Shown piece after piece: positions 1-64,000 of a stretch of DNA of 64,000 nucleotides (positions are counted from its first letter, which is position 1; every line of letters begins with the position of its first letter). The position numbers and the translations under genes were made by a program. The DNA comes from Diacronema lutheri (lineage: Eukaryota > Haptophyta > Pavlovophyceae > Pavlovales > Pavlovaceae): the NCBI GenBank assembly GCA_019448385.1, contig JAGTXO010000055.1, positions 158,646 through 222,645 on the forward strand, written 5' to 3'. A model generated the notes under the pieces. The model was given only the letters and a program-made list of their open reading frames with translations, ran no database searches and was not told the origin of the DNA.

Positions 1-2
1 CG

Positions 3-686
3 ATCGCGGACGGGCACTTCGACAACCTCGAGGGGCGGGGCAAGCCTCTGCCCGACGAGGTCAACCCGTTCGAGGACGCGGGCCTGCGCACGTTCAACCG
101 AATTCTCAAAAAGGCCGGCTGCGCGCCGCGCTGGGTCGAGGAGAACCGCGACATCCGGCGCGAGCTGCAGATCTCGAGATTGTACCTCGCCGCGCGCTGG
201 ATCGTGCTCGAGACGACGGCTCGTGCCGCCGCCGCCGATGCGGCGGCGCGCGCCGGCGACGCGCGCGCAGGCGCGGCCGAGCGCAGCCACGCGGCGCACG
301 CGCGCGCGCGGCGCGCGTGGGAGAGTGAGGCGGCCGCGTTCGACGATAAGGTGCGGTCGCTCAACAAGCGCGTGCACGTGTACAACCTGATGGCGCCGAC
401 CGCCGCCGCCGTGCTGCAGATCGTTGACGTGCAGCGCGAGCTCGCGGACGTGCGCGAGGGGCGGACCGTGTTTGACGAGGCCGCGCTGCGCGATCTGGAC
501 GACGGCTCGTCTTTCCAGCTCACCCTTGCCGCATCGCTGCCGCGCGCCGCGCCGAGCGGCGCGGAGACGCCGGGCGATTGGACGGGCGGCATCGCGCTCG
601 CGCCGCTGCCGCGGGACTCATTCTCGCTGGCCGACGTGCCATGGCCGCGATGGCAGGACATTGTCGCCGTCTTTCGCTTCAGGTGA
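3..686 (+). CDS. DUF1992 (DNAJC28-type) protein, 5' truncated
   Basis: The reading frame is open from the window edge to a TGA at 684-686, so the N terminus lies outside. The first visible residues contain the DUF1992 signature of DnaJ homologue subfamily C member 28: a G-x-F-D-N-L-x-G-x-G-K-P-L block (about 4-17), an N-P-F-x-D block, then R-I-L-K-x-A-G and A-P-x-W-V-E. A long alanine/arginine-rich helical stretch follows, then a short C-terminal domain. Members are small, often mitochondrial or plastid proteins of poorly known function, related by name to Hsp70 co-chaperones. No J domain is visible in the part present; it could lie upstream. No intron is needed in the visible part. Confidence 0.75.
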   Translation: MADGHFDNLEGRGKPLPDEVNPFEDAGLRTFNRILKKAGCAPRWVEENRDIRRELQISRLYLAARWIVLETTARAAAADAAARAGDARAGAAERSHAAHARARRAWESEAAAFDDKVRSLNKRVHVYNLMAPTAAAVLQIVDVQRELADVREGRTVFDEAALRDLDDGSSFQLTLAASLPRAAPSGAETPGDWTGGIALAPLPRDSFSLADVPWPRWQDIVAVFRFR

Positions 687-1231
687 CACGCGGGACGTGC
701 GAGTCGAAAAGTTGGACCTCGTATTCAACTGCGCTGAGGAAGCCGGCGATGCGGATGTCACAGGCATGCACACGGTCAGGGCGCAACGCGGCGTGAGAGC
801 GCGCGGGCGTAGGGCAAGAGGAGCCCGCGAGGCACAGGCCTGCGCCGGCCTGCGCTCTGTTCATTGTGTGTCGCGAAGCATATAATCGGCCCGACAGAAG
901 AGTCGGGCCAACCAGAGACATGCGAGTGGTGCTGTCGCGCGAGGAAAACTAGAGAGCGTCGCACGCAGTGCCGTGGGCGAAAAGGCACTGCGTGGGAGGC
1001 TCCGATGTGAACGTGCGCAAGGAATTGCGCGCTCGCGCGCATAGTTCGCGTGCGCGCTCGCGCGCATAGTTCGCGTGCGCGCTCGGGCTTCGCCGCGCAC
1101 GGCGACACACAAGCGCACACGTGCATAGCGAGGCGCGCTCGTGTACGCTGCCATTGTTGCGCGACCGACCCTCTTGAATTTTTTTGAAGGAAAGGGGCGG
1201 GGGGACAAGGCCGCGGTGGAGGTCACCCGCG
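687..1231. other. intergenic region, no gene seen
   Basis: This stretch between the DUF1992 gene and the PP4 gene has no convincing coding sequence. It contains a short 25-bp tandem repeat (listed separately) and presumably holds the promoter and 5' UTR of the PP4 gene. A small T-rich patch sits just upstream of the PP4 start (about 1177-1190). Confidence 0.5.
1026..1085. repeat. 25-bp tandem repeat, about 2.4 copies
   Basis: A 25-base unit with the core GCGCATAGTTCGCG is repeated exactly at 1026-1050 and 1051-1075 and partly at 1076-1085. It lies in the intergenic region upstream of the PP4 gene. No function is evident. Confidence 0.85.
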
Positions 1232-2828
1232 ATGGCGACGACCTCAGACCTCGATCGGCAAATCGAGATGCTCAGGCGGTGCGAGTACATCAAGGAGTCG
1301 GAAGTGAAGGCTCTTTGCTCTAAGGCGCGCGAGATCCTCGTCGAGGAGCGCAACGTGCAGCGCGTGGACGCGCCGGTCACGGTGCGGGCACGGCACAGCC
1401 GACGCCTCCAGGCGTGGCGGTGCGGCACGGCGGCTGGCTGAGCGTGCGCGTTCGCCCCTGTCCTGCGCATCCGCGCAGATTTGTGGCGACATCCACGGCC
1501 AGTTCTACGACCTGAAGGAGCTCTTCAAGGTCGGCGCTGATGTGCCGGACACGAACTACCTCTTCATGGGCGACTTTGTCGACCGCGGCTTCTACTCGGT
1601 TGAGACCTTCCTCCTCCTCCTCGCGCTTAAGGTGGGCGCGCTAGAACGCCAGCGCCGACCCTGACTTTTGGCTTCGGCTTTGGGCCGTGCCGCTGGGCTA
1701 TTAAGCCTGCGCCCCACCCACTGCCCTACCCCTCGCCCGCCCACCCACCTGCGCCCGCTTGGCCGTACGCGCCCGCGCGAGGCACGCCGCGCGCGGCCTG
1801 TGGGCTGCGCTCGCCGCGCGCGAGGCTGAGCGCGTTCGCTTTGCGCCGCTGCACGTCCCTCGCCGCGCGCAGGTGCGCTACCCGGATCGCATCACGCTCA
1901 TCCGCGGCAACCATGAGAGTCGGCAAATCACGCAGGTCTATGGCTTCTACGACGAGTGCCTGCGCAAGTACGGCTCGGTCAACGTGTGGCGATACTGCAC
2001 CGAGATATTCGACTACCTGTCGCTCTCCGCCATCATCGAGGACCGACTCTTCTGCGTGCGTGACGCGAGACGCGTGACGCGTGACGCGCGCAGGCGCGCG
2101 CGCAGCGGCGCAGCCGGCCGACGTGCGTCGCGCGTGCACGGCCCTCGTCGCGGCGTGCGCCACTCGCGGCGCGCAGGTGCACGGCGGCCTGTCGCCCTCG
2201 ATCAACACGCTCGACCAGGTGCGAGTGATCGATCGCAAGCAGGAGGTGCCGCACGATGGCGCCATGTGCGATCTGATGTGGTCAGACCCGGAGGATATCG
2301 ACGGTTGGGGCCTCAGCCCGCGCGGTGCGGGTTACCTGTTCGGTGGAGATGTGGTCGCGCAGGTGAGGCGGCTGGGGGCACGCGCCACCCGCGCGTCGCA
2401 CGCCGCACCGTCCGCCGGAGCGACCCCCGCCCCCGACTGGCGCGCATGCGAGCGCACGGCGACCTCGCCACCTGCGCCTGTGCGCCTCACCCGACGTGCC
2501 CCGCGCGCGCCGCGCCTGCGCGCTGCGCTGCGCTTGCCCGGCGCGCATCGCGACTGCGCGCCGCGCGCGCGCGCAGTTCAACCAAACGAATAAGATTGAC
2601 TTGATCGCGAGGGCGCACCAGCTGGTGATGGAGGGGTACAAGCACATGTTCAACGACACACTCGTCACCGTTTGGTCGGCGCCCAACTATTGCTACCGCT
2701 GCGGCAACGTCGCGGCGATCCTCGAGTTGGACGAGCACCTCAACAAGAACTACAAAATCTTTGAGGCTGCGCCGCAGGAGGCCCGCGGTGTGCCGGCAAA
2801 GAAGCCCGCGCCCGACTACTTCCTCTGA
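1232..2828 (+). CDS. PPP4C: Serine/threonine protein phosphatase 4 catalytic subunit (five exons)
   Basis: Exons 1232-1381, 1479-1631, 1873-2055, 2177-2362 and 2577-2828 join in phase to 307 codons plus stop, the usual PP4C length. All four introns (97, 241, 121 and 214 bp) are GT-AG. The metallophosphatase motifs are present: GDIHG (residues 53-57), GDFVDRG (about 81-87) and RGNHE (112-116), as is the C-terminal DYFL tail whose last Leu is methylated in PP2A-like enzymes. The opening residues (SDLDRQIE, then ESEVKALC) and the VPHDG and YRCGN regions match PP4 better than PP2A or PP6. The enzyme is a two-metal phosphatase acting with regulatory subunits in the DNA-damage response, splicing and centrosome functions. 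The start codon is chosen by alignment to known PP4. Confidence 0.96.
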
Positions 2829-2905
2829 CCGTACGTTCGGGCAGGACTGTAGACGACCCGTGATCCCTGGCGTCTGTGGCCGAGGCGTACCCCCCCTGAC
2901 TTCGG

Positions 2906-2921
2906 CCCCCCCCTCCCCCCG

Positions 2922-2953
<32 letters not shown>
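2906..2953 (+). repeat. poly-C tract upstream of the STI1-like gene
   Basis: A C-rich stretch ending in 32 uninterrupted C (2922-2953) lies about 34 bases before the start codon at 2987. The bases just before that ATG read TTAAG, so the tract may be the polypyrimidine tract of a 5'-UTR intron. That interpretation is inference. Confidence 0.7.
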
Positions 2954-2955
<2 letters not shown>

Positions 2956-2986
2956 AAAGCGTCGCAAATTTCAACGGTCGGTTAAG

Positions 2987-3913
2987 ATGGCGACGGCGCT
3001 CAAGCCAACGGTCGCGGACTCGCTCCTAAGTGACGAGGGTGTGCTCTCGCTGATGGGGCAGCCCAAGATGGTTGAGGCGATTCGCGCACTTAAGGACGAC
3101 GCCATGAAGTACTCTGCGCTCGTCAGCTCCGATCCCGAGCTCGCGCAGATGATGGCGGCGCTGCAGAAACGCATGGGCGAGGCCGAGGAGCACGATGACC
3201 GACGCGCGCCCGAGCAGCCAAGCGACGCGATGAGCGCTCGCGAGGCGGCGCTCGCGCGCGCACAAGACGGTGAGTGGGCGCGCGCCATCGCCGAGTGCGA
3301 CCGCGGCCTGCGCACCGCGTCGGGCGAGCTCGCGCGCGAGCTGCACGCGCTCAAGACTCGGTACAGCGCGCGGCGCGACGACGAGGCAGCCGCGCAAGCC
3401 GACGAGGCAGCGCGAGTGCGAGCTTTGGCGCAGCAGGAGCTCGCGGACGCGATCGACGCGAAAACGGACGTGCACCGGTTGCAGGAGGCCATCGCCACGG
3501 CGCGCGCTCTCGGCCTCCACGCCGAGCCGCTGCTCGGCCGCGCGCAGCGCCAGCTCATTCAGCGGCTCGAGCAAACGTCAGGCGAGCGCATGCGGCAGAT
3601 GCGCGAAACCGCGCGCCTGGCGGCCGTGCGCGCCGCGTCGACAGGCGCGACGGCATCGGACCGAGCGCCGGCGCCGGCGCAGGTGGACGAGGGCGTCGCG
3701 CGCGGTGCGATGGACGAGGCGCGCGGAGCCGCAGCGGACGCCGAGCGCCCCGCTAGCCAGGCCGGCGCGGCCTTCGGACGGCTTGCTGCCGGGAAAGCGG
3801 CCGTGCCGCCCGTGCGTGAACCCGCTCGGGCGCCTGCGGCGGCTCCACCGCCTGTGGACGCGGAGCTGCGCGCGCTCGTGCTCGCCGCCCCGATGCTCTT
3901 CGAGCTCGACTGA
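2987..3913 (+). CDS. STI1/HIP-like domain protein (putative Hsp70 co-chaperone)
   Basis: The product is an intronless 308-residue protein. Residues about 15-65 resemble an STI1/DP domain as in Hop, HIP and ubiquilins: an LMGQPKMVEAIRAL helix followed by a DPELAQMMAALQKRMG helix. Residues about 85-190 form amphipathic helices that look like one or two degenerate TPR units (an ALARAQDGEWARAIAECDRG block). The remainder is an alanine/arginine-rich helix and an acidic C-terminal end. STI1 domains bind client peptides or Hsp70/Hsp90 partners. The start codon lies just downstream of a poly-C tract. The domain match is by eye and the co-chaperone role is inferred. Confidence 0.7.
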   Translation: MATALKPTVADSLLSDEGVLSLMGQPKMVEAIRALKDDAMKYSALVSSDPELAQMMAALQKRMGEAEEHDDRRAPEQPSDAMSAREAALARAQDGEWARAIAECDRGLRTASGELARELHALKTRYSARRDDEAAAQADEAARVRALAQQELADAIDAKTDVHRLQEAIATARALGLHAEPLLGRAQRQLIQRLEQTSGERMRQMRETARLAAVRAASTGATASDRAPAPAQVDEGVARGAMDEARGAAADAERPASQAGAAFGRLAAGKAAVPPVREPARAPAAAPPPVDAELRALVLAAPMLFELD

Positions 3914-4116
3914 GCGCTTGCTGCCTCTGCCCTTCCTCCTTTTCACCCCCTCCTTCTTTCAGGGTGATGAGATGCGCACCGGCTCGTCGCCTGCCGACTG
4001 GCGACTGCCGATCTGCGCGGCTGCGCCGCACTCTGTTGGGAAAAGTTCAGGAAGACTACTTAGTGAAAGTTCGGAGTTCCGACCAAAAAGTGAGACGCGG
4101 CAGGGAGGGGACAGTC

Positions 4117-6023
4117 ATGACGCCCTGGCTGGGTATATTAGCACTGGTCGCGGCGCCTGTCCCGTCGGCATTCCGCGAGGAGTCCAAGTCGGGCGCGCTC
4201 TTGACGCACTTCCACCGTACGGCCGCCGCCGTCACAGAGAAAAGCGCCGACGGCGCGACGTGCACCGCCGCGTCGGCCGTGCTGCAATGCGGCGTGCCCA
4301 TCGAGGGCGCCCTCGTCGACGGGCGCGCGCTGCTGTTCAAGATCTCGCCGTCGGCGAGCGGCACGCTCTCGGTCGATACGTGCAGCCCTGGCACGGCCGT
4401 CGACACCGTCCTTGAGCTCTACGCGTCGTGCCCGGACGCGGCCTTCGCGCTGAGCGGCGACCTGGGCGATGGCTACGCGGCGAAGAATGACGATGCGGGC
4501 GATCTGTGCGACGCGATCTCGACGGCGTCCAAGATCCGGGGCTTCGCCGCCGGCGGTAGCACGGGCGAGCAGTACGTGCGCGTGCGCGGCTTTGGCGGCG
4601 CTTCCGGCCCGTTCACCCTCACGCTGCAGTGCGAGGGCGAGAGCGACGCGCCCGACGCGGCGCTCGTCATGGCCACGCGCGCGGGCGAGTGCCTCGCCGC
4701 GGTGCGTGTGCGGGCGCTCGGGTGCGGCGACGAGGTCACCGCCGTGCTGCGCGGGCAGGACGACGAGCGCCACCTCTACGCGCTCGACGTGCCCGCCGGC
4801 TCGGTGCTGCGCGTCGACACGTGCAGAGCTGGCACGGACTTTGACACTCAGCTCGACGTCTACGATGGCTGCCCCGAGGCGGCGCGCGAGGTGTCGCACA
4901 ATGACGACGCGTACCAATGCCAGCACCACAGCTACGCGTCGGAGCTTGACGACGTGCGCACCTCGGGCACGGGCACGCCGCACGTGCAGGTGCGCGCGTG
5001 GGGCAGCTCAGGCGGCAGCTACACTCTGCACGTCGACTGCGTGCAGCAGCCGCCGCCGCAGCCGGCGGAGCAGCCGGCGCCCGCCACGCCAAGCGCTGCG
5101 CCCAGCTGCGGCTCGATGCACGTCGGCCGGCTGAGCTGCGGCCAGACGGTGCTCGGCACGATGAACGCGACAATCCCAGCGCCGCTCTACGAGCTCGACG
5201 TACCCGCCGGACAATCTTTCACGCTCAGCGCGTGCAACTCGACCGCCGACACTGTCGTCGAGCTGTACTCCGAGTGTGACGAAGCGCTGCGCGGCGCGGG
5301 CAACATGCCTGGCGAAGGCTACCTCGCAAGCGACGACGATGGCTGCCGCGACACGCCGCACTCGCGCGCCTCGCTTCTCGCAGACCAGGCCCTCACACGG
5401 AGCGCGGGGGGGCCGGCGCTCGCACGCGTGCGCGCGTGGGGCGGCGACTGGAGCGACGACGGGCGTTATGCGCTCGCGCTGCAGTGCGGCGACGCGCGCG
5501 CCAGCGCGCCCAATGCGCCGCCCGACGAGCCCGCGAGCCGCCCGAGCGCGCGCGCCGACAGCGTCGCCTCGACCGCCGAGCTGTGCGCCGGCGCGCGCGC
5601 GGTGCAGTGCGGCGACGTGGTGAGCGGCACGCTGCGCGAGGGCGAGACGGCGCTCTTCGCCCTGCGTGCGGAGCCGGACACGCTCTCCTACGTGCTCGAC
5701 ACGTGCGGCTCAAGCGACCAGCTCGACACTGTGCTCACGGCGTTCGACAGCTGCCCACGCGCAGACGGAGCGCACGTCCTCGCAACGGCCGACGACTCGC
5801 GCTCCAAGCTGTGCGGCGGCGCGACGCTGCACTCGATGCTCGACACGCTCGACTTTGCCGCCCTCTCCGCCGAGCCGAGCGCGGCCGCATTCGTTGAGCT
5901 CTCGGGCTACGATGTGGAGGTGGGCGGTGACTTCCACTTGCGCGTGCGCTGCCGTTCCGACACTGGATCATCGGACACTGGATCATCGGACATCAACCCG
6001 CCCGCGGCCGACGCGTCGCCGCC

Positions 6024-6054
<31 letters not shown>

Positions 6055-6216
6055 CCTACGCCACCCACGCCGCCCGCGCCGCAGCACGCCCACCGCACGG
6101 CCATGCCGGACGGCGTCAAGGACAGCCTGCGCCGCGCCGTGGGCGGCGCGAGCGCGGCTGCGGGCGCACTGCTCGTCCTCGGCGTCGTCGGCGGCGCGCT
6201 TCTCGGCACCAGCTAG
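4117..6216 (+). CDS. Secreted four-module protein with C-terminal membrane anchor
   Basis: The product is a 699-residue protein. The ATG at 4117 is preferred over upstream in-frame codons because it gives a clean signal peptide (MTPWLGILALVAAPVPSAF). Four homologous beta-rich modules follow at about residues 47-173, 189-308, 328-457 and 487-612. Each starts with a Cys-Gly block and a G-x-L/M segment and continues with a V-D-T-C stretch, a D-T-x-L-E-L/V-Y-x-x-C motif, an N/D-D-D block and a final L-x-C strand. The layout resembles bacterial prepeptidase C-terminal (PPC) domains. A proline-rich linker (about 633-652) and a hydrophobic C-terminal helix (about 675-696) suggest membrane or GPI anchoring. 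Conserved cysteine pairs imply extracellular folding. The specific function is unknown. Confidence 0.8.
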
Positions 6217-6467
6217 GGACGAGGCCGGGCTGCCGGCGTGCACCACGCCGCCGCACGCGCTGCGCAGGCGGGGTTGGCAGGCGAGCATCTGGCTCGCGCG
6301 CGTACGCGCTCGCGCGGCCGTGACGCATGCGACACGCCGACGCGCTGCTTGTCGCAGCAGGTCGGACGCGAACGCGTGCTTGCGCGTTCAGCCGCTCTGC
6401 GCAGCATCTGAGTGCCCTGAGCTCTGGGCCTTCTTTCTTTTCAAATATTGACAAATCTGGGTCGCAC

Positions 6468-7993
6468 CTACTCGCCGGTCGCTCGCGGGCGAGCTGCGGC
6501 GCGTCGCCGTTGTCTGCGGGTCACGAGCGTCCCCGCGCCGCCGCCGCCGTCACGCGTGCCCACGGGCAGAGCGGCCGCACCAGCCGGCGGCGCATCCGGC
6601 GCTGAGGCCTCGCGCGTCTTGCTCAGCGCGCTGGCGCTGCCGCTGCGCGTCTGGGCCGCCCTCGGCATGGGCGCAGACGCGACGCCCGACGGCCGCTCGG
6701 CCCGTGGCACGCGCGCCTTGAGCCAGTCAATCTCCGCCTCGGTGATGAGCGGCTCGGTCTCCTCGGGGAGCTCAAAGCAGACAATGTTCCTCTGCTCGCG
6801 CTGCAGCCGGTACACGCGCCCCTCGTGCATCGATCTGCGCAGCTGAGTGAGCACTCTCGCGAAGAAGGCCATCGCACGCTCCTTCGCCTCCTCAGAGAGC
6901 ATGCGGTCGACATGAAACGTGTTCACGCGCTGCACGCACTGGCAGCCGTTCGAGTCCTCGCGCGAGGTGCCGCGCACTACGATCGACACGTCCGCGAAGA
7001 GGCACTGCGTCCACGTCGAGAGGCCTGCATCGTGCGTCGTGCGCCGGGGAGGGTGGGCGCGGGGGGGGGGGGGGGGGGTGGGGGGGACGCTGGCCGGCAT
7101 GGACAGGAGCTCAGGCGCGGGGCAAGGCGCGACGAGTGCGGCGCGCGCGCGCACGTCGCACACTGCCGCGCGCGCGCACCGCCGAGCTTGCCAATCTTGA
7201 GCTCGATGCCCTCGCCCTGCGGCGTGTGCCCGTCGACCTCAGAAGCGACGAGCAGCGCGTGCGGCCCACAGCGGAGGCTCGTCAGATGGAAGAATTCAGA
7301 GGGGCGCGCGTCGGTGGCAGGGCGGGTGCACAGGCGGTGGAACTGGTGGCCGACGGAGCCGTAGTTGACGCAGCGGTGCTTGGGCACGTCGCGCGCGAAG
7401 ATGGTGCCGTTCACCATCTGCAGGTCGGTGCAGAGTGCGTGTGAGAGCGACGCGATCCGCTTCAGGCAGCGCCGCTCCGTCACAAAGTTGTATTCGCTGA
7501 GCACGTCAATGCCGGCGCGGAGCGCGGCGACGACCGTGCCCGCAACCGGCGCCACGTTCGGGTAGATGTGGTCAAGCGGCACAAAGTCGCGCTGCTCGCA
7601 GATGGTCAGGTCCTGCACGTCGGGCGGCACGGTCTGCACGACGGGCGGCGTGCCCGGCACGCGCACGCGGTCGATGACGCCCTGCAGGCTGTCGACGTCG
7701 CCGATAAGCCACTGGAACGTCGCGATCCTGTGCACCGAGTACCCCGGCCCGGGCCCCTTGGTGCGCCCGTGCATCGCCGCCGCCGCCGCCTCGGCGAGCG
7801 TCGAGCCCGCCGGCGCGTTCGGCTCGTAAATGTTGATCGAGAACTTGAGCCTGCCCGCCTCGCGCGCAGTGGCCGAGGTGGGCGCGCGCCTCGCCGCGCG
7901 ATGCGCGCGGCGAAGGGGCACCGTGCCGCACACGCCCAGCGCCGCCAGCGCGACGAGTCGCGGCAGCTGGCGCGCTGCACCCGGTCGCGCCAT
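6468..7993 (-). CDS. DXO/RAI1-family RNA decapping exoribonuclease (two exons)
   Basis: Exon 1 (7993-7180) and exon 2 (7024-6468) join in phase across a 155-bp GT-AG intron to about 456 residues. Family landmarks are visible: a YNFVTERRCLKRI segment, an NGTIF strand, GHQFHRLCT (compare the family GYKFEDLCT), the E-h-D metal motif (E252-V-D254), the E-h-K motif (E264-L-K266) and a WTQCLFADVSIVVRG segment in exon 2. These enzymes remove incomplete or non-canonical (NAD-type) 5' caps and degrade the RNA 5' to 3'. The first 40 residues are hydrophobic and then Arg-rich, resembling a targeting presequence, which is unusual for a nuclear decapping enzyme. The C-terminal tail after about residue 390 is low complexity. 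The gene is divergent from the neighbour at 8057. Confidence 0.85.
7060..7086 (-). repeat. homopolymer tract inside the DXO-like gene intron
   Basis: A G-run interrupted by one T on the plus strand is a C-run in the sense direction of the gene. It lies about 35 bases before the 3' splice site at 7025, where a polypyrimidine tract is expected. Confidence 0.8.
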
Positions 7994-8056
7994 CGCGCAA
8001 AAAAAAAAGGCTTTAAAAAGTTGGCTCCAAAGCCGTTTCGCGGGCAGGGAGGCATC
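7994..8056. promoter_or_regulatory. 63-bp divergent promoter interval
   Basis: Only 63 bases separate the start codons of the DXO-like gene (minus) and the PG-rich-repeat gene (plus). The interval contains an A9 run and a TTTAAAAAG stretch, the least GC-rich part of the neighbourhood. Shared promoter activity is inferred from position. Confidence 0.4.
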
Positions 8057-8827
8057 ATGTCCAGCCTCGCCGTGTCGAGGCTCGCGGGGCTCGCCTCACC
8101 CGGGCCGAACGCATACGACACGCTCGAAATGAGCGACAGGCGTGGCGTGAACCCACTTCGCGTTGCTGCCGCGCGCCGCGCCTCGCCCGCGATGGGCGCG
8201 CCCGCTAAGCCGGCGCGCGTTTGCGGCCGCTACCGCGACGACGAGAAGCGGTTCATCTCGGGACGGATGGCGCGCGGCAACGCCATCTTCTCGGAGCTCG
8301 GCCCTGGGCCCGCATACGCGCTGCCATCGACATACCTCGCCGCGCTCAAGCCGCTTCACCCGCGTGCACAGCTGCAGGCTATCCTGCCGCGCTCGTCGAG
8401 CCAAGCACTCTCGCCGCAGCAGCTCGACCGGCCGGCGCGGCCGCCGCGCGCAGAGCAGGCGCCCTTGCACTCGGCGGCGCAGCACGTGAGTATCGGCTCC
8501 GAGCGCCGGCGCGTGCGTCCCGCCTCCGCCGCGACCGTCCGCCGCTACTCAATGTACGGTTTCGAGCACGACGTGGTGCCGCCCACCTTCCGCCGACCGG
8601 AGAGCGCGCGGCTTGCGCGGTCCGCCTCGTCGGCCGCCGCGCTTGGCACCCACGGCGCGGCCGCCCGCGCCCGGCCCCAGTCCGCCAACGGCGCGCCGCT
8701 CGCGTGGCGCGCGGCTGCGGTGCGCGGCTGCCATTCGACCGGCGTCAAGCTCGACCCGCCCGGCCGCTCGGAGCCGCTGCGCTCCGCCTTCGTCCAGCCG
8801 TACGGGCTGAACCGCGTCGGCCAATGA
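8057..8827 (+). CDS. Sperm-tail PG-rich repeat (SHIPPO/ODF3-like) protein
   Basis: The product is an intronless 256-residue protein. It has the Pro-Gly repeat signature of the STPGR family: SPGPNAYD near the N terminus (about residues 14-21) and ELGPGPAYALPS about 65 residues later, with weaker later copies. The protein is basic and proline-rich with no enzymatic domain. STPGR proteins sit inside or along axonemal doublet microtubules, so the gene supports a flagellated organism. The ATG at 8057 precedes the first repeat closely, which supports that start. The number of true repeats cannot be fixed by eye. Confidence 0.65.
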   Translation: MSSLAVSRLAGLASPGPNAYDTLEMSDRRGVNPLRVAAARRASPAMGAPAKPARVCGRYRDDEKRFISGRMARGNAIFSELGPGPAYALPSTYLAALKPLHPRAQLQAILPRSSSQALSPQQLDRPARPPRAEQAPLHSAAQHVSIGSERRRVRPASAATVRRYSMYGFEHDVVPPTFRRPESARLARSASSAAALGTHGAAARARPQSANGAPLAWRAAAVRGCHSTGVKLDPPGRSEPLRSAFVQPYGLNRVGQ

Positions 8828-8996
8828 GGTGCCGCCGCCCGGTGCACTGCGAGCGTTGCGTCTTGCCCGCCTGCATCCCGAGAGTCCCGACACCCGACTC
8901 TCGACTCCCGACTGACGAAACACAGCCCTTGGGGGCATTGGGCTGCCATCGTTTGCGTCACGCCACCCCCAGCGTCCGCCCAACGGGCTGCGCGGA

Positions 8997-9824
8997 ATGC
9001 GAGCGAGCTCCGGCGCCGCCGGGCCGGCGCAGGAGCTCGAGGCCGCGGCCGAGCCGCACGTGGACGTCTCACCGATCACCCAGTCGTCCTGGACCCCACT
9101 CTGGCGCCAGCGCGTTCGGCGCGGGGCGCCGCTCGCCGTGCTGTTCGCCGCCGCGGTCGCGCTCGTCGTCGTCGAGCCGCTGCAGACGATCTTATTCAGC
9201 GCGCTCGGCGCGCTGGTGCTGGTGGCCGTGCTGTACACGATGTACCTCGCCGCCACCGACCCACGCCGTTTGGCGCGCGAGACGGCGCATGTGAGCACAC
9301 GCGTTGTTTCGCACGTCGAGACGTTTCGCGAGACGATCGCCGCCGAGCATCGACGCGCAGAGGAGGCGCGCAAGCCGCGCGCGCTCTCGGACACGCAGGC
9401 GCTGCTGCAAGGCGCCTCGTTCACAAAGTATGGCCGCGCCGGCGCCCCGCACTTGCGCTGGGTCTGGCTCCGCCTGCGCGGGTCCGCGCTTGAGCTCTGC
9501 TGGGCGGAGAGCGCGCGCTCGCGCGCGGCGCCGACCGTGCTGCTGGTCGTGGACATAACCGACGTGGTGGAGGGGCGGCACACGGAGGTATTCCAACGGC
9601 AGCGGCTCAACCTGCAGGGCGAGGAGCGATGCTTCAGCGTCGTCACGCACGCGCGCACGCTCGACCTCGAGGCGGCCGACTTGCCAACCGCGCAGCTCTG
9701 GGTCGCGACGCTGCGCGAGCTGGTCAAAAAGCAGCAGCGCACGGCCGCGGCGAGCGTGACCGGACCACACTCGCCGCAGCAGGAGCTGCTGCCCGTCTCG
9801 TCCACCATGTCGAGCGAGCGCTGA
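8997..9824 (+). CDS. Membrane protein with PH-like domain
   Basis: The product is a 275-residue protein. A short N-terminal region is followed by two closely spaced hydrophobic segments (about residues 42-60 and 63-83), then a helical linker. Residues about 135-240 look like a pleckstrin-homology fold: alternating strands with an HLRWVWLRLRGSALELCW core, a later CFSVVTHARTLDLEA pair of strands, and a terminal helix containing AQLWVATLRELVKK. PH domains of this kind bind phosphoinositides or act as protein docks on membranes. No catalytic motif is seen. Family assignment is by pattern only. Confidence 0.6.
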   Translation: MRASSGAAGPAQELEAAAEPHVDVSPITQSSWTPLWRQRVRRGAPLAVLFAAAVALVVVEPLQTILFSALGALVLVAVLYTMYLAATDPRRLARETAHVSTRVVSHVETFRETIAAEHRRAEEARKPRALSDTQALLQGASFTKYGRAGAPHLRWVWLRLRGSALELCWAESARSRAAPTVLLVVDITDVVEGRHTEVFQRQRLNLQGEERCFSVVTHARTLDLEAADLPTAQLWVATLRELVKKQQRTAAASVTGPHSPQQELLPVSSTMSSER

Positions 9825-10019
9825 CGGCCGCACCGCACGGGCCACGTTGCCGTGCCGCCGCACGCCGCCCGTGCGATGGACAGCCGGAGCGGCGCCCGTT
9901 CTGACTTCTCTCAATTGAGGCTTCGGCTGACCATCGTGGGGGTGGGGTAAGCTGCCGATCGGGGGATGCGAGGCACTGCAAAGCGCCGAAACGGCTGGTG
10001 GAGCCGACGGCTGCAATGG

Positions 10020-10047
10020 GGCGCATCCGGCGAAGGGGGAAGGGGGG

Positions 10048-10082
<35 letters not shown>
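10020..10082. repeat. G-rich tract with 31-base poly-G
   Basis: A purine-rich stretch ends in an uninterrupted G run (10052-10082), about 30 bases beyond the stop codon of the minus-strand zinc-finger gene. In that gene's sense direction it is poly-C followed about 40 bases later by TTGCAG, so it could be the tract of a 3'-UTR intron (inference). Confidence 0.8.
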
Positions 10083-10084
<2 letters not shown>

Positions 10085-10110
10085 TTGACGGGAATAGAGG
10101 GGGCTGCAGC

Positions 10111-11358
10111 TCAAAGGCACGACGAGAGCATGTCGAGCAGCTCGTCGGCACTCATCTCCTCCACGCCCTTGCCGAGCGCGGCGCTGGTCGGCGCGGCCGT
10201 CGCCTGCTTGCTGGCCGCGAGCGCGCCGAGCGCCGCGCTGGGCGCGGGCGCGCCGAGCGCGCTCGGCTGCGCGGGCGCGTACGCGTGCGCCGCCGGGCGC
10301 GCGTGCGACGCGCCGGCGGGCGCGGCCGCGGCGGCGCGCGCCTCCTCGTGCGCCTTGGCAGCGGCGACGGCGAGAAGCGGGAGTCGCGGCTTGGCCGGCG
10401 ACGTGCCGAACCGACGCACCGACGTGGGCGAGCTGTACGGCGATGCCTCGGGCGTGGTGAACGGCGAGAGGACGGACGACGCGAGGGACTCCATGTCGGA
10501 CGACGAGGCGCCGTCGTCGTCGCGGTGCTGCACGCCCTGCAGCTCGGCGGCGGTGGGTGCGAGCGGGACGCCCTCCCAACTCGTCGGCTCGTGCGCCATG
10601 TGCTTGCAATGCCGCTTGAGCGTCGCCTGTGTGCGCAGCTGCAGCCCGCAGGAACATATGAACATGCGGCCGCACGCCTTTAAATGCATCGTCAGGTCTT
10701 CGCGCACGCTGAACGACTTCTTGTCGCAGCGCGTGCAAACGTAGCGCTTCTCGCCGACGAAGTGGCGGCGCAAAAAGTGCTTCTTCGCCTGGTATTTGGT
10801 CGCGAAGACGCGCGGGCACACCTGGCACTTGACGGGCTCGTCCCAGCGCGGCGCGCTCTGCTCCGCCGGCAGCGGCGCGTGCGCGCCCGCAAGCAGCTCG
10901 TGCGGCGGCGCAAGGACAGGTGCGCCATGCGCTAAAGGCTGCGCCATCGCATGCGCCGAAGAAGGCTCGACGCCCGCGCCCGCAAAGGCCGTGGCGAAAG
11001 CGGGCGCGCCACCGGCCGCCGCCCACTCGGCGCGCTGCGCCGAGACGCAGTAGAAGAGCTGCGGCGAGACGTGCGGCGAGACGAGGCCGGTAGGCAGCGC
11101 GCCGAATAGGCCGGCCGCGCCAAGCAGCTGCGGGTTGACCGGGTTGACGAAGCGCGGCGTCGCGAACGAGGCGAGCGATAGCGTGCCGTGCGCACCGCCG
11201 CCCGCGCCTCCCGCGCCGCCGCGTGCGCAGCAGCTCGCCGAGAGCGCTGACGGGCGGTGCGGCGCGTGCGACGCGTGCAAAGCCTTGTCGTACTGCGCGA
11301 GCGCGCTCGCCAAACGCTCGGCCGCGCCATCCGCCCACGCGTTGGGCCAGAGGCTCAT
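10111..11358 (-). CDS. C2H2 zinc-finger protein, putative transcription factor
   Basis: The product is an intronless 415-residue protein. A central block of about 80 residues carries the metal-binding pattern: a CQVCPRVFATKYQAKKHFLRRH finger-like segment, a second finger with CTRCDKKSF and a following H-x4-C arrangement, then a CSCGLQLRTQATLKRHCKHM segment. The N-terminal part is alanine/glycine-rich. The C-terminal half is Ser/Pro-rich with short acidic patches and ends in an acidic amphipathic helix (EEMSADELLDML) that could be an activation motif. The tandem C2H2/C2HC layout resembles IDD- or STOP1-type regulators. DNA binding is inferred; target and pathway are unknown. Confidence 0.75.
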   Translation of the reverse strand: MSLWPNAWADGAAERLASALAQYDKALHASHAPHRPSALSASCCARGGAGGAGGGAHGTLSLASFATPRFVNPVNPQLLGAAGLFGALPTGLVSPHVSPQLFYCVSAQRAEWAAAGGAPAFATAFAGAGVEPSSAHAMAQPLAHGAPVLAPPHELLAGAHAPLPAEQSAPRWDEPVKCQVCPRVFATKYQAKKHFLRRHFVGEKRYVCTRCDKKSFSVREDLTMHLKACGRMFICSCGLQLRTQATLKRHCKHMAHEPTSWEGVPLAPTAAELQGVQHRDDDGASSSDMESLASSVLSPFTTPEASPYSSPTSVRRFGTSPAKPRLPLLAVAAAKAHEEARAAAAAPAGASHARPAAHAYAPAQPSALGAPAPSAALGALAASKQATAAPTSAALGKGVEEMSADELLDMLSSCL

Positions 11359-12184
11359 GCCCGGCCGTCCCGAGCCCGTGGGACTGCTGGGGAGAGAAAA
11401 CTCGATGACTGCTGCCTTGCAAGTTGCAACTGCTGCCCCAAGGCAACCACTTATTACGAGGACCTACGAAACTGATTCCCACCCAACTTTCCTGGGGGAA
11501 AAAAAAAGGAAATTCTTTTCAGGAAAGTACCAACGACGCTCACGGGCGGGTCAACAGGCGTCAACAGAGGGGGCGTGCACGGGGCCGAGGCGTGACGAGG
11601 CGTGACGAACGGATCGAGCGAGAGAGTGCACTCAGCGACCCCGACGCATACGTATCGAGCTCCTCGCCGTGGCCGCCTCCGGCGGTTTGTGTCGCGGGCG
11701 CGGGCGCGGGCACGGGCGCGGGCGCTTGCGGCTGCCCCCCCCCCCCCCCCCCCCCCCCATCAATTCTGCGATCCCCGCGACCCCGCCCTACGTTGGCGTC
11801 TGCTGCGCGTGACCTGCTGCGTGATCTGGACGCACCGCGTGAAATCTGCGACAGGTGTACTCCTCGTGTGCAGCTCCCTTGCACGCCGGCTGTGCGTCGT
11901 CCACTCCTCCAGAGGGCCGTGCGAACACGCCTCGCGAGGGGCATCCCGCCTGTGGACTGAGGGAGCCTTCTGCGGCCCGCGATTGGGTTGGGCGACGGGC
12001 GGCAGTCACACTAGCGACGGTTCGGGGCCACTGACCAATCTGCTGCCCACAGGAGAAAAATGCTGAGAAATGTCCCAGTGAGGAGGAGCGTGGGACGTTT
12101 CCTGGACTTTTTCTCTACCTCAAATTTGAGCGAGGTCAGGCGTCCCGCCGGGCCCCCGCCGCACGCGTACAGGGTGCGATCGGC
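11359..12184. other. intergenic region between zinc-finger and scramblase genes
   Basis: This is an 826-base divergent interval with no convincing coding sequence. It contains a relatively A/T-rich patch around 11487-11535, a 24-base poly-C run (11735-11758) and a CACGCGTACAG sequence at about 12163-12173, which could be a 3' splice site of a 5'-UTR intron for the scramblase gene. Confidence 0.5.
11735..11758 (+). repeat. poly-C tract
   Basis: An uninterrupted run of 24 C in the scramblase upstream region. It is similar to other C/G runs in this window, all of which lie outside recognised exons. Confidence 0.8.
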
Positions 12185-13216
12185 ATGTCGCTCGACGCGC
12201 AGACGGAGAACATCTTCGCCAATGTGGACAAGTTCACCGTGCAGCAGAAGGTGCACCTGCTCGAGGCGGGCACGTGCGGCTGCTGCGAGAGCGCCAACGA
12301 GTACAGCGTCTTTGACGGCACGCACGACACGCGCCTGCTCGTGGTCAAGGAGCGCTCGGATCTGTTCAACCGTGTGTGCTGCGCGCCGACGCACAACTTC
12401 ATGCTCGATGTGATCGCCGTTGACCCGACGACTGGCAACGAGCTCTTCCAGGTGATGACGGTGGAGCGCGAGGCGTGCTGCAACAAGCCGTGCATCGGCT
12501 GCTTCGCGTGCGGCTCGGGTTGCTCCGACAAGGTGACGCTCCACGTTGGCCGCCAGGAGGGTCCGGCGGGCAAGGTGCTCTCGACCGACTCGGTCATCGG
12601 CGTCGTGCAGCAGCCGACCAACGGCGGCGGCGGCCTCCACCCGACGCTGCTCGTGATGGACCGCGACGGGATGGAGGAGAAGGCCCTCAAGGTTCGTGGC
12701 CCGACTTGCTTTGGTGGCTGCTCTGAGTGCTGCTGCGATGTCGACTTCAAAGTGGACGAGGACCGCGCGCTCATCCGCAAGACCAAGCCGTCGTCGATGC
12801 AGGGCGCGCTCCGCGAGCTCATGACCGACTCTGACGCGTTCACCATCGAGATCAAGGATAAGACGATGACGCCGCTGCATAAGGCACAGCTCATCGGCGC
12901 GATGCTCCTCGGCGACTACATGTTCTTTGAACGCGACACGGACATGATCTCGTGCGAGAACGGCGCGCTCACCTTCAACCTGTGCAATTGCTTCTGCTTT
13001 GGCTGCCTCTGCCCGTGGTGCGCGCGACGCGCGCGCGACGCGTCTGCGCGCGCCGTGCCGCGCAGCGCGCTCATGCGCCTTTCTTCCCACCTGCCCGCTC
13101 ACACCGTTTCGCGCCGCTCGTGTCGTATGCGCGCCCGGGGCCTGGCTGGCCCCTCCTCGCGGTGCAGCAAAATCTCGTGCGGCGGTGGCAGCGGCAGCGG
13201 CGGCGGCGGCGAGTAA
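12185..13216 (+). CDS. Phospholipid scramblase-family protein
   Basis: This is a 343-codon frame with scramblase/LOR-type features: a KVHLLEAGTCGCCESANEYSV start of the barrel, Cys-rich loops (CCNKPCIGCFACGSGC; CFGGCSECCCDVDF), a DADNF-like stretch (MTDSDAFTIEI) and a final hydrophobic LIGAMLLGDYMFFE helix. Scramblases move phospholipids between leaflets in a Ca2+-dependent way or act as membrane-bound regulators. The C terminus is uncertain. A 150-bp GT-AG intron (13018-13167) would join CPW directly to CKISCGGG in frame, removing an Arg/Ala-rich segment of 50 residues. Because 150 is a multiple of three, both spliced (293 residues) and unspliced (343 residues) forms stay open. Confidence 0.85.
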   Translation: MSLDAQTENIFANVDKFTVQQKVHLLEAGTCGCCESANEYSVFDGTHDTRLLVVKERSDLFNRVCCAPTHNFMLDVIAVDPTTGNELFQVMTVEREACCNKPCIGCFACGSGCSDKVTLHVGRQEGPAGKVLSTDSVIGVVQQPTNGGGGLHPTLLVMDRDGMEEKALKVRGPTCFGGCSECCCDVDFKVDEDRALIRKTKPSSMQGALRELMTDSDAFTIEIKDKTMTPLHKAQLIGAMLLGDYMFFERDTDMISCENGALTFNLCNCFCFGCLCPWCARRARDASARAVPRSALMRLSSHLPAHTVSRRSCRMRARGLAGPSSRCSKISCGGGSGSGGGGE

Positions 13217-13305
13217 GCGCCGCGCGCGCGGGCGCGGTGCATGTGTCGAGAGTCAGCCGGCCCCTGCCTTTCCATACTTAACGGCCCCAGGCAAAAAGGG
13301 GCAGC

Positions 13306-15774
13306 TCAGTCGGTGCTTCGCTTTAGCGCGCGCACGCCGGCGGCGCCGGCCGCACCGGCGTGGAAGCGCGCGGCGAGCACGGCGACGGCGGCGACGAGCG
13401 TGCCGAAGACGAGCTTGAGTGCGAGGCTGCCCGCGCGGCGCACAACGCGCACGCCGAGCAGCGCCGTGCGCGTCTGCACGACGAGGTCGAGGACGCCATC
13501 GCCGTCAAAGTCGGCGGCAATCGGCGCGCCGACCGGCGCCGACGGCAGCTCGAGCGACGCGAACGGCTCGCCGCTCGGTGAGAGGACGATGAGCGCGCGC
13601 GCGCCCGTCGCGACGATCAGCTCGGGCGCGGATGGCTCGGCTGGGCCAGCGGGCAGCCGCTCGAGCGACGGAAAGGCCGCCTCAACGTCTGCGCCGCCGA
13701 CGTGCTCGGCGAGCGCGCCTGCCGCCCACCACGCGCCCGTGTGCCGAAACCAGTTGAGGGCGCCGGTCGGGCCGACACTGCTCACGCGACCCGTCGAGGC
13801 GAGGAAGAGCGTGTCGCGCGCGCCGCTCTGCTCGCCGGCGAGCGCGCGCGGCATGGTGAGCGGCGCGACAACCGCCGCGGCCGCGCTGCTCATCGCACGC
13901 GACGCAACGTCGCCGGACGAGCGGCCGCGCGCACCTGCCGCGCCGCTCAGCCCGCGACCGGCGCGTGCCGCGTCGCGCATCGCGCCGCCGCTGCCGCCGC
14001 TGCCGCCCGCGCGACCGCACACGGCCGCCTGCCAGAGAATCTGGCGCGTGGGCACGCCCGTCGTCGCGACGCCAACGCAGCCGGCGCCGTCTACGCCGAG
14101 GCGTGCGGCGGCGTGCGCGCCGTTGGCGTCGCCGCCGCCGGCGTCGCCGTCGCCGTCCGCGCCGCCGTCCGCGCGCACGCCCGCCCAGCCGAGCGCGGCG
14201 GCGGCCATGCGCTCGTCCGGATCCGTGCCAAGCGCGAACACGTGGTCGATCACCGTGTCGCCGTTCAAGTCGGCGTGCGCGCGGTGGTGCGCGCCCGCGC
14301 CGCCGTCCGATCCAGCGCCGCTGCTGCCGCCGCCGCTCCCACCGCCCGCCGCGCCGAGCGGCACGTGTGTGAGCGGCCTGCCCGTGAAGAAGTGGAGCAC
14401 GTCCACACCGCCTGCGCCGCGGCAGACGACCACGTTGGGCGCGCGCCCGAGCGCCACGTCGGAGGGCGACGGCGCGGCGGTCGCGTCGGGCGCGAGGCCG
14501 ATCTCGCCTGCGTCCGTGCCGTCCACGCCGGCACTGACCGAGCGCGCGACCGCCTGCTGCCAGCGGAAGGCGCCCGCGCCGGCCGCGCGCTCGGCGGCCG
14601 AGCGCGTCGCGTCCGCGGCGCTCGGCCGCGCGGCGCGGCGCTTCTCCTTCTCGAAATGGGCGACGTCGATGCGCGTGTCGGCGCGCGAGCGCCAGCGCAG
14701 CTCGGGCGCGAGCGCGCGCAGCACCGACCCCTTGAAGAGCCGCCAGTCGCGCTCCGGGTCGGCGCGCGTGCCGGCGCCGGCCTCGGCAGCGAGCGCGCGC
14801 GCGTCAAGGCGGAGCTCAACGCGGCCGCGCGCGGCAGCTCGCGGACTGACGACCGCAGGGGGTGGCGAGGACGCGTGGCTCCAGTGCGCCGCGCCCGTGC
14901 CACCGTCGAGCGCGAAGAAGCGGAGCGCGAGCCTGCCAGCCTCGGCGCCGGCCGCGCTCGCGTCGGGCGCAAAGGGCACGCCCGGCGCGCCCTCGGCGGC
15001 CTCGCGCGCGGCCTCGCGCGCGCGCAGACCAAAGACGCCCTCGGCGGCGACCGCGGCGCGCGGCGCGAGCCGCGCTGCGACGAGCACCACGCCGCGCGCG
15101 CCGAGCTCCACGCGCCACGGCTGTACGCTCAGCGCGGCTTCGCGGAAGACGAGCAGCGGCTCGAGCTCGGCGTGCGCCACGACCGACTCCCAGAGGAGGT
15201 GAAGCGACGCGTTAAAGCAAAGCACGACCCAACCGTCCGTCAGAACCGCGATCACCTGCTGCCGCGCGCCGCCTTCCCGACGCTCGTGCTCGAGGTGGCC
15301 GGCCGCCATCGCGACCGGCCGCCGGCCGGACGCGACGCGCACCTTGGAGAGAAGCGAGGCCTCGGCGCGAACGGGAAGCGCGCGGTAGCCGCCTTCGCCC
15401 GTCTCGGCGAGCGCGCCAGCGCGCAGAGCCGACGTGTCCAGCAGCTGAATCGAGCCGGCGGCCGTCGCGCGCACGACGTCGACGCGCCCGTCGCCATCGA
15501 GGTCAGCGACAATCGGCGGCGGCAGCGCCTCGGCTTCGTCGGCGTAGAGCCCGTTGGCGAAGGCGGTGGTATCCTCGGCCGCCGACCACGCCGGCTGCAG
15601 CTGCACGTCCGTCGCCGTGCGGAACGAGAGCGCCGCCGCGACCAGGCACGCCACGACCACCGCGGCGTCGCGCGGGAGCATGGCGGTGGCGCCCATTTTG
15701 AAAGCGTCCAGTGGCATCCCTTTCGAAAGGAGCCAATAATATGGGAGCCACTGGCGCAGGAGGGTGCCGGGCAT
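13306..15774 (-). CDS. FG-GAP/VCBS-repeat membrane protein (DEX1-like)
   Basis: The frame encodes up to 822 residues without introns. An N-terminal hydrophobic segment (VVVACLVAAALSF) acts as signal or anchor. The long extracytoplasmic part contains Ca2+-binding FG-GAP-type loops: DLDGDGRVDVV, DLNGDTVIDHV and DFDGDGVLDLVV. A second hydrophobic helix lies near the C terminus (LVFGTLVAAVAVLAA). The arrangement matches plant and algal FG-GAP-repeat membrane proteins such as the DEX1 type, predicted beta-propeller proteins of the secretory pathway or cell surface. The start is ambiguous: ATGs at 15774, 15696 and 15681 are in frame, and the later ones place the hydrophobic segment closer to the N terminus. 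The gene is divergent from the receptor gene at 15928. Confidence 0.75.
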   Translation of the reverse strand: MPGTLLRQWLPYYWLLSKGMPLDAFKMGATAMLPRDAAVVVACLVAAALSFRTATDVQLQPAWSAAEDTTAFANGLYADEAEALPPPIVADLDGDGRVDVVRATAAGSIQLLDTSALRAGALAETGEGGYRALPVRAEASLLSKVRVASGRRPVAMAAGHLEHERREGGARQQVIAVLTDGWVVLCFNASLHLLWESVVAHAELEPLLVFREAALSVQPWRVELGARGVVLVAARLAPRAAVAAEGVFGLRAREAAREAAEGAPGVPFAPDASAAGAEAGRLALRFFALDGGTGAAHWSHASSPPPAVVSPRAAARGRVELRLDARALAAEAGAGTRADPERDWRLFKGSVLRALAPELRWRSRADTRIDVAHFEKEKRRAARPSAADATRSAAERAAGAGAFRWQQAVARSVSAGVDGTDAGEIGLAPDATAAPSPSDVALGRAPNVVVCRGAGGVDVLHFFTGRPLTHVPLGAAGGGSGGGSSGAGSDGGAGAHHRAHADLNGDTVIDHVFALGTDPDERMAAAALGWAGVRADGGADGDGDAGGGDANGAHAAARLGVDGAGCVGVATTGVPTRQILWQAAVCGRAGGSGGSGGAMRDAARAGRGLSGAAGARGRSSGDVASRAMSSAAAAVVAPLTMPRALAGEQSGARDTLFLASTGRVSSVGPTGALNWFRHTGAWWAAGALAEHVGGADVEAAFPSLERLPAGPAEPSAPELIVATGARALIVLSPSGEPFASLELPSAPVGAPIAADFDGDGVLDLVVQTRTALLGVRVVRRAGSLALKLVFGTLVAAVAVLAARFHAGAAGAAGVRALKRSTD

Positions 15775-15927
15775 TCGACAAAATCTATTTTCCTCTATTA
15801 AAATTCCTGCCCGAAGGAAAAGACTTGGCCACTACTGAGCACTTTTAGCGCGTTCCGACGCCCCCGCGGAGCGCTACACACTCGTCGACACGCGCTCGGT
15901 CTGTCGCGATCACGTCCGCACTGAACA
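15775..15927. promoter_or_regulatory. Divergent promoter interval
   Basis: A 153-base region lies between the start codons of the FG-GAP gene (minus) and receptor copy A (plus). It includes an A/T-richer patch (about 15779-15806) that stands out from the surrounding DNA. Promoter function is inferred from position only. Confidence 0.4.
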
Positions 15928-18900
15928 ATGCCGTACCGCCCGTTAACGGACGTGGACGGCGGCGCGATTGTGCGCGCGGCGCGCGGCCAGAGCGCCGAAT
16001 GGGACCGGCGCACCGCCGCGTTCATGCTCATCCGCGTGCCTGTCTCGGACGCGGCCAGCGTGCACTACTGGGCGGCGTGGGTGGGCGTGACGGTGCTCTC
16101 GACGGTGGCGATCTCGTGCGTCATCGCGCTCATCCTCACGCGCCGCCGGCTCCGGTCGAGTGTGTACAACCACTTCATCGTCGGGCTCGCGATCCCCGAC
16201 CTCGTCTTCTCGCTGCTCTGCCTGGGCACGTGCGCGCTGCACGTCGCGCACGGCCACTGGTACGACGGCGGGGCTTTGTGGCACGGCGGGTGGATGTGCG
16301 ATTTTCAGGCGTGGTACACCGTCTTTGGAGTGGCGGGCTCGATGTGGATCAACGTGCTCATCACGGCCGAGTTCTTCCGCGTCTCGACGTCGGTCCGCCG
16401 GCTGCACTCTTACACGCCGCCGAGCGTGCGCACCATCTGGCGCAGGCTGCTCGCCGTGTACGCGCTCGTTGCGGTATACACGTGGGTGCCCACATTCGGA
16501 TACCGCTTCTGGCCTGAGCTGCCGATGCGCGCGTACGCCGTGCGCGGGCTCAACTGCCTGCCCGTCCCGTTCGACGACACGTCCAGCACCGTGCAGCTGT
16601 GCTACATCTATGGGATGATGGCGTTTCTACCGTTCGCGATCATGCTCGTCCTTGCAACCTTCATCTACAGGCCGTCACCTGCCGCAGACGCCGGGAGCGC
16701 GAGCGCGGGCGTGCCGTCGCGGCGAGCGTTGACGAAGGCCACAATCCGTCGTGCGCGCGCAGGGACAGTCGAGGACGCGCACATGCGCCCGTCGCCACGC
16801 CCGTCGCCACGCCTGTCGCTGCGGGAAGCGCGGCCTCTTGCGCAGCTCTCCGCGACGATAGGTCCCGCACCAGCCCCATCCCTCGATGTGGTTGACGAGC
16901 GCACGTCCGCGGCGCTGCTCGTCTTCTTCTCGAGGCTCTTCTTCATCATGGCCTTCTGCTGGGCGCCCTTCTTCCTTGTGTGGGCGACGCAGCTGCCCTA
17001 CGACAAGGCGGGCGCGCAGTGGGCATGGATCGCGGGCTCATGGGCACACATGCAGGGCTTCTTCTCGTCCATCATTTACGTGCTCAAGGAGGATCTGCGC
17101 GCAGAGCTCAGCGTAGTGCTTGCCGACGCGTCCGCATGGCTCACGCGCTGGCGCGGCGCGGCGGGCGAGGAGAGCGACGACATGCACGCGCTCGGTCGCG
17201 CGAAGCGCGACAGCGGCAGCCTGCGCCGTCACGCCCGGCGATACGCGCAGCTCACCGACGACGAGAGCGCGGCGGCGGCTATCGACATGGCGGCGATGAG
17301 CGGCGACCTGGAGGCGGCGATGGCGGCGGTCGCCCTCGACGCCGAGGCCACCATCATTGCGCACGAACGCACGCCGATGCTCGTCGTTGGCTGGATGGCG
17401 TGGCTGCTCTCCGACGAGATCCCGCGCCACTCGCGCGGCAGCTGGCGCGAGCGCAAGCCGACGGACACGATCATCTTCATTTCGCACCGTTGGTGGCGCA
17501 CCGACGCGCAGCGGCCGGACGACGACGAGCACACCAAGTACCACCTAATCACCGAGGGCGTGCGCAAGCTGATGGCCAAGCACGCCATCGCCGAGAGCCA
17601 GGTCGCCATCTGGATTGAGTGCGCGCGCACGGCCGCGCACAGCCGCTCGCGAGAGCCGAGCGCCCGCTCAGCTTGGCGACCGGCGCGCGCGCTCACCACC
17701 GCGCCGCGTGCGCGGCACCGCGCGGCTCCGCGCGCGCAGCTACTCGTGCATCGATCAGGACGACACGGCGCAGCAGCGCCTCGGCATCTCGTCGCTCATC
17801 ACGTACGCGGCCCGCTCGTCCTTCGTGCTCATCCCCGTCGAGCCAACGGAAGAGGCGATGAGCGCGCTGCACGCGGCGCGCCACCCGATCGACCTGATCG
17901 ATTACGGCGAGCGCGCGTGGTGCCGCTGCGAGATCTACGTGTTCGTCTGCCTCGCCGAGGTCACGCGCCGCGCCGTCGCCGTCTATGGCTACGGCAATGC
18001 GGACATTGCCGCCGCGCAGCCGCAGCGCGCTAGCGACGACGAGAGCGTTCGGCGGAGCAGCGCATCACGCGTGTCGCGCGGCTCGCACGCCCTCACCTCG
18101 ATGTTCTCGCCGCGCAAGTCGGTCATCGCGCGGCCGTCGCTGCGGGGCAGCGCGCCGCGCGCTTCCGCCAGCCCGACTCCGAATGCCACCGCAGCTTCCG
18201 CGCGGCCGAGCCGGGCCACGGCAGCGGCCGCTGCATCGGCCGCAGCAGCGGCCGCCGCAGCATCCCTGCACGCCGGCGCGGGCAACGCGCTGCGCGCGCT
18301 CGGGCTCGTGACGAGCGCTCCACGCGTGCAGCTGCGCGCGCTTCTCACGACGGGCTCGACCTTCTCGCGGCGCACGATCGGCGCGGGCGCTTATCGCCGG
18401 AGTGGCGTGCGCTTCGCCCTGGACGAGATGCCATCATCCGGCGAGGTGACGATCGAGGCGGACCGCGAGACGATCTGTGCGATCGAGAACGACGTGCGCC
18501 GCTGGTTTGTGCACTCGGCCGTGCTCGCCGAGAAGGCGCGCTTCGACCTCGTTGCCGCTGAGCGCAAGCAGCGCGTCTTCGCGCTCGACGGCAAGCAGGT
18601 GGACGTGCAGCACGTGCCAATCATCGCGGCGGTGCTCACGTCGTCCTCAAAGCTGACGTCGCTCACGTGCCTCTCGCTCCAGTCCAACCTGCTCTCGAGC
18701 GAGGCGGTGCATTCGCTTGTCGCGCAGATCGTCCTCGCAGAGCCGATGGCCGCGCTTGTCGAGCTGGACCTCTCGCACAACGTGCACATTGGCGCGGCGG
18801 GCATCGAGGCGCTCGCGAGCGCGGCGGCGCACGCGCACTTCAACCTCGAGCAGCTCCGGCTGCGCGGCTGCGAGCTCGAGCCCGACGCGGGCGCACCGCT

Positions 18901-19132
18901 TGCACTGCTCGTCGGCAGCGCGCGCCGCCTCGCGCAGCTCGACGTGCGTGACAACGCGCTCGACGACGGCGCAGTGAGCGCAATCATCGAGGCATCGTCG
19001 CAGACGGCATTGCTCGTCGATGGCAACCCGATCTCGGCGCGCGTCTTCCAGCTCGTCGCGCTCGTGCAGATGCGCGCGGCGGGCATCACATTCGACGCGC
19101 ACCAGCCAGCGTCGTGCGCCTGCACCAGCGCC
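15928..19132 (+). repeat. Tandem duplication unit, copy A
   Basis: Bases 15928-19132 match 19993-23197 almost identically at a constant offset of 4,065 bp, including the 121-bp intron. Few substitutions are visible, for example around 16738-16750 and 18617-18625. Similarity stops inside the C-terminal coding region after the leucine-rich repeats. Confidence 0.9.
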
Positions 19133-19735
19133 AGCGCCAGCGCCAGCGCAGGAGCCAGCGCGAGCGCGAGCGAAAGCGCAAACCTTTGCGGGATCGCTGG
19201 CGCGAGCACCAGCCCGAGCGCCATCGCCAACCCTGGCGCAATCGCCGGCGCGGGCGCGCTTAAACACGAGCTCGTCGATCTGGACGCGCTGCCATCTCCC
19301 GCCCATGGCGGCGTGTCTGGCACGCAGGCCGGTGAGCGCGACGCGAATGGCGCGCCGTTCGGCCCTTTTGCGGGTTTAGCAATGGGTGCGCCGCCGCAGC
19401 TCGCGCGCGTGAGCAGCCCGGGCGCATGCTCCGCGGTTTGGACAGGTGCGCCGGAGCGCGCGAGCCCGCTCGCCGAAGCGCCGGACGCTTGGGAACGGCG
19501 TGTGCGCTCTCGTTCGTCCGCGCCAATGTCGCGCGCGCATTCGCCCTGGCGCGAGGCTGCGGCGCACGCACCGCTCGCGCCCGACCAATTGGCTGAGGCC
19601 GCTCGCACACCCACGCGTCGCAGCGGCGAGTGGGGCGTGCGCGAAGCGGGGCACGCGCTGCCGCTGCCGGGCATGTCCGCGCAGGGCGGTGCGGCGCGAT
19701 CAACACCGTTCCATGATGCGCATGAGATGGCATGA
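15928..19735 (+). CDS. GPCR-like / TIR-like / LRR fusion receptor, copy A (two exons)
   Basis: Exon 1 (15928-17618) and exon 2 (17740-19735) join in phase across a 121-bp GT-AG intron to about 1,228 residues. Seven hydrophobic helices lie at about residues 46-70, 78-103, 121-146, 170-192, 214-240, 317-342 and 357-385, resembling cAMP-receptor or rhodopsin-like 7TM proteins (QGFFSSIIYVLKEDLRAEL after helix 7). A cytoplasmic TIR-like domain follows: FISHRWW (about 516), WIDYSCIDQDD (formed across the intron) and RAWCRCEIYVF (about 621), whose Glu aligns with the catalytic Glu of plant TIR NADases. Residues about 865-1005 hold leucine-rich repeats of ribonuclease-inhibitor type. The tail is low complexity and Ala/Ser-rich. 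A sensing role at the membrane is inferred. Confidence 0.8.
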
Positions 19736-19992
19736 CACGCGTGAGTCCGCCCGTCGCCGGCAAGCGCGGCGACGATGTTGGCGGCAACTGGATTCGCTTG
19801 TGAGTGGAGGCTGATGGCTGCGGTTGAGCACAACGGCTAAGACGCGCGGATTGGTACCGTTAAGTCCGCGCGTAAGCCGACCAACCAAAATTCTTTCTGA
19901 AGCTGGAGGGGAGGGAGGGAGGGTACGTGCGACATCGGGGCGGGCGCGGCCTCAACACCGGGCACGTGCGCCATTCGCCGCGGCGTCAGACG

Positions 19993-22900
19993 ATGCCGTA
20001 CAGCCCGTTGACGGACGTGGACGGCGGCGCGATTGCGCGCGCGGCGCGCGGCCAGAGCGCCGAATGGGACCGGCGCACCGCCGCGTTCATGCTCATCCGC
20101 GTGCCTGTCTCGGACGCGGCCAGCGTGCACTACTGGGCGGCGTGGGTGGGCGTGACGGTGCTCTCGACGGTGGCGATCTCGTGCGTCATCGTGCTCATCC
20201 TCACGCGCCGCCGGCTCCGGTCGAGTGTGTACAACCACTTCATCGTCGGGCTCGCGATCCCCGACCTCGTCTTCTCGCTGCTCTGCCTGGGCACGTGCGC
20301 GCTGCACGTCGCGCACGGCCACTGGTACGACGGCGGGGCTTTGTGGCACGGCGGGTGGATGTGCGATTTTCAGGCGTGGTACACCGTCTTTGGAGTGGCG
20401 GGCTCGATGTGGATCAACGTGCTCATCACGGCCGAGTTCTTCCGCGTCTCGACGTCGGTCCGCCGGCTGCACTCTTACACGCCGCCGAGCGTGCGCACCA
20501 TCTGGCGCAGGCTGCTCGCCGTGTACGCGCTCGTTGCGGTATACGCGTGGGTGCCCACATTCGGATACCGCTTCTGGCCTGAGCTGCCGATGCGCGCGTA
20601 CGCCGTGCGCGGGCTCAACTGCCTGCCCGTCCCGTTCGACGATACGTCCAGCACCGTGCAGCTGTGCTACATCTATGGGATGATGGCGTTTCTACCGTTC
20701 GCGATCATGCTCGTCCTTGCAACCTTCATCTACAGGCCGTCACCTGCCGCAGACGCCGGGAGCGCGAGCGCGGGCATGCCGTCGCGGCGAGCGTCGAACA
20801 AGGCCCCAATGCGGCGTGCGCGCGCAGGGACAGTCGAGGACGCGCACATGCGCCCGTCGCCACGCCCGTCGCCACGCCTGTCGCTGCGGGAAGCGCGGCC
20901 TCTTGCGCAGCTCTCCGCGACGATAGGTCCCGCACCAGCCCCATCCCTCGATGTGGTTGACGAGCGCACGTCCGCGGCGCTGCTCGTCTTCTTCTCGAGG
21001 CTCTTCTTCATCATGGCCTTCTGCTGGGCGCCCTTCTTCCTTGTGTGGGCGACGCAGCTGCCCTACGACAAGGCGGGCGCGCAGTGGGCATGGATCGCGG
21101 GCTCATGGGCACACATGCAGGGCTTCTTCTCGTCCATCATTTACGTGCTCAAGGAGGATCTGCGCGCAGAGCTCAGCGTAGTGCTTGCCGACGCGTCCGC
21201 ATGGCTCACGCGCTGGCGCGGCGCGGCGGGCGAGGAGAGCGACGACATGCACGCGCTCGGTCGCGCGAAGCGCGACAGCGGCAGCCTGCGCCGTCACGCC
21301 CGGCGATACGCGCAGCTCACCGACGACGAGAGCGCGGCGGCGGCTATCGACATGGCGGCGATGAGCGGCGACCTGGAGGCGGCGATGGCGGCGGTCGCCC
21401 TCGACGCCGAGGCCACCATCATTGCGCACGAACGCACGCCGATGCTCGTCGTTGGCTGGATGGCGTGGCTGCTCTCCGACGAGATCCCGCGCCACTCGCG
21501 CGGCATCTGGCGCGAGCGCAAGCCGACGGACACGATCATCTTCATTTCGCACCGTTGGTGGCGCACCGACGCGCAGCGGCCGGACGACGACGAGCACACC
21601 AAGTACCACCTAATCACCGAGGGCGTGCGCAAGCTGATGGCCAAGCACGCCATCGCCGAGAGCCAGGTCGCCATCTGGATTGAGTGCGCGCGCACGGCCG
21701 CGCACAGCCGCTCGCGAGAGCCGAGCGCCCGCTCAGCTTGGCGACCGGCGCGCGCGCTCACCACCGCGCCGCGTGCGCGGCACCGCGCGGCTCCGCGCGC
21801 GCAGCTACTCGTGCATCGATCAGGACGACACGGCGCAGCAGCGCCTCGGCATCTCGTCGCTCATCACGTACGCGGCCCGCTCGTCCTTCGTGCTCATCCC
21901 CGTCGAGCCAACGGAAGAGGCGATGAGCGCGCTGCACGCGGCGCGCCACCCGATCGACCTGATCGATTACGGCGAGCGCGCGTGGTGCCGCTGCGAGATC
22001 TACGTGTTCGTCTGCCTCGCCGAGGTCACGCGCCGCGCCGTCGCCGTCTATGGCTACGGCAATGCGGACATTGCCGCCGCGCAGCCGCAGCGCGCTAGCG
22101 ACGACGAGAGCGTTCGGCGGAGCAGCGCATCACGCGTGTCGCGCGGCTCGCACGCCCTCACCTCGATGTTCTCGCCGCGCAAGTCGGTCATCGCGCGGCC
22201 GTCGCTGCGGGGCAGCGCGCCGCGCGCTTCCGCCAGCCCGACTCCGAATGCCACCGCAGCTTCCGCGCGGCCGAGCCGGGCCACGGCAGCGGCCGCTGCA
22301 TCGGCCGCAGCAGCGGCCGCCGCAGCATCCCTGCACGCCGGCGCGGGCAACGCGCTGCGCGCGCTCGGGCTCGTGACGAGCGCTCCACGCGTGCAGCTGC
22401 GCGCGCTTCTCACGACGGGCTCGACCTTCTCGCGGCGCACGATCGGCGCGGGCGCTTATCGCCGGAGTGGCGTGCGCTTCGCCCTGGACGAGATGCCATC
22501 ATCCGGCGAGGTGACGATCGAGGCGGACCGCGAGACGATCTGTGCGATCGAGAACGACGTGCGCCGCTGGTTTGTGCACTCGGCCGTGCTCGCCGAGAAG
22601 GCGCGCTTCGACCTCGTTGCCGCTGAACGCAAGCAGCGCGTCTTCGCGCTCGACGGCAAGCAGGTGGACGTGCAACACGTGCCCCTCATTGCGGCGGTGC
22701 TCACGTCGTCCTCAAAGCTGACGTCGCTCACGTGCCTCTCGCTCCAGTCCAACCTGCTCTCGAGCGAGGCGGTGCATTCGCTTGTCGCGCAGATCGTCCT
22801 CGCAGAGCCGATGGCCGCGCTTGTCGAGCTGGACCTCTCGCACAACGTGCACATTGGCGCGGCGGGCATCGAGGCGCTCGCGAGCGCGGCGGCGCACGCG

Positions 22901-23197
22901 CACTTCAACCTCGAGCAGCTCCGGCTGCGCGGCTGCGAGCTCGAGCCCGACGCGGGCGCACCGCTTGCACTGCTCGTCGGCAGCGCGCGCCGCCTCGCGC
23001 AGCTCGACGTGCGTGACAACGCGCTCGACGACGGCGCAGTGAGCGCAATCATCGAGGCATCGTCGCAGACGGCATTGCTCGTCGATGGCAACCCGATCTC
23101 GGCGCGCGTCTTCCAGCTCGTCGCGCTCGTGCAGATGCGCGCGGCGGGCATCACATTCGACGCGCACCAGCCAGCGTCGAGCGCCTGCACCAGCGCC
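19993..23197 (+). repeat. Tandem duplication unit, copy B
   Basis: The downstream partner of the duplication that starts at 15928, in direct orientation and with no net length change. Near identity in the intron argues for a recent duplication or gene conversion. Confidence 0.9.
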
Positions 23198-23716
23198 GGC
23201 TCCTCGCGCAACAGCGGCTCGTCGTGGCCGGGGCGCCACGTGCCCTCCACGCGTGCCAGCGCGGGCTGCACGACCGTCGGGGCTGCTGCGGGCGCTTACG
23301 CGCGCGAGCACGTCGAGTGTGACGCGCCACCGCACGTGCAGCCGCTGCCCGCCTGCTGCAGCACGTTGAATGAGGAGACGAGCGTGCATTCCATGGCTGA
23401 GTGCGGCATGTTGGACAGGGCGCCGCTCATCTCATGCGCTGCGTGCGCCCCTGACGCCGGGTCGCACCCGCCGGCCGGGCGTGCGCCCATGACGTCGCTC
23501 GCGCCAGCGTCGCGCGAGCACGCGGCTTCGGTTCAAGCAGCCGCGCCCGCGCCGCTCGCGCGCGACATTGCGGCCGGGGACTTTCAGCCTTTCGCGCATC
23601 ACGATGGCGACGCGGACGCGCACGATGCGGAACCAGTGCTCTTCTTGCGGGACGACTTTACGCGTGAAGGCGACCCGCCGTCGCCCCCGTTCCACGATGC
23701 GCAAGAGTCGGTTTGA
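19993..23716 (+). CDS. GPCR-like / TIR-like / LRR fusion receptor, copy B (two exons)
   Basis: Exon 1 (19993-21683) and exon 2 (21805-23716) join in phase to about 1,200 residues. The seven helices, TIR-like motifs and leucine-rich repeats are essentially the same as in copy A, with only scattered substitutions. After about residue 1065 the tails differ completely, except for the last residues: PFHDAQESV here and PFHDAHEMA in copy A. The last 59 coding bases overlap, antisense, the 3' coding end of the mitochondrial intermediate peptidase gene. The ATG at 19993 is chosen because it aligns with the start of copy A. The upstream 257 bp between the copies contain no gene. Confidence 0.8.
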
Positions 23717-25856
23717 CGAGTTCGCCAAGCAGCGCCTCGTTCGAGAGGGCCTTGCCGCCGAGCATGTCCGACAGCATCCGCGCGGGCGGGCGCGCATTGC
23801 CGGGCGCTAGGATTGTCCGGCGCAGGTCGGCGCCCGCGGACGGCGAGAGTGGATCGTCGGCGAAGCGCTCGTGCCACAGCTGCGCGGCAAGCGCGCGGCA
23901 CCAGAGATATGAGTAGTACCCGCCCGAGTATCCGATCAAATGCGAGAAGGCCGCGTGCCAGCAGCTGCCCCCGTCGACCCACGGCAGCGCCGCGCCGTAC
24001 GCACGCTCGTGCAGCGCGCGCACCGCGGTGGTCGTATCGGCGCTCGGCGGCTGCGGCCCGTGGAAGGCGAGGTCGACGCGCGCGTACAGCAGCTGCTGCG
24101 CCGTGTCGAATCCGACAAAGTCGCCCGCAGAGTCGCGCAGCGCGTCCACGAGCCGCTCGGGGATCGGCTCGCCCGTGCGCACGTGCGTCGCCCACGTGCG
24201 CAGCACACTGGCGTCTGTCGCGAAGCGCTCGAGGAGGAGCGACGGGCACTCAACAAAGTCGAGCGGGCCGCGCACGCCCGACAAGTGGTGCAGCTCGGTG
24301 CGCGAGAGCAGCGCGTGCAGCGCGTGCCCGAGCTCGTGGTGCAGCGTGACCAAATCTGGATGCGCGAGGAGAGTCGGGCCGTCTCCGGACTGCGCGGCGA
24401 AGCTGCACACGATGGCTACCGTCGGCAGCGGCAACGTACCGCCGTCGTCCGGCAAGGTACCGAAATGCGCGCGCCTGCTGCCTGCCGAGAGCGTGAACGT
24501 CGCGCAGAGCGGCTGCTTGCGCTCGCGCGCAAAGAGGTCGAGGAAGATGGTTCCTACCTCACGGCCCGTCCCGATCGCGCCGCCCACGCCGCCGGGCGCG
24601 AGATCGACGAGCGCAAACTTGCGCACGCCCGGCGCCCACGCCTCGCCGCTTTGGAGCGGCTGCTCGTGCAGTGAGAGGCCGAAGAGCCGCGAGCAGATCG
24701 TCGAGAGCCCGCTGACCGCCGCATCGAGCTGGAAAAACTGTGCCACGTGGCATGGTGCGATCTGCCAACGGCTCGCCTTGAGCTGCCCCGTGTACAGGGG
24801 CACGTCCCACGCGGCAAGCGCGCTCGTCTGGCCGCTCCGCCGCTTCGCCGCCGCGAGCTCGTCCAGCTCGGTGCGCAGCTTGGCGTGCGTGTGCGCATCG
24901 ACCATGTCAAGGAAGCTGTGCACTTCCGCCTCACACCGCGCCATCCGGCCGTACGCCATGGCCATCTGCGCGTGCGAGCTGAAGCCGAGCTCGCGCGCGA
25001 GGTCGAGGCGCGCGTCGAGCAGCTCGGCGAGCACGTTCAGGTTACCGCTGCTCACCGCCGCCGAGTGCGACCGCCGGTAGACCGCAGCGCGCAGCGGCTC
25101 GTCGGCGCACCACTTGAGCACGGCCGTTATGGCGGCAGGATCGTCCGGCAGCATCGACAGCGCACCATCGACGATGAGCGACGAGCGGACGTGCGCAGGC
25201 AGTGTGCGGAGCAGCTCGCTTCGCACCCACAGCGGACCATCGGCGCTGCCGCCCGTCGCGGCGGCGGCGAGGTCGGACGGCGCGGCGGGCCGGACCAGGC
25301 GCTCGCGCGGCGAGCCTCGCGCGAGCGCGCCCATGTACGTCGAGCTGAGGCGCGAGATGCGGCTGTGCAGCTCGTGTACACGCGCCTGACGCGCTGCGGG
25401 CAATTTCACGCCGTCCGCCTCGAAATCGGCGGAGAGCAGCTCGACGAAGCGCGCCTGCTCCTCGGTCAGCGCGCAGCGCACGGCAGGCGCGTCGCGCACG
25501 CGCTGCAACGCATCGTACAGCCGACGATCGGTGTTGAGTTGGGCCATCGTAGCGCCAACCAACGCGCACGCGCCATCGCCCGCTTCCGTCCACTCAGGCT
25601 CCGGGTGCACCGACTGCACGAATGCGGCGACATCGAGCGCGGAGCAGAGCGACTCGGAGATCTTATCGATCACGTGAAGCACGCGCACGCTCGGCGGCAG
25701 CGTGACGGCCTCCGCAACGAGCGCGTCGCAGCGCACGCGCACGTGCTCGGCGCGCGCGAGCAGGTCGCGCGGCTGGCGCAGCCACGGCAGGCCGAGCAAG
25801 CCCGCGCACCTGCCGACTGATCGTAAGGCGCCGACCGATCGTCCGGCTTTCGCCAT
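23658..25856 (-). CDS. MIPEP: Mitochondrial intermediate peptidase-like M3 metallopeptidase
   Basis: The product is an intronless 732-residue protein of the thimet oligopeptidase (M3) family. The zinc motif HELGH is at residues 507-511 and is followed by ALHALLSRT and, downstream, the third-ligand region DFVECPSLLLERF. The GHIGYSGGYYSY-type segment near the C terminus (LIGYSGGYYSYLWCRA) is the substrate-binding Tyr/Gly loop typical of MIP/Oct1. MIP removes an octapeptide from imported precursors after the first matrix cleavage. The N terminus (MAKAGRSVGALRSVGRCAGLL) is Arg-rich and uncharged by acids, as expected of a mitochondrial presequence. The 3' coding end overlaps the antisense coding end of receptor copy B by 59 bp. 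Confidence 0.9.
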   Translation of the reverse strand: MAKAGRSVGALRSVGRCAGLLGLPWLRQPRDLLARAEHVRVRCDALVAEAVTLPPSVRVLHVIDKISESLCSALDVAAFVQSVHPEPEWTEAGDGACALVGATMAQLNTDRRLYDALQRVRDAPAVRCALTEEQARFVELLSADFEADGVKLPAARQARVHELHSRISRLSSTYMGALARGSPRERLVRPAAPSDLAAAATGGSADGPLWVRSELLRTLPAHVRSSLIVDGALSMLPDDPAAITAVLKWCADEPLRAAVYRRSHSAAVSSGNLNVLAELLDARLDLARELGFSSHAQMAMAYGRMARCEAEVHSFLDMVDAHTHAKLRTELDELAAAKRRSGQTSALAAWDVPLYTGQLKASRWQIAPCHVAQFFQLDAAVSGLSTICSRLFGLSLHEQPLQSGEAWAPGVRKFALVDLAPGGVGGAIGTGREVGTIFLDLFARERKQPLCATFTLSAGSRRAHFGTLPDDGGTLPLPTVAIVCSFAAQSGDGPTLLAHPDLVTLHHELGHALHALLSRTELHHLSGVRGPLDFVECPSLLLERFATDASVLRTWATHVRTGEPIPERLVDALRDSAGDFVGFDTAQQLLYARVDLAFHGPQPPSADTTTAVRALHERAYGAALPWVDGGSCWHAAFSHLIGYSGGYYSYLWCRALAAQLWHERFADDPLSPSAGADLRRTILAPGNARPPARMLSDMLGGKALSNEALLGELVKPTLAHRGTGATAGRLHA

Positions 25857-25982
25857 CGTGCCAAGCGGAACTGGACGTCGCGGAGTTTAGACTCAAGACT
25901 GAGCGGACTGCCAAGTGCCAAGCTGCGCATCCCCCTCCGTGCCAAGCTGGGCATCCCGGCGGCCGTGCCGAATGTGGCGCGG

Positions 25983-26599
25983 CTAAGATTGCTGCGCTTG
26001 CTGCGCCTGCTGCCGCTGCTTGGCCTGCGACTGCAAAATGCGGCTCTTGGTCGAAATGATCGTCATCACCAGCTCGAGCTCGGAGCGCTTCGAAGCGGCG
26101 GCCCTCTCGAGTTCGCCGATCTTGGACGAGACCATCTGAACCTTGCGGGCGAGAAACTCCTGAGCCTGCGTGTTCGACTTCTCGATGAAGTAGCCCGTGC
26201 CCACGTCGACGAGCAGGCTCTCCACGTTGTCAATCTTGCCCGGCACATAGAGAGAGTTCGTGAGCGGCACGAGCATCTCTTGCTCTGCGCGGCAAACGGG
26301 CGGGCGCACGTGCGATGAAGAGATGCACAGCGTGTCAGCGCCAGGCGCCGCGCTGCGCTGCGCGCGAGCCTGTCGCACGACGCTCGAGCACGGCGTGCAC
26401 CGGGCTGCTGCTGCGAGAATTGGCGGATCGTCTCCTTGCTGTTGGAGAAGCGAGCGAGCGCGGTGCGCAGCTGCATGTGAGAGGACATGATGGACTCGAT
26501 CTCCCCCTCAATCGACTGCTTGTGCTGCTGCAGCACCTGCAGCGGCTGCTTCGCGAGCTGCTTCCGATACTCGATCGCCTTCTCGTCGCTGTCCGCCAT
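25983..26599 (-). CDS. PFDN5: Prefoldin subunit 5 (two exons)
   Basis: Exon 1 (26599-26401) and exon 2 (26284-25983) join in phase across a 116-bp GT-AG intron to 166 residues, close to the usual length. The alpha-type prefoldin plan is clear: a long N-terminal coiled-coil helix (QLAKQPLQVLQQHKQSIEGE), the central beta hairpin region (EMLVPLTNSLYVPGKI, then VDVGTGYFIEK) and a second long coiled coil ending in a Gln-rich tail. Prefoldin is a hexamer that hands unfolded actin and tubulin to the CCT chaperonin. The gene lies head to tail with the peptidase gene and MetAP2 on the same strand. Confidence 0.93.
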
Positions 26600-26698
26600 C
26601 GTGCCGTTGGGCAGTTCTGCCCACTCTAGATCAATACTAACGACGCTAGATCAATACAAACGCCGTTTGCACAGCGCCCGCAGTACCCTCGCCTGAAT

Positions 26699-28365
<1,667 letters not shown>

Positions 28366-30672
28366 ATGGGGGCGCGCGGCAGGAAGCGATCCGCGCCGCG
28401 GGCCGACGAGGCCGAGGAGGAGGAGGCACCGTCGGACGAGATCGTGCTCACGATCGCGCGAGGCGCGAGCGTTGCCTTTCTCGGCAGCGTGCGCGCGCGC
28501 GTCTTGTCCGGATCGGCGACTGTCCTCGGCGCGGTGCTCGTCGCGTCGGGCGCCGCGTTCGATCTGCACTCGCCCGCGGGCGGCGCAGTGCTCGCGCTCG
28601 AGGCCGGGGACGCGCAGGAGCTGGTCGTGCACCTGCGCCGGTTGGTCGCTGCACCGTCCGACGACGCGGGCGCCGCGCACCACGCCGGCGGCGCTAGCCC
28701 GTCCGCCGCCGCGCCGCGCATCTCGACGCGCGGCCTGCCCGCCGCGCAGCTCGCGTCGGCGCTCGAGGCGCACCTCGCGCTGCAGCTCGTGGACGGCGCG
28801 GGCGTGGAGACGCGCATGGGCGCGCTGCTGCCCAGCCAGTGGTCTCGCGCCGCCACCTCCGTCCTCGGTCGGCTGCGCGAGCGCCCGGTCGTACTGCTCT
28901 GCGGCCCGCGCAATAGCGGCAAGTCGACCTGCCTCCGGCTGCTGTGCAACCGCGCGCTCGAGGACTGGGACACGGTGTGCGTGCTCGATTGCGACCTTGG
29001 CCAGCCCGAGCTCAACCCGCCGGGCCTCGTCGCGCTCCACGCCCTCACCGAGCCGCTCCTCGCGCCGCCGCACGCGCACGATCCGCGCTCGCGCCCGCCG
29101 GCGCTTTCTGCTTTCTTCCTCGGCGACGCGAGCGCCGGCTCGGACCCGGCGCTTTTTGTCGCGGCGATCAGCGCGCTCGTGCGCGCGCACGCCGCCTCGG
29201 CGCACGCCTCCGCGCCCCTCTTCGTCAACACGTGCGGCTGGGTGCGTGGCCTCGGCCTGGCACTCCTCGCCGAAACCGTCCATGCCGTCCGCCCCTCGCA
29301 GATCGTCGAGCTGTGCGCGCGTGCGCCGGACAGGCGCGCCGCGCGCCCTGCAGGAGCAGGCGCGCGTGCGCGCGCCGGCGCGCGCGCGGTCGCGGCGGAC
29401 GATGAGCAGCTCGACGGCGACGGCGACGGCGACGGCGGCGGCGGCGGCGGCGGCGACGGCGGCGGCGGTGCGCGCGGCGAAGATGACGGCGACGAGGGCG
29501 GAGGCGGAGGCGACGGCGACGGCGGCGGCGAGGTTGGCGACGAGGCGGTGCCGGCCGGAAACGAGGCCGGCGGACGTCATGGCGCGTGCGCGCGTCTGGA
29601 CATGGCCGAGCTGGGCGTAGGCGAGGCGTTTGGGCTGCTCCCGTGTGTGCACGCGCTGCCCGCGCTTGGCGGCGCCGAGCAGGGCGGCGCGCAGGGCGGC
29701 GCGCCTGCGCACGCGCTCGGCGTGCCGTCGGGCGGCGCGGGCGTGAGCGCGCCCGAGCTGCGCGCGTGGCAGCTGATGGCCTACTTTGCCGCGACGCCCT
29801 TCGCGCCGACCGACGGGGCGAGCGCCGCGCACGCGGACGGCGCCGGCGCCGGCGCCGTCCTGAGCGCCGGCCACACCGGCGCCGAGCGGCGCGCCGCCGG
29901 CGCGCGTGGCGCGTCGGCCGGCGCGGCGCGTTGGCGCAGCGCGGCCTCGTGGCGGCGGCTTGCTGTTGCGCTCGCCGCGGCGCCGTGCGCCGTCGTGCCG
30001 TTCGCGTCCGTGCGCCTGGCCGTCGTCGGCTCGCACGTGGCCGCGAGTGAGTTGCTGTGGGCGCTCAACGCGTCGCTCGTCGGGCTGTGCATCGACGCGC
30101 GCGAGGGCCTCGTGCCTGTTCGGCTGAGTGCGAGCCTCTCCGCGCTCGATGTGCCAGACGGCGCGCCCCGCTGTGCGAGGCGCTCTGGGAGCAGCGGCCG
30201 CACGCCAGACGGCGCGCACGTCGAGCGCGAGGCTGAGCCGCTGCGCGCCGGCGCGCCCACGGACGGCGAGGCAGGGCGCACGGTTGGCGTGGCCCACAGT
30301 GCGGACGGAGCGGACGGAGCGGACGGAGCGAGCGCACCGGCCGGCGCGAGGGAGGCGCACGCGGCGCGCGTCGATCTCGCCGTGCTCGCGCAGCCGCCGC
30401 GCGTCGAGTGTGTTGGCCTCGGCATCGTGCGCGCGGTTGACGTGTGCAAAGGCGAGTTGCATATCTTGACGCCCGTGCCTTTTGATGCGCTGCAGCGCGT
30501 CAACACGATCGTGCGCGGCGCGCTGCAGCTGCCCGCGGCCATCATGATCGGCGGCGCGCAGCCCATGGCCGCGATGCCATACCTGACCGCCGAGTCCGTC
30601 ACCGACGCCGCGGCGGGCGCCGCGCGTATGCGCAGCCGGAACAACCTCGCGCGCGCGACGACCGCGCGATAG
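28366..30672 (+). CDS. NOL9: Polynucleotide 5'-hydroxyl kinase GRC3/NOL9
   Basis: The product is an intronless 768-residue protein. The Walker A loop GPRNSGKS lies at about residue 181, followed by the Clp1/Grc3-type [15 protein letters not shown] block and the [16 protein letters not shown] segment characteristic of this kinase family. The N-terminal domain is beta-rich ([17 protein letters not shown]). A Gly/Asp/Glu-rich low-complexity insert (about residues 345-410) interrupts the C-terminal half. Grc3/NOL9 phosphorylates the 5'-OH end of the ITS2 cleavage product during pre-rRNA processing with the LAS1 nuclease. The ATG at 28366 is preferred over longer upstream extension because those bases belong to the divergent MetAP2 gene. 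Confidence 0.88.
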
Positions 30673-30865
30673 GCTATTCCCGTTGAGCGCGTGATCGAGC
30701 GCGCAGCGAGTGCTGCGGGCCAAGCTGCCCAGCGGGCCACGCTGCGGGCGCTTTCGTGACGGCGAACGCCGCGAACCTGCTTATGCCGTGAAGTGCGCTG
30801 CCGTTCCAAGTTCCAACTGACTCGGCCTTGGAGGCACGCTGGCCACAGCATCACAAAACAGAAAC

Positions 30866-31583
30866 TCAGGCGCGCTTGGCCGCCGCCTTCTTCCCGACAC
30901 CGTCGCCCTTGTGCCCGAAGAAGCGGAGCATGTGCGGCGCGCCGACCGCGAGCTGCGCCATCACCGTGTACTTGATCGTCCGCCCGAGCATCACGGCCGT
31001 GAGCAGCGCGCCGCGGTTCATACCTGCAGTGATTGCAAAGATGACGGCCGGATGCAGCACGATCGGCATCGCCGAAACAACCACCGTTCCGGCAAAGCCG
31101 TGCGAGTGGATCAGCTGCTTGGAGCGCTCCCACGTCTTTGAGGCAAAGACCGATGGGAATGTCTCAGTCACGGCCTGCACGCCATTGCGCTCGATGAGCG
31201 CGATGAGCATCGCCGCGCCGACCGTCGTGCCAAACGCGTTGGCGAGTGCGGCAGTCAGCCGGCGCTGCAGCCGCGCACCGTTCGCCATCACGCCCGCGAC
31301 ATAGAGGATGACGAGAGGTCCTGTGCGCGCGTCCGTGGTTGTGCGCACGCCCACGGCCGTCAGCCGAGCAAGGGCCGCGCGCGCAGCTTCGGGCGCACGT
31401 GCCCGTACCAGATAGGACGACCGTGAATGTGTTGATGCAGCTGAGCGTGCCCACGGCGAAGGGATACCACCACGACGCTGCGAAGCTGCGCAATTTGAGC
31501 AGGTTGTCCGAGACGCCGCCCATTGGCACGAGCCAGGGTTTGGGGTCCGTTGGCGCGCTTTTCACACCGATGGCCGCGCCCAT
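30866..31583 (-). CDS. VTT/DedA-like (SNARE-associated Golgi) membrane protein, two exons
   Basis: Exon 1 (31583-31409) and exon 2 (31320-30866) join in phase across an 88-bp GT-AG intron to 209 residues. Hydrophobic segments include WYPFAVGTLSCINTFTVVLSG (exon 1) continuing into PLVILYVAGVMA, then GTTVGAAMLIALIE, FAGTVVVSAMPIVLHPAVIF and LLTAVMLGRTIKYTVMAQLA. The re-entrant-loop-like pattern with a Pro after the second loop and a G-R-x-x-K-Y motif fits the VTT/DedA family. Members include bacterial DedA proteins and eukaryotic TMEM41B/VMP1-type scramblases. The first in-frame ATG (31583) overlaps the start of the opposite gene; a start at 31523 is possible. Confidence 0.7.
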
Positions 31584-33009
31584 GACATTTGCGCGGCCTT
31601 CGCGGCGCTCGGCTGGCGGCCTTCGCGGCGCTCGGCGGCTGGCGGCCTTCGCGGCGCTCGGCGCGCTCGGCGCGCCGCCCACCGCCAATGTTTTCGCCAA
31701 TGCGCGCGCGGCGGATGTCGCGGTCGTCTATGTGGCCATGGGCCGCGCCGTGCGCGAGGCCGTGTTCGTCTACTCGGTGCGCAACCTACGCTTGCGCGGC
31801 GGTTACAGTGGCGACATTTACGTCGTCACGGACAAGCCGGCGTGCGTGCCGCGTGGCGCGCGCGTGATCTACTCGCCCCCATCCACTGCGCCCGAGGTGC
31901 AGGGCACGGGCCACCCGCTGCCCCAGCCGCACCGCGTCCCGGCGGAGGACGTGTCTCGCTCGATCACGCGAATCTCCTACTACAAGAGCCACAAGATGCG
32001 CCTGCTGCAGCTGCTGCCCGCGAAGGTGATGTACGCGCTCTACCTCGACATCGACGTGGTTGCGGCCGCGCCAATCACCCAGCTCCTTGCCGAGCGCCAC
32101 CGCCTCGACCCGCCCCGTGCGCGGCGAGACGGGGTCGCGGCTGGGTCTGCAGCGCGCACCGCGCATCCGGACCTGCTCATGTTCCGCGAGGTGCGCTATC
32201 GCAGCGGGCGCGTGGGCGCAGACGAGCGGGTGGTCCAGACCGAGCCGTTCCACACCGGCGCGCTCCTCCTGCGGCGCGGCACGTCGGACGGCTGCCTCGG
32301 CGCGTGGCTCAACGTGACCGTGCGCAACGCGTTACGCGACCCCACAAAGCACGTGCGCGACCAGGCGGCGTTCGGCGAGGCGGTCGCGGCGGGCGCGTGC
32401 ACGCCCGGTGAGCTGAGCGTGCTCTACCTGCGCACCGTCGCCGTCACGCGCCGCGAGGACCTACGCCCCTTGCAGCACGTGACACGCACCGGCCTGATGG
32501 TTAAAAAAGGGCTGAGCGATGCGGATTGGTACGCGTTCGGCCAAGTCCTCCTCGGCATCAACGGAACCGCGGCGGCGCGAGTGGCGCGCCAGCCCACGCT
32601 GCTGCAGCGGCTCGCGACGCGGCTCGGAGCAGCGCCCGCCGCGCCCGACGAGCCACGCGGCTTCCGCTGGTGGGGCGCGCGCAACCCGGAATGCGTGCGC
32701 GTGCCGCGCGGCAGCGTCGACGCGCAGGCGATCGCCGCGGGCTGGCTACCGCGCACGCGCGGCTCGCCCTTGGTGGTGGTGCTCGTTGCGCTGCTCGCGG
32801 CCGGCGCGCTGGCGCTCGCGCTTCTTTTCCGTTGGCGCCAGTCGCTAGCACACATGCGCAGCTCCGTTGCCGAGCTGGGCGCACACAGGCAACGCGAGGC
32901 GCCCCCGTGCCCGGCCGCGCCTGGCGCAGCCGACGCGCTCTGCCAACGCGAGCCGGAGGGCGACGACGCATCTGAGTCGCTGAGGCTCATCGCGACATCA
33001 CGAGAGTGA
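31570..33009 (+). CDS. Glycosyltransferase-like type II/secretory protein
   Basis: The product is an intronless protein of 479 residues (475 if the second ATG at 31582 is used). It has a hydrophobic N-terminal segment, then a Rossmann-like region (DVAVVYVAMGRAVREAVFVY; GDIYVVTDKPACVP) and a metal-binding DxD motif (YLDIDVVAAAP, about residue 158), as in GT8-type or similar nucleotide-sugar transferases. A later FHTGALLLRRGTSDG segment resembles the acceptor-site region of such enzymes. A C-terminal transmembrane helix (LVVVLVALLAAGALALALLF) precedes a short tail. Golgi location is likely. Donor and acceptor cannot be told from sequence. The start overlaps the divergent VTT gene at a shared CATG. 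Confidence 0.65.
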   Translation: MAAPMTFARPSRRSAGGLRGARRLAAFAALGALGAPPTANVFANARAADVAVVYVAMGRAVREAVFVYSVRNLRLRGGYSGDIYVVTDKPACVPRGARVIYSPPSTAPEVQGTGHPLPQPHRVPAEDVSRSITRISYYKSHKMRLLQLLPAKVMYALYLDIDVVAAAPITQLLAERHRLDPPRARRDGVAAGSAARTAHPDLLMFREVRYRSGRVGADERVVQTEPFHTGALLLRRGTSDGCLGAWLNVTVRNALRDPTKHVRDQAAFGEAVAAGACTPGELSVLYLRTVAVTRREDLRPLQHVTRTGLMVKKGLSDADWYAFGQVLLGINGTAAARVARQPTLLQRLATRLGAAPAAPDEPRGFRWWGARNPECVRVPRGSVDAQAIAAGWLPRTRGSPLVVVLVALLAAGALALALLFRWRQSLAHMRSSVAELGAHRQREAPPCPAAPGAADALCQREPEGDDASESLRLIATSRE

Positions 33010-33449
33010 GTTTGTGCATCTGAGTCAAAACGTGAGCGCTCAACGTATAGATGGTCAAGCCAAATCCGATCAGGGGCACGATCGCGCCCCGAGTGCAGCG
33101 CGGGCCGTTCGGAAGGACGTCCTTGTGAGGGAGCTCTTCGCGTTTGGCGAGCGGGGGAGCACGACGCGCAGCGTTGCTGCGGCGGCGTGCGGGCGGCGAG
33201 CAGCGGTCGGGCTGCTCGCGACGAGGCCGGAGCAGACGGCGCCGTGGCCGCCGGCGCAGGTGACGCGCGCCGACGAGCCGTAGCGAGCGTCCGTGATCCG
33301 CACGGCGGTTGGAGCGGGCCGGCTGGTGCGGCGCGCTCGGCCACGGGTGGCGGCGTGCACGGTCGTGCCGCGCGCGGCACGCGTCGCCAGCCGCGCGCGA
33401 CCTGGGCAGAGCCCGCAAAGCGTCGACCGCTGCGCGGCTCGGCCGTGCG
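33010..33449. other. Non-coding interval downstream of the Fanzor stop codon
   Basis: This 440-base region separates the glycosyltransferase stop (33009) from the stop of the minus-strand Fanzor-terminated gene (33450). No convincing gene is seen. In TnpB and Fanzor loci the guide RNA is typically transcribed from the 3' end of the nuclease gene and the adjoining sequence, so this is the place to look for one. A short inverted repeat (GGGGC...GCCCC) lies at 33073-33090. Any guide-RNA role is inference. Confidence 0.4.
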
Positions 33450-36180
33450 TCAACGCCGGCCGCGCTTCGGCCCGCGCGCGCTGCCGCCGCCGGCACTGGC
33501 GCTGGCAGCTCCGCGGGCGGGGGTGCGGGCGCGAGAGCCGCCGCCGCCACCGCCGCCGCGCCCGCCGCCGTCGTCGCCACCGCCGTCGCCGCCGCCGCCT
33601 CCCCCGCCGTCATCGTCGTCGTCGCCGCCGCCGCCTCCGTCGCCGTCGCCGTCGCCGTCGCCCTCGCCGCCGCCGCCGTCGCCGCTGCCATCGTCGTCGT
33701 CGTCGTCGTCGCCCTCGTCGTCGCCCTCGTCGTCGCCGTCGCACTCGTCGTCGCAGTCGTCGCCCTCGCCGTGCACCATGCGCTCCTCACGCTCCCACAC
33801 CTCGCCGCGCGCCCACCAGGCGAGCACGAGGGCAAAGCGCTCAGGCGTCGACGTGGTGTCGCGCCCGGCCGCGTGCGCCGCCATGTCGTGCACGTCGTAG
33901 AAGATGTTGCGCGCGGCGTTGTAGTCGCGGTGCACGGGCTTCTTGCCGCCGTTGCACGCCGGGCAGATGACGAGCGCGTGCACCGTGCGCGTGCCGCCCT
34001 TTGCCACGGGCAGGCGCGGGTTCTGCGCGAGCTCCGCGCCGCAGCGCTGCAGCCTGCCGCCCTTGGCGAGCCGCGGCATCGAGCAGTGCATCGACGTGTA
34101 CGGCTCGGGCACGAAGACGGCCGCGACGCCGCGCCGCCGCAGCTCGCGCAGCAGCCCCACCTGGAAGGCGGGCGGCGCGCCCTTGGGCTGCGCGCCCTTG
34201 TGGTCGCGCAGCCACTTGCCCACGCACACGAGCAGCCGGTCGCGCGTCACGCCGTCGACACAGTGCGCCGCGATGAGCGCCTCGGCGACGCGCGCCGCGT
34301 TGGACCGCCCGCCGCTGTCGCGCCGCCAGCGCTCCTTCCGGCGCGCCGGCGCGTCGTACACGTGCTCGGCGGCGCGCTCGCGCACCCGCGCGCTCTCGCG
34401 GTGGAAGGCGATGTATTTGCCCGCGTCGAGCACCTTGGCGCTGTGCGCCTCGCCAAGCCGCGCCTCGTCCGCCTCCACGCTGAACTCCTCGCCGCGCCCG
34501 TCGGTGCGCACGCGCCGCCGCGCCGCGTTGGTCTTGGCCGTCTCGCGCGCAAAGCCCGCGGCGCGCGCGCGCGCGCGCTGCGTGAACTGCCGCCAGACGG
34601 CCGCCCGCCCGACGTGCGCAGAGTAGGTGGTGATGTTGCCCATGTTCGGGTCGGCCGCGACGACGACCGCCGCCTCGACGTCGATCGCCCGCCGCAGCTC
34701 GGAGCCGAGCGCGACGGCGATGCGCCCGTCCGGCCGGCGCCAGCGGTGCAGGACGCCCGAGCCGCCGGCCGGCGCCTGCGCCTTCGGCACGAGGACGGTC
34801 CCGACGGCGTGCACGGCGACGCCATCTGTCACCACCGACTTGACGGGCTGCCGGCCCGGGAGCGGCACGCGCGGCAGCGGCGCGAGGCCAACCCACGAGC
34901 GCCGCGCGTGCCACGGCAGATCGGCCGGCGGCCGCTCGCGCCCGGCGTAGTCGAAGACGCGGTTGGAGATGTCGAAGCGCGTCGCAAAGACCGCGTACCT
35001 GACGCGCACGTCCGACATCGGCGGGGTGTTGCCGTTTGTGCCTGTCCACTTGATCGGCTCGCCATCGTGGTCGCGCAGGTCCAGCGCCTTGAGCCGCGCG
35101 CGCAGCTCCTTGCGCTCGTCATCCGAAAGCGTCACCCAGATGGCGCTCGCGGCGAGGCGCACGTTGCGCGGCACCTGCGCGCAGCGCGCGGCGCGCGAGC
35201 GCGCGGGCGCGTGACCAACCTGGCCGCGGGGCGGCGCGCACGGCGGCGGCGCGCGCGCTTGGGCGCTCGGCGGCGGCAGCGGCAGCCACGCCTCGCGCGC
35301 ACATTGTGCGTGCGCAGCGGCGCCACATTGTACCGCGGCGGCCGTCCGGTCAGCTGCGTGTGGATGTGCGCGAGCCGGCAGAGCAGCGCCTGCCCCTCGG
35401 CCACGTGCTGCAGGGTGCGGATCTGCACGAGGAAGTAGCGCGTCGTGTGCCGGTCGTAGTTCCACCTTTTCGTGGGCGTGCACTTGTAGTCGATCTTGTG
35501 GAGGACCATGTCGGGCAGGTGGCGGTCGAGCGCGGCGGGGCAGCCGACGCGCGCGCCCTCCACGTCGCCGCGCAGCAGCCGCTCGCACAGCTCGCGCACG
35601 CGCGCGTTTCGCTGCATCTCGGGCAGCGCGACGAGCGCCTCGTCGCGCTCGACTGCCGCGCGGACGACGTCGCGGAGCAGCCCGTTCACGACGCGCGATG
35701 GGTGCATCAGGCACGCGGTGGACACCTGCGTCGCCTCCGCCTCGAGGATCTCCGTGAGGCCCACCGCGCAGACGGGCTGGACGCCCTCGGCCATCTCGCC
35801 GACGGCGCGCGCCGTCGCCGCCTTGGTCTGCGCGGCGGCTTGCTCGGCGGGCTTGCCTCGGGGCGCTGCACCGTACGTGCTCTCGTCCTTGTGCCAGCCG
35901 ATGGCCGAGAAGATCGCACGGACGGATCCCTTGTCCATCGTGGTCGACGTGTGCACGCTGGTCGACGGGCCGCCCGACGCCGCGCCGACGGCCTGCGCGC
36001 TCGCCACCGCAGCCTCGTCGCGCACCACCTTGTTGATGACGCGGTACGCCTGTGTCGTGAGCCTGTGCACGGCCGCCGCGATGCGCCGCAGCTCCTTCCG
36101 CGCACCGGGCTGCGCCGTCACCGCCTGCGGCCCCGCGTTGAGCGTCGAGCGCTTGACCACGAAGCCCGGGAGCACGCTGC
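33450..36180 (-). other. Fanzor (eukaryotic TnpB-like) nuclease domain of the giant gene
   Basis: The N-terminal part (36180-35303) has LTTQAYRVINKVV and RYNVAPLRT segments; intron 35302-35175 then joins to VPRNVRL, restoring a typical Fanzor junction. The split RuvC site is complete: Asp in VVVAADPNMG (codon 34650-34652, residue 5801), Glu in FVPEPYTSMHCS (34104-34106, residue 5983) and Asp in HRDYNAARNI (33924-33926, residue 6043). A zinc-ribbon-like Cys set (HCS, RCG, CPAC) sits between the last two. Fanzors are RNA-guided DNA endonucleases found in eukaryotic transposons and giant viruses. Retention of all key residues suggests activity. The extreme C terminus is a Gly/Asp-rich tail. Confidence 0.85.
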
Positions 36181-39100
36181 CGCGCGTGCGCGCCGTCGCG
36201 CCGCCGGCGGCGCGCGCGCTCGGCGCAGCGGGCTCGTCCACGCGCGCGCGCTCGACGCCGCGCGCGCGGGGAACGCTCGGCGCGCGCGCGCCCGCGGCGT
36301 CGCGCGCGCTCGCGGCGGCACCCGCCGCGGCGCGCTTGCCCGCGGCGCCCGACTCGCCGTGCGCGCGAAGCGGCGCCGACGCCAATGCCGACGCCGCGCC
36401 CGCGCCGCCGCTGCCGCTGCCCGATCCGCCCGCGCGCCGCTTCTGCTCGTCGCGCGTCTTGCGGAACTGGGCGACGAGGTCGCTGCTCACGTTGGCCTCA
36501 GGCTCCCACGTGTCGGCGCTCTCGTCGTAGCCCCGCCACCTGATCCGGAACTGGAACGTCACCTTCTTGCCCGCCTTGCGGCGCTCGTCGACGACCGCCT
36601 CGACCTCGTACGTGCGCGCCTCCTCGTCGACGCTCGCGCCCGCCGCGCTCGCGCCCGTGTCCGGCCACCCAGCGACCGTGCCGCCCAGCCTCTCGGCGGC
36701 CGCGCGCAGCTGCCGCTCGCGCTGGGCGGCCGCGGCGCCTCGCGCGACCAGCGCGGGCAGCATGCCCGCGCCGCCCGCGAGGCCGTGCGCGCCGACGCTG
36801 GCGGTCATCAGCGCGTCGAGGCACGCGAACGTTGCGAGCGCACACGCGCCATCGTCGCCGCCGCGCGGCTGCGAGCGCACGACGGGCGATGGCCGCGGCT
36901 CCCCCTCGGCCGCGAGCAGCGGCCAGATCGCACTGGCCAGCGCGACGGCATGCGCGCCGACCGCGACGGCCACGTCCGCGTCGAGCGGCGCAAAGTCGTA
37001 GCGCACGAGCGCGGCCGGGCGCGAGTCGTCCGTCGGCCGGTCGGCGACGAGCAGCCCGACCGGGCGCGGCGGCTCGCCGGACGGCGCGGCGACGGGCACG
37101 CAGAGGAGCACGACGAGCAGGCGCGGCGTGCCGCCGAGCAGCGCGCGCGCGGCATCCGCCCCGTCGGCTCCGCCGCGCGCGGCCGCGGCGAGCAGCTCGG
37201 CCGCGCGCGTCGGGCCCAGCGCCGTGCGCGCGTCCTTGCGCGCGCGTGCGCGGGCCGTGTACGCGGCGCAGGCGTCGTCGAGCACCGCCGCGCTGGGCGC
37301 GGTGCCAGTCGTCGCCCACGCGCGCAGCGCGTCGCGCACCCGCGTGACGATCGCCTGGTCGACCGCCGCCTCGCCGGCAGCGTGCGCCGGCGCGCACGCC
37401 GGCGGTGCGGCGGCAGGCGCGAGCGCGGGCGCGCCGTCGGCGCCGTCAACGCCGACGGCGCCGTCGGCGCGCCGCCACGCGAGCTTCGCCTCGATCTGCT
37501 GCCGGACGGCGTGGCAGTGCCGGTCGATGCCGCGCGCGTCGTCGAGCGCGGCCAGCGCGTCCTCAGCGGCGGGACGGCCGCTCGCGTCCGCGACGGCCTG
37601 CAGGCAGAGCAGCGCGGCCGCACGCGCGTTGCACGCGCTCTGCGGCTCGGGCGCGAGCGCGAGCTCGAGCTCGAGCGGCGACGCGCCTCGCGCCGCGGCG
37701 ATCGCGTCCATCAGCACGTCCAACCGCTGCACCAGCGCCCTGTGCGCGTCGCGCGGCGCGCCCGTCGACGGCGCGCGCGAGCGCGTCGCCAGGAGCCCGA
37801 GCGCGCGCGCCGGCGCGCCCGCCGGCGTGTGCAGCACGAGCAGCGCCGCGCCCGCCAAGCTCGCGTTGCGCGTGACGAGCGCGAAGATGCGCGTCGCCTC
37901 GTGCGCGCCCACCGACGCCCAGATCGCAGCGCGATCGGCGTCCGTCTGCGCGTCGCACAGGTCGCGCACGTCGTCCGGCGCGAGCAGCGCGCCGCCGCCG
38001 GCGGAGCGCGCGACGATCGCCCGCGCCTCCGCCACGAAGACGGCCTGCGGCAGGTCGGCGTGGCGCGCGTCGACGATGGCGCGCGTCGCGTGCACGCCGA
38101 GCTCCACGCCGCGGTAGAAGGCGCGCGCGTTGGCCGCGCGCGCGTGCGCCGGCCGTCCGTCCGCGTTGCGCCTCGCGCGCGCCTGCTTGCTCGTGCGCGC
38201 GAGGCCGTCGCGTGGCGGTGGCGGCAGCGTGGCGAGGAAGCGCGCGGCGGGCGGCGGCGCGCGCACGCCGCGCTGCCGCCGTGCGATGGCCGCGAGCCGC
38301 CGGCCCGCCGCGCTGCCGCCCGCGCCGACGTGCTGCCAGCGGTTGAGCGCCGCCGGTGGCGGCGGCGGCGGCGGCGCGGCGGCGGGCGGCGGCGCGACGG
38401 CGGGCGGCGGCGCGGCGGCGGGCGGCGGCGCGGCGGTGGGCGGCGGCGCGGCGGCGGGCGGCAGCGGCGGCGGCGCGGCGGCGACGGCAGCACCAGTCGG
38501 CTTGTCCGCCCACGCACCCGAGACGCTGTCCCAGGCCTTGCCCGGTGGCGCGCGCCCACGCGGCCGCTGTTGGCGGGCTCGAGCGGCGGGGGGCGGGCGG
38601 CCGGCGCGCCAGTCGAAGACAGGTGCAACCGTGGCGGCAGGCGCCGAGTGCAGCGCGTCGGTCACAGAGCGCGTGGTGCGCGCGGCGACCGTGGCGCGCA
38701 TGGCGGGCGGGCGGTGAGCAGCGCCCGCCGGCGCGCCGGCGGGCGCGGCAGCCGGCGCGCCGGCGGGCGCGGCCGCCTCGAGCCCGGCGGAGGCGCCGCG
38801 CTTGCGCTTGCGCGTGCCGCCGCGCGTGCGCCTGCGCGCGCGCCCGCCGCGCGCCCGTGCGGCCTGCGCGTCGCCAGCCGCGTCGCCGGCCGCGTCGCCG
38901 CGCCGCACGTAGACGATCGCGAACGCCTCCTCGCCGGTCCCGTCGACGCCGCCGCGCGCGCGGCGTAGGACCGACCGCCACTGCAGCCGCCGCGCGCGGC
39001 CGGGCTCGCACGCAAACCAGCGCCCACCGCGCCTGACGACGGCCACAAAGTCGTCGTCGCGCCGCCCGCGCCGGCGCGTGCGCAGCAGCACGCACTGCAC

Positions 39101-42100
39101 GTCGAGCCAGCCCTCGTGCCAGTCGGCCGTGCTGGGGGCGACGCGAATCGACTGCGGGAGCTCGACGCCAAAGCCGGCGAGGCGCACGATGTGCGCGACG
39201 ATGACGCTCGAAATGGCGGGGGCGCTCGACGGGTCGTCCGCTGCAGCGAGCACCGCCTCGCCCCAGTGCTCACGCGTGACGCAATCCGCGTCCTCGACGT
39301 GCACGTGCGCCACGCTCGCGCCGAGCTGGTGCAGCAACGCGCAGATGTCGGCGTCGACCGTCCTCTCCTCCTCGGCCGCCTCGGCCGTGCCGCGGGCGGC
39401 GGCGTCGCCCGCCGGCTGCCCGAGGTACGCGATCGCCCGCTCGACGGCCGCGCGCTCCGCACGCGCTGCGCTGGCGATCGCCGCATTGCCGACGGGCGCG
39501 CGCAGCGCCGCGATCGCGTCTTGCAACGCCGTCGCGTCGCCCGTCGCCGCCGCCGCCGTCACCGCCGCCGCGCTCGCGGTGCCGTGCGCGACGGCGTGCA
39601 GCGCGGCGGCGCGCGCGGCGGGGATGCGCCCGTCCAGCGCGAGCACGAGCGGCGGCCCGGCCGGCGTCTGCTGCCGCCGGTGCCGCCGGCTCGCAGCCGG
39701 GTGGTCGGTGCGCGCGCGCTCGAGCCGCGCGCGCCGCTCGACGACGCGCGCCCAGAAGGCCTGCACCCTCGGCTGCGCGAATGCAAGCCAGCCGGCGCCG
39801 CGCGTCACGACGTGCACGACGATCCGGTCCTCGTGCCTGAGGTACTGCACGTAGAGCGCTTTGCTCACGCCGAGGACGTGCATGCCGAGCTGCAGCTGAT
39901 CGCGGTGCGGCTGCGGCGGCCCGTCCTCGTGCGCCGTGGCGCCCGCCTTGGTGAGCGTCTTCACCTCGACGAGGACCTGCTCGTTGTTTTCGGGGAGGAT
40001 GGCGAGCCCGTCCGGCGAGAAGGCGAACGGCGCGCTCTTGTCGTGCGGGTCCGCACGCACCATCGGCAGGTTGCACACGACGGTGATGCCGTACGCGGCC
40101 GCCAGCTTGCGCAGCGCGACGGCCTCGCCGAGGATGCCCGCGGTCGTCGCCTTGGTCCGCACCTCGCGCCGCCGCCGGTGCACGTACTCGTCGGTGAGCG
40201 TCTCGTGCGCGACGCCGGCGTTGTCGTTCACGACGTCGCCAACCTTGCTGCCCGTGACCTCCTCCCATCGCTCGTCGTGCCAGCGCGGGCTGCGCTGCGC
40301 GGGCGCGCCCGCGCCGACGGCGTCGAGCACGCGGCGCAGCGCTGTGCCGTCGGGCGCAGCAGGCACGCGCGCGCGGTCCTGGGCCTCGCGAGCGTCGAGG
40401 ACGCGGCCCGTAGTGGAATCTTGGGGTAGGTCGAGCTTGCTCGCCTCGCCGTAGCGGCTCTCCAGCTGGCGCGGTGCGTCGGCAGGGCCGCCGTCCGTGC
40501 GCGCACCCGACGCGCCCGCCAGTGCACGCGGCGCAGCGTCCGAGGCGCCCGCCGCGCCCGCGCCGCCGCCAATCGCGCCAGCGCACGCGCGCGCCGCGAC
40601 CTGCGGACGGCCAGCCGCAGGGACCTCGTCCGCTCGGCCGGCCGCTGCGTCGGCCGTCCGCTTGGCCACCTCGCGCACGTCTCCGAGCGCGAGCGTGGCT
40701 GGCGCCGTCGAGCTCCCGTGGTCTTTGTCCCAACATTTGAGCAGCCCGCCAAGGAAGGGCGTGCCCGTCGGGCGGTCCTCGGGCACCTCCGCCAGGATCG
40801 CGTCGACGCGCAGCGCGGCCGCCACATCGCAAAACGCGCGCGCGGCGCGCGCCATCCGCTCGGCGCGCGCGCCGCCGTCGTCCGCCGCGCGGCGGATGGC
40901 GTGGCTCACGTGCGCGACGCGGAGCGAGACGACGGCGTGCGCCGGCGCGTCGGCGCCCGTGCCGAGCGTGTGCCGCCGGATGGCCAGCTGCCCATCGCCC
41001 ATGCGCGGCGGCAGCGACGCGCACGCCGCGACGGTCGTCGTGCCGGCCGCGCTGTCGCACAGCCAGCTCGCCTCGCCGCCGCCCGCAAACTCAAAGGTCG
41101 CGAAGCCCTCGCGGCCGAAAAGCGCGACGAAGTGGTCGAGCACCGCCTTGTTGATCGCGCGCGCCGCCGGCCGCGTCGATGCGCCGCGGGCAGCGCCACC
41201 CGCCGCGCCGCGCGCATCGCTGCACGTCGCAGGGCAGGTGCAGCCGGACGCGCGCACGCCGTCCGACCGCGTCCGCGGCAGCTCGAGCTCGCGCACCTTG
41301 GGGCAGAACCAGAGCGGGTTGGACGCCTCGAGGCACAGCACGACGAGCCGCCCGTCCGTGCCGGCCAGCGCGCGCGCGTCGCGCAGCAGCTCGACGGCGA
41401 GCTCGGACGTCGCCGCGTGCACCGCCGGCTCGCCCGTCGCGCGGTCGGGCGGGAAGAGGCCACCGCCGACGAGCGGGCTGGGGCAGCGGCCGAGCATCAC
41501 GAGCAGCGGCGGCGGCGGCGTCTGCGGCGCCTGCTGCCCGACCGCAGCCGCCGTCAGCCCGGCCAGGTCGGAGCTCGTGCGGAGGGCCTTGAGCGCGACG
41601 CGCGAGCCGGTGCCCGCCTGCTCGGAAAACGTGGCGAGCATGGCGCACGTGCTCGCCCTCGCGCCGCACTGCCAGCTGACGCGCGCGAGGAGGCCTTCCA
41701 GCGTGTCGTTTTCGCGCGGCCGCGTGACCGCGTCGAGCGCCGCCGGGCCGAGCTGGAGGCTGCCGGGCGTGACGCACAGCACCGCCTCGTGGTAGGCGCG
41801 CAGCAGCTCCCTCGGCAGCTGCTCGGCGGGCGTCGCCGCCTGCCCGCCCACCCACCGTGCACCGTGGCCGCCGTCGCCCGCGCCCGCGAGCCGCACCGCC
41901 GGCCCGCCCGTGATCGCCGAGGTCGGCGGCGTGCCGAGCGCGTCGACGAGCGCGCGCACGGGCGCGACACGCCTGCGCGCAGCGTCCGCGCCGACGGCGA
42001 GCGCGGCGATCTGAGCGCCCTCCCATGCGCGCTCCCTCGCGTCGTCCCGCGCGGCCGCCGGCGCGGCGCCCGGCCGCGCGCCGGGCGGCACCGCGCACGC

Positions 42101-43991
42101 CGCCGCGACGACCTCCGCGCGCGCGCCGGCGGCGTCGGGCGCGTGCAGCTGCGCGATCGCGCCAAAGAGCGCGGCGGCCGAGCGGTAGCGGCCGTGCGCC
42201 GCGACGAGCGCGTAGAGCACGCGCAGCGCGGCCACGCCCGCCTGGTCGGGCGCGTCGTCAGCGATTTGCTCGACCTCCCACGTGCGCGTGGGCGGCGGGC
42301 TGCCGTCGGCCGGGTCCGGACGCAGCGCCCACGCGCGCTCGACGATCGCGTTGAACACGTCGCGCGCGGCGCCCTCGTCAAACTCGGCGGCGCCCGCCGC
42401 GTGCGCGCACCACCCGTGCACGCGCGACGTGGGCGCGTCCACGGCGCGCTGCACGACGAGCACCGCCGGCCGGTCGACGCAGCCGAGGCTCACCGCCGCG
42501 TGCTTGCCCTCGAGCAGCGCCGCCGCCGCAGCCTCGACCAAGGCGTCACCAGGCGCGTCGCCGACGACGACGGCACAGCCGTCGCCGTACTCGGCCTGCA
42601 TCGCGGCGACGCACGACGCGACAAAGTCGCCGCCCGCGGCCGCCGCGTGTCGCGCCGCCAGCATCCGGCGCGCGATGGCAAGCCAGACGTACTCGGCCGG
42701 CGCGCGCGCGGCGCGCGCGCGAGGCGCGCCGGCCGCGCCGCGTGCGCCCGCGCGTGCGCCTCCAGCGGCCGCAACGGCCGAGGCGGCTGGAGCGGCGGTG
42801 AGCGTGCGCCGCGCGCGCTTCGCCGGCCGCGCGATGGGCGATGCACCCGCCATCGCACCGCCCGCAGCAGCCGGTGCGGCCGCCACAGCGCCCGCCGCAA
42901 CGCCACTCGTCACGACGCCCGTGGCGGGCGGCGCGGCGTCGGACGCGGCCGCCTCGACGGGCGTCGCGCAACTACCGCCAGCGGTCGCGGACGCGCCCGG
43001 CGACGCGTCGGCGAGGAGGTGGCGCAGCACGCCGCGCGCGAGCGCGACTCGCACGGCGAGCGTCAGCGCGCGCAGGCGGTCGGAAGGCGAGGCGTCGCGC
43101 TCGGCGTCGGCGGACGTGGCGGCAGCAGGCGGGGCGGCGGGCGGCACGGCGGCGGACTGGGCGGCCGCCGGCGCAACCTCGTCGGCCTTGGCCAGCCAGA
43201 CGAGCCCGGCGACTGCGAGCACGACGCTGTACGCGCCGACATCGTCACCCGCAACGCGCGCCAGCCGGGCGTGGGCGTCGGCCTCGGACACGGCGACGTG
43301 GAAGAGCACGTCGTCGCGGGCAGCTTGCTCGGCAAACTGACGCAGCTGCTTGGCCATCGTCACGCCGGCGACGCACGCCTCGCCCGCCTCTGCCTCGACC
43401 TGCTCGTCCTGGCCGATGGCGGACGCGCCGGCCTCGGCGCCAGCGTCGAGTGTCCGGCGGCGCTCGAGGGCAAAGCCACGCACACAGACGCTCTGGAGGC
43501 CGCCGAGCGCGCCCGCCTTCTCGTGCAGCGCGCACGACAGCTCGACCACCGAGTCCACGCGCCTCGCGGCGGCGCCCCCCCGCTCGCCGCGCGTGGCCGC
43601 GCGCACGACGAATACCGTGAATTGCGCGCGCTTCGCCGCGCGCGCCGACGCGCACGCGTGCTTCAGGAGCCGGCAAAGCGCGGGCCTTTGCGCCGCTGCG
43701 CCCCGCGTGCACAGCAGCAGTTGGCCGCGCTCGTCGCCCAGCTCCTGCTCGACGGCGGCCTCGAGCGCGTCGTCCGTCAAATCGCCGTGCTCCGTCGAGG
43801 CGAGCGCGCGCGCAGCCGCGAGCGCCAGCTCGCCTGCGCCCGCGCGCCGCCGGCGGCGCGCACCGGCGGGCGCGTGCGGCGCCGACGCGTGTGACGACGC
43901 CGCCGCGTCCGCGCGCGCACACGCGGCGCGCAACGCCTCACGCGCCGAGGCGGCCGCGCGCGCCCTGGGCGCGAGCTTCAAGAACGTGCGC

Positions 43992-44068
<77 letters not shown>

Positions 44069-47000
44069 GCCGGCCGGCGGCGGCGGTGGCGGCGGTGGCG
44101 GCGCGGCCACGGCGGCGGCAGCAGCGGCGGCGGCGGCGGTGGCGGCGGCGGCGGCGCCCAGCGCGGGCGGCGGCGGCGTGGCGGCGGCGGTGGCGGCGGC
44201 GGTGACGCCAGCGGCGGCCTTGGCGCCGCGCGTCTGCGGCGGCGTTTCGGCGCCATCGGGGCTGCCCCCGCCGCGCACCGCGCTCGTGACCGCGCAGACG
44301 CCGCCCGGCGCACGATCGCTGGCCGCGCCGGTCAGCGCGACGCGGAGGCGCTCGCCGACAGCGTACATGTCCGCCACGCTGAACGTGCGCGGCGCGGACG
44401 AGCAGCCCGCCGCGGCGAGCGCGTCGTTGAGCGCGCCCACTATCGCGAGGCCGCACGTCGCGCCACGCTGCGCCGCCTCGTTGAGCAGCAGCGCGCGGCG
44501 CACGCGCGAAATGTCGAGACCCGCCGCGTGCAGCGTGGCAGTTATCGCCTTGGCGAGCATGAGCGCCTGCCTGCAGGGCGACGCGAGCGTGTCGACGAGC
44601 ACCGCGTCGTAGCGATGCTCGCCCGCGCGCGCGACGCGCACAAGGCGCAACGCGGTGAAATGGCCGGAGGCGAGCTGCGCGCCGTCGTCACCGCCCGCGC
44701 CGCCGCGCTCGTCCGACGGGCTCCACACGCCGATGACAGCCTGCGTTGTCGCCTCGCTGCGCAGGCGGTGCAGCAGCGCGGCGCGCTCGGCGTCGTCCTG
44801 AAACACCGCGGGTTGCGCGGCGAGCGGCACGTGGCAGACATGCCCGCCGCCGGCCTGCCCGTGCACGCGCAGCACGACCTCGCAGCACGCGTCGACGGTT
44901 GAGGCGAGCATGTCGCCGCTGGCGATGCGCTCCACCTCTGCCTGCGGGAGGCCGGCGCTCGCGGCGGCGGCGGCCAGCCGGCGCGCAGCCGCGTCGCCCG
45001 CCCACGCAAGCAGCGCCGAGTTGGCGGGTTGGAGGGGAAGCTCAAGGGCGGCTGGTTCGGTGGCGGTAGCCTCGTTGGCAACGGGCACGTTGGCGGTGCG
45101 CGCGTTGGCGGCGGGCGCGGCGGCGATGGCTGGTGGGGCGGAAGACGCGCCCGCGGCGGCGGGCGCGGACGCGGCAGCGGCAGCGGCTAGTGGGGCGGGG
45201 AAAACGCCGTCGGTGGCAGGCGCGGAGGCGAATGCAGGAGCAACTAGTGGGGCGGGAAAATCGGCGGCAGGCGCGAAGGCGGATGCAGCAGCGGCTAGTG
45301 CGGCGGGGAAAACACCGTCGGCGGCAGGCGCGAAGGCGGATGCAGGAGCGCCCAGCGGGGCGCAGAAAACACCGTCGGCGGCAGGCGCGAAGGCGACAGC
45401 AGCAGCGGCCAGTGGAGCGGAGGCGCAGGGCCACGCGCGCGCCAGCCGTGCAAGCCCAAGCCGCGCGCGAGCGACGCACGCGCCGATGGCCGAGGCGGCG
45501 GCGCAGGCCACGACGTGGCCTGGCACCGGTGTGGCCAGCCGCTCGCGGGTGTGCACGTCGAGCCGCGCCCCACGCCAAGAGCGGCGGCGCGCTGAACGGA
45601 GGCGCGCGACCCCGATCGATCCGCCCGCGCACGCGCGCGCCGGCTCAGTGTGGCCAACGCGCGCCGCTATGCAAGGCGCGCGCGCGATAACGGCGGCTGT
45701 CGGCCGTGGCGTGCGCGTGGCGGCGCCGCGGCGACGGGCGCGGCACACGAGCCGCTCGGGCGCGCCGCCGCCGCGCGGCACGATGTCGAGCAGCACGGTC
45801 ACGCCGCGCGCGCGCGCGACCGCCGTGCACGCGAGCCGCACGGGCAGCGGCGGCCCGTCCGGGCGCGCGAGCGCCGCCACCTCGGCGTCGGTGAGGCTGT
45901 GCAGCTCGCGGCGCGCGCGCGCGAACGCGGCGATGTCCGCGCGCAGCTCCGCGTCCGTGCCGAGCGCGGCACGCGCGTGCACGGGGAGCGACGCGCGCAG
46001 CGCGTGGAGCACGCCGCCGCGCGCGCCGCGCGGCGCCGGCGCGCGCTCGCGCTCAGCGCGCGCGGCGCGCGTGAGCTCGCGCACCGCGCGCGCGAGATTG
46101 CGCCGCGCGGCCGCGACGGGAGGGCTAGGTGCGCGCGCGCGCCGGTTGTAGCGCGGCCGCGCCGAGTCGAGGGGCGGCGGACGCGGTGCGTACGCCGCGG
46201 CGCGGCCCGCGCGCCAAAAGGCCGGCGGCGGGCGCAGCTCCGTCGCGTCGACCGCGGCCGCGAGCGCGCCGAGCGCGGCGTCGCTGTCGCCCGCCGCGTC
46301 GGCCGCGTCGACGAGCACGAAGAGCGCGCCGAGCGCGCGCGACGCGGCCGCCTGCGCGGCGGTGGGGCGGGCGCAGGCAGCGACGCATGCGGCCGCCATG
46401 CCGCGCGCCGCGGCGAACGCCGGTGACGTGACGGCCGCGCCGATGGCAACGGCGGCGGCGGCGACGGTGGAGGCGGCAGCGCCGGCGATGGAGGTGGCAG
46501 CGGCGGCGGCGCTTGCCATCGCGCGGCGCGCGAGACGCGAGGCGCCACCGACCGCCGCCGCCGCAGCGCGCGCTGCGCGCGCGCCGGTGGCGCGCATCGT
46601 CGCCGCGCCAGGCGCCGCCGCGCCGACGCCGCCGGCGCCCGCGCCGTCGCCGCTCTCGGCCGTGCAGGGCTCCGATGGCGAACCCGGCGTGCGCTGGCGC
46701 GTGATGCGCGCGCCGAGGCGCGCGCTCCGCGCCGCGCGGCCGGCGACGTCGAGGAAGCGCCGTGCGCGCGCCGCGCGCAGGCCACGCGCGCGCGGCGGCG
46801 CACCGACAGGCGCCGAGCGCCGCGGCGCGCACGCCGGCGCGTCGCTGTCGGGTTGCGCAGCGCGCGCGCGGGAACTCGGCGCGGCGTGTGCGGGCGGCGG
46901 GCGCGCGCCCGCGCGGCGCAGAGGCGCGAGGCGCCGGCCGCAGACGAGGCGTGTGCGCAACCAGGACGGCGAGGGCCGCAGGGCGCCGTCGACGTCGCGC

Positions 47001-50000
47001 ATCGGCGGGCCGCGAGCCCGCCGCGCAGCCGTGCGGCGCGCGCGAGGCGCTCGGCGGCGCGCGCGCCGCACGGCGCGCGCGGCGGCGCGCACGCCAGCGA
47101 CGGCTGCGGCCACGCCGCGCGCCAACACGGCCGCGGCGTGCGCCATCGCACCGAGCACGGCGCGTGGCGCGCCGAGCAAGCGCAGCAAGCGCGACGCCGT
47201 CGCGCGCGCCGGCGCACCGTGTGCAGGGGCCTCGCCAGCGCCAGCACCGACGCCGCCATCGCCGCAGCCGCAGGTGGCGTCGCCGCCGCCGCAGGCGTCG
47301 CGACGGACGCCGCCGCCGCCGAAACAACCGCCGCACACGTCGCCGCCGACGTTGCCACCCCAGCCGCCGTTGCGTGCGCAGGTGGCTGCGGCGCGTGCGT
47401 GCGGGAGGCGTGCCGTGCGGCGCGCATCACACGGGCTGCGCGACGCGAGCGACGCCGCCGGGGGCCCCGCTGCGCCAGGCGCGCCGTGCGCGCCAGCCTC
47501 GCCGGCCTCGCCGGCGCGCGGTCGCGCGCTCGCCTCGACGTGGCCGCCTCCGCCGCCATCGCCGCCGTCGAACCGGGCGGCGGAGGGCTGCCGCTCGAAC
47601 CGCTCGTCGGCGTCGGCCGCCACCGCCGCCTCGCGCTCCGCCGCCGCGGCGGCCGCACGGCGCGCGTGGCGGAGCGCGCGGCCGCCGTCCGCTGCGCGGC
47701 GTGGCGGCGCGGGCGCGGGCTTCGGCGCGCGCGGCCCCTCGGCGCGCTCGCGGAGCACGGCGAGCGGCGTGCCCGTGGCGACGCTCGTGCAGACGCGCCG
47801 CAAGGCGGCGCTTACGCACGCGTGGACGACGCGCGCCGTCCGCTTGTCGGCGGCGCGCGCGGCGCGGCGCGCGGCCTTGGCGGCGGCCTTTTTGGCGCGC
47901 CTCTGCTCCGCCTGCTCCGACAGCGCGCGCGCCTGGCGCTCGGCTGCGAGCGCGTCCTCGGGCGAAACGGTCGGCCTCGGCGGCCGCGCGCGCGCGCTGC
48001 GACGCTGCGCGCTGCGGCGGTCGGACGGCGGCTGCCGCGGCGGCGAGGACGGCGAGCGCGAGCTCGGCGTGGGCGACCAATCGCCGCTGACGGTTGCGAG
48101 CGGCGCAAACGGGTTGTCGTCCCCGCGACCCGCGGCGTGCGACAGTGCACGCGGCGTCGGGCGCCGGCCGACCGCTGGCGGGCCCCACTCGGACGGCGGC
48201 TCCGAGGGCGAGCGCGCCGTCGGCGCCGCGCGTTGCGCGGCCGGCGGCGCCTCCCGGTCCAGCGCCGCCTGCTCTCTCGCCGCGGCCTGCTCGTCACCCT
48301 CCGGCACGCCACGCGGCGCGAGCACCGCGGTGGCGCAGCGCGTCGCGTTGAGCAACGCCGCCTCCATCTGCCGCACGCTGGCCTTGGCGCACGCCACACC
48401 CTGTCTCGCCCGGCGCAGCGCCTCGTGCGCGCGGCGCACATCCGCGTCGGCATCTTCGCGCATGCCAAAGTGCGCCTGTTGCAGCCGCAGGTCCGCAGGG
48501 CGCCCCTGCGCGCGAGGGGCACGGGCGCGGCGGCGCGCAGGTGACGGAGCTGGCGCGCCGTTCTGCGCTGCGCGCACGCCAATCGACGGGCGCGCGCGCG
48601 GCGGGGCGCGCGCGCGCGCGCGCGCGCGCGCTGCCTACCCAGCCGCCGGCCGGCTCGCGCGAGCGCGCCAGCTGCTCCGCCGCCTCGGCGTCGAGCACGC
48701 GCTGCTGCGCCTCCTCCTCGCCCAGTGCAGCGAGGTGCAGCCGGCGGGCTGCCTTGCGGCAGTTGCCCTCCGCCTTGCCCACGGCCTTGCGCGCCGCGTC
48801 GACGGGGTCGTCGTTGGCTCTGGCGCGCCTGCGCTTGCCCTTGTCGGCGGGCGGCGGCTCGGCGCGCTGCAGCGTGCCGAGCGCGTCGTCGGCTCCGCGC
48901 GCGGCCGCCCGCGGGCGGCGGGCCCCAAAAAGCGCACCGGTCGCCGTGCGCGCCGCGCAAGCAACGACCAGCGCTGACATGCCGGCGAAGACCGCACCGC
49001 CCAGCGCCACGGTTGCCACGATGCGCAGCGTCCCGTGCGCAAGCTGCGCTGCCTCCGCCGCTTTGGCGGCCTCGCGCGCGCGCGCATCGGCGGCTCTCAT
49101 CTCGTGCAGCAGCCCGGCCGCGCCGCTCGCGCCGTCGCGGCCGCGCGCGAGCTCGCACAGCACCGCCGCCGCGCGCCGCGTGGGCTCGCGCGCGAGCAGC
49201 TGCGCGCCGCCGTCGGGGCGCAGCTTCTCAACGAACTCGACAAACGTCGCGTCGCGCCAGAGGGACATGCGGAAGGCCCTGTGCACCGCCCCCTCCTGCT
49301 CGCGCATCCGCCGTGCCGCCCGCCTGCCGTCGCGCGCGTGCGCGTGCGCGGCCGCGTCGACTCCCGCGACGCCGCGCTGCGCGTCGCGCGCGGCCGACGA
49401 CGGCGCCGCCGCGCTGCCCGCCAAGGGCGCCGCAGCGGCGACGCGCGCGTGCGGAGCGACGGGATCGCCGGCGGCCGGCGGCTCGGCGCGCTGCGGCGTG
49501 CCGTTTGCTCCGCGCGCGGCCGTCCCGGGGGAGATGGCCGCGATGGCGCCGCCAGCCGCGCCGCGCGCCAGCCACGCGCATAGGCTGCCGACGAGCTCGC
49601 CGAGACCCCCGACGGTCGCCGCGGCGGCGAGTGCGCCGGGCTTGCCGGCCGACAGCGGCTCGCGAGCGTCGTCGTCGCAGCCGCCGGCACCCGTCTTGGC
49701 GAGTGCGTCGCGCTCGCCCTCGACGCCCGCCACGACCGCCGCCCCTCCGTCGTCCGCCGCGCCGGCCGCGCGCGCGGCCGGGCGCAGAGGAGGCGTGCCG
49801 GTGCAGCCGTCGCCGCTCGTCTTCGCCGTTTCCTCCACTTTGGTCACTTCGTCGCCACCTGCGCCATCTCCGACGCCGGGGCCCTTGGTCACGCTTGCCG
49901 CCATGCGCGCCGTGCCCGCCGGCCAGCCCGCCGACTGCTCGAGCGCGGCGGCGAGCGGCGCGACGCGCGTCGACTCGGGCGCGCTCTCGTCATCGGGCTC

Positions 50001-52313
50001 GAGCGCGTTGTGCAGGCGCGCGAGCGCGCGCTCGACGGCCGCGGCGCCACTGCCGGGGGCGCGGCTCGCCGCGCGCACCGCGCGCCGCCAGGCCGGCGCG
50101 AACATGAGCGCCGGCTCGAGCGCCGCGAGCGCGCGCGCCTCGCGCGCGTCGCTCGCGCCGAGGCGCGGCGGCACGCGCGCGGCTCCGCGCGGCGCGGTGC
50201 CTCGGAAGCGTGGGCTCAGCGTGTAGGCGAGGTGCTGCGGCACGCCGCGCGCCTCCGCGCGCGCGCGTCCGTCCTCGACCTCGCGCCGCGCCTTCGCGAT
50301 CGCCGGCGTGGCGCGCGCGAGCCAGTCGGGGTCGGCGGGCAGGTGGATCACGACGAGAATCGGCGCCCAGTCCAGCCGCGGGTTCTTGTGACGGTCGGGC
50401 ACGACCCACACGAGCAGCACCGTGCCCTCCGCGCCGCACGCCGCCTCGTAGATCCTGGGCTGCGAGCGCCAATCGGGCCTGACGCGCAGCGCCCGCGCGT
50501 GGTCGATGGCGGCGGCGCGGTCGCCATTGAAGTGAACCGTCGTCACCTCGCCGATGACGGACCGGCCGGACCGCCAGCAGAACACCGCGTCCGCCGACCC
50601 GCCGGCGATGGCCGCGAGCGATTCGGGCGCGGCGAGCCGCGGCAAGCCCTCGAAGGCGGCAAAGTCCTCGTGCGCATTGTACACGCCGCCCCAGCCGTCG
50701 TGCGCGTACGCGCGCGCGGCCGCTCGTACCGCGCGCGGCTGGTTCTCCACGCCCGACGTCATGTGCCATGTCGTCCCCGCGAAGCCGGGCTCGCCCAGCT
50801 CGGCCCGCACGACGGTAACGTACCCTGCGCCCTGCGTCGGGGCGGCGAGGTGGTGCATGCCCGCGCCGGTCACGCCCTCCGTGCGCTGCCGCGTGACGAT
50901 CGTGCCCGTCGCGTGCGCGAAAAGCGTGTCGACCACGGCGGGCGCGCGCCCGCTGTTCGCCCGTAGCCGCGCCCTGCCCGCTTTTAGCTGCTCGGGGTCC
51001 TTGGCGTCGTACACGCGCGCGTCCGCGTCGCCCTCATCAGGCGCAGTGTAGACGCAGCGGCGTTCGAGCGGCGCCGAGCCACCGCCGTCCGCCGCCGCCG
51101 GCGAGGTTGGCGCCGCGCCCGCCGCCACCGCGCTCGTCGCCGCCGTGCCCGTCGCCACCGCCGCAGCCGCCGCGCCCGCGGGGTCGTCGTCCCCGTCCTC
51201 CGCGCCCTCCCCGTCGTCAGCGGTGGTGGCGTCGCCATCGTCCCCGTCGCCCTCGCCCCCGCCGAGGCTGCTGAATGGTCGGGGCCCCCACGCCGAGGCG
51301 GCGCGCCGCTGCGGCGCACGCGGCGGTGGCGCTCGCGACGGCGGCCTTGGCGCCGCCGCGCCGCGCGGCCTGGCCGCCGTCGACAGCGCGCGGCCTGCAG
51401 CGCCCGTGAGCGCGTCGAGCGCGGCCGTGCGTGCGATGCGGTCGTCGGGCGCGCGCAGCGCCGCCTCGACGGCCTGCAGCAGCCCGTCGGGCGCGGATCC
51501 GCCGACACTGGCATCGCACGCCTCGGCGAGCCGCGCGGCCTCGGCGAGCCGCGCGGCCTCGCGGGTGAACGGGCCGAAGCGCCTGGCGCGGTCGCCGAGC
51601 AGAGCGCCGATGGCGGCGCGGAGCGTGCGCGCGCGGGTCTCCTCGTACGCGGCCGTCGTGAGGCGCGCGAGGCGCGCGTCCAAAGCCTTCTTGATGTCGA
51701 CAAGGACACTCGCGCGGCGGCCGTAGAGCGTCGATGCGCTCGCCACGACCTCGGCCGCGACTGTTGCCGCGGCGAAGCAACACGCGGCCCCACTCTGCGG
51801 GGGCGCCTTGAAGGCATCGATGGGCGGCGCTGTTCTGCCGATGCGCTGCGCAAGCTTCTTGATGAGCACGCCGGCCGCCGTGGCGTACGCCGATTCGCCG
51901 TTGCCCAAGGTGCGCGAATCGGCGAGCAGGGCGAGCGCGGCGCCGGGCGGCGCGCCGCGCTGCGCGGGCGGCGCGAGGAGCAGGTACGCCGCCGTCCAGT
52001 GCACGAGGCCGCTGGACGCGCGGAGGCAGAGCGGTAGCACGACCACGAGCACCTGCCCAAACCGGTCCGCATCCGCGCATGCTTTGCGCAGGTTGCGCAG
52101 CGCCACCTTGAGCGCATGCTGCGAGCACCCCGTGTCGCCCACCCTAACCCTGCTCGTGCCGAAATCCGCGTAACGCAGCAGGGCGATGAGGCAAGTGGAT
52201 GGGACCACGTGGGGGTGGGTATCTCCCGGCGACAGAATGGTGCTGAGGGCCAGCGAGAAACTGTCCGAGCCGCCCCGCCCGCCGGGCAAAGCGTCCTTCA
52301 CGGAGTCCTCCAT
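33450..52313 (-). CDS. Giant multidomain protein (about 6,200 residues) ending in a Fanzor nuclease
   Basis: Three open exons join in phase: 52313-48639, 48505-35303 and 35174-33450, across GT-AG introns of 133 and 128 bp. The middle exon alone is open for 13.2 kb. In order: a C48 (Ulp1)-like protease module (H105, D132, Q173, C178/C179); an acidic and alanine-rich region; two hydrophobic segments; a coiled coil interrupted by intron 1; Arg/Ala-rich stretches; a second C48-like module (about 2507-2576); a YqaJ-type nuclease (about 3960-4134); low-complexity Pro/Ala linkers; a chromodomain (about 5187-5243); and a Fanzor domain (about 5337-6070) followed by an acidic Gly/Asp tail. The protease modules suggest a self-processed polyprotein. 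Separate genes within the block cannot be excluded. Composition follows the GC-rich host. Confidence 0.6.
36450..36620 (-). other. Chromodomain within the giant gene
   Basis: The segment reads YEVEAVVDERRK, then a strand with FQFRIRWRGYDESADTWEPEANV and a closing helix DLVAQFRKTRD. This is the full chromodomain plan, with aromatic residues at the methyl-lysine cage positions (Y of YEVE, W of RWRGY, W of DTWEP). In retrotransposon integrases, chromodomains steer insertion to marked chromatin. Here it lies about 100 residues ahead of the Fanzor domain, so targeting of the nuclease to chromatin is a plausible inference. Confidence 0.88.
38350..38510 (-). repeat. Pro/Ala coding repeat in giant gene
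   Basis: A near-perfect series of AAAPPP-type units (GCN and CCN codons) encodes an extended proline-alanine linker between the nuclease part and the later modules of the giant protein. Confidence 0.8.
39780..40300 (-). other. YqaJ / lambda-exonuclease-like PD-(D/E)XK nuclease domain
   Basis: The domain opens with SPRWHDERWEEVTGSKVGD, as in YqaJ-type viral recombinases, and has the catalytic D in FSPDGLAIL (about 40005-40020), the E-V-K motif in VLVEVKTLTKAG (about 39955-39975) and the family Q-x-x-Q-like helix RDQLQLGMHVLG (about 39880-39905). These nucleases resect double-stranded DNA 5' to 3' and work with single-strand annealing proteins in phage and large DNA viruses. It lies in the middle of the giant open frame. 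Confidence 0.85.
43990..44200 (-). repeat. (GCN)n poly-alanine coding repeat in giant gene
   Basis: A long trinucleotide repeat, almost pure GGC/GCG on the plus strand at 43995-44060, encodes more than 20 consecutive alanines, with adjoining Ala/Pro stretches. It keeps the frame open and is a likely site of length variation. Confidence 0.85.
44430..44670 (-). other. C48 (Ulp1)-like cysteine protease module, internal
   Basis: The order of catalytic residues fits the Ulp1/adenain fold: His in SGHFTALRLV (residue about 2507), Asp in AVLVDTLASP (about 2530), Gln in AAQRGATCG (about 2571) and Cys in the same motif (about 2576). Spacing is compact but acceptable. Such proteases process polyproteins or deSUMOylate host proteins in several DNA transposons and viruses. 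Confidence 0.5.
45135..45425 (-). repeat. Coding minisatellite in giant gene
   Basis: A unit of roughly 60-70 bases encoding variants of FAPAADGVFPAPLAAAASA is repeated about four to five times with substitutions, all in frame. Confidence 0.75.
51730..52020 (-). other. C48 (Ulp1)-like cysteine protease module, N-terminal
   Basis: Residues VLVVVLPLCL and LVHWTAAYLLL (His 105), ALALLADSRT (Asp 132) and APPQSGAACCFAAA (Gln 173, Cys 178/179) follow the His-Asp-Gln-Cys order of Ulp1-like peptidases. The module is followed by a helical region and an acidic linker. Its position at the N terminus of the giant protein suggests a role in release of downstream parts. Assignment is by motif only. Confidence 0.5.
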
Positions 52314-52832
52314 CTGCAGACTGTGGGCACGTCAGTGTCCGGATGGCGGCCCGGATGATACTTGGGAGAATTTACATGATGCCCTAGAGAATGCCCCGCT
52401 CTCCCACAACCAGGACCCGCCAGCGCGCCGAGCCTACTCGTTTGCCCGCGCCGCCTCTCTTTGCGCGCCCGAGCGCGGCCTCCGAGCGCGGCCAACGTCC
52501 TCCGGGGGCGTGCATCGTGGCTGCTCGGAGGGGCTGCGACGCGGCGAAAGCTCGCTGCGCGGCCGCAACGTGAGCGCGCGCGCGCGGCCGCGCGCCGGCC
52601 TGCGCTGCTCTGCACGGCCGCGCGCCGGCCTGCGCAGCCTCGTCGCGCAGCGTGAGCGCGAGCGCGCGCGAGGCGAGCTCGGCGGATGGGTGCGCGGCGG
52701 CGTTGGCGGCGGGTGCGGCGGCAGGCTGGGCGGCGGGTTTGGACGGAGAGTGTCGGGGAAGAACGGGGCGCATCCTGGCTGGGAGTTGGACGGCGCCCAC
52801 CACGCGCTGGCGGATCCTGGTTGCCACCACCA

Positions 52833-52851
52833 CCCCCCCCCCCCCCCCCCC
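52833..52851 (+). repeat. poly-C tract
   Basis: An uninterrupted C run in the unassigned region upstream of the giant gene. Confidence 0.8.
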
Positions 52852-54218
52852 GGAGACGAGGACCAGGGGCATGGCCGACTCGCTGCGCCGCACAGCGCGC
52901 GGCGCGCGGCATGCTGCGCGACCTCAAGCACATCCAGCCGCGCTCCGCCCACGCAACGCGCGCAATGCCGTGTTGCACTGCAGGTGTGCACGTGCGGCTC
53001 TCACGCGCACTGTGTTGCACGAACGGCATCACGCCACCGAGCTGCGTCCGGACCACGCGCCGCGCGCAGGCGACCACACAGGGGCGCGCCGCGCCGCGCG
53101 TGCGCGCCCTCGCAACCGTTGCAGCACGCTCTGCCTTGCACTGCGCCGAGCCGCCGCGCGCTGTGCGCGTGCATGCAGGGCGCACGCGTGCGACGAAGCG
53201 CGCGCGCGGCGAGGCGCGCGGGCGGCTCGCTGCGCGGGCGGCAACGCGCCCAGCTGCGCCCAGGCCAGGCGCGCGCCCGCGAGTGCCACCGGGACGCACT
53301 GCCCCCGCCGGGGTCGCCGCGCGCTCTGTGTGTGCGCTCGCGCGCTGCGAGCGCGGCGGAACGTTCGTGCATGGCGCGAAGAGCGCGGCACCCGAAGACG
53401 GCTGCCCCGAGCCCGCGCCGGGTGGCAGCGAGCGGCGGCACCTCCTCGGCGAGCCCGCCCCGCGCCTTCCCCTCCACGTGGCGTTTTGAGGCAGACGGAC
53501 ACGCGCCCACACTGCGACTGGGCACGCTGCTCGAGGCAGACACGCACCCAACGCGCGCGCACCACGCGCCCGCGTCGGCGGGCCGGTGTGAACGAGCGAG
53601 AGCTCGGTGTCGCCAACGGGGGCACGGGCGCGACTTCGGTCCGCCTCTCGACGGACGCAGGCGACGCTGCCGGGAACTTCCCCGACGCCTGCACATCCAG
53701 GGCTTCGAGGTACAGAGCTGGGCAACAGTGCGCTCGTCACCGATGAGGCGGCCAAGCTCGCTATCCTTGCTGCCCTCGGCTCCACCAAACAGCCGGGCGA
53801 CCCAACGGTTCGTGATCGCCTGGCCGCCAGGTGCGAACCGCGCCCGTGCAAGCGCTTCACCCGCATTCTCCGCCCCGCTGCGGACGTCCGCCTGCCGGCC
53901 GCGAACACGGCCGGTGCGCGTTGCCGCCTGGCCCAACACGAAAACCCGCCCGCCCCCGAGGCCGCAGGTCCTACCTGCCCAAGCGCAGCCCAACGGCACG
54001 CAGACAGCCCGCCTTGGCAACCGACTCGTGCGCGAGCGCTCCGCCCTCCACAAGAGCCTGCCCCACGCCACCGCCGACGCGGAGCCAGCGGAGCCGACGC
54101 CCCTCCGCGACGCTCGCGCCGCAAGGCGCAAGGGCCCCGGCGAGACGGCGTCAACCAAGCCCGCCGCTGGCACAGCGCCGGCACCCGGAGCCCACCCCAA
54201 GCCCCCGCGCACGCCTCG

Positions 54219-54245
54219 CCCCCCCCCCCCCCCCCCCCCCCCCCC
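54219..54245 (+). repeat. poly-C tract
   Basis: An uninterrupted run of 27 C, followed about 30 bases later by GCCAG, a possible 3' splice site on the plus strand. Confidence 0.8.
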
Positions 54246-54648
54246 GATCGGCGGACCGATTGCGTTTTGGTGCGCCAGGCTCAATGCGCCATCGCAGTGG
54301 CGGGCCCGCAGACGCAGACGCTGACATGCCCAACGCTGGGCACTGAGGCCGCAGGCCGGCCCTCCTGGACCTGGCGGGCGAGCTGCCCGCGCAGCGGCCA
54401 CGCGAGCCTCGCACTGACCGTGGCGGTCGCTGCCACCGTGATAGCTGCGGGTGCGGCGGCCTTGGCCCCAACCCCATCATCCGTCTTCATCCCCGCCCTG
54501 CTCGCGCTCGCGGCCTACGTCGGCAATCCCTGCACCGGGATCCGCCCCGCGAAGTCCACACAAGACTTATCCGTGCTGCACGCCAGCCGCGCGCGCCGAC
54601 GCGCGCCGCTCCCACACGCTCACCTCCGTTTCCGCGGGCGGCCCAACG

Positions 54649-54675
54649 CCCCCCCCCCCCCCCCCCCCCCCCCCC
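54649..54675 (+). repeat. poly-C tract
   Basis: An uninterrupted run of 27 C, followed at once by GGCAG, a possible 3' splice site on the plus strand. Confidence 0.8.
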
Positions 54676-55042
54676 GGCAGGCGGCCATCGAGCCGCATTA
54701 GCACACCCGCCCGGGGCCTCCCGCCGCACCCGCAGCGGCTCGGCGCCTTGAATCCTCCCGTCCCCCGGGGTGAGGCCTTCAACCCGGGCCCAGCGCGCTC
54801 CGACTGCCTCACGCGCGCCAGCGCCAACCTCGGCGGCATGGTAGACCCCGAGCGAAAAGCCGCACTTCTCGCCGTCCTCGTCAGGCGCAAGTACGTTATC
54901 CTGCTCCTACTGCCGACGCGGCTCCCGCGCGCGCGGACTACTACGCCGGGCAGATCGCCGCAGACGCACGTGAGTGCACACGTGCGGACAAGGCGCACAC
55001 GCTCGACGTCCAGTTAGCGCACGTGCACGTGCGCGCCACTGG

Positions 55043-55230
55043 TCACATTTGAGCGTCCGTGCTCGCCCACAGCGTCGCCATCCACAAGATGCGCGCTGGA
55101 GCCATCCAAGCAGGGCTCTGCCTGCTCGGCTTCCGCAAGGCAATTTGGGCCGCGGACAGCGGACAGCGGACGGCGTGCGCGTGCGAGGTGCGAAAGGAGG
55201 AAGAAGGTAGGGAGAGTTGTGTGTGTGTGT

Positions 55231-55266
<36 letters not shown>

Positions 55267-56461
55267 CGGCCGCCGGAGACGAGGACGCACTCACCGCTGT
55301 TGGCAATGCGCGCGTCACGGAGACAACTTGGCGGGCCTCGCACGCAGCTGGGCCGATCGCCGCCGTAGAGATGTCTGCAGCCGTCTCCGCGATGCCGATC
55401 GTCGCATCTGTTGGCACCGCTGCCATCTGCCGCACCCGCGGCCAGGCTGCCGGCAAGGTCGGCGCGTCGGGCTCCGAGCTCGGCCACGCAGGCGATGCGG
55501 CCGACGGCGGTGACGCTGAGCCCAGCGCCGGGTCCAACGGCTCCACGTCGAGCCGGCTGTGAACGAGCATGCTCGCACCACTTGCCCACGCCAGCGCGTC
55601 GGACTCAGGCACGTTGTAGATCTGCGCGGGCAACGCGCGTGCGTGCGGCAGGCGCGCGCGCGAGCTTTCAGGCCACGCGCGCGTGCCGCGCGGGAGGACG
55701 GGGCGGTCGCGGCTGCGCTCGACCGCCGGTCGCGGCACCGAGCGACCGTGCGCGCCGCCGCACGTTGTAGTCGTCGCACGGAAACCAAGCCTCGTTGCGG
55801 AGCACGATGGCGACAAGGTGCCCGCTCATCGGCCCCTCGCCCACGTGCACCACGCCGGCGACGGGGAGGTGGTCGCGCCCGCCGAGCAGCAGCCGCGGCG
55901 CGCACACGAGCGCGCGGTTGTTCTTGCACTGCGAGCCATTGCCGCGCGTCGTGCGCGGCGCCTCGACAGCAATGCTGGCTGGCGTGAGCACGCCCGAGTG
56001 GCCCGCGTTCGTGTGGCGATCCCGCGGCGGCCCAGCGGCGCCCCCCAGAGCGTGTGCAAGCGCGCGCGCCGCATCGCCGCCGACGCTGACGAGTACGGCG
56101 ATGCCCTCGCCGGCCTCTGAAGGCACGGCGATCTGCTCGAGCACTGGCCCGACGCGTGTGTCGGCTTCAAAGGCCGCAGCGAGCCCGGGCACTCGGCCGA
56201 GCAGCAACCGGAAGAACTCAGCGGCATCCTGCGGCGTCCTTCGCGCGCCACGGCCCGAGATGACGTCGATGACGGACACAAGACACAGCCGTGTCGGCGC
56301 CCTGGTGTCCTCGATCAGCGTGCCAAAGTCCCGAAAACGCGCCCTCTCGACGCTGTTGGCACGGCGCGAAGCGGAGCGAAGCATCGCACGGAGCATGTTC
56401 AGGGCGAAGAGCGATTGCATAAGGACGGTCGTGTAGCACGCGCTGCCCTCGTTTTTCGCGC
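55043..56461 (-). CDS. Ubiquitin-specific-protease-like (C19) peptidase, 5' end not resolved
   Basis: An exon from 56461 (after a GCGCAG acceptor) to 55764 carries the USP Cys-box region NEGSACYTTVLMQSLFAL, the PQDAAEFFRLLLG motif and the His box GPMSGHLVAIVLRNEAWFPCDD. A 142-bp GT-AG intron (55763-55622) joins in phase to 55621, adding IYNVPESDALAWASGASMLV, which corresponds to the end of the USP fold (family A-Y-x-L-x-Y). USPs remove ubiquitin; viral and transposon copies may counter host ubiquitin pathways. The upstream exon could not be fixed: a strong GTGAGA donor at about 56602 exists but its phase does not fit. The last 150 codons include poly-proline from a homopolymer and may be intron or UTR. 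Confidence 0.6.
55230..55261 (-). repeat. poly-G tract (poly-C on minus strand)
   Basis: A run of 32 G follows a short TG repeat. In the sense of the USP-like gene it is a poly-C run and may mark an intron near the 3' end. Confidence 0.8.
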
Positions 56462-58179
56462 CTGCGCCGCGCCGCGCAGCGCCGGGTGTGCGGGGTGCGC
56501 ACGCACGGTTTGCGGCGGGATGGAGGGAGGCTGGCTGGGCGCGCGCCGAGCCCGGCAAGCCGTGCAGGCGCTCACCACGCGGCACGCCGGGCACTCTCAC
56601 CGGCCACATCGGGCCGTCAAACGCGTCTTCCACAGGCTGCCGACCGACGACGTAAAACTTGCTCAAGGCGCCGCGCCGTGCACGCGCCATGCGCGCGCTG
56701 TTGCGGGCTGCGCAGCAGGGACGACGGGGGAATTGGCGAGCGAGGGTTGGGCGCAGATCAGCGTGGTGGCGCGGCAAGACGAGCGCGCGCCGGGCGCCTG
56801 GCGCGGAGGCGCCCCGCGCGAGGACGCGAGCCGCTTCTCGCACCGGACGGGCGCCCACGCGCAAGCCGGCTTTCGAGGGCTGGTGGATGGTGGCAGATGC
56901 CGAAACGGACACATGGAATGATGCGTCGGCGGCGCGAGCGCGGGACGATCTTGCCCGGGCAATTTTGCGCACGCTGCCAGCGCGCGTATGCGTGCGCATG
57001 CAGCGGGCGGCGCGCACGTTGCGCGTGACGGGGCGCCGAGCGGCACACCGGCGGGGACGCGCTCGCCGCTGCCGTGGCATCGTACGCTGCCTGCGTGCTG
57101 GCCCGCACGCACGTTGCCGGCGCGAGGGGACGGCGAGTGCGCCTCGGCCGAACAGGCGCGAACGTTACGCCCGAGCGCGTGGCCGGGCCCCGCCGACTGC
57201 ACGCAGCGCCGGCCCAGGCGCGCATCCGCCCGACGCGGATTTGGACGACGCATCGACCGGCACGCCGAGCGTCTGCGCCCGCCTCGCGGCCGGTCGCGCC
57301 GGCCCCTCTTCGGCCCGAGGCCGCACGTCCGCCGCGCGCCGCTTTGGCGCGCGGCGCGGCGCTCCCGGAACGCGCATGGCACACGCGCGGTGCGCGGGCA
57401 CGCCCGCAACGCGCCATTCCAGCGCGAGCAGTTCGGCAAGCTTGCAGCGCGCGAGCAGCCGGGCATGTGCCGCGGAAACACAGTTCGCTGTGTGCGCCGG
57501 CCGCGACGACACGGCGTAGCGGCGCGAGGCTGGCCGCCGGGGCCACGGGCGTACTGCCGTGGCGCGACGCCATGGTATGAGCATTAATTCGTTGTGCGCA
57601 CTTGGCGCGCGAGTAGTGCGAGTGGCGGGCGAGCCTCGTCGCCCACGGAGCCCGCCCCCGGCTCGGCGGCGCGCCGCCTGCTCGCCGGGTCGCGCACCGC
57701 CGTCGCCGCCGCTGCGCACTTGCCCAGCTTGCCGGCAGGCGGCAGGCGGCGGCGACGGCGGCGGCGGCGGCTGCGGCTGCGGCGCGAGCGCGACGCCGGG
57801 CGGCGGCAGCGCCGACGGCACGCGCGCAGCGGCGACCCACGCGGCGGCGGGCAGCGCGCCAGCGTGAGGCCCCTGCGCGCCGGCCGCATTGGCGCCGCCC
57901 TGCGCGCCCTAGAAGGGCGCGCAGGTACGCGGGCCGGTCGCGCGGCGCGCGGTGCTGGCGAGCACCCGACGGCTGCGCGTCGGCGCGAGCGGCGCGGCGG
58001 GCGTCGCGCCGGCGGGTGCTGGCCAGCACCGCGCGCCGGCGGCGCGCCCGCCGCCAGCGCGCCGCCCGCCGCCGGCGCCGCGCGCGCCGTCCGCGCCCGC
58101 CGCCACCGCGCGCCGCCGCCGCGCATTCGCGCGCGGCGGCGACGGCGGCCGCGGCGAGCGCCGCCGCCGCCGCCTCGCC
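56462..58179. other. Region without a confident gene
   Basis: About 1.7 kb between the USP-like exon and the helicase remnant. It is Ala/Arg-coding low-complexity DNA in most frames. A segment encoding KFYVVGRQPVEDAFDG (minus strand, about 56610-56665) followed by a strong 5' splice-site-like GTGAGA looks like an upstream exon of the USP-like gene. A perfect hairpin lies at 57900-57924. Confidence 0.4.
57900..57924. repeat. Perfect 11-bp-stem hairpin
   Basis: CTGCGCGCCCT and its exact reverse complement are separated by AGA. The hairpin lies downstream of the helicase remnant. Helitrons end in a GC-rich hairpin, but the CTRR terminus expected just after it is not seen on either strand, so its role is open. 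Confidence 0.75.
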
Positions 58180-60556
58180 ACCGCTGACCGCGCGGAGCAC
58201 CTCTTTGAAGACGACGCTGCGCGTCACGAGGTCCGGGCCGAGCGCAAAGCGGACGCGCGACGTGTGCCCGACGCGCGAAGCGGCCACGTGGAGCTGGCCG
58301 TGCGTGAAGCACGGCTCGGCGAGCCACACGCCCGCGCACCCGAGCGCTTGCCCCTGCGCCTCGTTACGCCGGCCGCACCGGGGAACTGGCGGCGCATCCG
58401 CACAAGCGCGAACGTGCCGTCGTCGGGCGAGTGGTGGTCGACACGCGCGACGAGCACGGTGCTGTCGCGCCCGGCGGCCGCGCCGGGGCGTGCGCACTCG
58501 AGCAGCCGGCCGCCGGCGCGCACGCCGCGCACGATCAGCCGCGTGCCGCCGCACAGCCCCTCGCCGGGCGAGAGGTTGCGCGGCAGCATCACCACCATCC
58601 CGGGCTTCAGGTCGAGGACGCGGTGCGGCATCTGCGCGTGCTCGAGCGAGTCGAGGAATTCGACCGACGCCCGCGCAATCTGCTTGCCCGCCCCGTCGTC
58701 GCGCCAGCTCGTCCGCCGACGCGCACCTCGCCGCCGCGCCCGGGAAGCGGCCGATCACCAGCCAGTTGATCCGCGCCACGTCCGTCTGCTTGGCGCAGAG
58801 CACCGCGCGGTCGCACAGCGAGCCGTCGTCGGTCCAACACGTCGCGCCGTGGACAAAGTCGTCACGAGCTCCGTCGGGTAGGCCGAGCCCACGCGGATGG
58901 GGACGCCGCCGACGGCCTCGGGCAGCTGCACGGGATCGAGCGGGAATGCGCCGGGCATGGCCCCGGCCGCCGGCACCGCCGCGGGAACGGCGCCGTCGCC
59001 GGGGCTGCGCAGCAGCTCCGCCCACTCGCCCGCGCCGAGCGCGTCGCCCGTGTCGCGCGCCGCGCTCGAGGCGCGAACGTTCTCGACCAAGGCGTGCTGC
59101 CGATCGTGCTGCCACGGCGCCGAGTACTTGAGGCAGGAGCGCACGATCTGCGCGCGCGAGCCGCGCCGCACCACCGGCAAGCACTGGCGAAAGTCGCCGG
59201 CGAGCAGCAGCGTCTCGCCGCCGAAGCGCTCGTCGACGCCCGTCACGTCGCGCAAACACCGATCAGGCGAGTCGAGGTGGCACCGCGTCTGCATCGGCGC
59301 CTCGTCCCACACGACCAGCCGCCGCGGCGGCCAGGGAGCGCCCGCGCTCGGAGCGCGGCACGCCATTGAACGGCTTGCCCGTCGGAGTCGGCACCGCCGG
59401 GCACCTTGAAGGTCAAGTGGAAGGTGCGGCCGTCGGGCAGCAGCGTGGCGGCGACGCCCGAGGACGCGCCCACGACGACCGCGTGCCCATCCGCGCGCAC
59501 GGCGGCGATAATGGCGCGCTCGACGAACGTCTTGCCCGTTCCGCCCGGCGCGTCGCAAAGATGCAGCCGGTTGCCCACGCCGCGCAGCGCCGATTTGACG
59601 ACCGCGCCGTGGAGCGCGCACTGCTGGCCGCCCTCGGCCATCGCCGCGCGCGCCGCCGCCGCGCTCGCAGCCCGCTCGGCGCGATGGTAGCCCTGCGCGC
59701 GCGCGAGCTCGCGCCCGCCCGGCCCGGCCGGCGCGCGCGCCGTGCGCAGACCGGCCACCGCCGCGAGCGCCGCCGCGCGCTCGCGCTCGTCGGGCACGTA
59801 CAGCCCCGTGGAGTCGAACGTGTCGGCCCAGGCGGGCACGCCGTACGAGGCGAAGGCGTCCGAGCCGGGCTGCGGCCGCTGCTCGGCGCGCTTCAGGAGC
59901 ATGACCCCGCACACGTTCCACTTGGTGCCAAACATCGAGCCCGTGAGCCCCGTGTAGACGCGGTCGAGCTGCGTGGCGATGGCGCAGACGTCCTCGTGCC
60001 GGATCTCGTCGACCGGTTCGCGCCGCGCGTCGACGAGCGGCACGACGCGCTCGGAGCCCGCCCACGTGAACGTGCGCGTCGACATGTTCAGCCGCGTGTG
60101 CGCGAGCGTGTCATCCTCGTACTTGGGCTTGACGGCGGGCGAGAGCTTGCCGCGCACCTCCTCCTTCGAGAGGCCGCGCGTGTTGAGCAGCTCCTTCTGG
60201 CGCGCGTGCACCGTCTCGACGCGCTGATCGTCGATGGCGCGCAGGGCGCCAAAGTAGGCGTCCATCTGCGCGAGCGGCGCGCCTTCAATCGGCAGCTCCT
60301 TGTCGGTCACGCCGGCCGTGTACGCCGCCTTGTCGACGTCCGTCGGCCCGTACATGGTGCCAAAGTTGCCGTCGCCCGTGAGCTCGGGCCAGTCGACGAC
60401 GCAGGGCGGCGAGACGAAGGCGAGCGCGCGGCGCGACGGCCCGTAGCTCAGCTTGTCGACCGTGCGCGCCTGCTCGCTCGGCTTGACCGGCCGCGTGCTC
60501 ACGATCTCGCAGTTGACGAGCGCCGCGTCGAAGGCGCGCAGGTCGATGGCGGCCAT
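58180..60556 (-). pseudogene. Pif1/Helitron-type helicase with N-terminal ssDNA-binding-like domain, frameshifted
   Basis: From ATG 60556 (MAAIDLRAFDAAL) about 250 residues resemble, weakly, the ssDNA-binding-like proteins of large DNA viruses (GSMFGTKWNVCGVML near the end). The helicase follows: Walker A DAPGGTGKTF, ASSGVAATLLPDGRTFH, Walker B VVWDEAPM, LLAGDFRQCLPVV, GLCGGTRLIV and the C-terminal EAQGQALGCAGVWL with HGQLHVAASRV. These motifs lie in three different frames. Frame changes occur near 59335, 58865, 58700 and 58385, each by a single-base step that introns cannot explain. Either the gene is decayed or the assembly has indels. Pif1-like helicases unwind 5' to 3' and serve Helitron or viral replication. 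Confidence 0.75.
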
Positions 60557-61031
60557 GGTCGTTGTGCGCGGGAGATCACGCTGCAGGCGGCTCCACAGTA
60601 GGTTCGAGAAAAAAAAAAGCTGGGCCAACGGTCAGTCGAGCGCCACAAGCAATCCTCGGGAGCCGGTGGCCCAACCCAACCCAACGATCTTCGTCGCCAC
60701 CCTTCGCGCGTTTTCCGTTCGCGCCCAAGCAGACAATGAGACCACAATCTCGGTGCTGCTCGGCGCGATGATGGGCCTCAGCGGCTCGGTGGCGATCGTG
60801 CTCTACGTGCGCGCGCGACGTCGCGAGGTGCAGCACGGGCGCGTGGCGACGCCGCGCATCATCCAGCGCCAGCTCGAGCTGCAGCTGCCGTGGGGCCGGC
60901 CGGACGAGGCATCCGTCGCCTCGCGTGCCGAAACGCCGGGCGTCGAGGCCGCGTCGCGCTCGGTGCGCGACGCGGCGCCCGAGCCGGACCCGGACGAGGG
61001 CTACGTGCGCGTGGCGAGCGCGGCGTTCTGA
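60549..61031 (+). CDS. Small single-span membrane protein, start uncertain
   Basis: The frame ends with ADNETTISVLLGAMMGLSGSVAIVLYVRARRREVQHG, giving one transmembrane helix preceded by an N-glycosylation-like NET, followed by a charged cytoplasmic tail of about 80 residues ending VASAAF. The likely real exon starts at 60733 after an AAGCAG 3' splice site; upstream exons were not identified. The frame can also be read from an ATG at 60549, which overlaps the helicase start antisense. No family is recognised. Confidence 0.35.
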   Translation, partial: AAMVVVRGRSRCRRLHSRFEKKKSWANGQSSATSNPREPVAQPNPTIFVATLRAFSVRAQADNETTISVLLGAMMGLSGSVAIVLYVRARRREVQHGRVATPRIIQRQLELQLPWGRPDEASVASRAETPGVEAASRSVRDAAPEPDPDEGYVRVASAAF

Positions 61032-61113
61032 GGCGCGCACGACGTCGCCCAGCCAGAGCAGCCCGGGGCGGGGCGAGTCCGGCTGCGCGGAGGTCCGGCT
61101 CGAGCGGGCGGGC

Positions 61114-61461
61114 GCCATGCTCTGAGGCGCCGCCGCTTTCTAAAAGGGTGTAGGGTGTAGGGTGTAGGATGCAAAACAAGCCCTCCCCACATTTGGGCCC
61201 GACGTCATTCCTTCTTCGAAGCCGTGACGTTACTCACATACGAGTACTTTTACTTAGTGTAGGATGTATCTATTCTCTAAGTATTTGCATAGTGTAGGGT
61301 GTAGGATAAGTACGGTTACGAAAGTCCTACAGGGAGTGAAGGAATGACGCTGTGACGAAAGAAGGAATGACGTCGGGCCCAGATGTGGGGAGGGCTTGTT
61401 TTGCATCCTACACCCTACACCCTACACCCTTTTGAAAAGCGGCGGCGCCTCAGAGCATGGC
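61114..61461 (+). mobile_element. MITE-like unit 1 with terminal inverted repeats
   Basis: The ends match each other as inverted repeats: GCCATGCTCTGAGGCGCC on the left and its reverse complement on the right, followed inward by GTGTAGG repeats and TTGGGCCCGACGTCATTCCT. No flanking target duplication was recognised. Confidence 0.7.
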
Positions 61462-61665
61462 GGCTCGACAGCTTTGCATCCTATACAGCATGGCGTCGTC
61501 CAGCGTCACGCCGCGTCGTGGTCCTGCCGCTCCTCCGTGGCGCACGGATGGCGCTCCTCCGTGACGCAGCCGAACGACGTCGCGGCGTCACGGCCCGGGC
61601 GCAGTCGCCATCCTGGACGCCACGCTGGACGACGCCATGCTGTCGAGGCGCCATGCTGTCGAGCC

Positions 61666-61997
61666 GCCATGCTCTGAGGCGCCGCCGCTTTTCAAAAGGG
61701 TGTAGGGTGTAGGGTGTAGGATGCAAAACAAGCCCTCCCCACATCTGGGCCCGACGTCATTCCTTCTTTCGTCACAGCGTCATTCCTTCACTCCCTGTAG
61801 GACTTTCGTAACCGTACTTATCCTACACCCTACACTATGCAAATACCTAGAGAATAGATACATCCTACACTAAGTAAAAGTACTCGTATGTGAGTAACGT
61901 CACGGCTTCGAAGAAGGAATGACGTCGGGCCCAAATGTGGGGAGGGCTTGTTTTGCATCCTACACCCTACACCCTACACCCTTTTAGAAAGCGGCGC
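61666..61997 (-). mobile_element. MITE-like unit 2, inverted, outer end truncated
   Basis: Reverse complement of unit 1 with a few substitutions. The outer terminal repeat stops at GAAAGCGGCG (61987-61996) and lacks the remaining bases present on the other three ends. Confidence 0.7.
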
Positions 61998-62413
61998 CGA
62001 AGGTGGGAGGATGCCACCCGTATGCGCGCGTTTGAACGTGCGCGGACGGCCGTTGGCTTCGCGCCCTTTCGCCCACGGTTTGCGCGCCAACGGACCAGTC
62101 CTCCGCGGGCGCCGCGCATCGTCTCAGGGGCGGTCGGTGTGGTACGCCGCGCGCATCGTCAGCGCCGCGGCGTCGAGCTCGGCGAGCGAGGGCGCGTACG
62201 TGACGCCGCTCAGCACCTCGTCCGCGCCCGCCCTCGTCGCGCTCGCCGCCTCCGCAGTGCGCGCAGGCGGCTTCGTGACGGCACGCGAGGCCACGCCGCG
62301 CGCCGCAGGTGCCTTCGCGCGCTGCATCGTCTGTCTGCCGGTCCGACGCGCTCTGCTCTGAACGAACGGACGGCACGCCCGACGAGATCTCGTCGCGTGC
62401 ACGCTCGCACAGC

Positions 62414-63246
62414 ATGTACCCCCAGAACGTCTCCGAGCTGCTGCCCGACGAGATCTTCGGCGACGAGCTGCTCGTCGACCGGCACTACCGCGTGCGCATC
62501 CTTCAGCGCGTCGCCCGCCGCCGCGATGCGGCCGAGGCCAACTTTTGGCTCGACGGCGGGCCCGCCGACTCGGTCGTCGGCGCGTGCATGTGCGGCCGAA
62601 TCTACGCGCTCAAGTGCATGGGCCGGCTCGTCCGCGGCGCCCGGATCCTCGCGCTGCTGCGCAAAAATGTGGCGCTCGCCACGTGCCGCGCACACCTCAT
62701 GGGCCACATGCTCCAGCGCATCGTCGGCGACAGCGGCGTCGCGCGGCTGCTGCAGCTGGTTGCAGCTCGTTCGCGAGGATCACGACACGCTCAACGCCGA
62801 GCACCAGGCCTTGGAAGCACAGCATGACACCGGCCAAGTCATGCGACGGCATGTGCGCGCGCGCCGACGCGCTCTCCAAGGACCTCGCACGGGCGCACGA
62901 GCACGCTCACAAGCTCGATGGCTATCTGGTGTGGTGCAGCGAGCGCCTCGGTGAGAGTGACTCTTTCAACGGAGCGCTCGAGAACCTGAACACGCGGTGC
63001 AGCATGAGATGTGCTGGCTCCACGCCGAGATGTCGTCGCTCGTTGCGAGTTCGCCCGAGGCTTACGCGAACGACAGCGAGGCCACCGACTTCAAGGACCA
63101 CGGCGTGTGCGTCGAGTTCGATGTCTTCAACCGCGACGGGGTCGAGGGCGCGCCCGTGCCCGCGACCGCGCCCACGAAGGCAGAGCCGGGCATCGAGTCC
63201 GAGTGCATCGCGCCCGCACAGGCAGAGCCGGGCAGCGAGTCCGAAG

Positions 63247-63279
<33 letters not shown>

Positions 63280-63459
63280 GGCAGAGCCGCGCACACGAGC
63301 CCAAGTGAGCCAACGTGCCGCCGAACTCGCCCAAGCTCTCGTCGGTCGACAGTCAGGCCACCGAGTACAAGACCTCCTACGCGAACTCACGTGCTCGCCA
63401 CCTGCAACGCCTCGAGTTTACGCACGCGTTCGAGTCTGTGCAGGCCGAGGTCGCTTAGC
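62414..63459 (+). pseudogene. Degenerate coding fragment of a coiled-coil protein
   Basis: Protein-like sequence runs through several frames: MYPQNVSELLPDEIFGDELL from 62414, then a coiled-coil stretch with LNAEHQALEAQHD in another frame (about 62790), SKDLARAHEHAHKLDGYL in a third (about 62875), and MCWLHAEMSSLVASS from about 63008 to a stop at 63308. Beyond that stop the same frame stays open to about 63459 and contains a DSQATEYK stretch echoing DSEATDFK upstream. At least three frame changes and one in-frame stop separate the parts, so the copy is broken or mis-assembled. No family is recognised. Confidence 0.5.
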
Positions 63460-64000
63460 CAAAGCGCGCCAAGGTTCCGGCCACCGGCGCATCCAGCCGC
63501 TGGCTGCGCAACACGGCGGTGCGCAACACCCGCAGCTCGGCCAACGGCAAGTAGCGCGCCGGCGCAGCGCACGGTATGCCGCGGCGAGCTCAGTCGCGAA
63601 GAGTGTCCGACTGGCCGCGCCCTCCACGGGGTGCACGCGCACTCGGCGCGGTCCGGTCAGTCAGGGGGCCTCAGCTTGCGCGATGCCAGTTGCGAGCCCC
63701 CCCGGAATCCGCCATTCTATTCTACTAGGCGTAAATCACCCAAGCCCTTCCGGTCGCCCGCATTCCGGGGTCGGACCCTCCGTCGGCCCGGCTCGGGCCC
63801 TCCGTCCGCCGCGCCCGCTCGACCCCGAATTCTACTCCAAATCGGCCGGTCAGGAGGGTGTCTCGGTCCTAGGCTCGTCATAAGCCTCGCCCCGACCCCT
63901 CGAGCGCTCATTGGCTGGCTTTTAACCCTTGATTGTACGACCCCGGGTCGTACTCTCAGCCTTACACTGGCCGGACCAGGCCCGGACCGCGCCGTATATT
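63460..64000. other. No gene seen at the right end of the window
   Basis: The last 540 bases show no convincing coding sequence. The base composition becomes less GC-skewed, and a perfect 19-base palindrome with one central base lies at 63935-63953. Confidence 0.4.

Follow-up and report, generated by a model that had tools for sequence, protein, structure and literature searches.

In the Fanzor1 and Fanzor2 transposons, a RuvC-like nuclease is encoded near one end of the element by a gene of its own, for example in a 2.1-kb single-frame locus (PMC3627910, PMC10432273), and carries the family motif D-X(125,275)-[TS][TS]XX-C4-X(5,50)-RD (PMC3627910). Helitrons have been found to carry Fanzor1, and IS607-type elements Fanzor2; Chlamydomonas Helitron2 carries a Fanzor as cargo, has a subterminal hairpin and includes many insertions without a target duplication, and Helitrons follow the end rule of 5'-TC and CTRR-3' (PMC3627910). 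IS607 elements with TnpB or Fanzor2 have neither terminal inverted repeats nor a target duplication (PMC6188088), and Polintons and Terminons are large elements with many accessory domains (PMC6431247). Why Fanzors are retained in mobile elements has yet to be explained.

Here we analysed a window, that is, a whole stretch of 64,000 nucleotides (C79:158646-222645), of the marine alga Diacronema lutheri and searched its genome as 43,492,796 bases in 103 contigs. The assembly of strain NIVA-4/92 has been described as 43,502,671 bp in 103 contigs, the longest of 3.042 Mb, with 73.25% GC and 22.9% repeats, of which those annotated are mostly long terminal repeats and LINEs; the main text of that paper is without any word starting with "transpos" (PMC8379373). 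No publication naming both Fanzor and Diacronema, or both Fanzor and YqaJ, was found in PubMed Central, which covers few preprints and subscription papers. Fanzor and chromodomain are co-mentioned in the literature and, in such text as is accessible, named apart from each other; Fanzor is also co-mentioned with words beginning with haptophyt-. In the literature searched, including the accessible text of PMC10711439, we found no description of an element of about 31 kb such as the one reported here.

The first-pass annotation of this window had singled out one predicted gene of about 6,200 codons that ends in a Fanzor nuclease. It overlooked that this gene is the main gene, or cargo, of a larger and recently amplified mobile element, present at 150 or more places, and it likewise overlooked a UCH-like segment and a gene for a PIF1 helicase. 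The two ends of the element differ from each other, and one of them adjoins a TATA-like target. Inside lie a giant multi-domain reading stretch that ends in the Fanzor and, separate from it, PIF1-helicase and UCH-like coding pieces.

33045..63993, no strand assigned: whole mobile element, about 31 kb, delimited by shared ends and differing flanks

At least 150 genomic places encode an identical 116-aa Fanzor core (100% identity; 354 candidates), and a 457-aa Fanzor query recovered at least 93 places at 98-100% (93 of 422 candidates scored). Queries from the YqaJ region and from exon 1 gave at least 150 genomic matches each, at 98-100% and 93-100%, respectively, and the N-terminal part of PIF1 gave 149, of which 118 cover the full query at 99% or more and seven stand at 94-97%, the rest being partial or members of a diverged group at 81-93%. 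The exon-2 frame reaches at least 4,400 codons in 88 of the 150 matches listed and is shorter in the other 62, and thus many copies of the element are broken or trimmed. The exon-3 start variant carried by an annotated D. lutheri protein, KFE25_006464 (P0014), was found at 95% identity or more in 51 of 150 matches listed, with the type present in the window at 86%, and the element thus comprises subfamilies. Sixteen end pairs could be read among the matches listed (40 per end): eight are 31.0-31.1 kb apart, one 30.5 kb, three 26.3-26.5 kb, three 21.5-21.6 kb and one 12.6 kb. The Fanzor exon, PIF1 and the YqaJ region are all still present in the 12.6-kb derivative, and three 151-base samples from it map near 37.0, 40.0 and 61.3 kb of the window; inside a 21.6-kb variant, L079 (C5:270800-270950) is sequence without a match to the window. 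With 96 full-length copies the element would make up 6.8% of the assembly, and with 150 it would make up 10.7%, some copies being shorter. Outside the element, window positions 15925-16224 and 19990-20289 form a direct repeat of 98% identity, 4,065 bases apart, which together with tandem arrays at equal offset probably reflects a duplication of about 4 kb.

The limits of the element were read from its copies.

33045..33065, minus strand: low end, GTATAGATGGTCAAGCC.., with GTATAG in 29 of 30 distinct low flanks
63940..63993, plus strand: high end, ..GGACCGCGCC, joined to GTATATAG at 96 genomic places

At the low end, the first base common to the copies is 33045. Twenty stretches were fetched there: similarity ends at 33040-33045 in all 13 with flanking DNA, four are contigs with a terminus at 33045-33046, a further contig starts nine bases deeper inside the element, and the last two samples are a contig that begins at 33235 and a stretch consisting of the exon only. 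The single low flank lacking GTATAG has GTTAG. The high end was seen in 13 of 18 copies looked at, with differing flanks after it; of those in which it was not reached, C30 has its end just outside the fetched stretch and the copy in C71 appears shorter. Nine of 14 distinct high flanks start with GTATATAG, the window has GTATATT up to the end of the contig, and the remaining ones read GATGTAAA, TTAATACA, CTATATAG and CTCTATAG; the backward control pattern for the 96 genome-wide junctions gave none. Contigs C1, C12, C43, C71 and C79 start or stop at an element end, and because the assembly breaks at such ends, copy number and flanks are probably under-counted. Terminal inverted repeats were not found, the first 300 bases of the low end having no inverted match at the high end, and other copies have a perfect palindrome of 18 nt at a distance of 39 nt inward from the high end.

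A simple 5-bp target duplication was rejected as a general rule, as GTATA is present at both ends in nine of 14 two-ended copies, the window included, and absent in five. GTATA may represent such a duplication, but since the low end is fixed and the high flank variable, we favour GTATA as a core carried by the element. Two insertions at different places, L061 and L063, have a common repeat of about 150 bp directly after GTATATAG, which is also found near two other copies; it was considered as an empty site, and none of its copies at other places proved to be a clean one. When the element is read in the orientation of its Fanzor gene, CTATATAC immediately precedes it, and CTATAC forms its last bases at the other end. 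Adjacent motifs in TnpB and Fanzor elements are placed likewise at the element border.

The giant gene occupies the low half of the element and is read from three exons.

33450..52313, minus strand: giant gene from first ATG to stop, based on open exons, GC3 and simulation
48639..52313, minus strand: exon 1, 1225 codons, based on open frame and GC by codon position
48506..48638, minus strand: intron 1, 133 bp, GT-AG, with a (GC)n run of variable length
35303..48505, minus strand: exon 2, 4401 codons, open frame, also at least 4400 aa in 88 of 150 listed copies
35175..35302, minus strand: intron 2, 128 bp, GT-AG
33450..35174, minus strand: exon 3, 574 codons and stop, with the Fanzor catalytic half and an acidic/glycine tail

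The coordinates, the sizes and GT-AG borders of both introns, and the matching phases given in the first-pass annotation were all reproduced, and the three open exons together give 6,206 codons uninterrupted by any stop, or 6,200 when counted from the first ATG at 52313. A chance open frame in GC-rich DNA can be ruled out by simulation and by the GC3 signal: the longest open run in the exon-2 region is 4,500 codons, against a median of 705 and a maximum of 1,355 in 100 dinucleotide Markov simulations, while exons 1, 2 and 3 have GC values of 0.79/0.64/0.90, 0.82/0.66/0.91 and 0.78/0.57/0.95, respectively, at codon positions 1/2/3, and the two introns are flat, with 0.80-0.91 at every position. 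In the exon-2 region, the remaining five frames contain 10, 18, 19, 34 and 47 stops, and the sliding GC profile switches frame at the places of the introns. In most of 150 listed matches the exon-1 frame is 1345 aa long, and BLASTP (E<=0.01) detected no internal repeats in the giant protein.

Intron 2 is present in an annotated gene model, as KFE25_006464 is spliced exactly at the predicted junction of exons 2 and 3, reading ...RPPRYNVAPLRTHN and then VPRNVRLTANAIW..., that is, NVAPLRTHN joined to VPRNVRL; the annotation was made with BRAKER2 and RNA-seq (PMC8379373). This model, on C69, fuses a SAM-domain gene to part of the element, comprising the last stretch of exon 2 and the first of exon 3, possibly through exon capture or as an annotation artefact. 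In C99, where a copy stands at the contig end, the exon-3 start lies within an open frame of 4,820 aa which, judged by length, would be about what is expected of exon 2 reading through into exon 3.

The support for intron 1 is indirect: its borders are identical in the window and nine sampled copies. A length of 133 bp is shared by the window, one ordinary copy and three copies with 93-97% exon-1 identity, and the interval measures 129 or 135 bp in five copies, chosen because an exon-1 or exon-2 query showed a read-through frame, in which the frame runs on through 5.3-6.1 thousand codons; the exon-1 and exon-2 queries returned the same frame length in four of these five, and the fifth was among the exon-1 matches only. 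The lengths differ in the number of GC units, and a 2-base repeat of varying length inside the interval fits an intron. Instead of an intron, there may be a frameshift at the (GC)n run, which would likewise join exons 1 and 2, and if the interval is not an intron, the five read-through copies still form one chain. Two or three separate genes that are never spliced together, with exon 1 ending at 48294 and exon 2 starting at its own ATG near 48463, seem unlikely: the exon-1 frame indeed meets no stop before 48294, and an in-frame ATG occurs early in exon 2, but the extension of exon 1 would overlap coding exon 2 in another frame, the 133-bp interval is non-coding in composition and keeps its GT-AG borders in diverged copies, and the frame is continuous in the five sampled copies with 129 or 135 bp. 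We keep to a single predicted gene across the three exons as the likely reading; of the original claim, the one giant coding stretch and intron 2 stand, whereas a separate start of exon 2 is possible.

The predicted product combines several recognisable domains.

33903..34142, minus strand: Fanzor/TnpB TNB zinc-finger region, catalytic E near 34106 and RD near 33926
36458..36610, minus strand: chromodomain, Pfam E 7.2e-12 / 4.6e-13
39872..40282, minus strand: YqaJ / lambda-exonuclease-like domain, from Pfam, TIGR03033 and motifs
44453..44662, minus strand: C48(Ulp1)-like motif 2 (H..D..Q..C), motif only
51780..52001, minus strand: C48(Ulp1)-like motif 1 (H..D..Q..C), motif only

A C-terminal Fanzor with its catalytic residues, predicted from sequence, is supported, and the claim that it is complete held: D5801 (RuvC-I, near 34652), E5983, TS 5986-5987, the zinc-finger cysteines in HC..C..CPAC and RD 6042-6043 are all kept, the 184 residues between D5801 and TS lie within the published family motif, and the Pfam Cas12f1-like TNB profile matches exon 3 above its cut-off (E 1.7e-6, 28.5 bits vs 26.3). 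The match to NCBIfam guided_TnpB is 13.9 of 100, PHROGs (8 frames) gave a TnpB-type transposase at E 0.089, and a PDB sequence search with the Fanzor exon found no match. Relatives comprise one match at 98% and four metagenomic sequences at 39-47% identity. The first D is kept in all four of the latter; only P0008 and P0009 extend to the E and RD, and both keep them, the second zinc-finger pair being less regular in P0009. All four begin where exon 3 begins, and their contigs, 1.5-2.8 kb in length, are too short to show domain order. AlphaFold models of the Fanzor exon and the PIF1 N-terminus were too poor for use (mean pLDDT 46 and 33).

The chromodomain and the exonuclease-like domain lie within one open exon, exon 2. 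For the chromodomain, the earlier claim is borne out by Pfam scores of 45.5 and 49.3 bits against a cut-off of 25.1, and a query of the chromodomain with the exon-2 tail matched only the annotated D. lutheri fragment P0014. The YqaJ assignment is partly sustained: the region keeps SPRWHDER and SPDGLAILPENNEQVLVEVK (motifs SPxW..R and SPDG..VEVK), but the profile scores remain below the curated cut-offs, with Pfam at E 0.03 for the whole exon and 4e-4 for a cut piece (21.1 bits against 22) and the NCBIfam lambda-exonuclease TIGR03033 at E 3e-5. A PDB sequence search with the YqaJ piece gave chance-level matches only and no lambda-exonuclease. The protease-like modules, in turn, are less firm than claimed, as they come down to two H..D..Q..C motifs with which no profile agrees: no protease family was found in the three exons (Pfam, E<=1) or in ten cut pieces (E<=10). 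Under block shuffles, one or more such motifs arose in 6 of 500 and two in 0 of 500, with a pattern that had been written after the sequence was seen.

Beyond the giant gene, the high half of the element carries further coding pieces and a large palindrome.

56196..56462, minus strand: UCH (ubiquitin C-terminal hydrolase)-like segment, Pfam E 4e-8
58227..60556, minus strand: PIF1 helicase gene, pieces in several frames, Pfam E 4e-14, 8e-25 and 1e-13
61113 or 61128..61999, no strand assigned: palindrome with 350-nt arms, 99% complementary, with CCTACAC repeats

The PIF1 gene has a conserved N-terminal part of unassigned fold, and the only PHROGs match below E 0.001 was that of its frame to a Dda-like helicase. 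The CCTACAC repeats in the palindrome look telomere-like, and a genome-wide count of the 23-mer gave 609 occurrences, many of them grouped by fours. We scanned 43 frames or pieces, some overlapping, against Pfam and eight frames against PHROGs, all unspliced and of about 120 codons or more, and among these recognised no transposase, integrase, reverse transcriptase, recombinase, Rep, polymerase or capsid family.

These scans bear on what kind of element this is. A DNA transposon of Helitron or IS607 type with captured domains, in which the Fanzor is a passenger and an ordinary recombinase that is split by introns or supplied in trans does all of the moving, is a serious contender that we place somewhat below even odds. 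The element has no inverted repeats and no consistent duplication, as in both groups, Fanzor1 and Fanzor2 are known from them, and a PIF1 helicase is present, a type of helicase that Helitrons encode. However, neither a Rep nor a serine or tyrosine recombinase appeared in the 43 Pfam frames and pieces, none of seven H-x-H matches in the six frames of the element was convincing by eye, and the element ends do not match 5'-TC...CTRR-3'. Large algal viruses often carry an exonuclease, PIF1 and peptidases, and such gene types might point to an endogenous remnant of a DNA virus. We hold this origin to be highly improbable, as capsid, packaging ATPase and DNA polymerase were absent from the scanned frames, four scans of IMG/VR returned no relatives of three parts of the element, and the copies are uniform and have exact ends in common.

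The cut-resect-recombine mobility proposed in the first-pass annotation can reasonably be inferred, and we give roughly even chances to a model in which RNA-guided cutting, exonuclease resection and PIF1-assisted copying maintain the element, with the giant protein coming from one transcript. Here we speculate that the giant protein would be made from one spliced transcript and that its Fanzor, guided by RNA from the low end of the element, would use as its adjacent motif the TATAC-type sequence that flanks the opposite end, and cut alleles without the element. The linked lambda-type exonuclease might then resect the break, the PIF1 helicase would aid long copy synthesis from the sister or homologue, and the chromodomain might tether the giant protein to chromatin bearing marks. 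For the element to enter a fresh TATA-like site in the first place, a recombinase would be needed, perhaps an uncharacterised part of the giant protein or one acting in trans. The sharp common ends with unrelated flanks and the presence of PIF1 in the same element as the Fanzor argue for this maintenance model, as do the end pairs at 31.0-31.1 kb, the many closely matching Fanzor and PIF1 sequences, the 96 junctions to GTATATAG, the catalytic residues kept in the metagenomic relatives, the location of exonuclease-like domain and chromodomain in one exon and the domains kept by the 12.6-kb derivative; against it, no recombinase was recognised in the frames scanned, the YqaJ scores are below cut-off, GTATA is not at both ends in five of 14 two-ended copies, and the low end folds no better than chance would allow (z -0.56; 66 of 200 shuffles as good) and, like the rest of the window, has no match in Rfam, the element copies being too alike for covariation. 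A stronger version, in which the element does without an ordinary transposase and the Fanzor/exonuclease/chromodomain protein together with PIF1 copies the 31 kb into TATA-like sites by RNA-guided cutting, resection and break-induced copying, appears improbable to us.

Since a single reading stretch links the Fanzor with a chromatin reader and a resection-type nuclease, and the element has recently spread to well over a hundred places, whether it takes part in copying by recombination can be tested directly in an alga that grows in culture. In addition, the element represents a natural example of an RNA-guided cutter, its cutting being predicted, that is linked to repair functions.

Compared with known systems, the element resembles Polintons and Terminons in size class and in its many accessory domains, but no PolB, integrase, ATPase or reverse transcriptase was found here in the frames scanned and there are no inverted repeats. 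With IS607 elements it has in common the missing terminal inverted repeats and, in that it shows no consistent one, the missing target duplication, whereas it is far larger and showed no serine recombinase in the frames scanned. It is like Chlamydomonas Helitron2 in its lack of a consistent target duplication, its subterminal hairpin and its Fanzor cargo, and differs in its other end sequences, in a helicase that is not joined to Rep, no Rep/HUH having been found in the frames scanned, and in its 31 kb. Finally, as in the Fanzor1 and Fanzor2 transposons, a RuvC-like nuclease with the family motif lies near one end of the element; there it is a gene of its own, whereas here the Fanzor forms the C-terminus of a stretch of about 6,200 codons, and the element, 31 kb long, also encodes a helicase, an exonuclease-like domain and a chromodomain.
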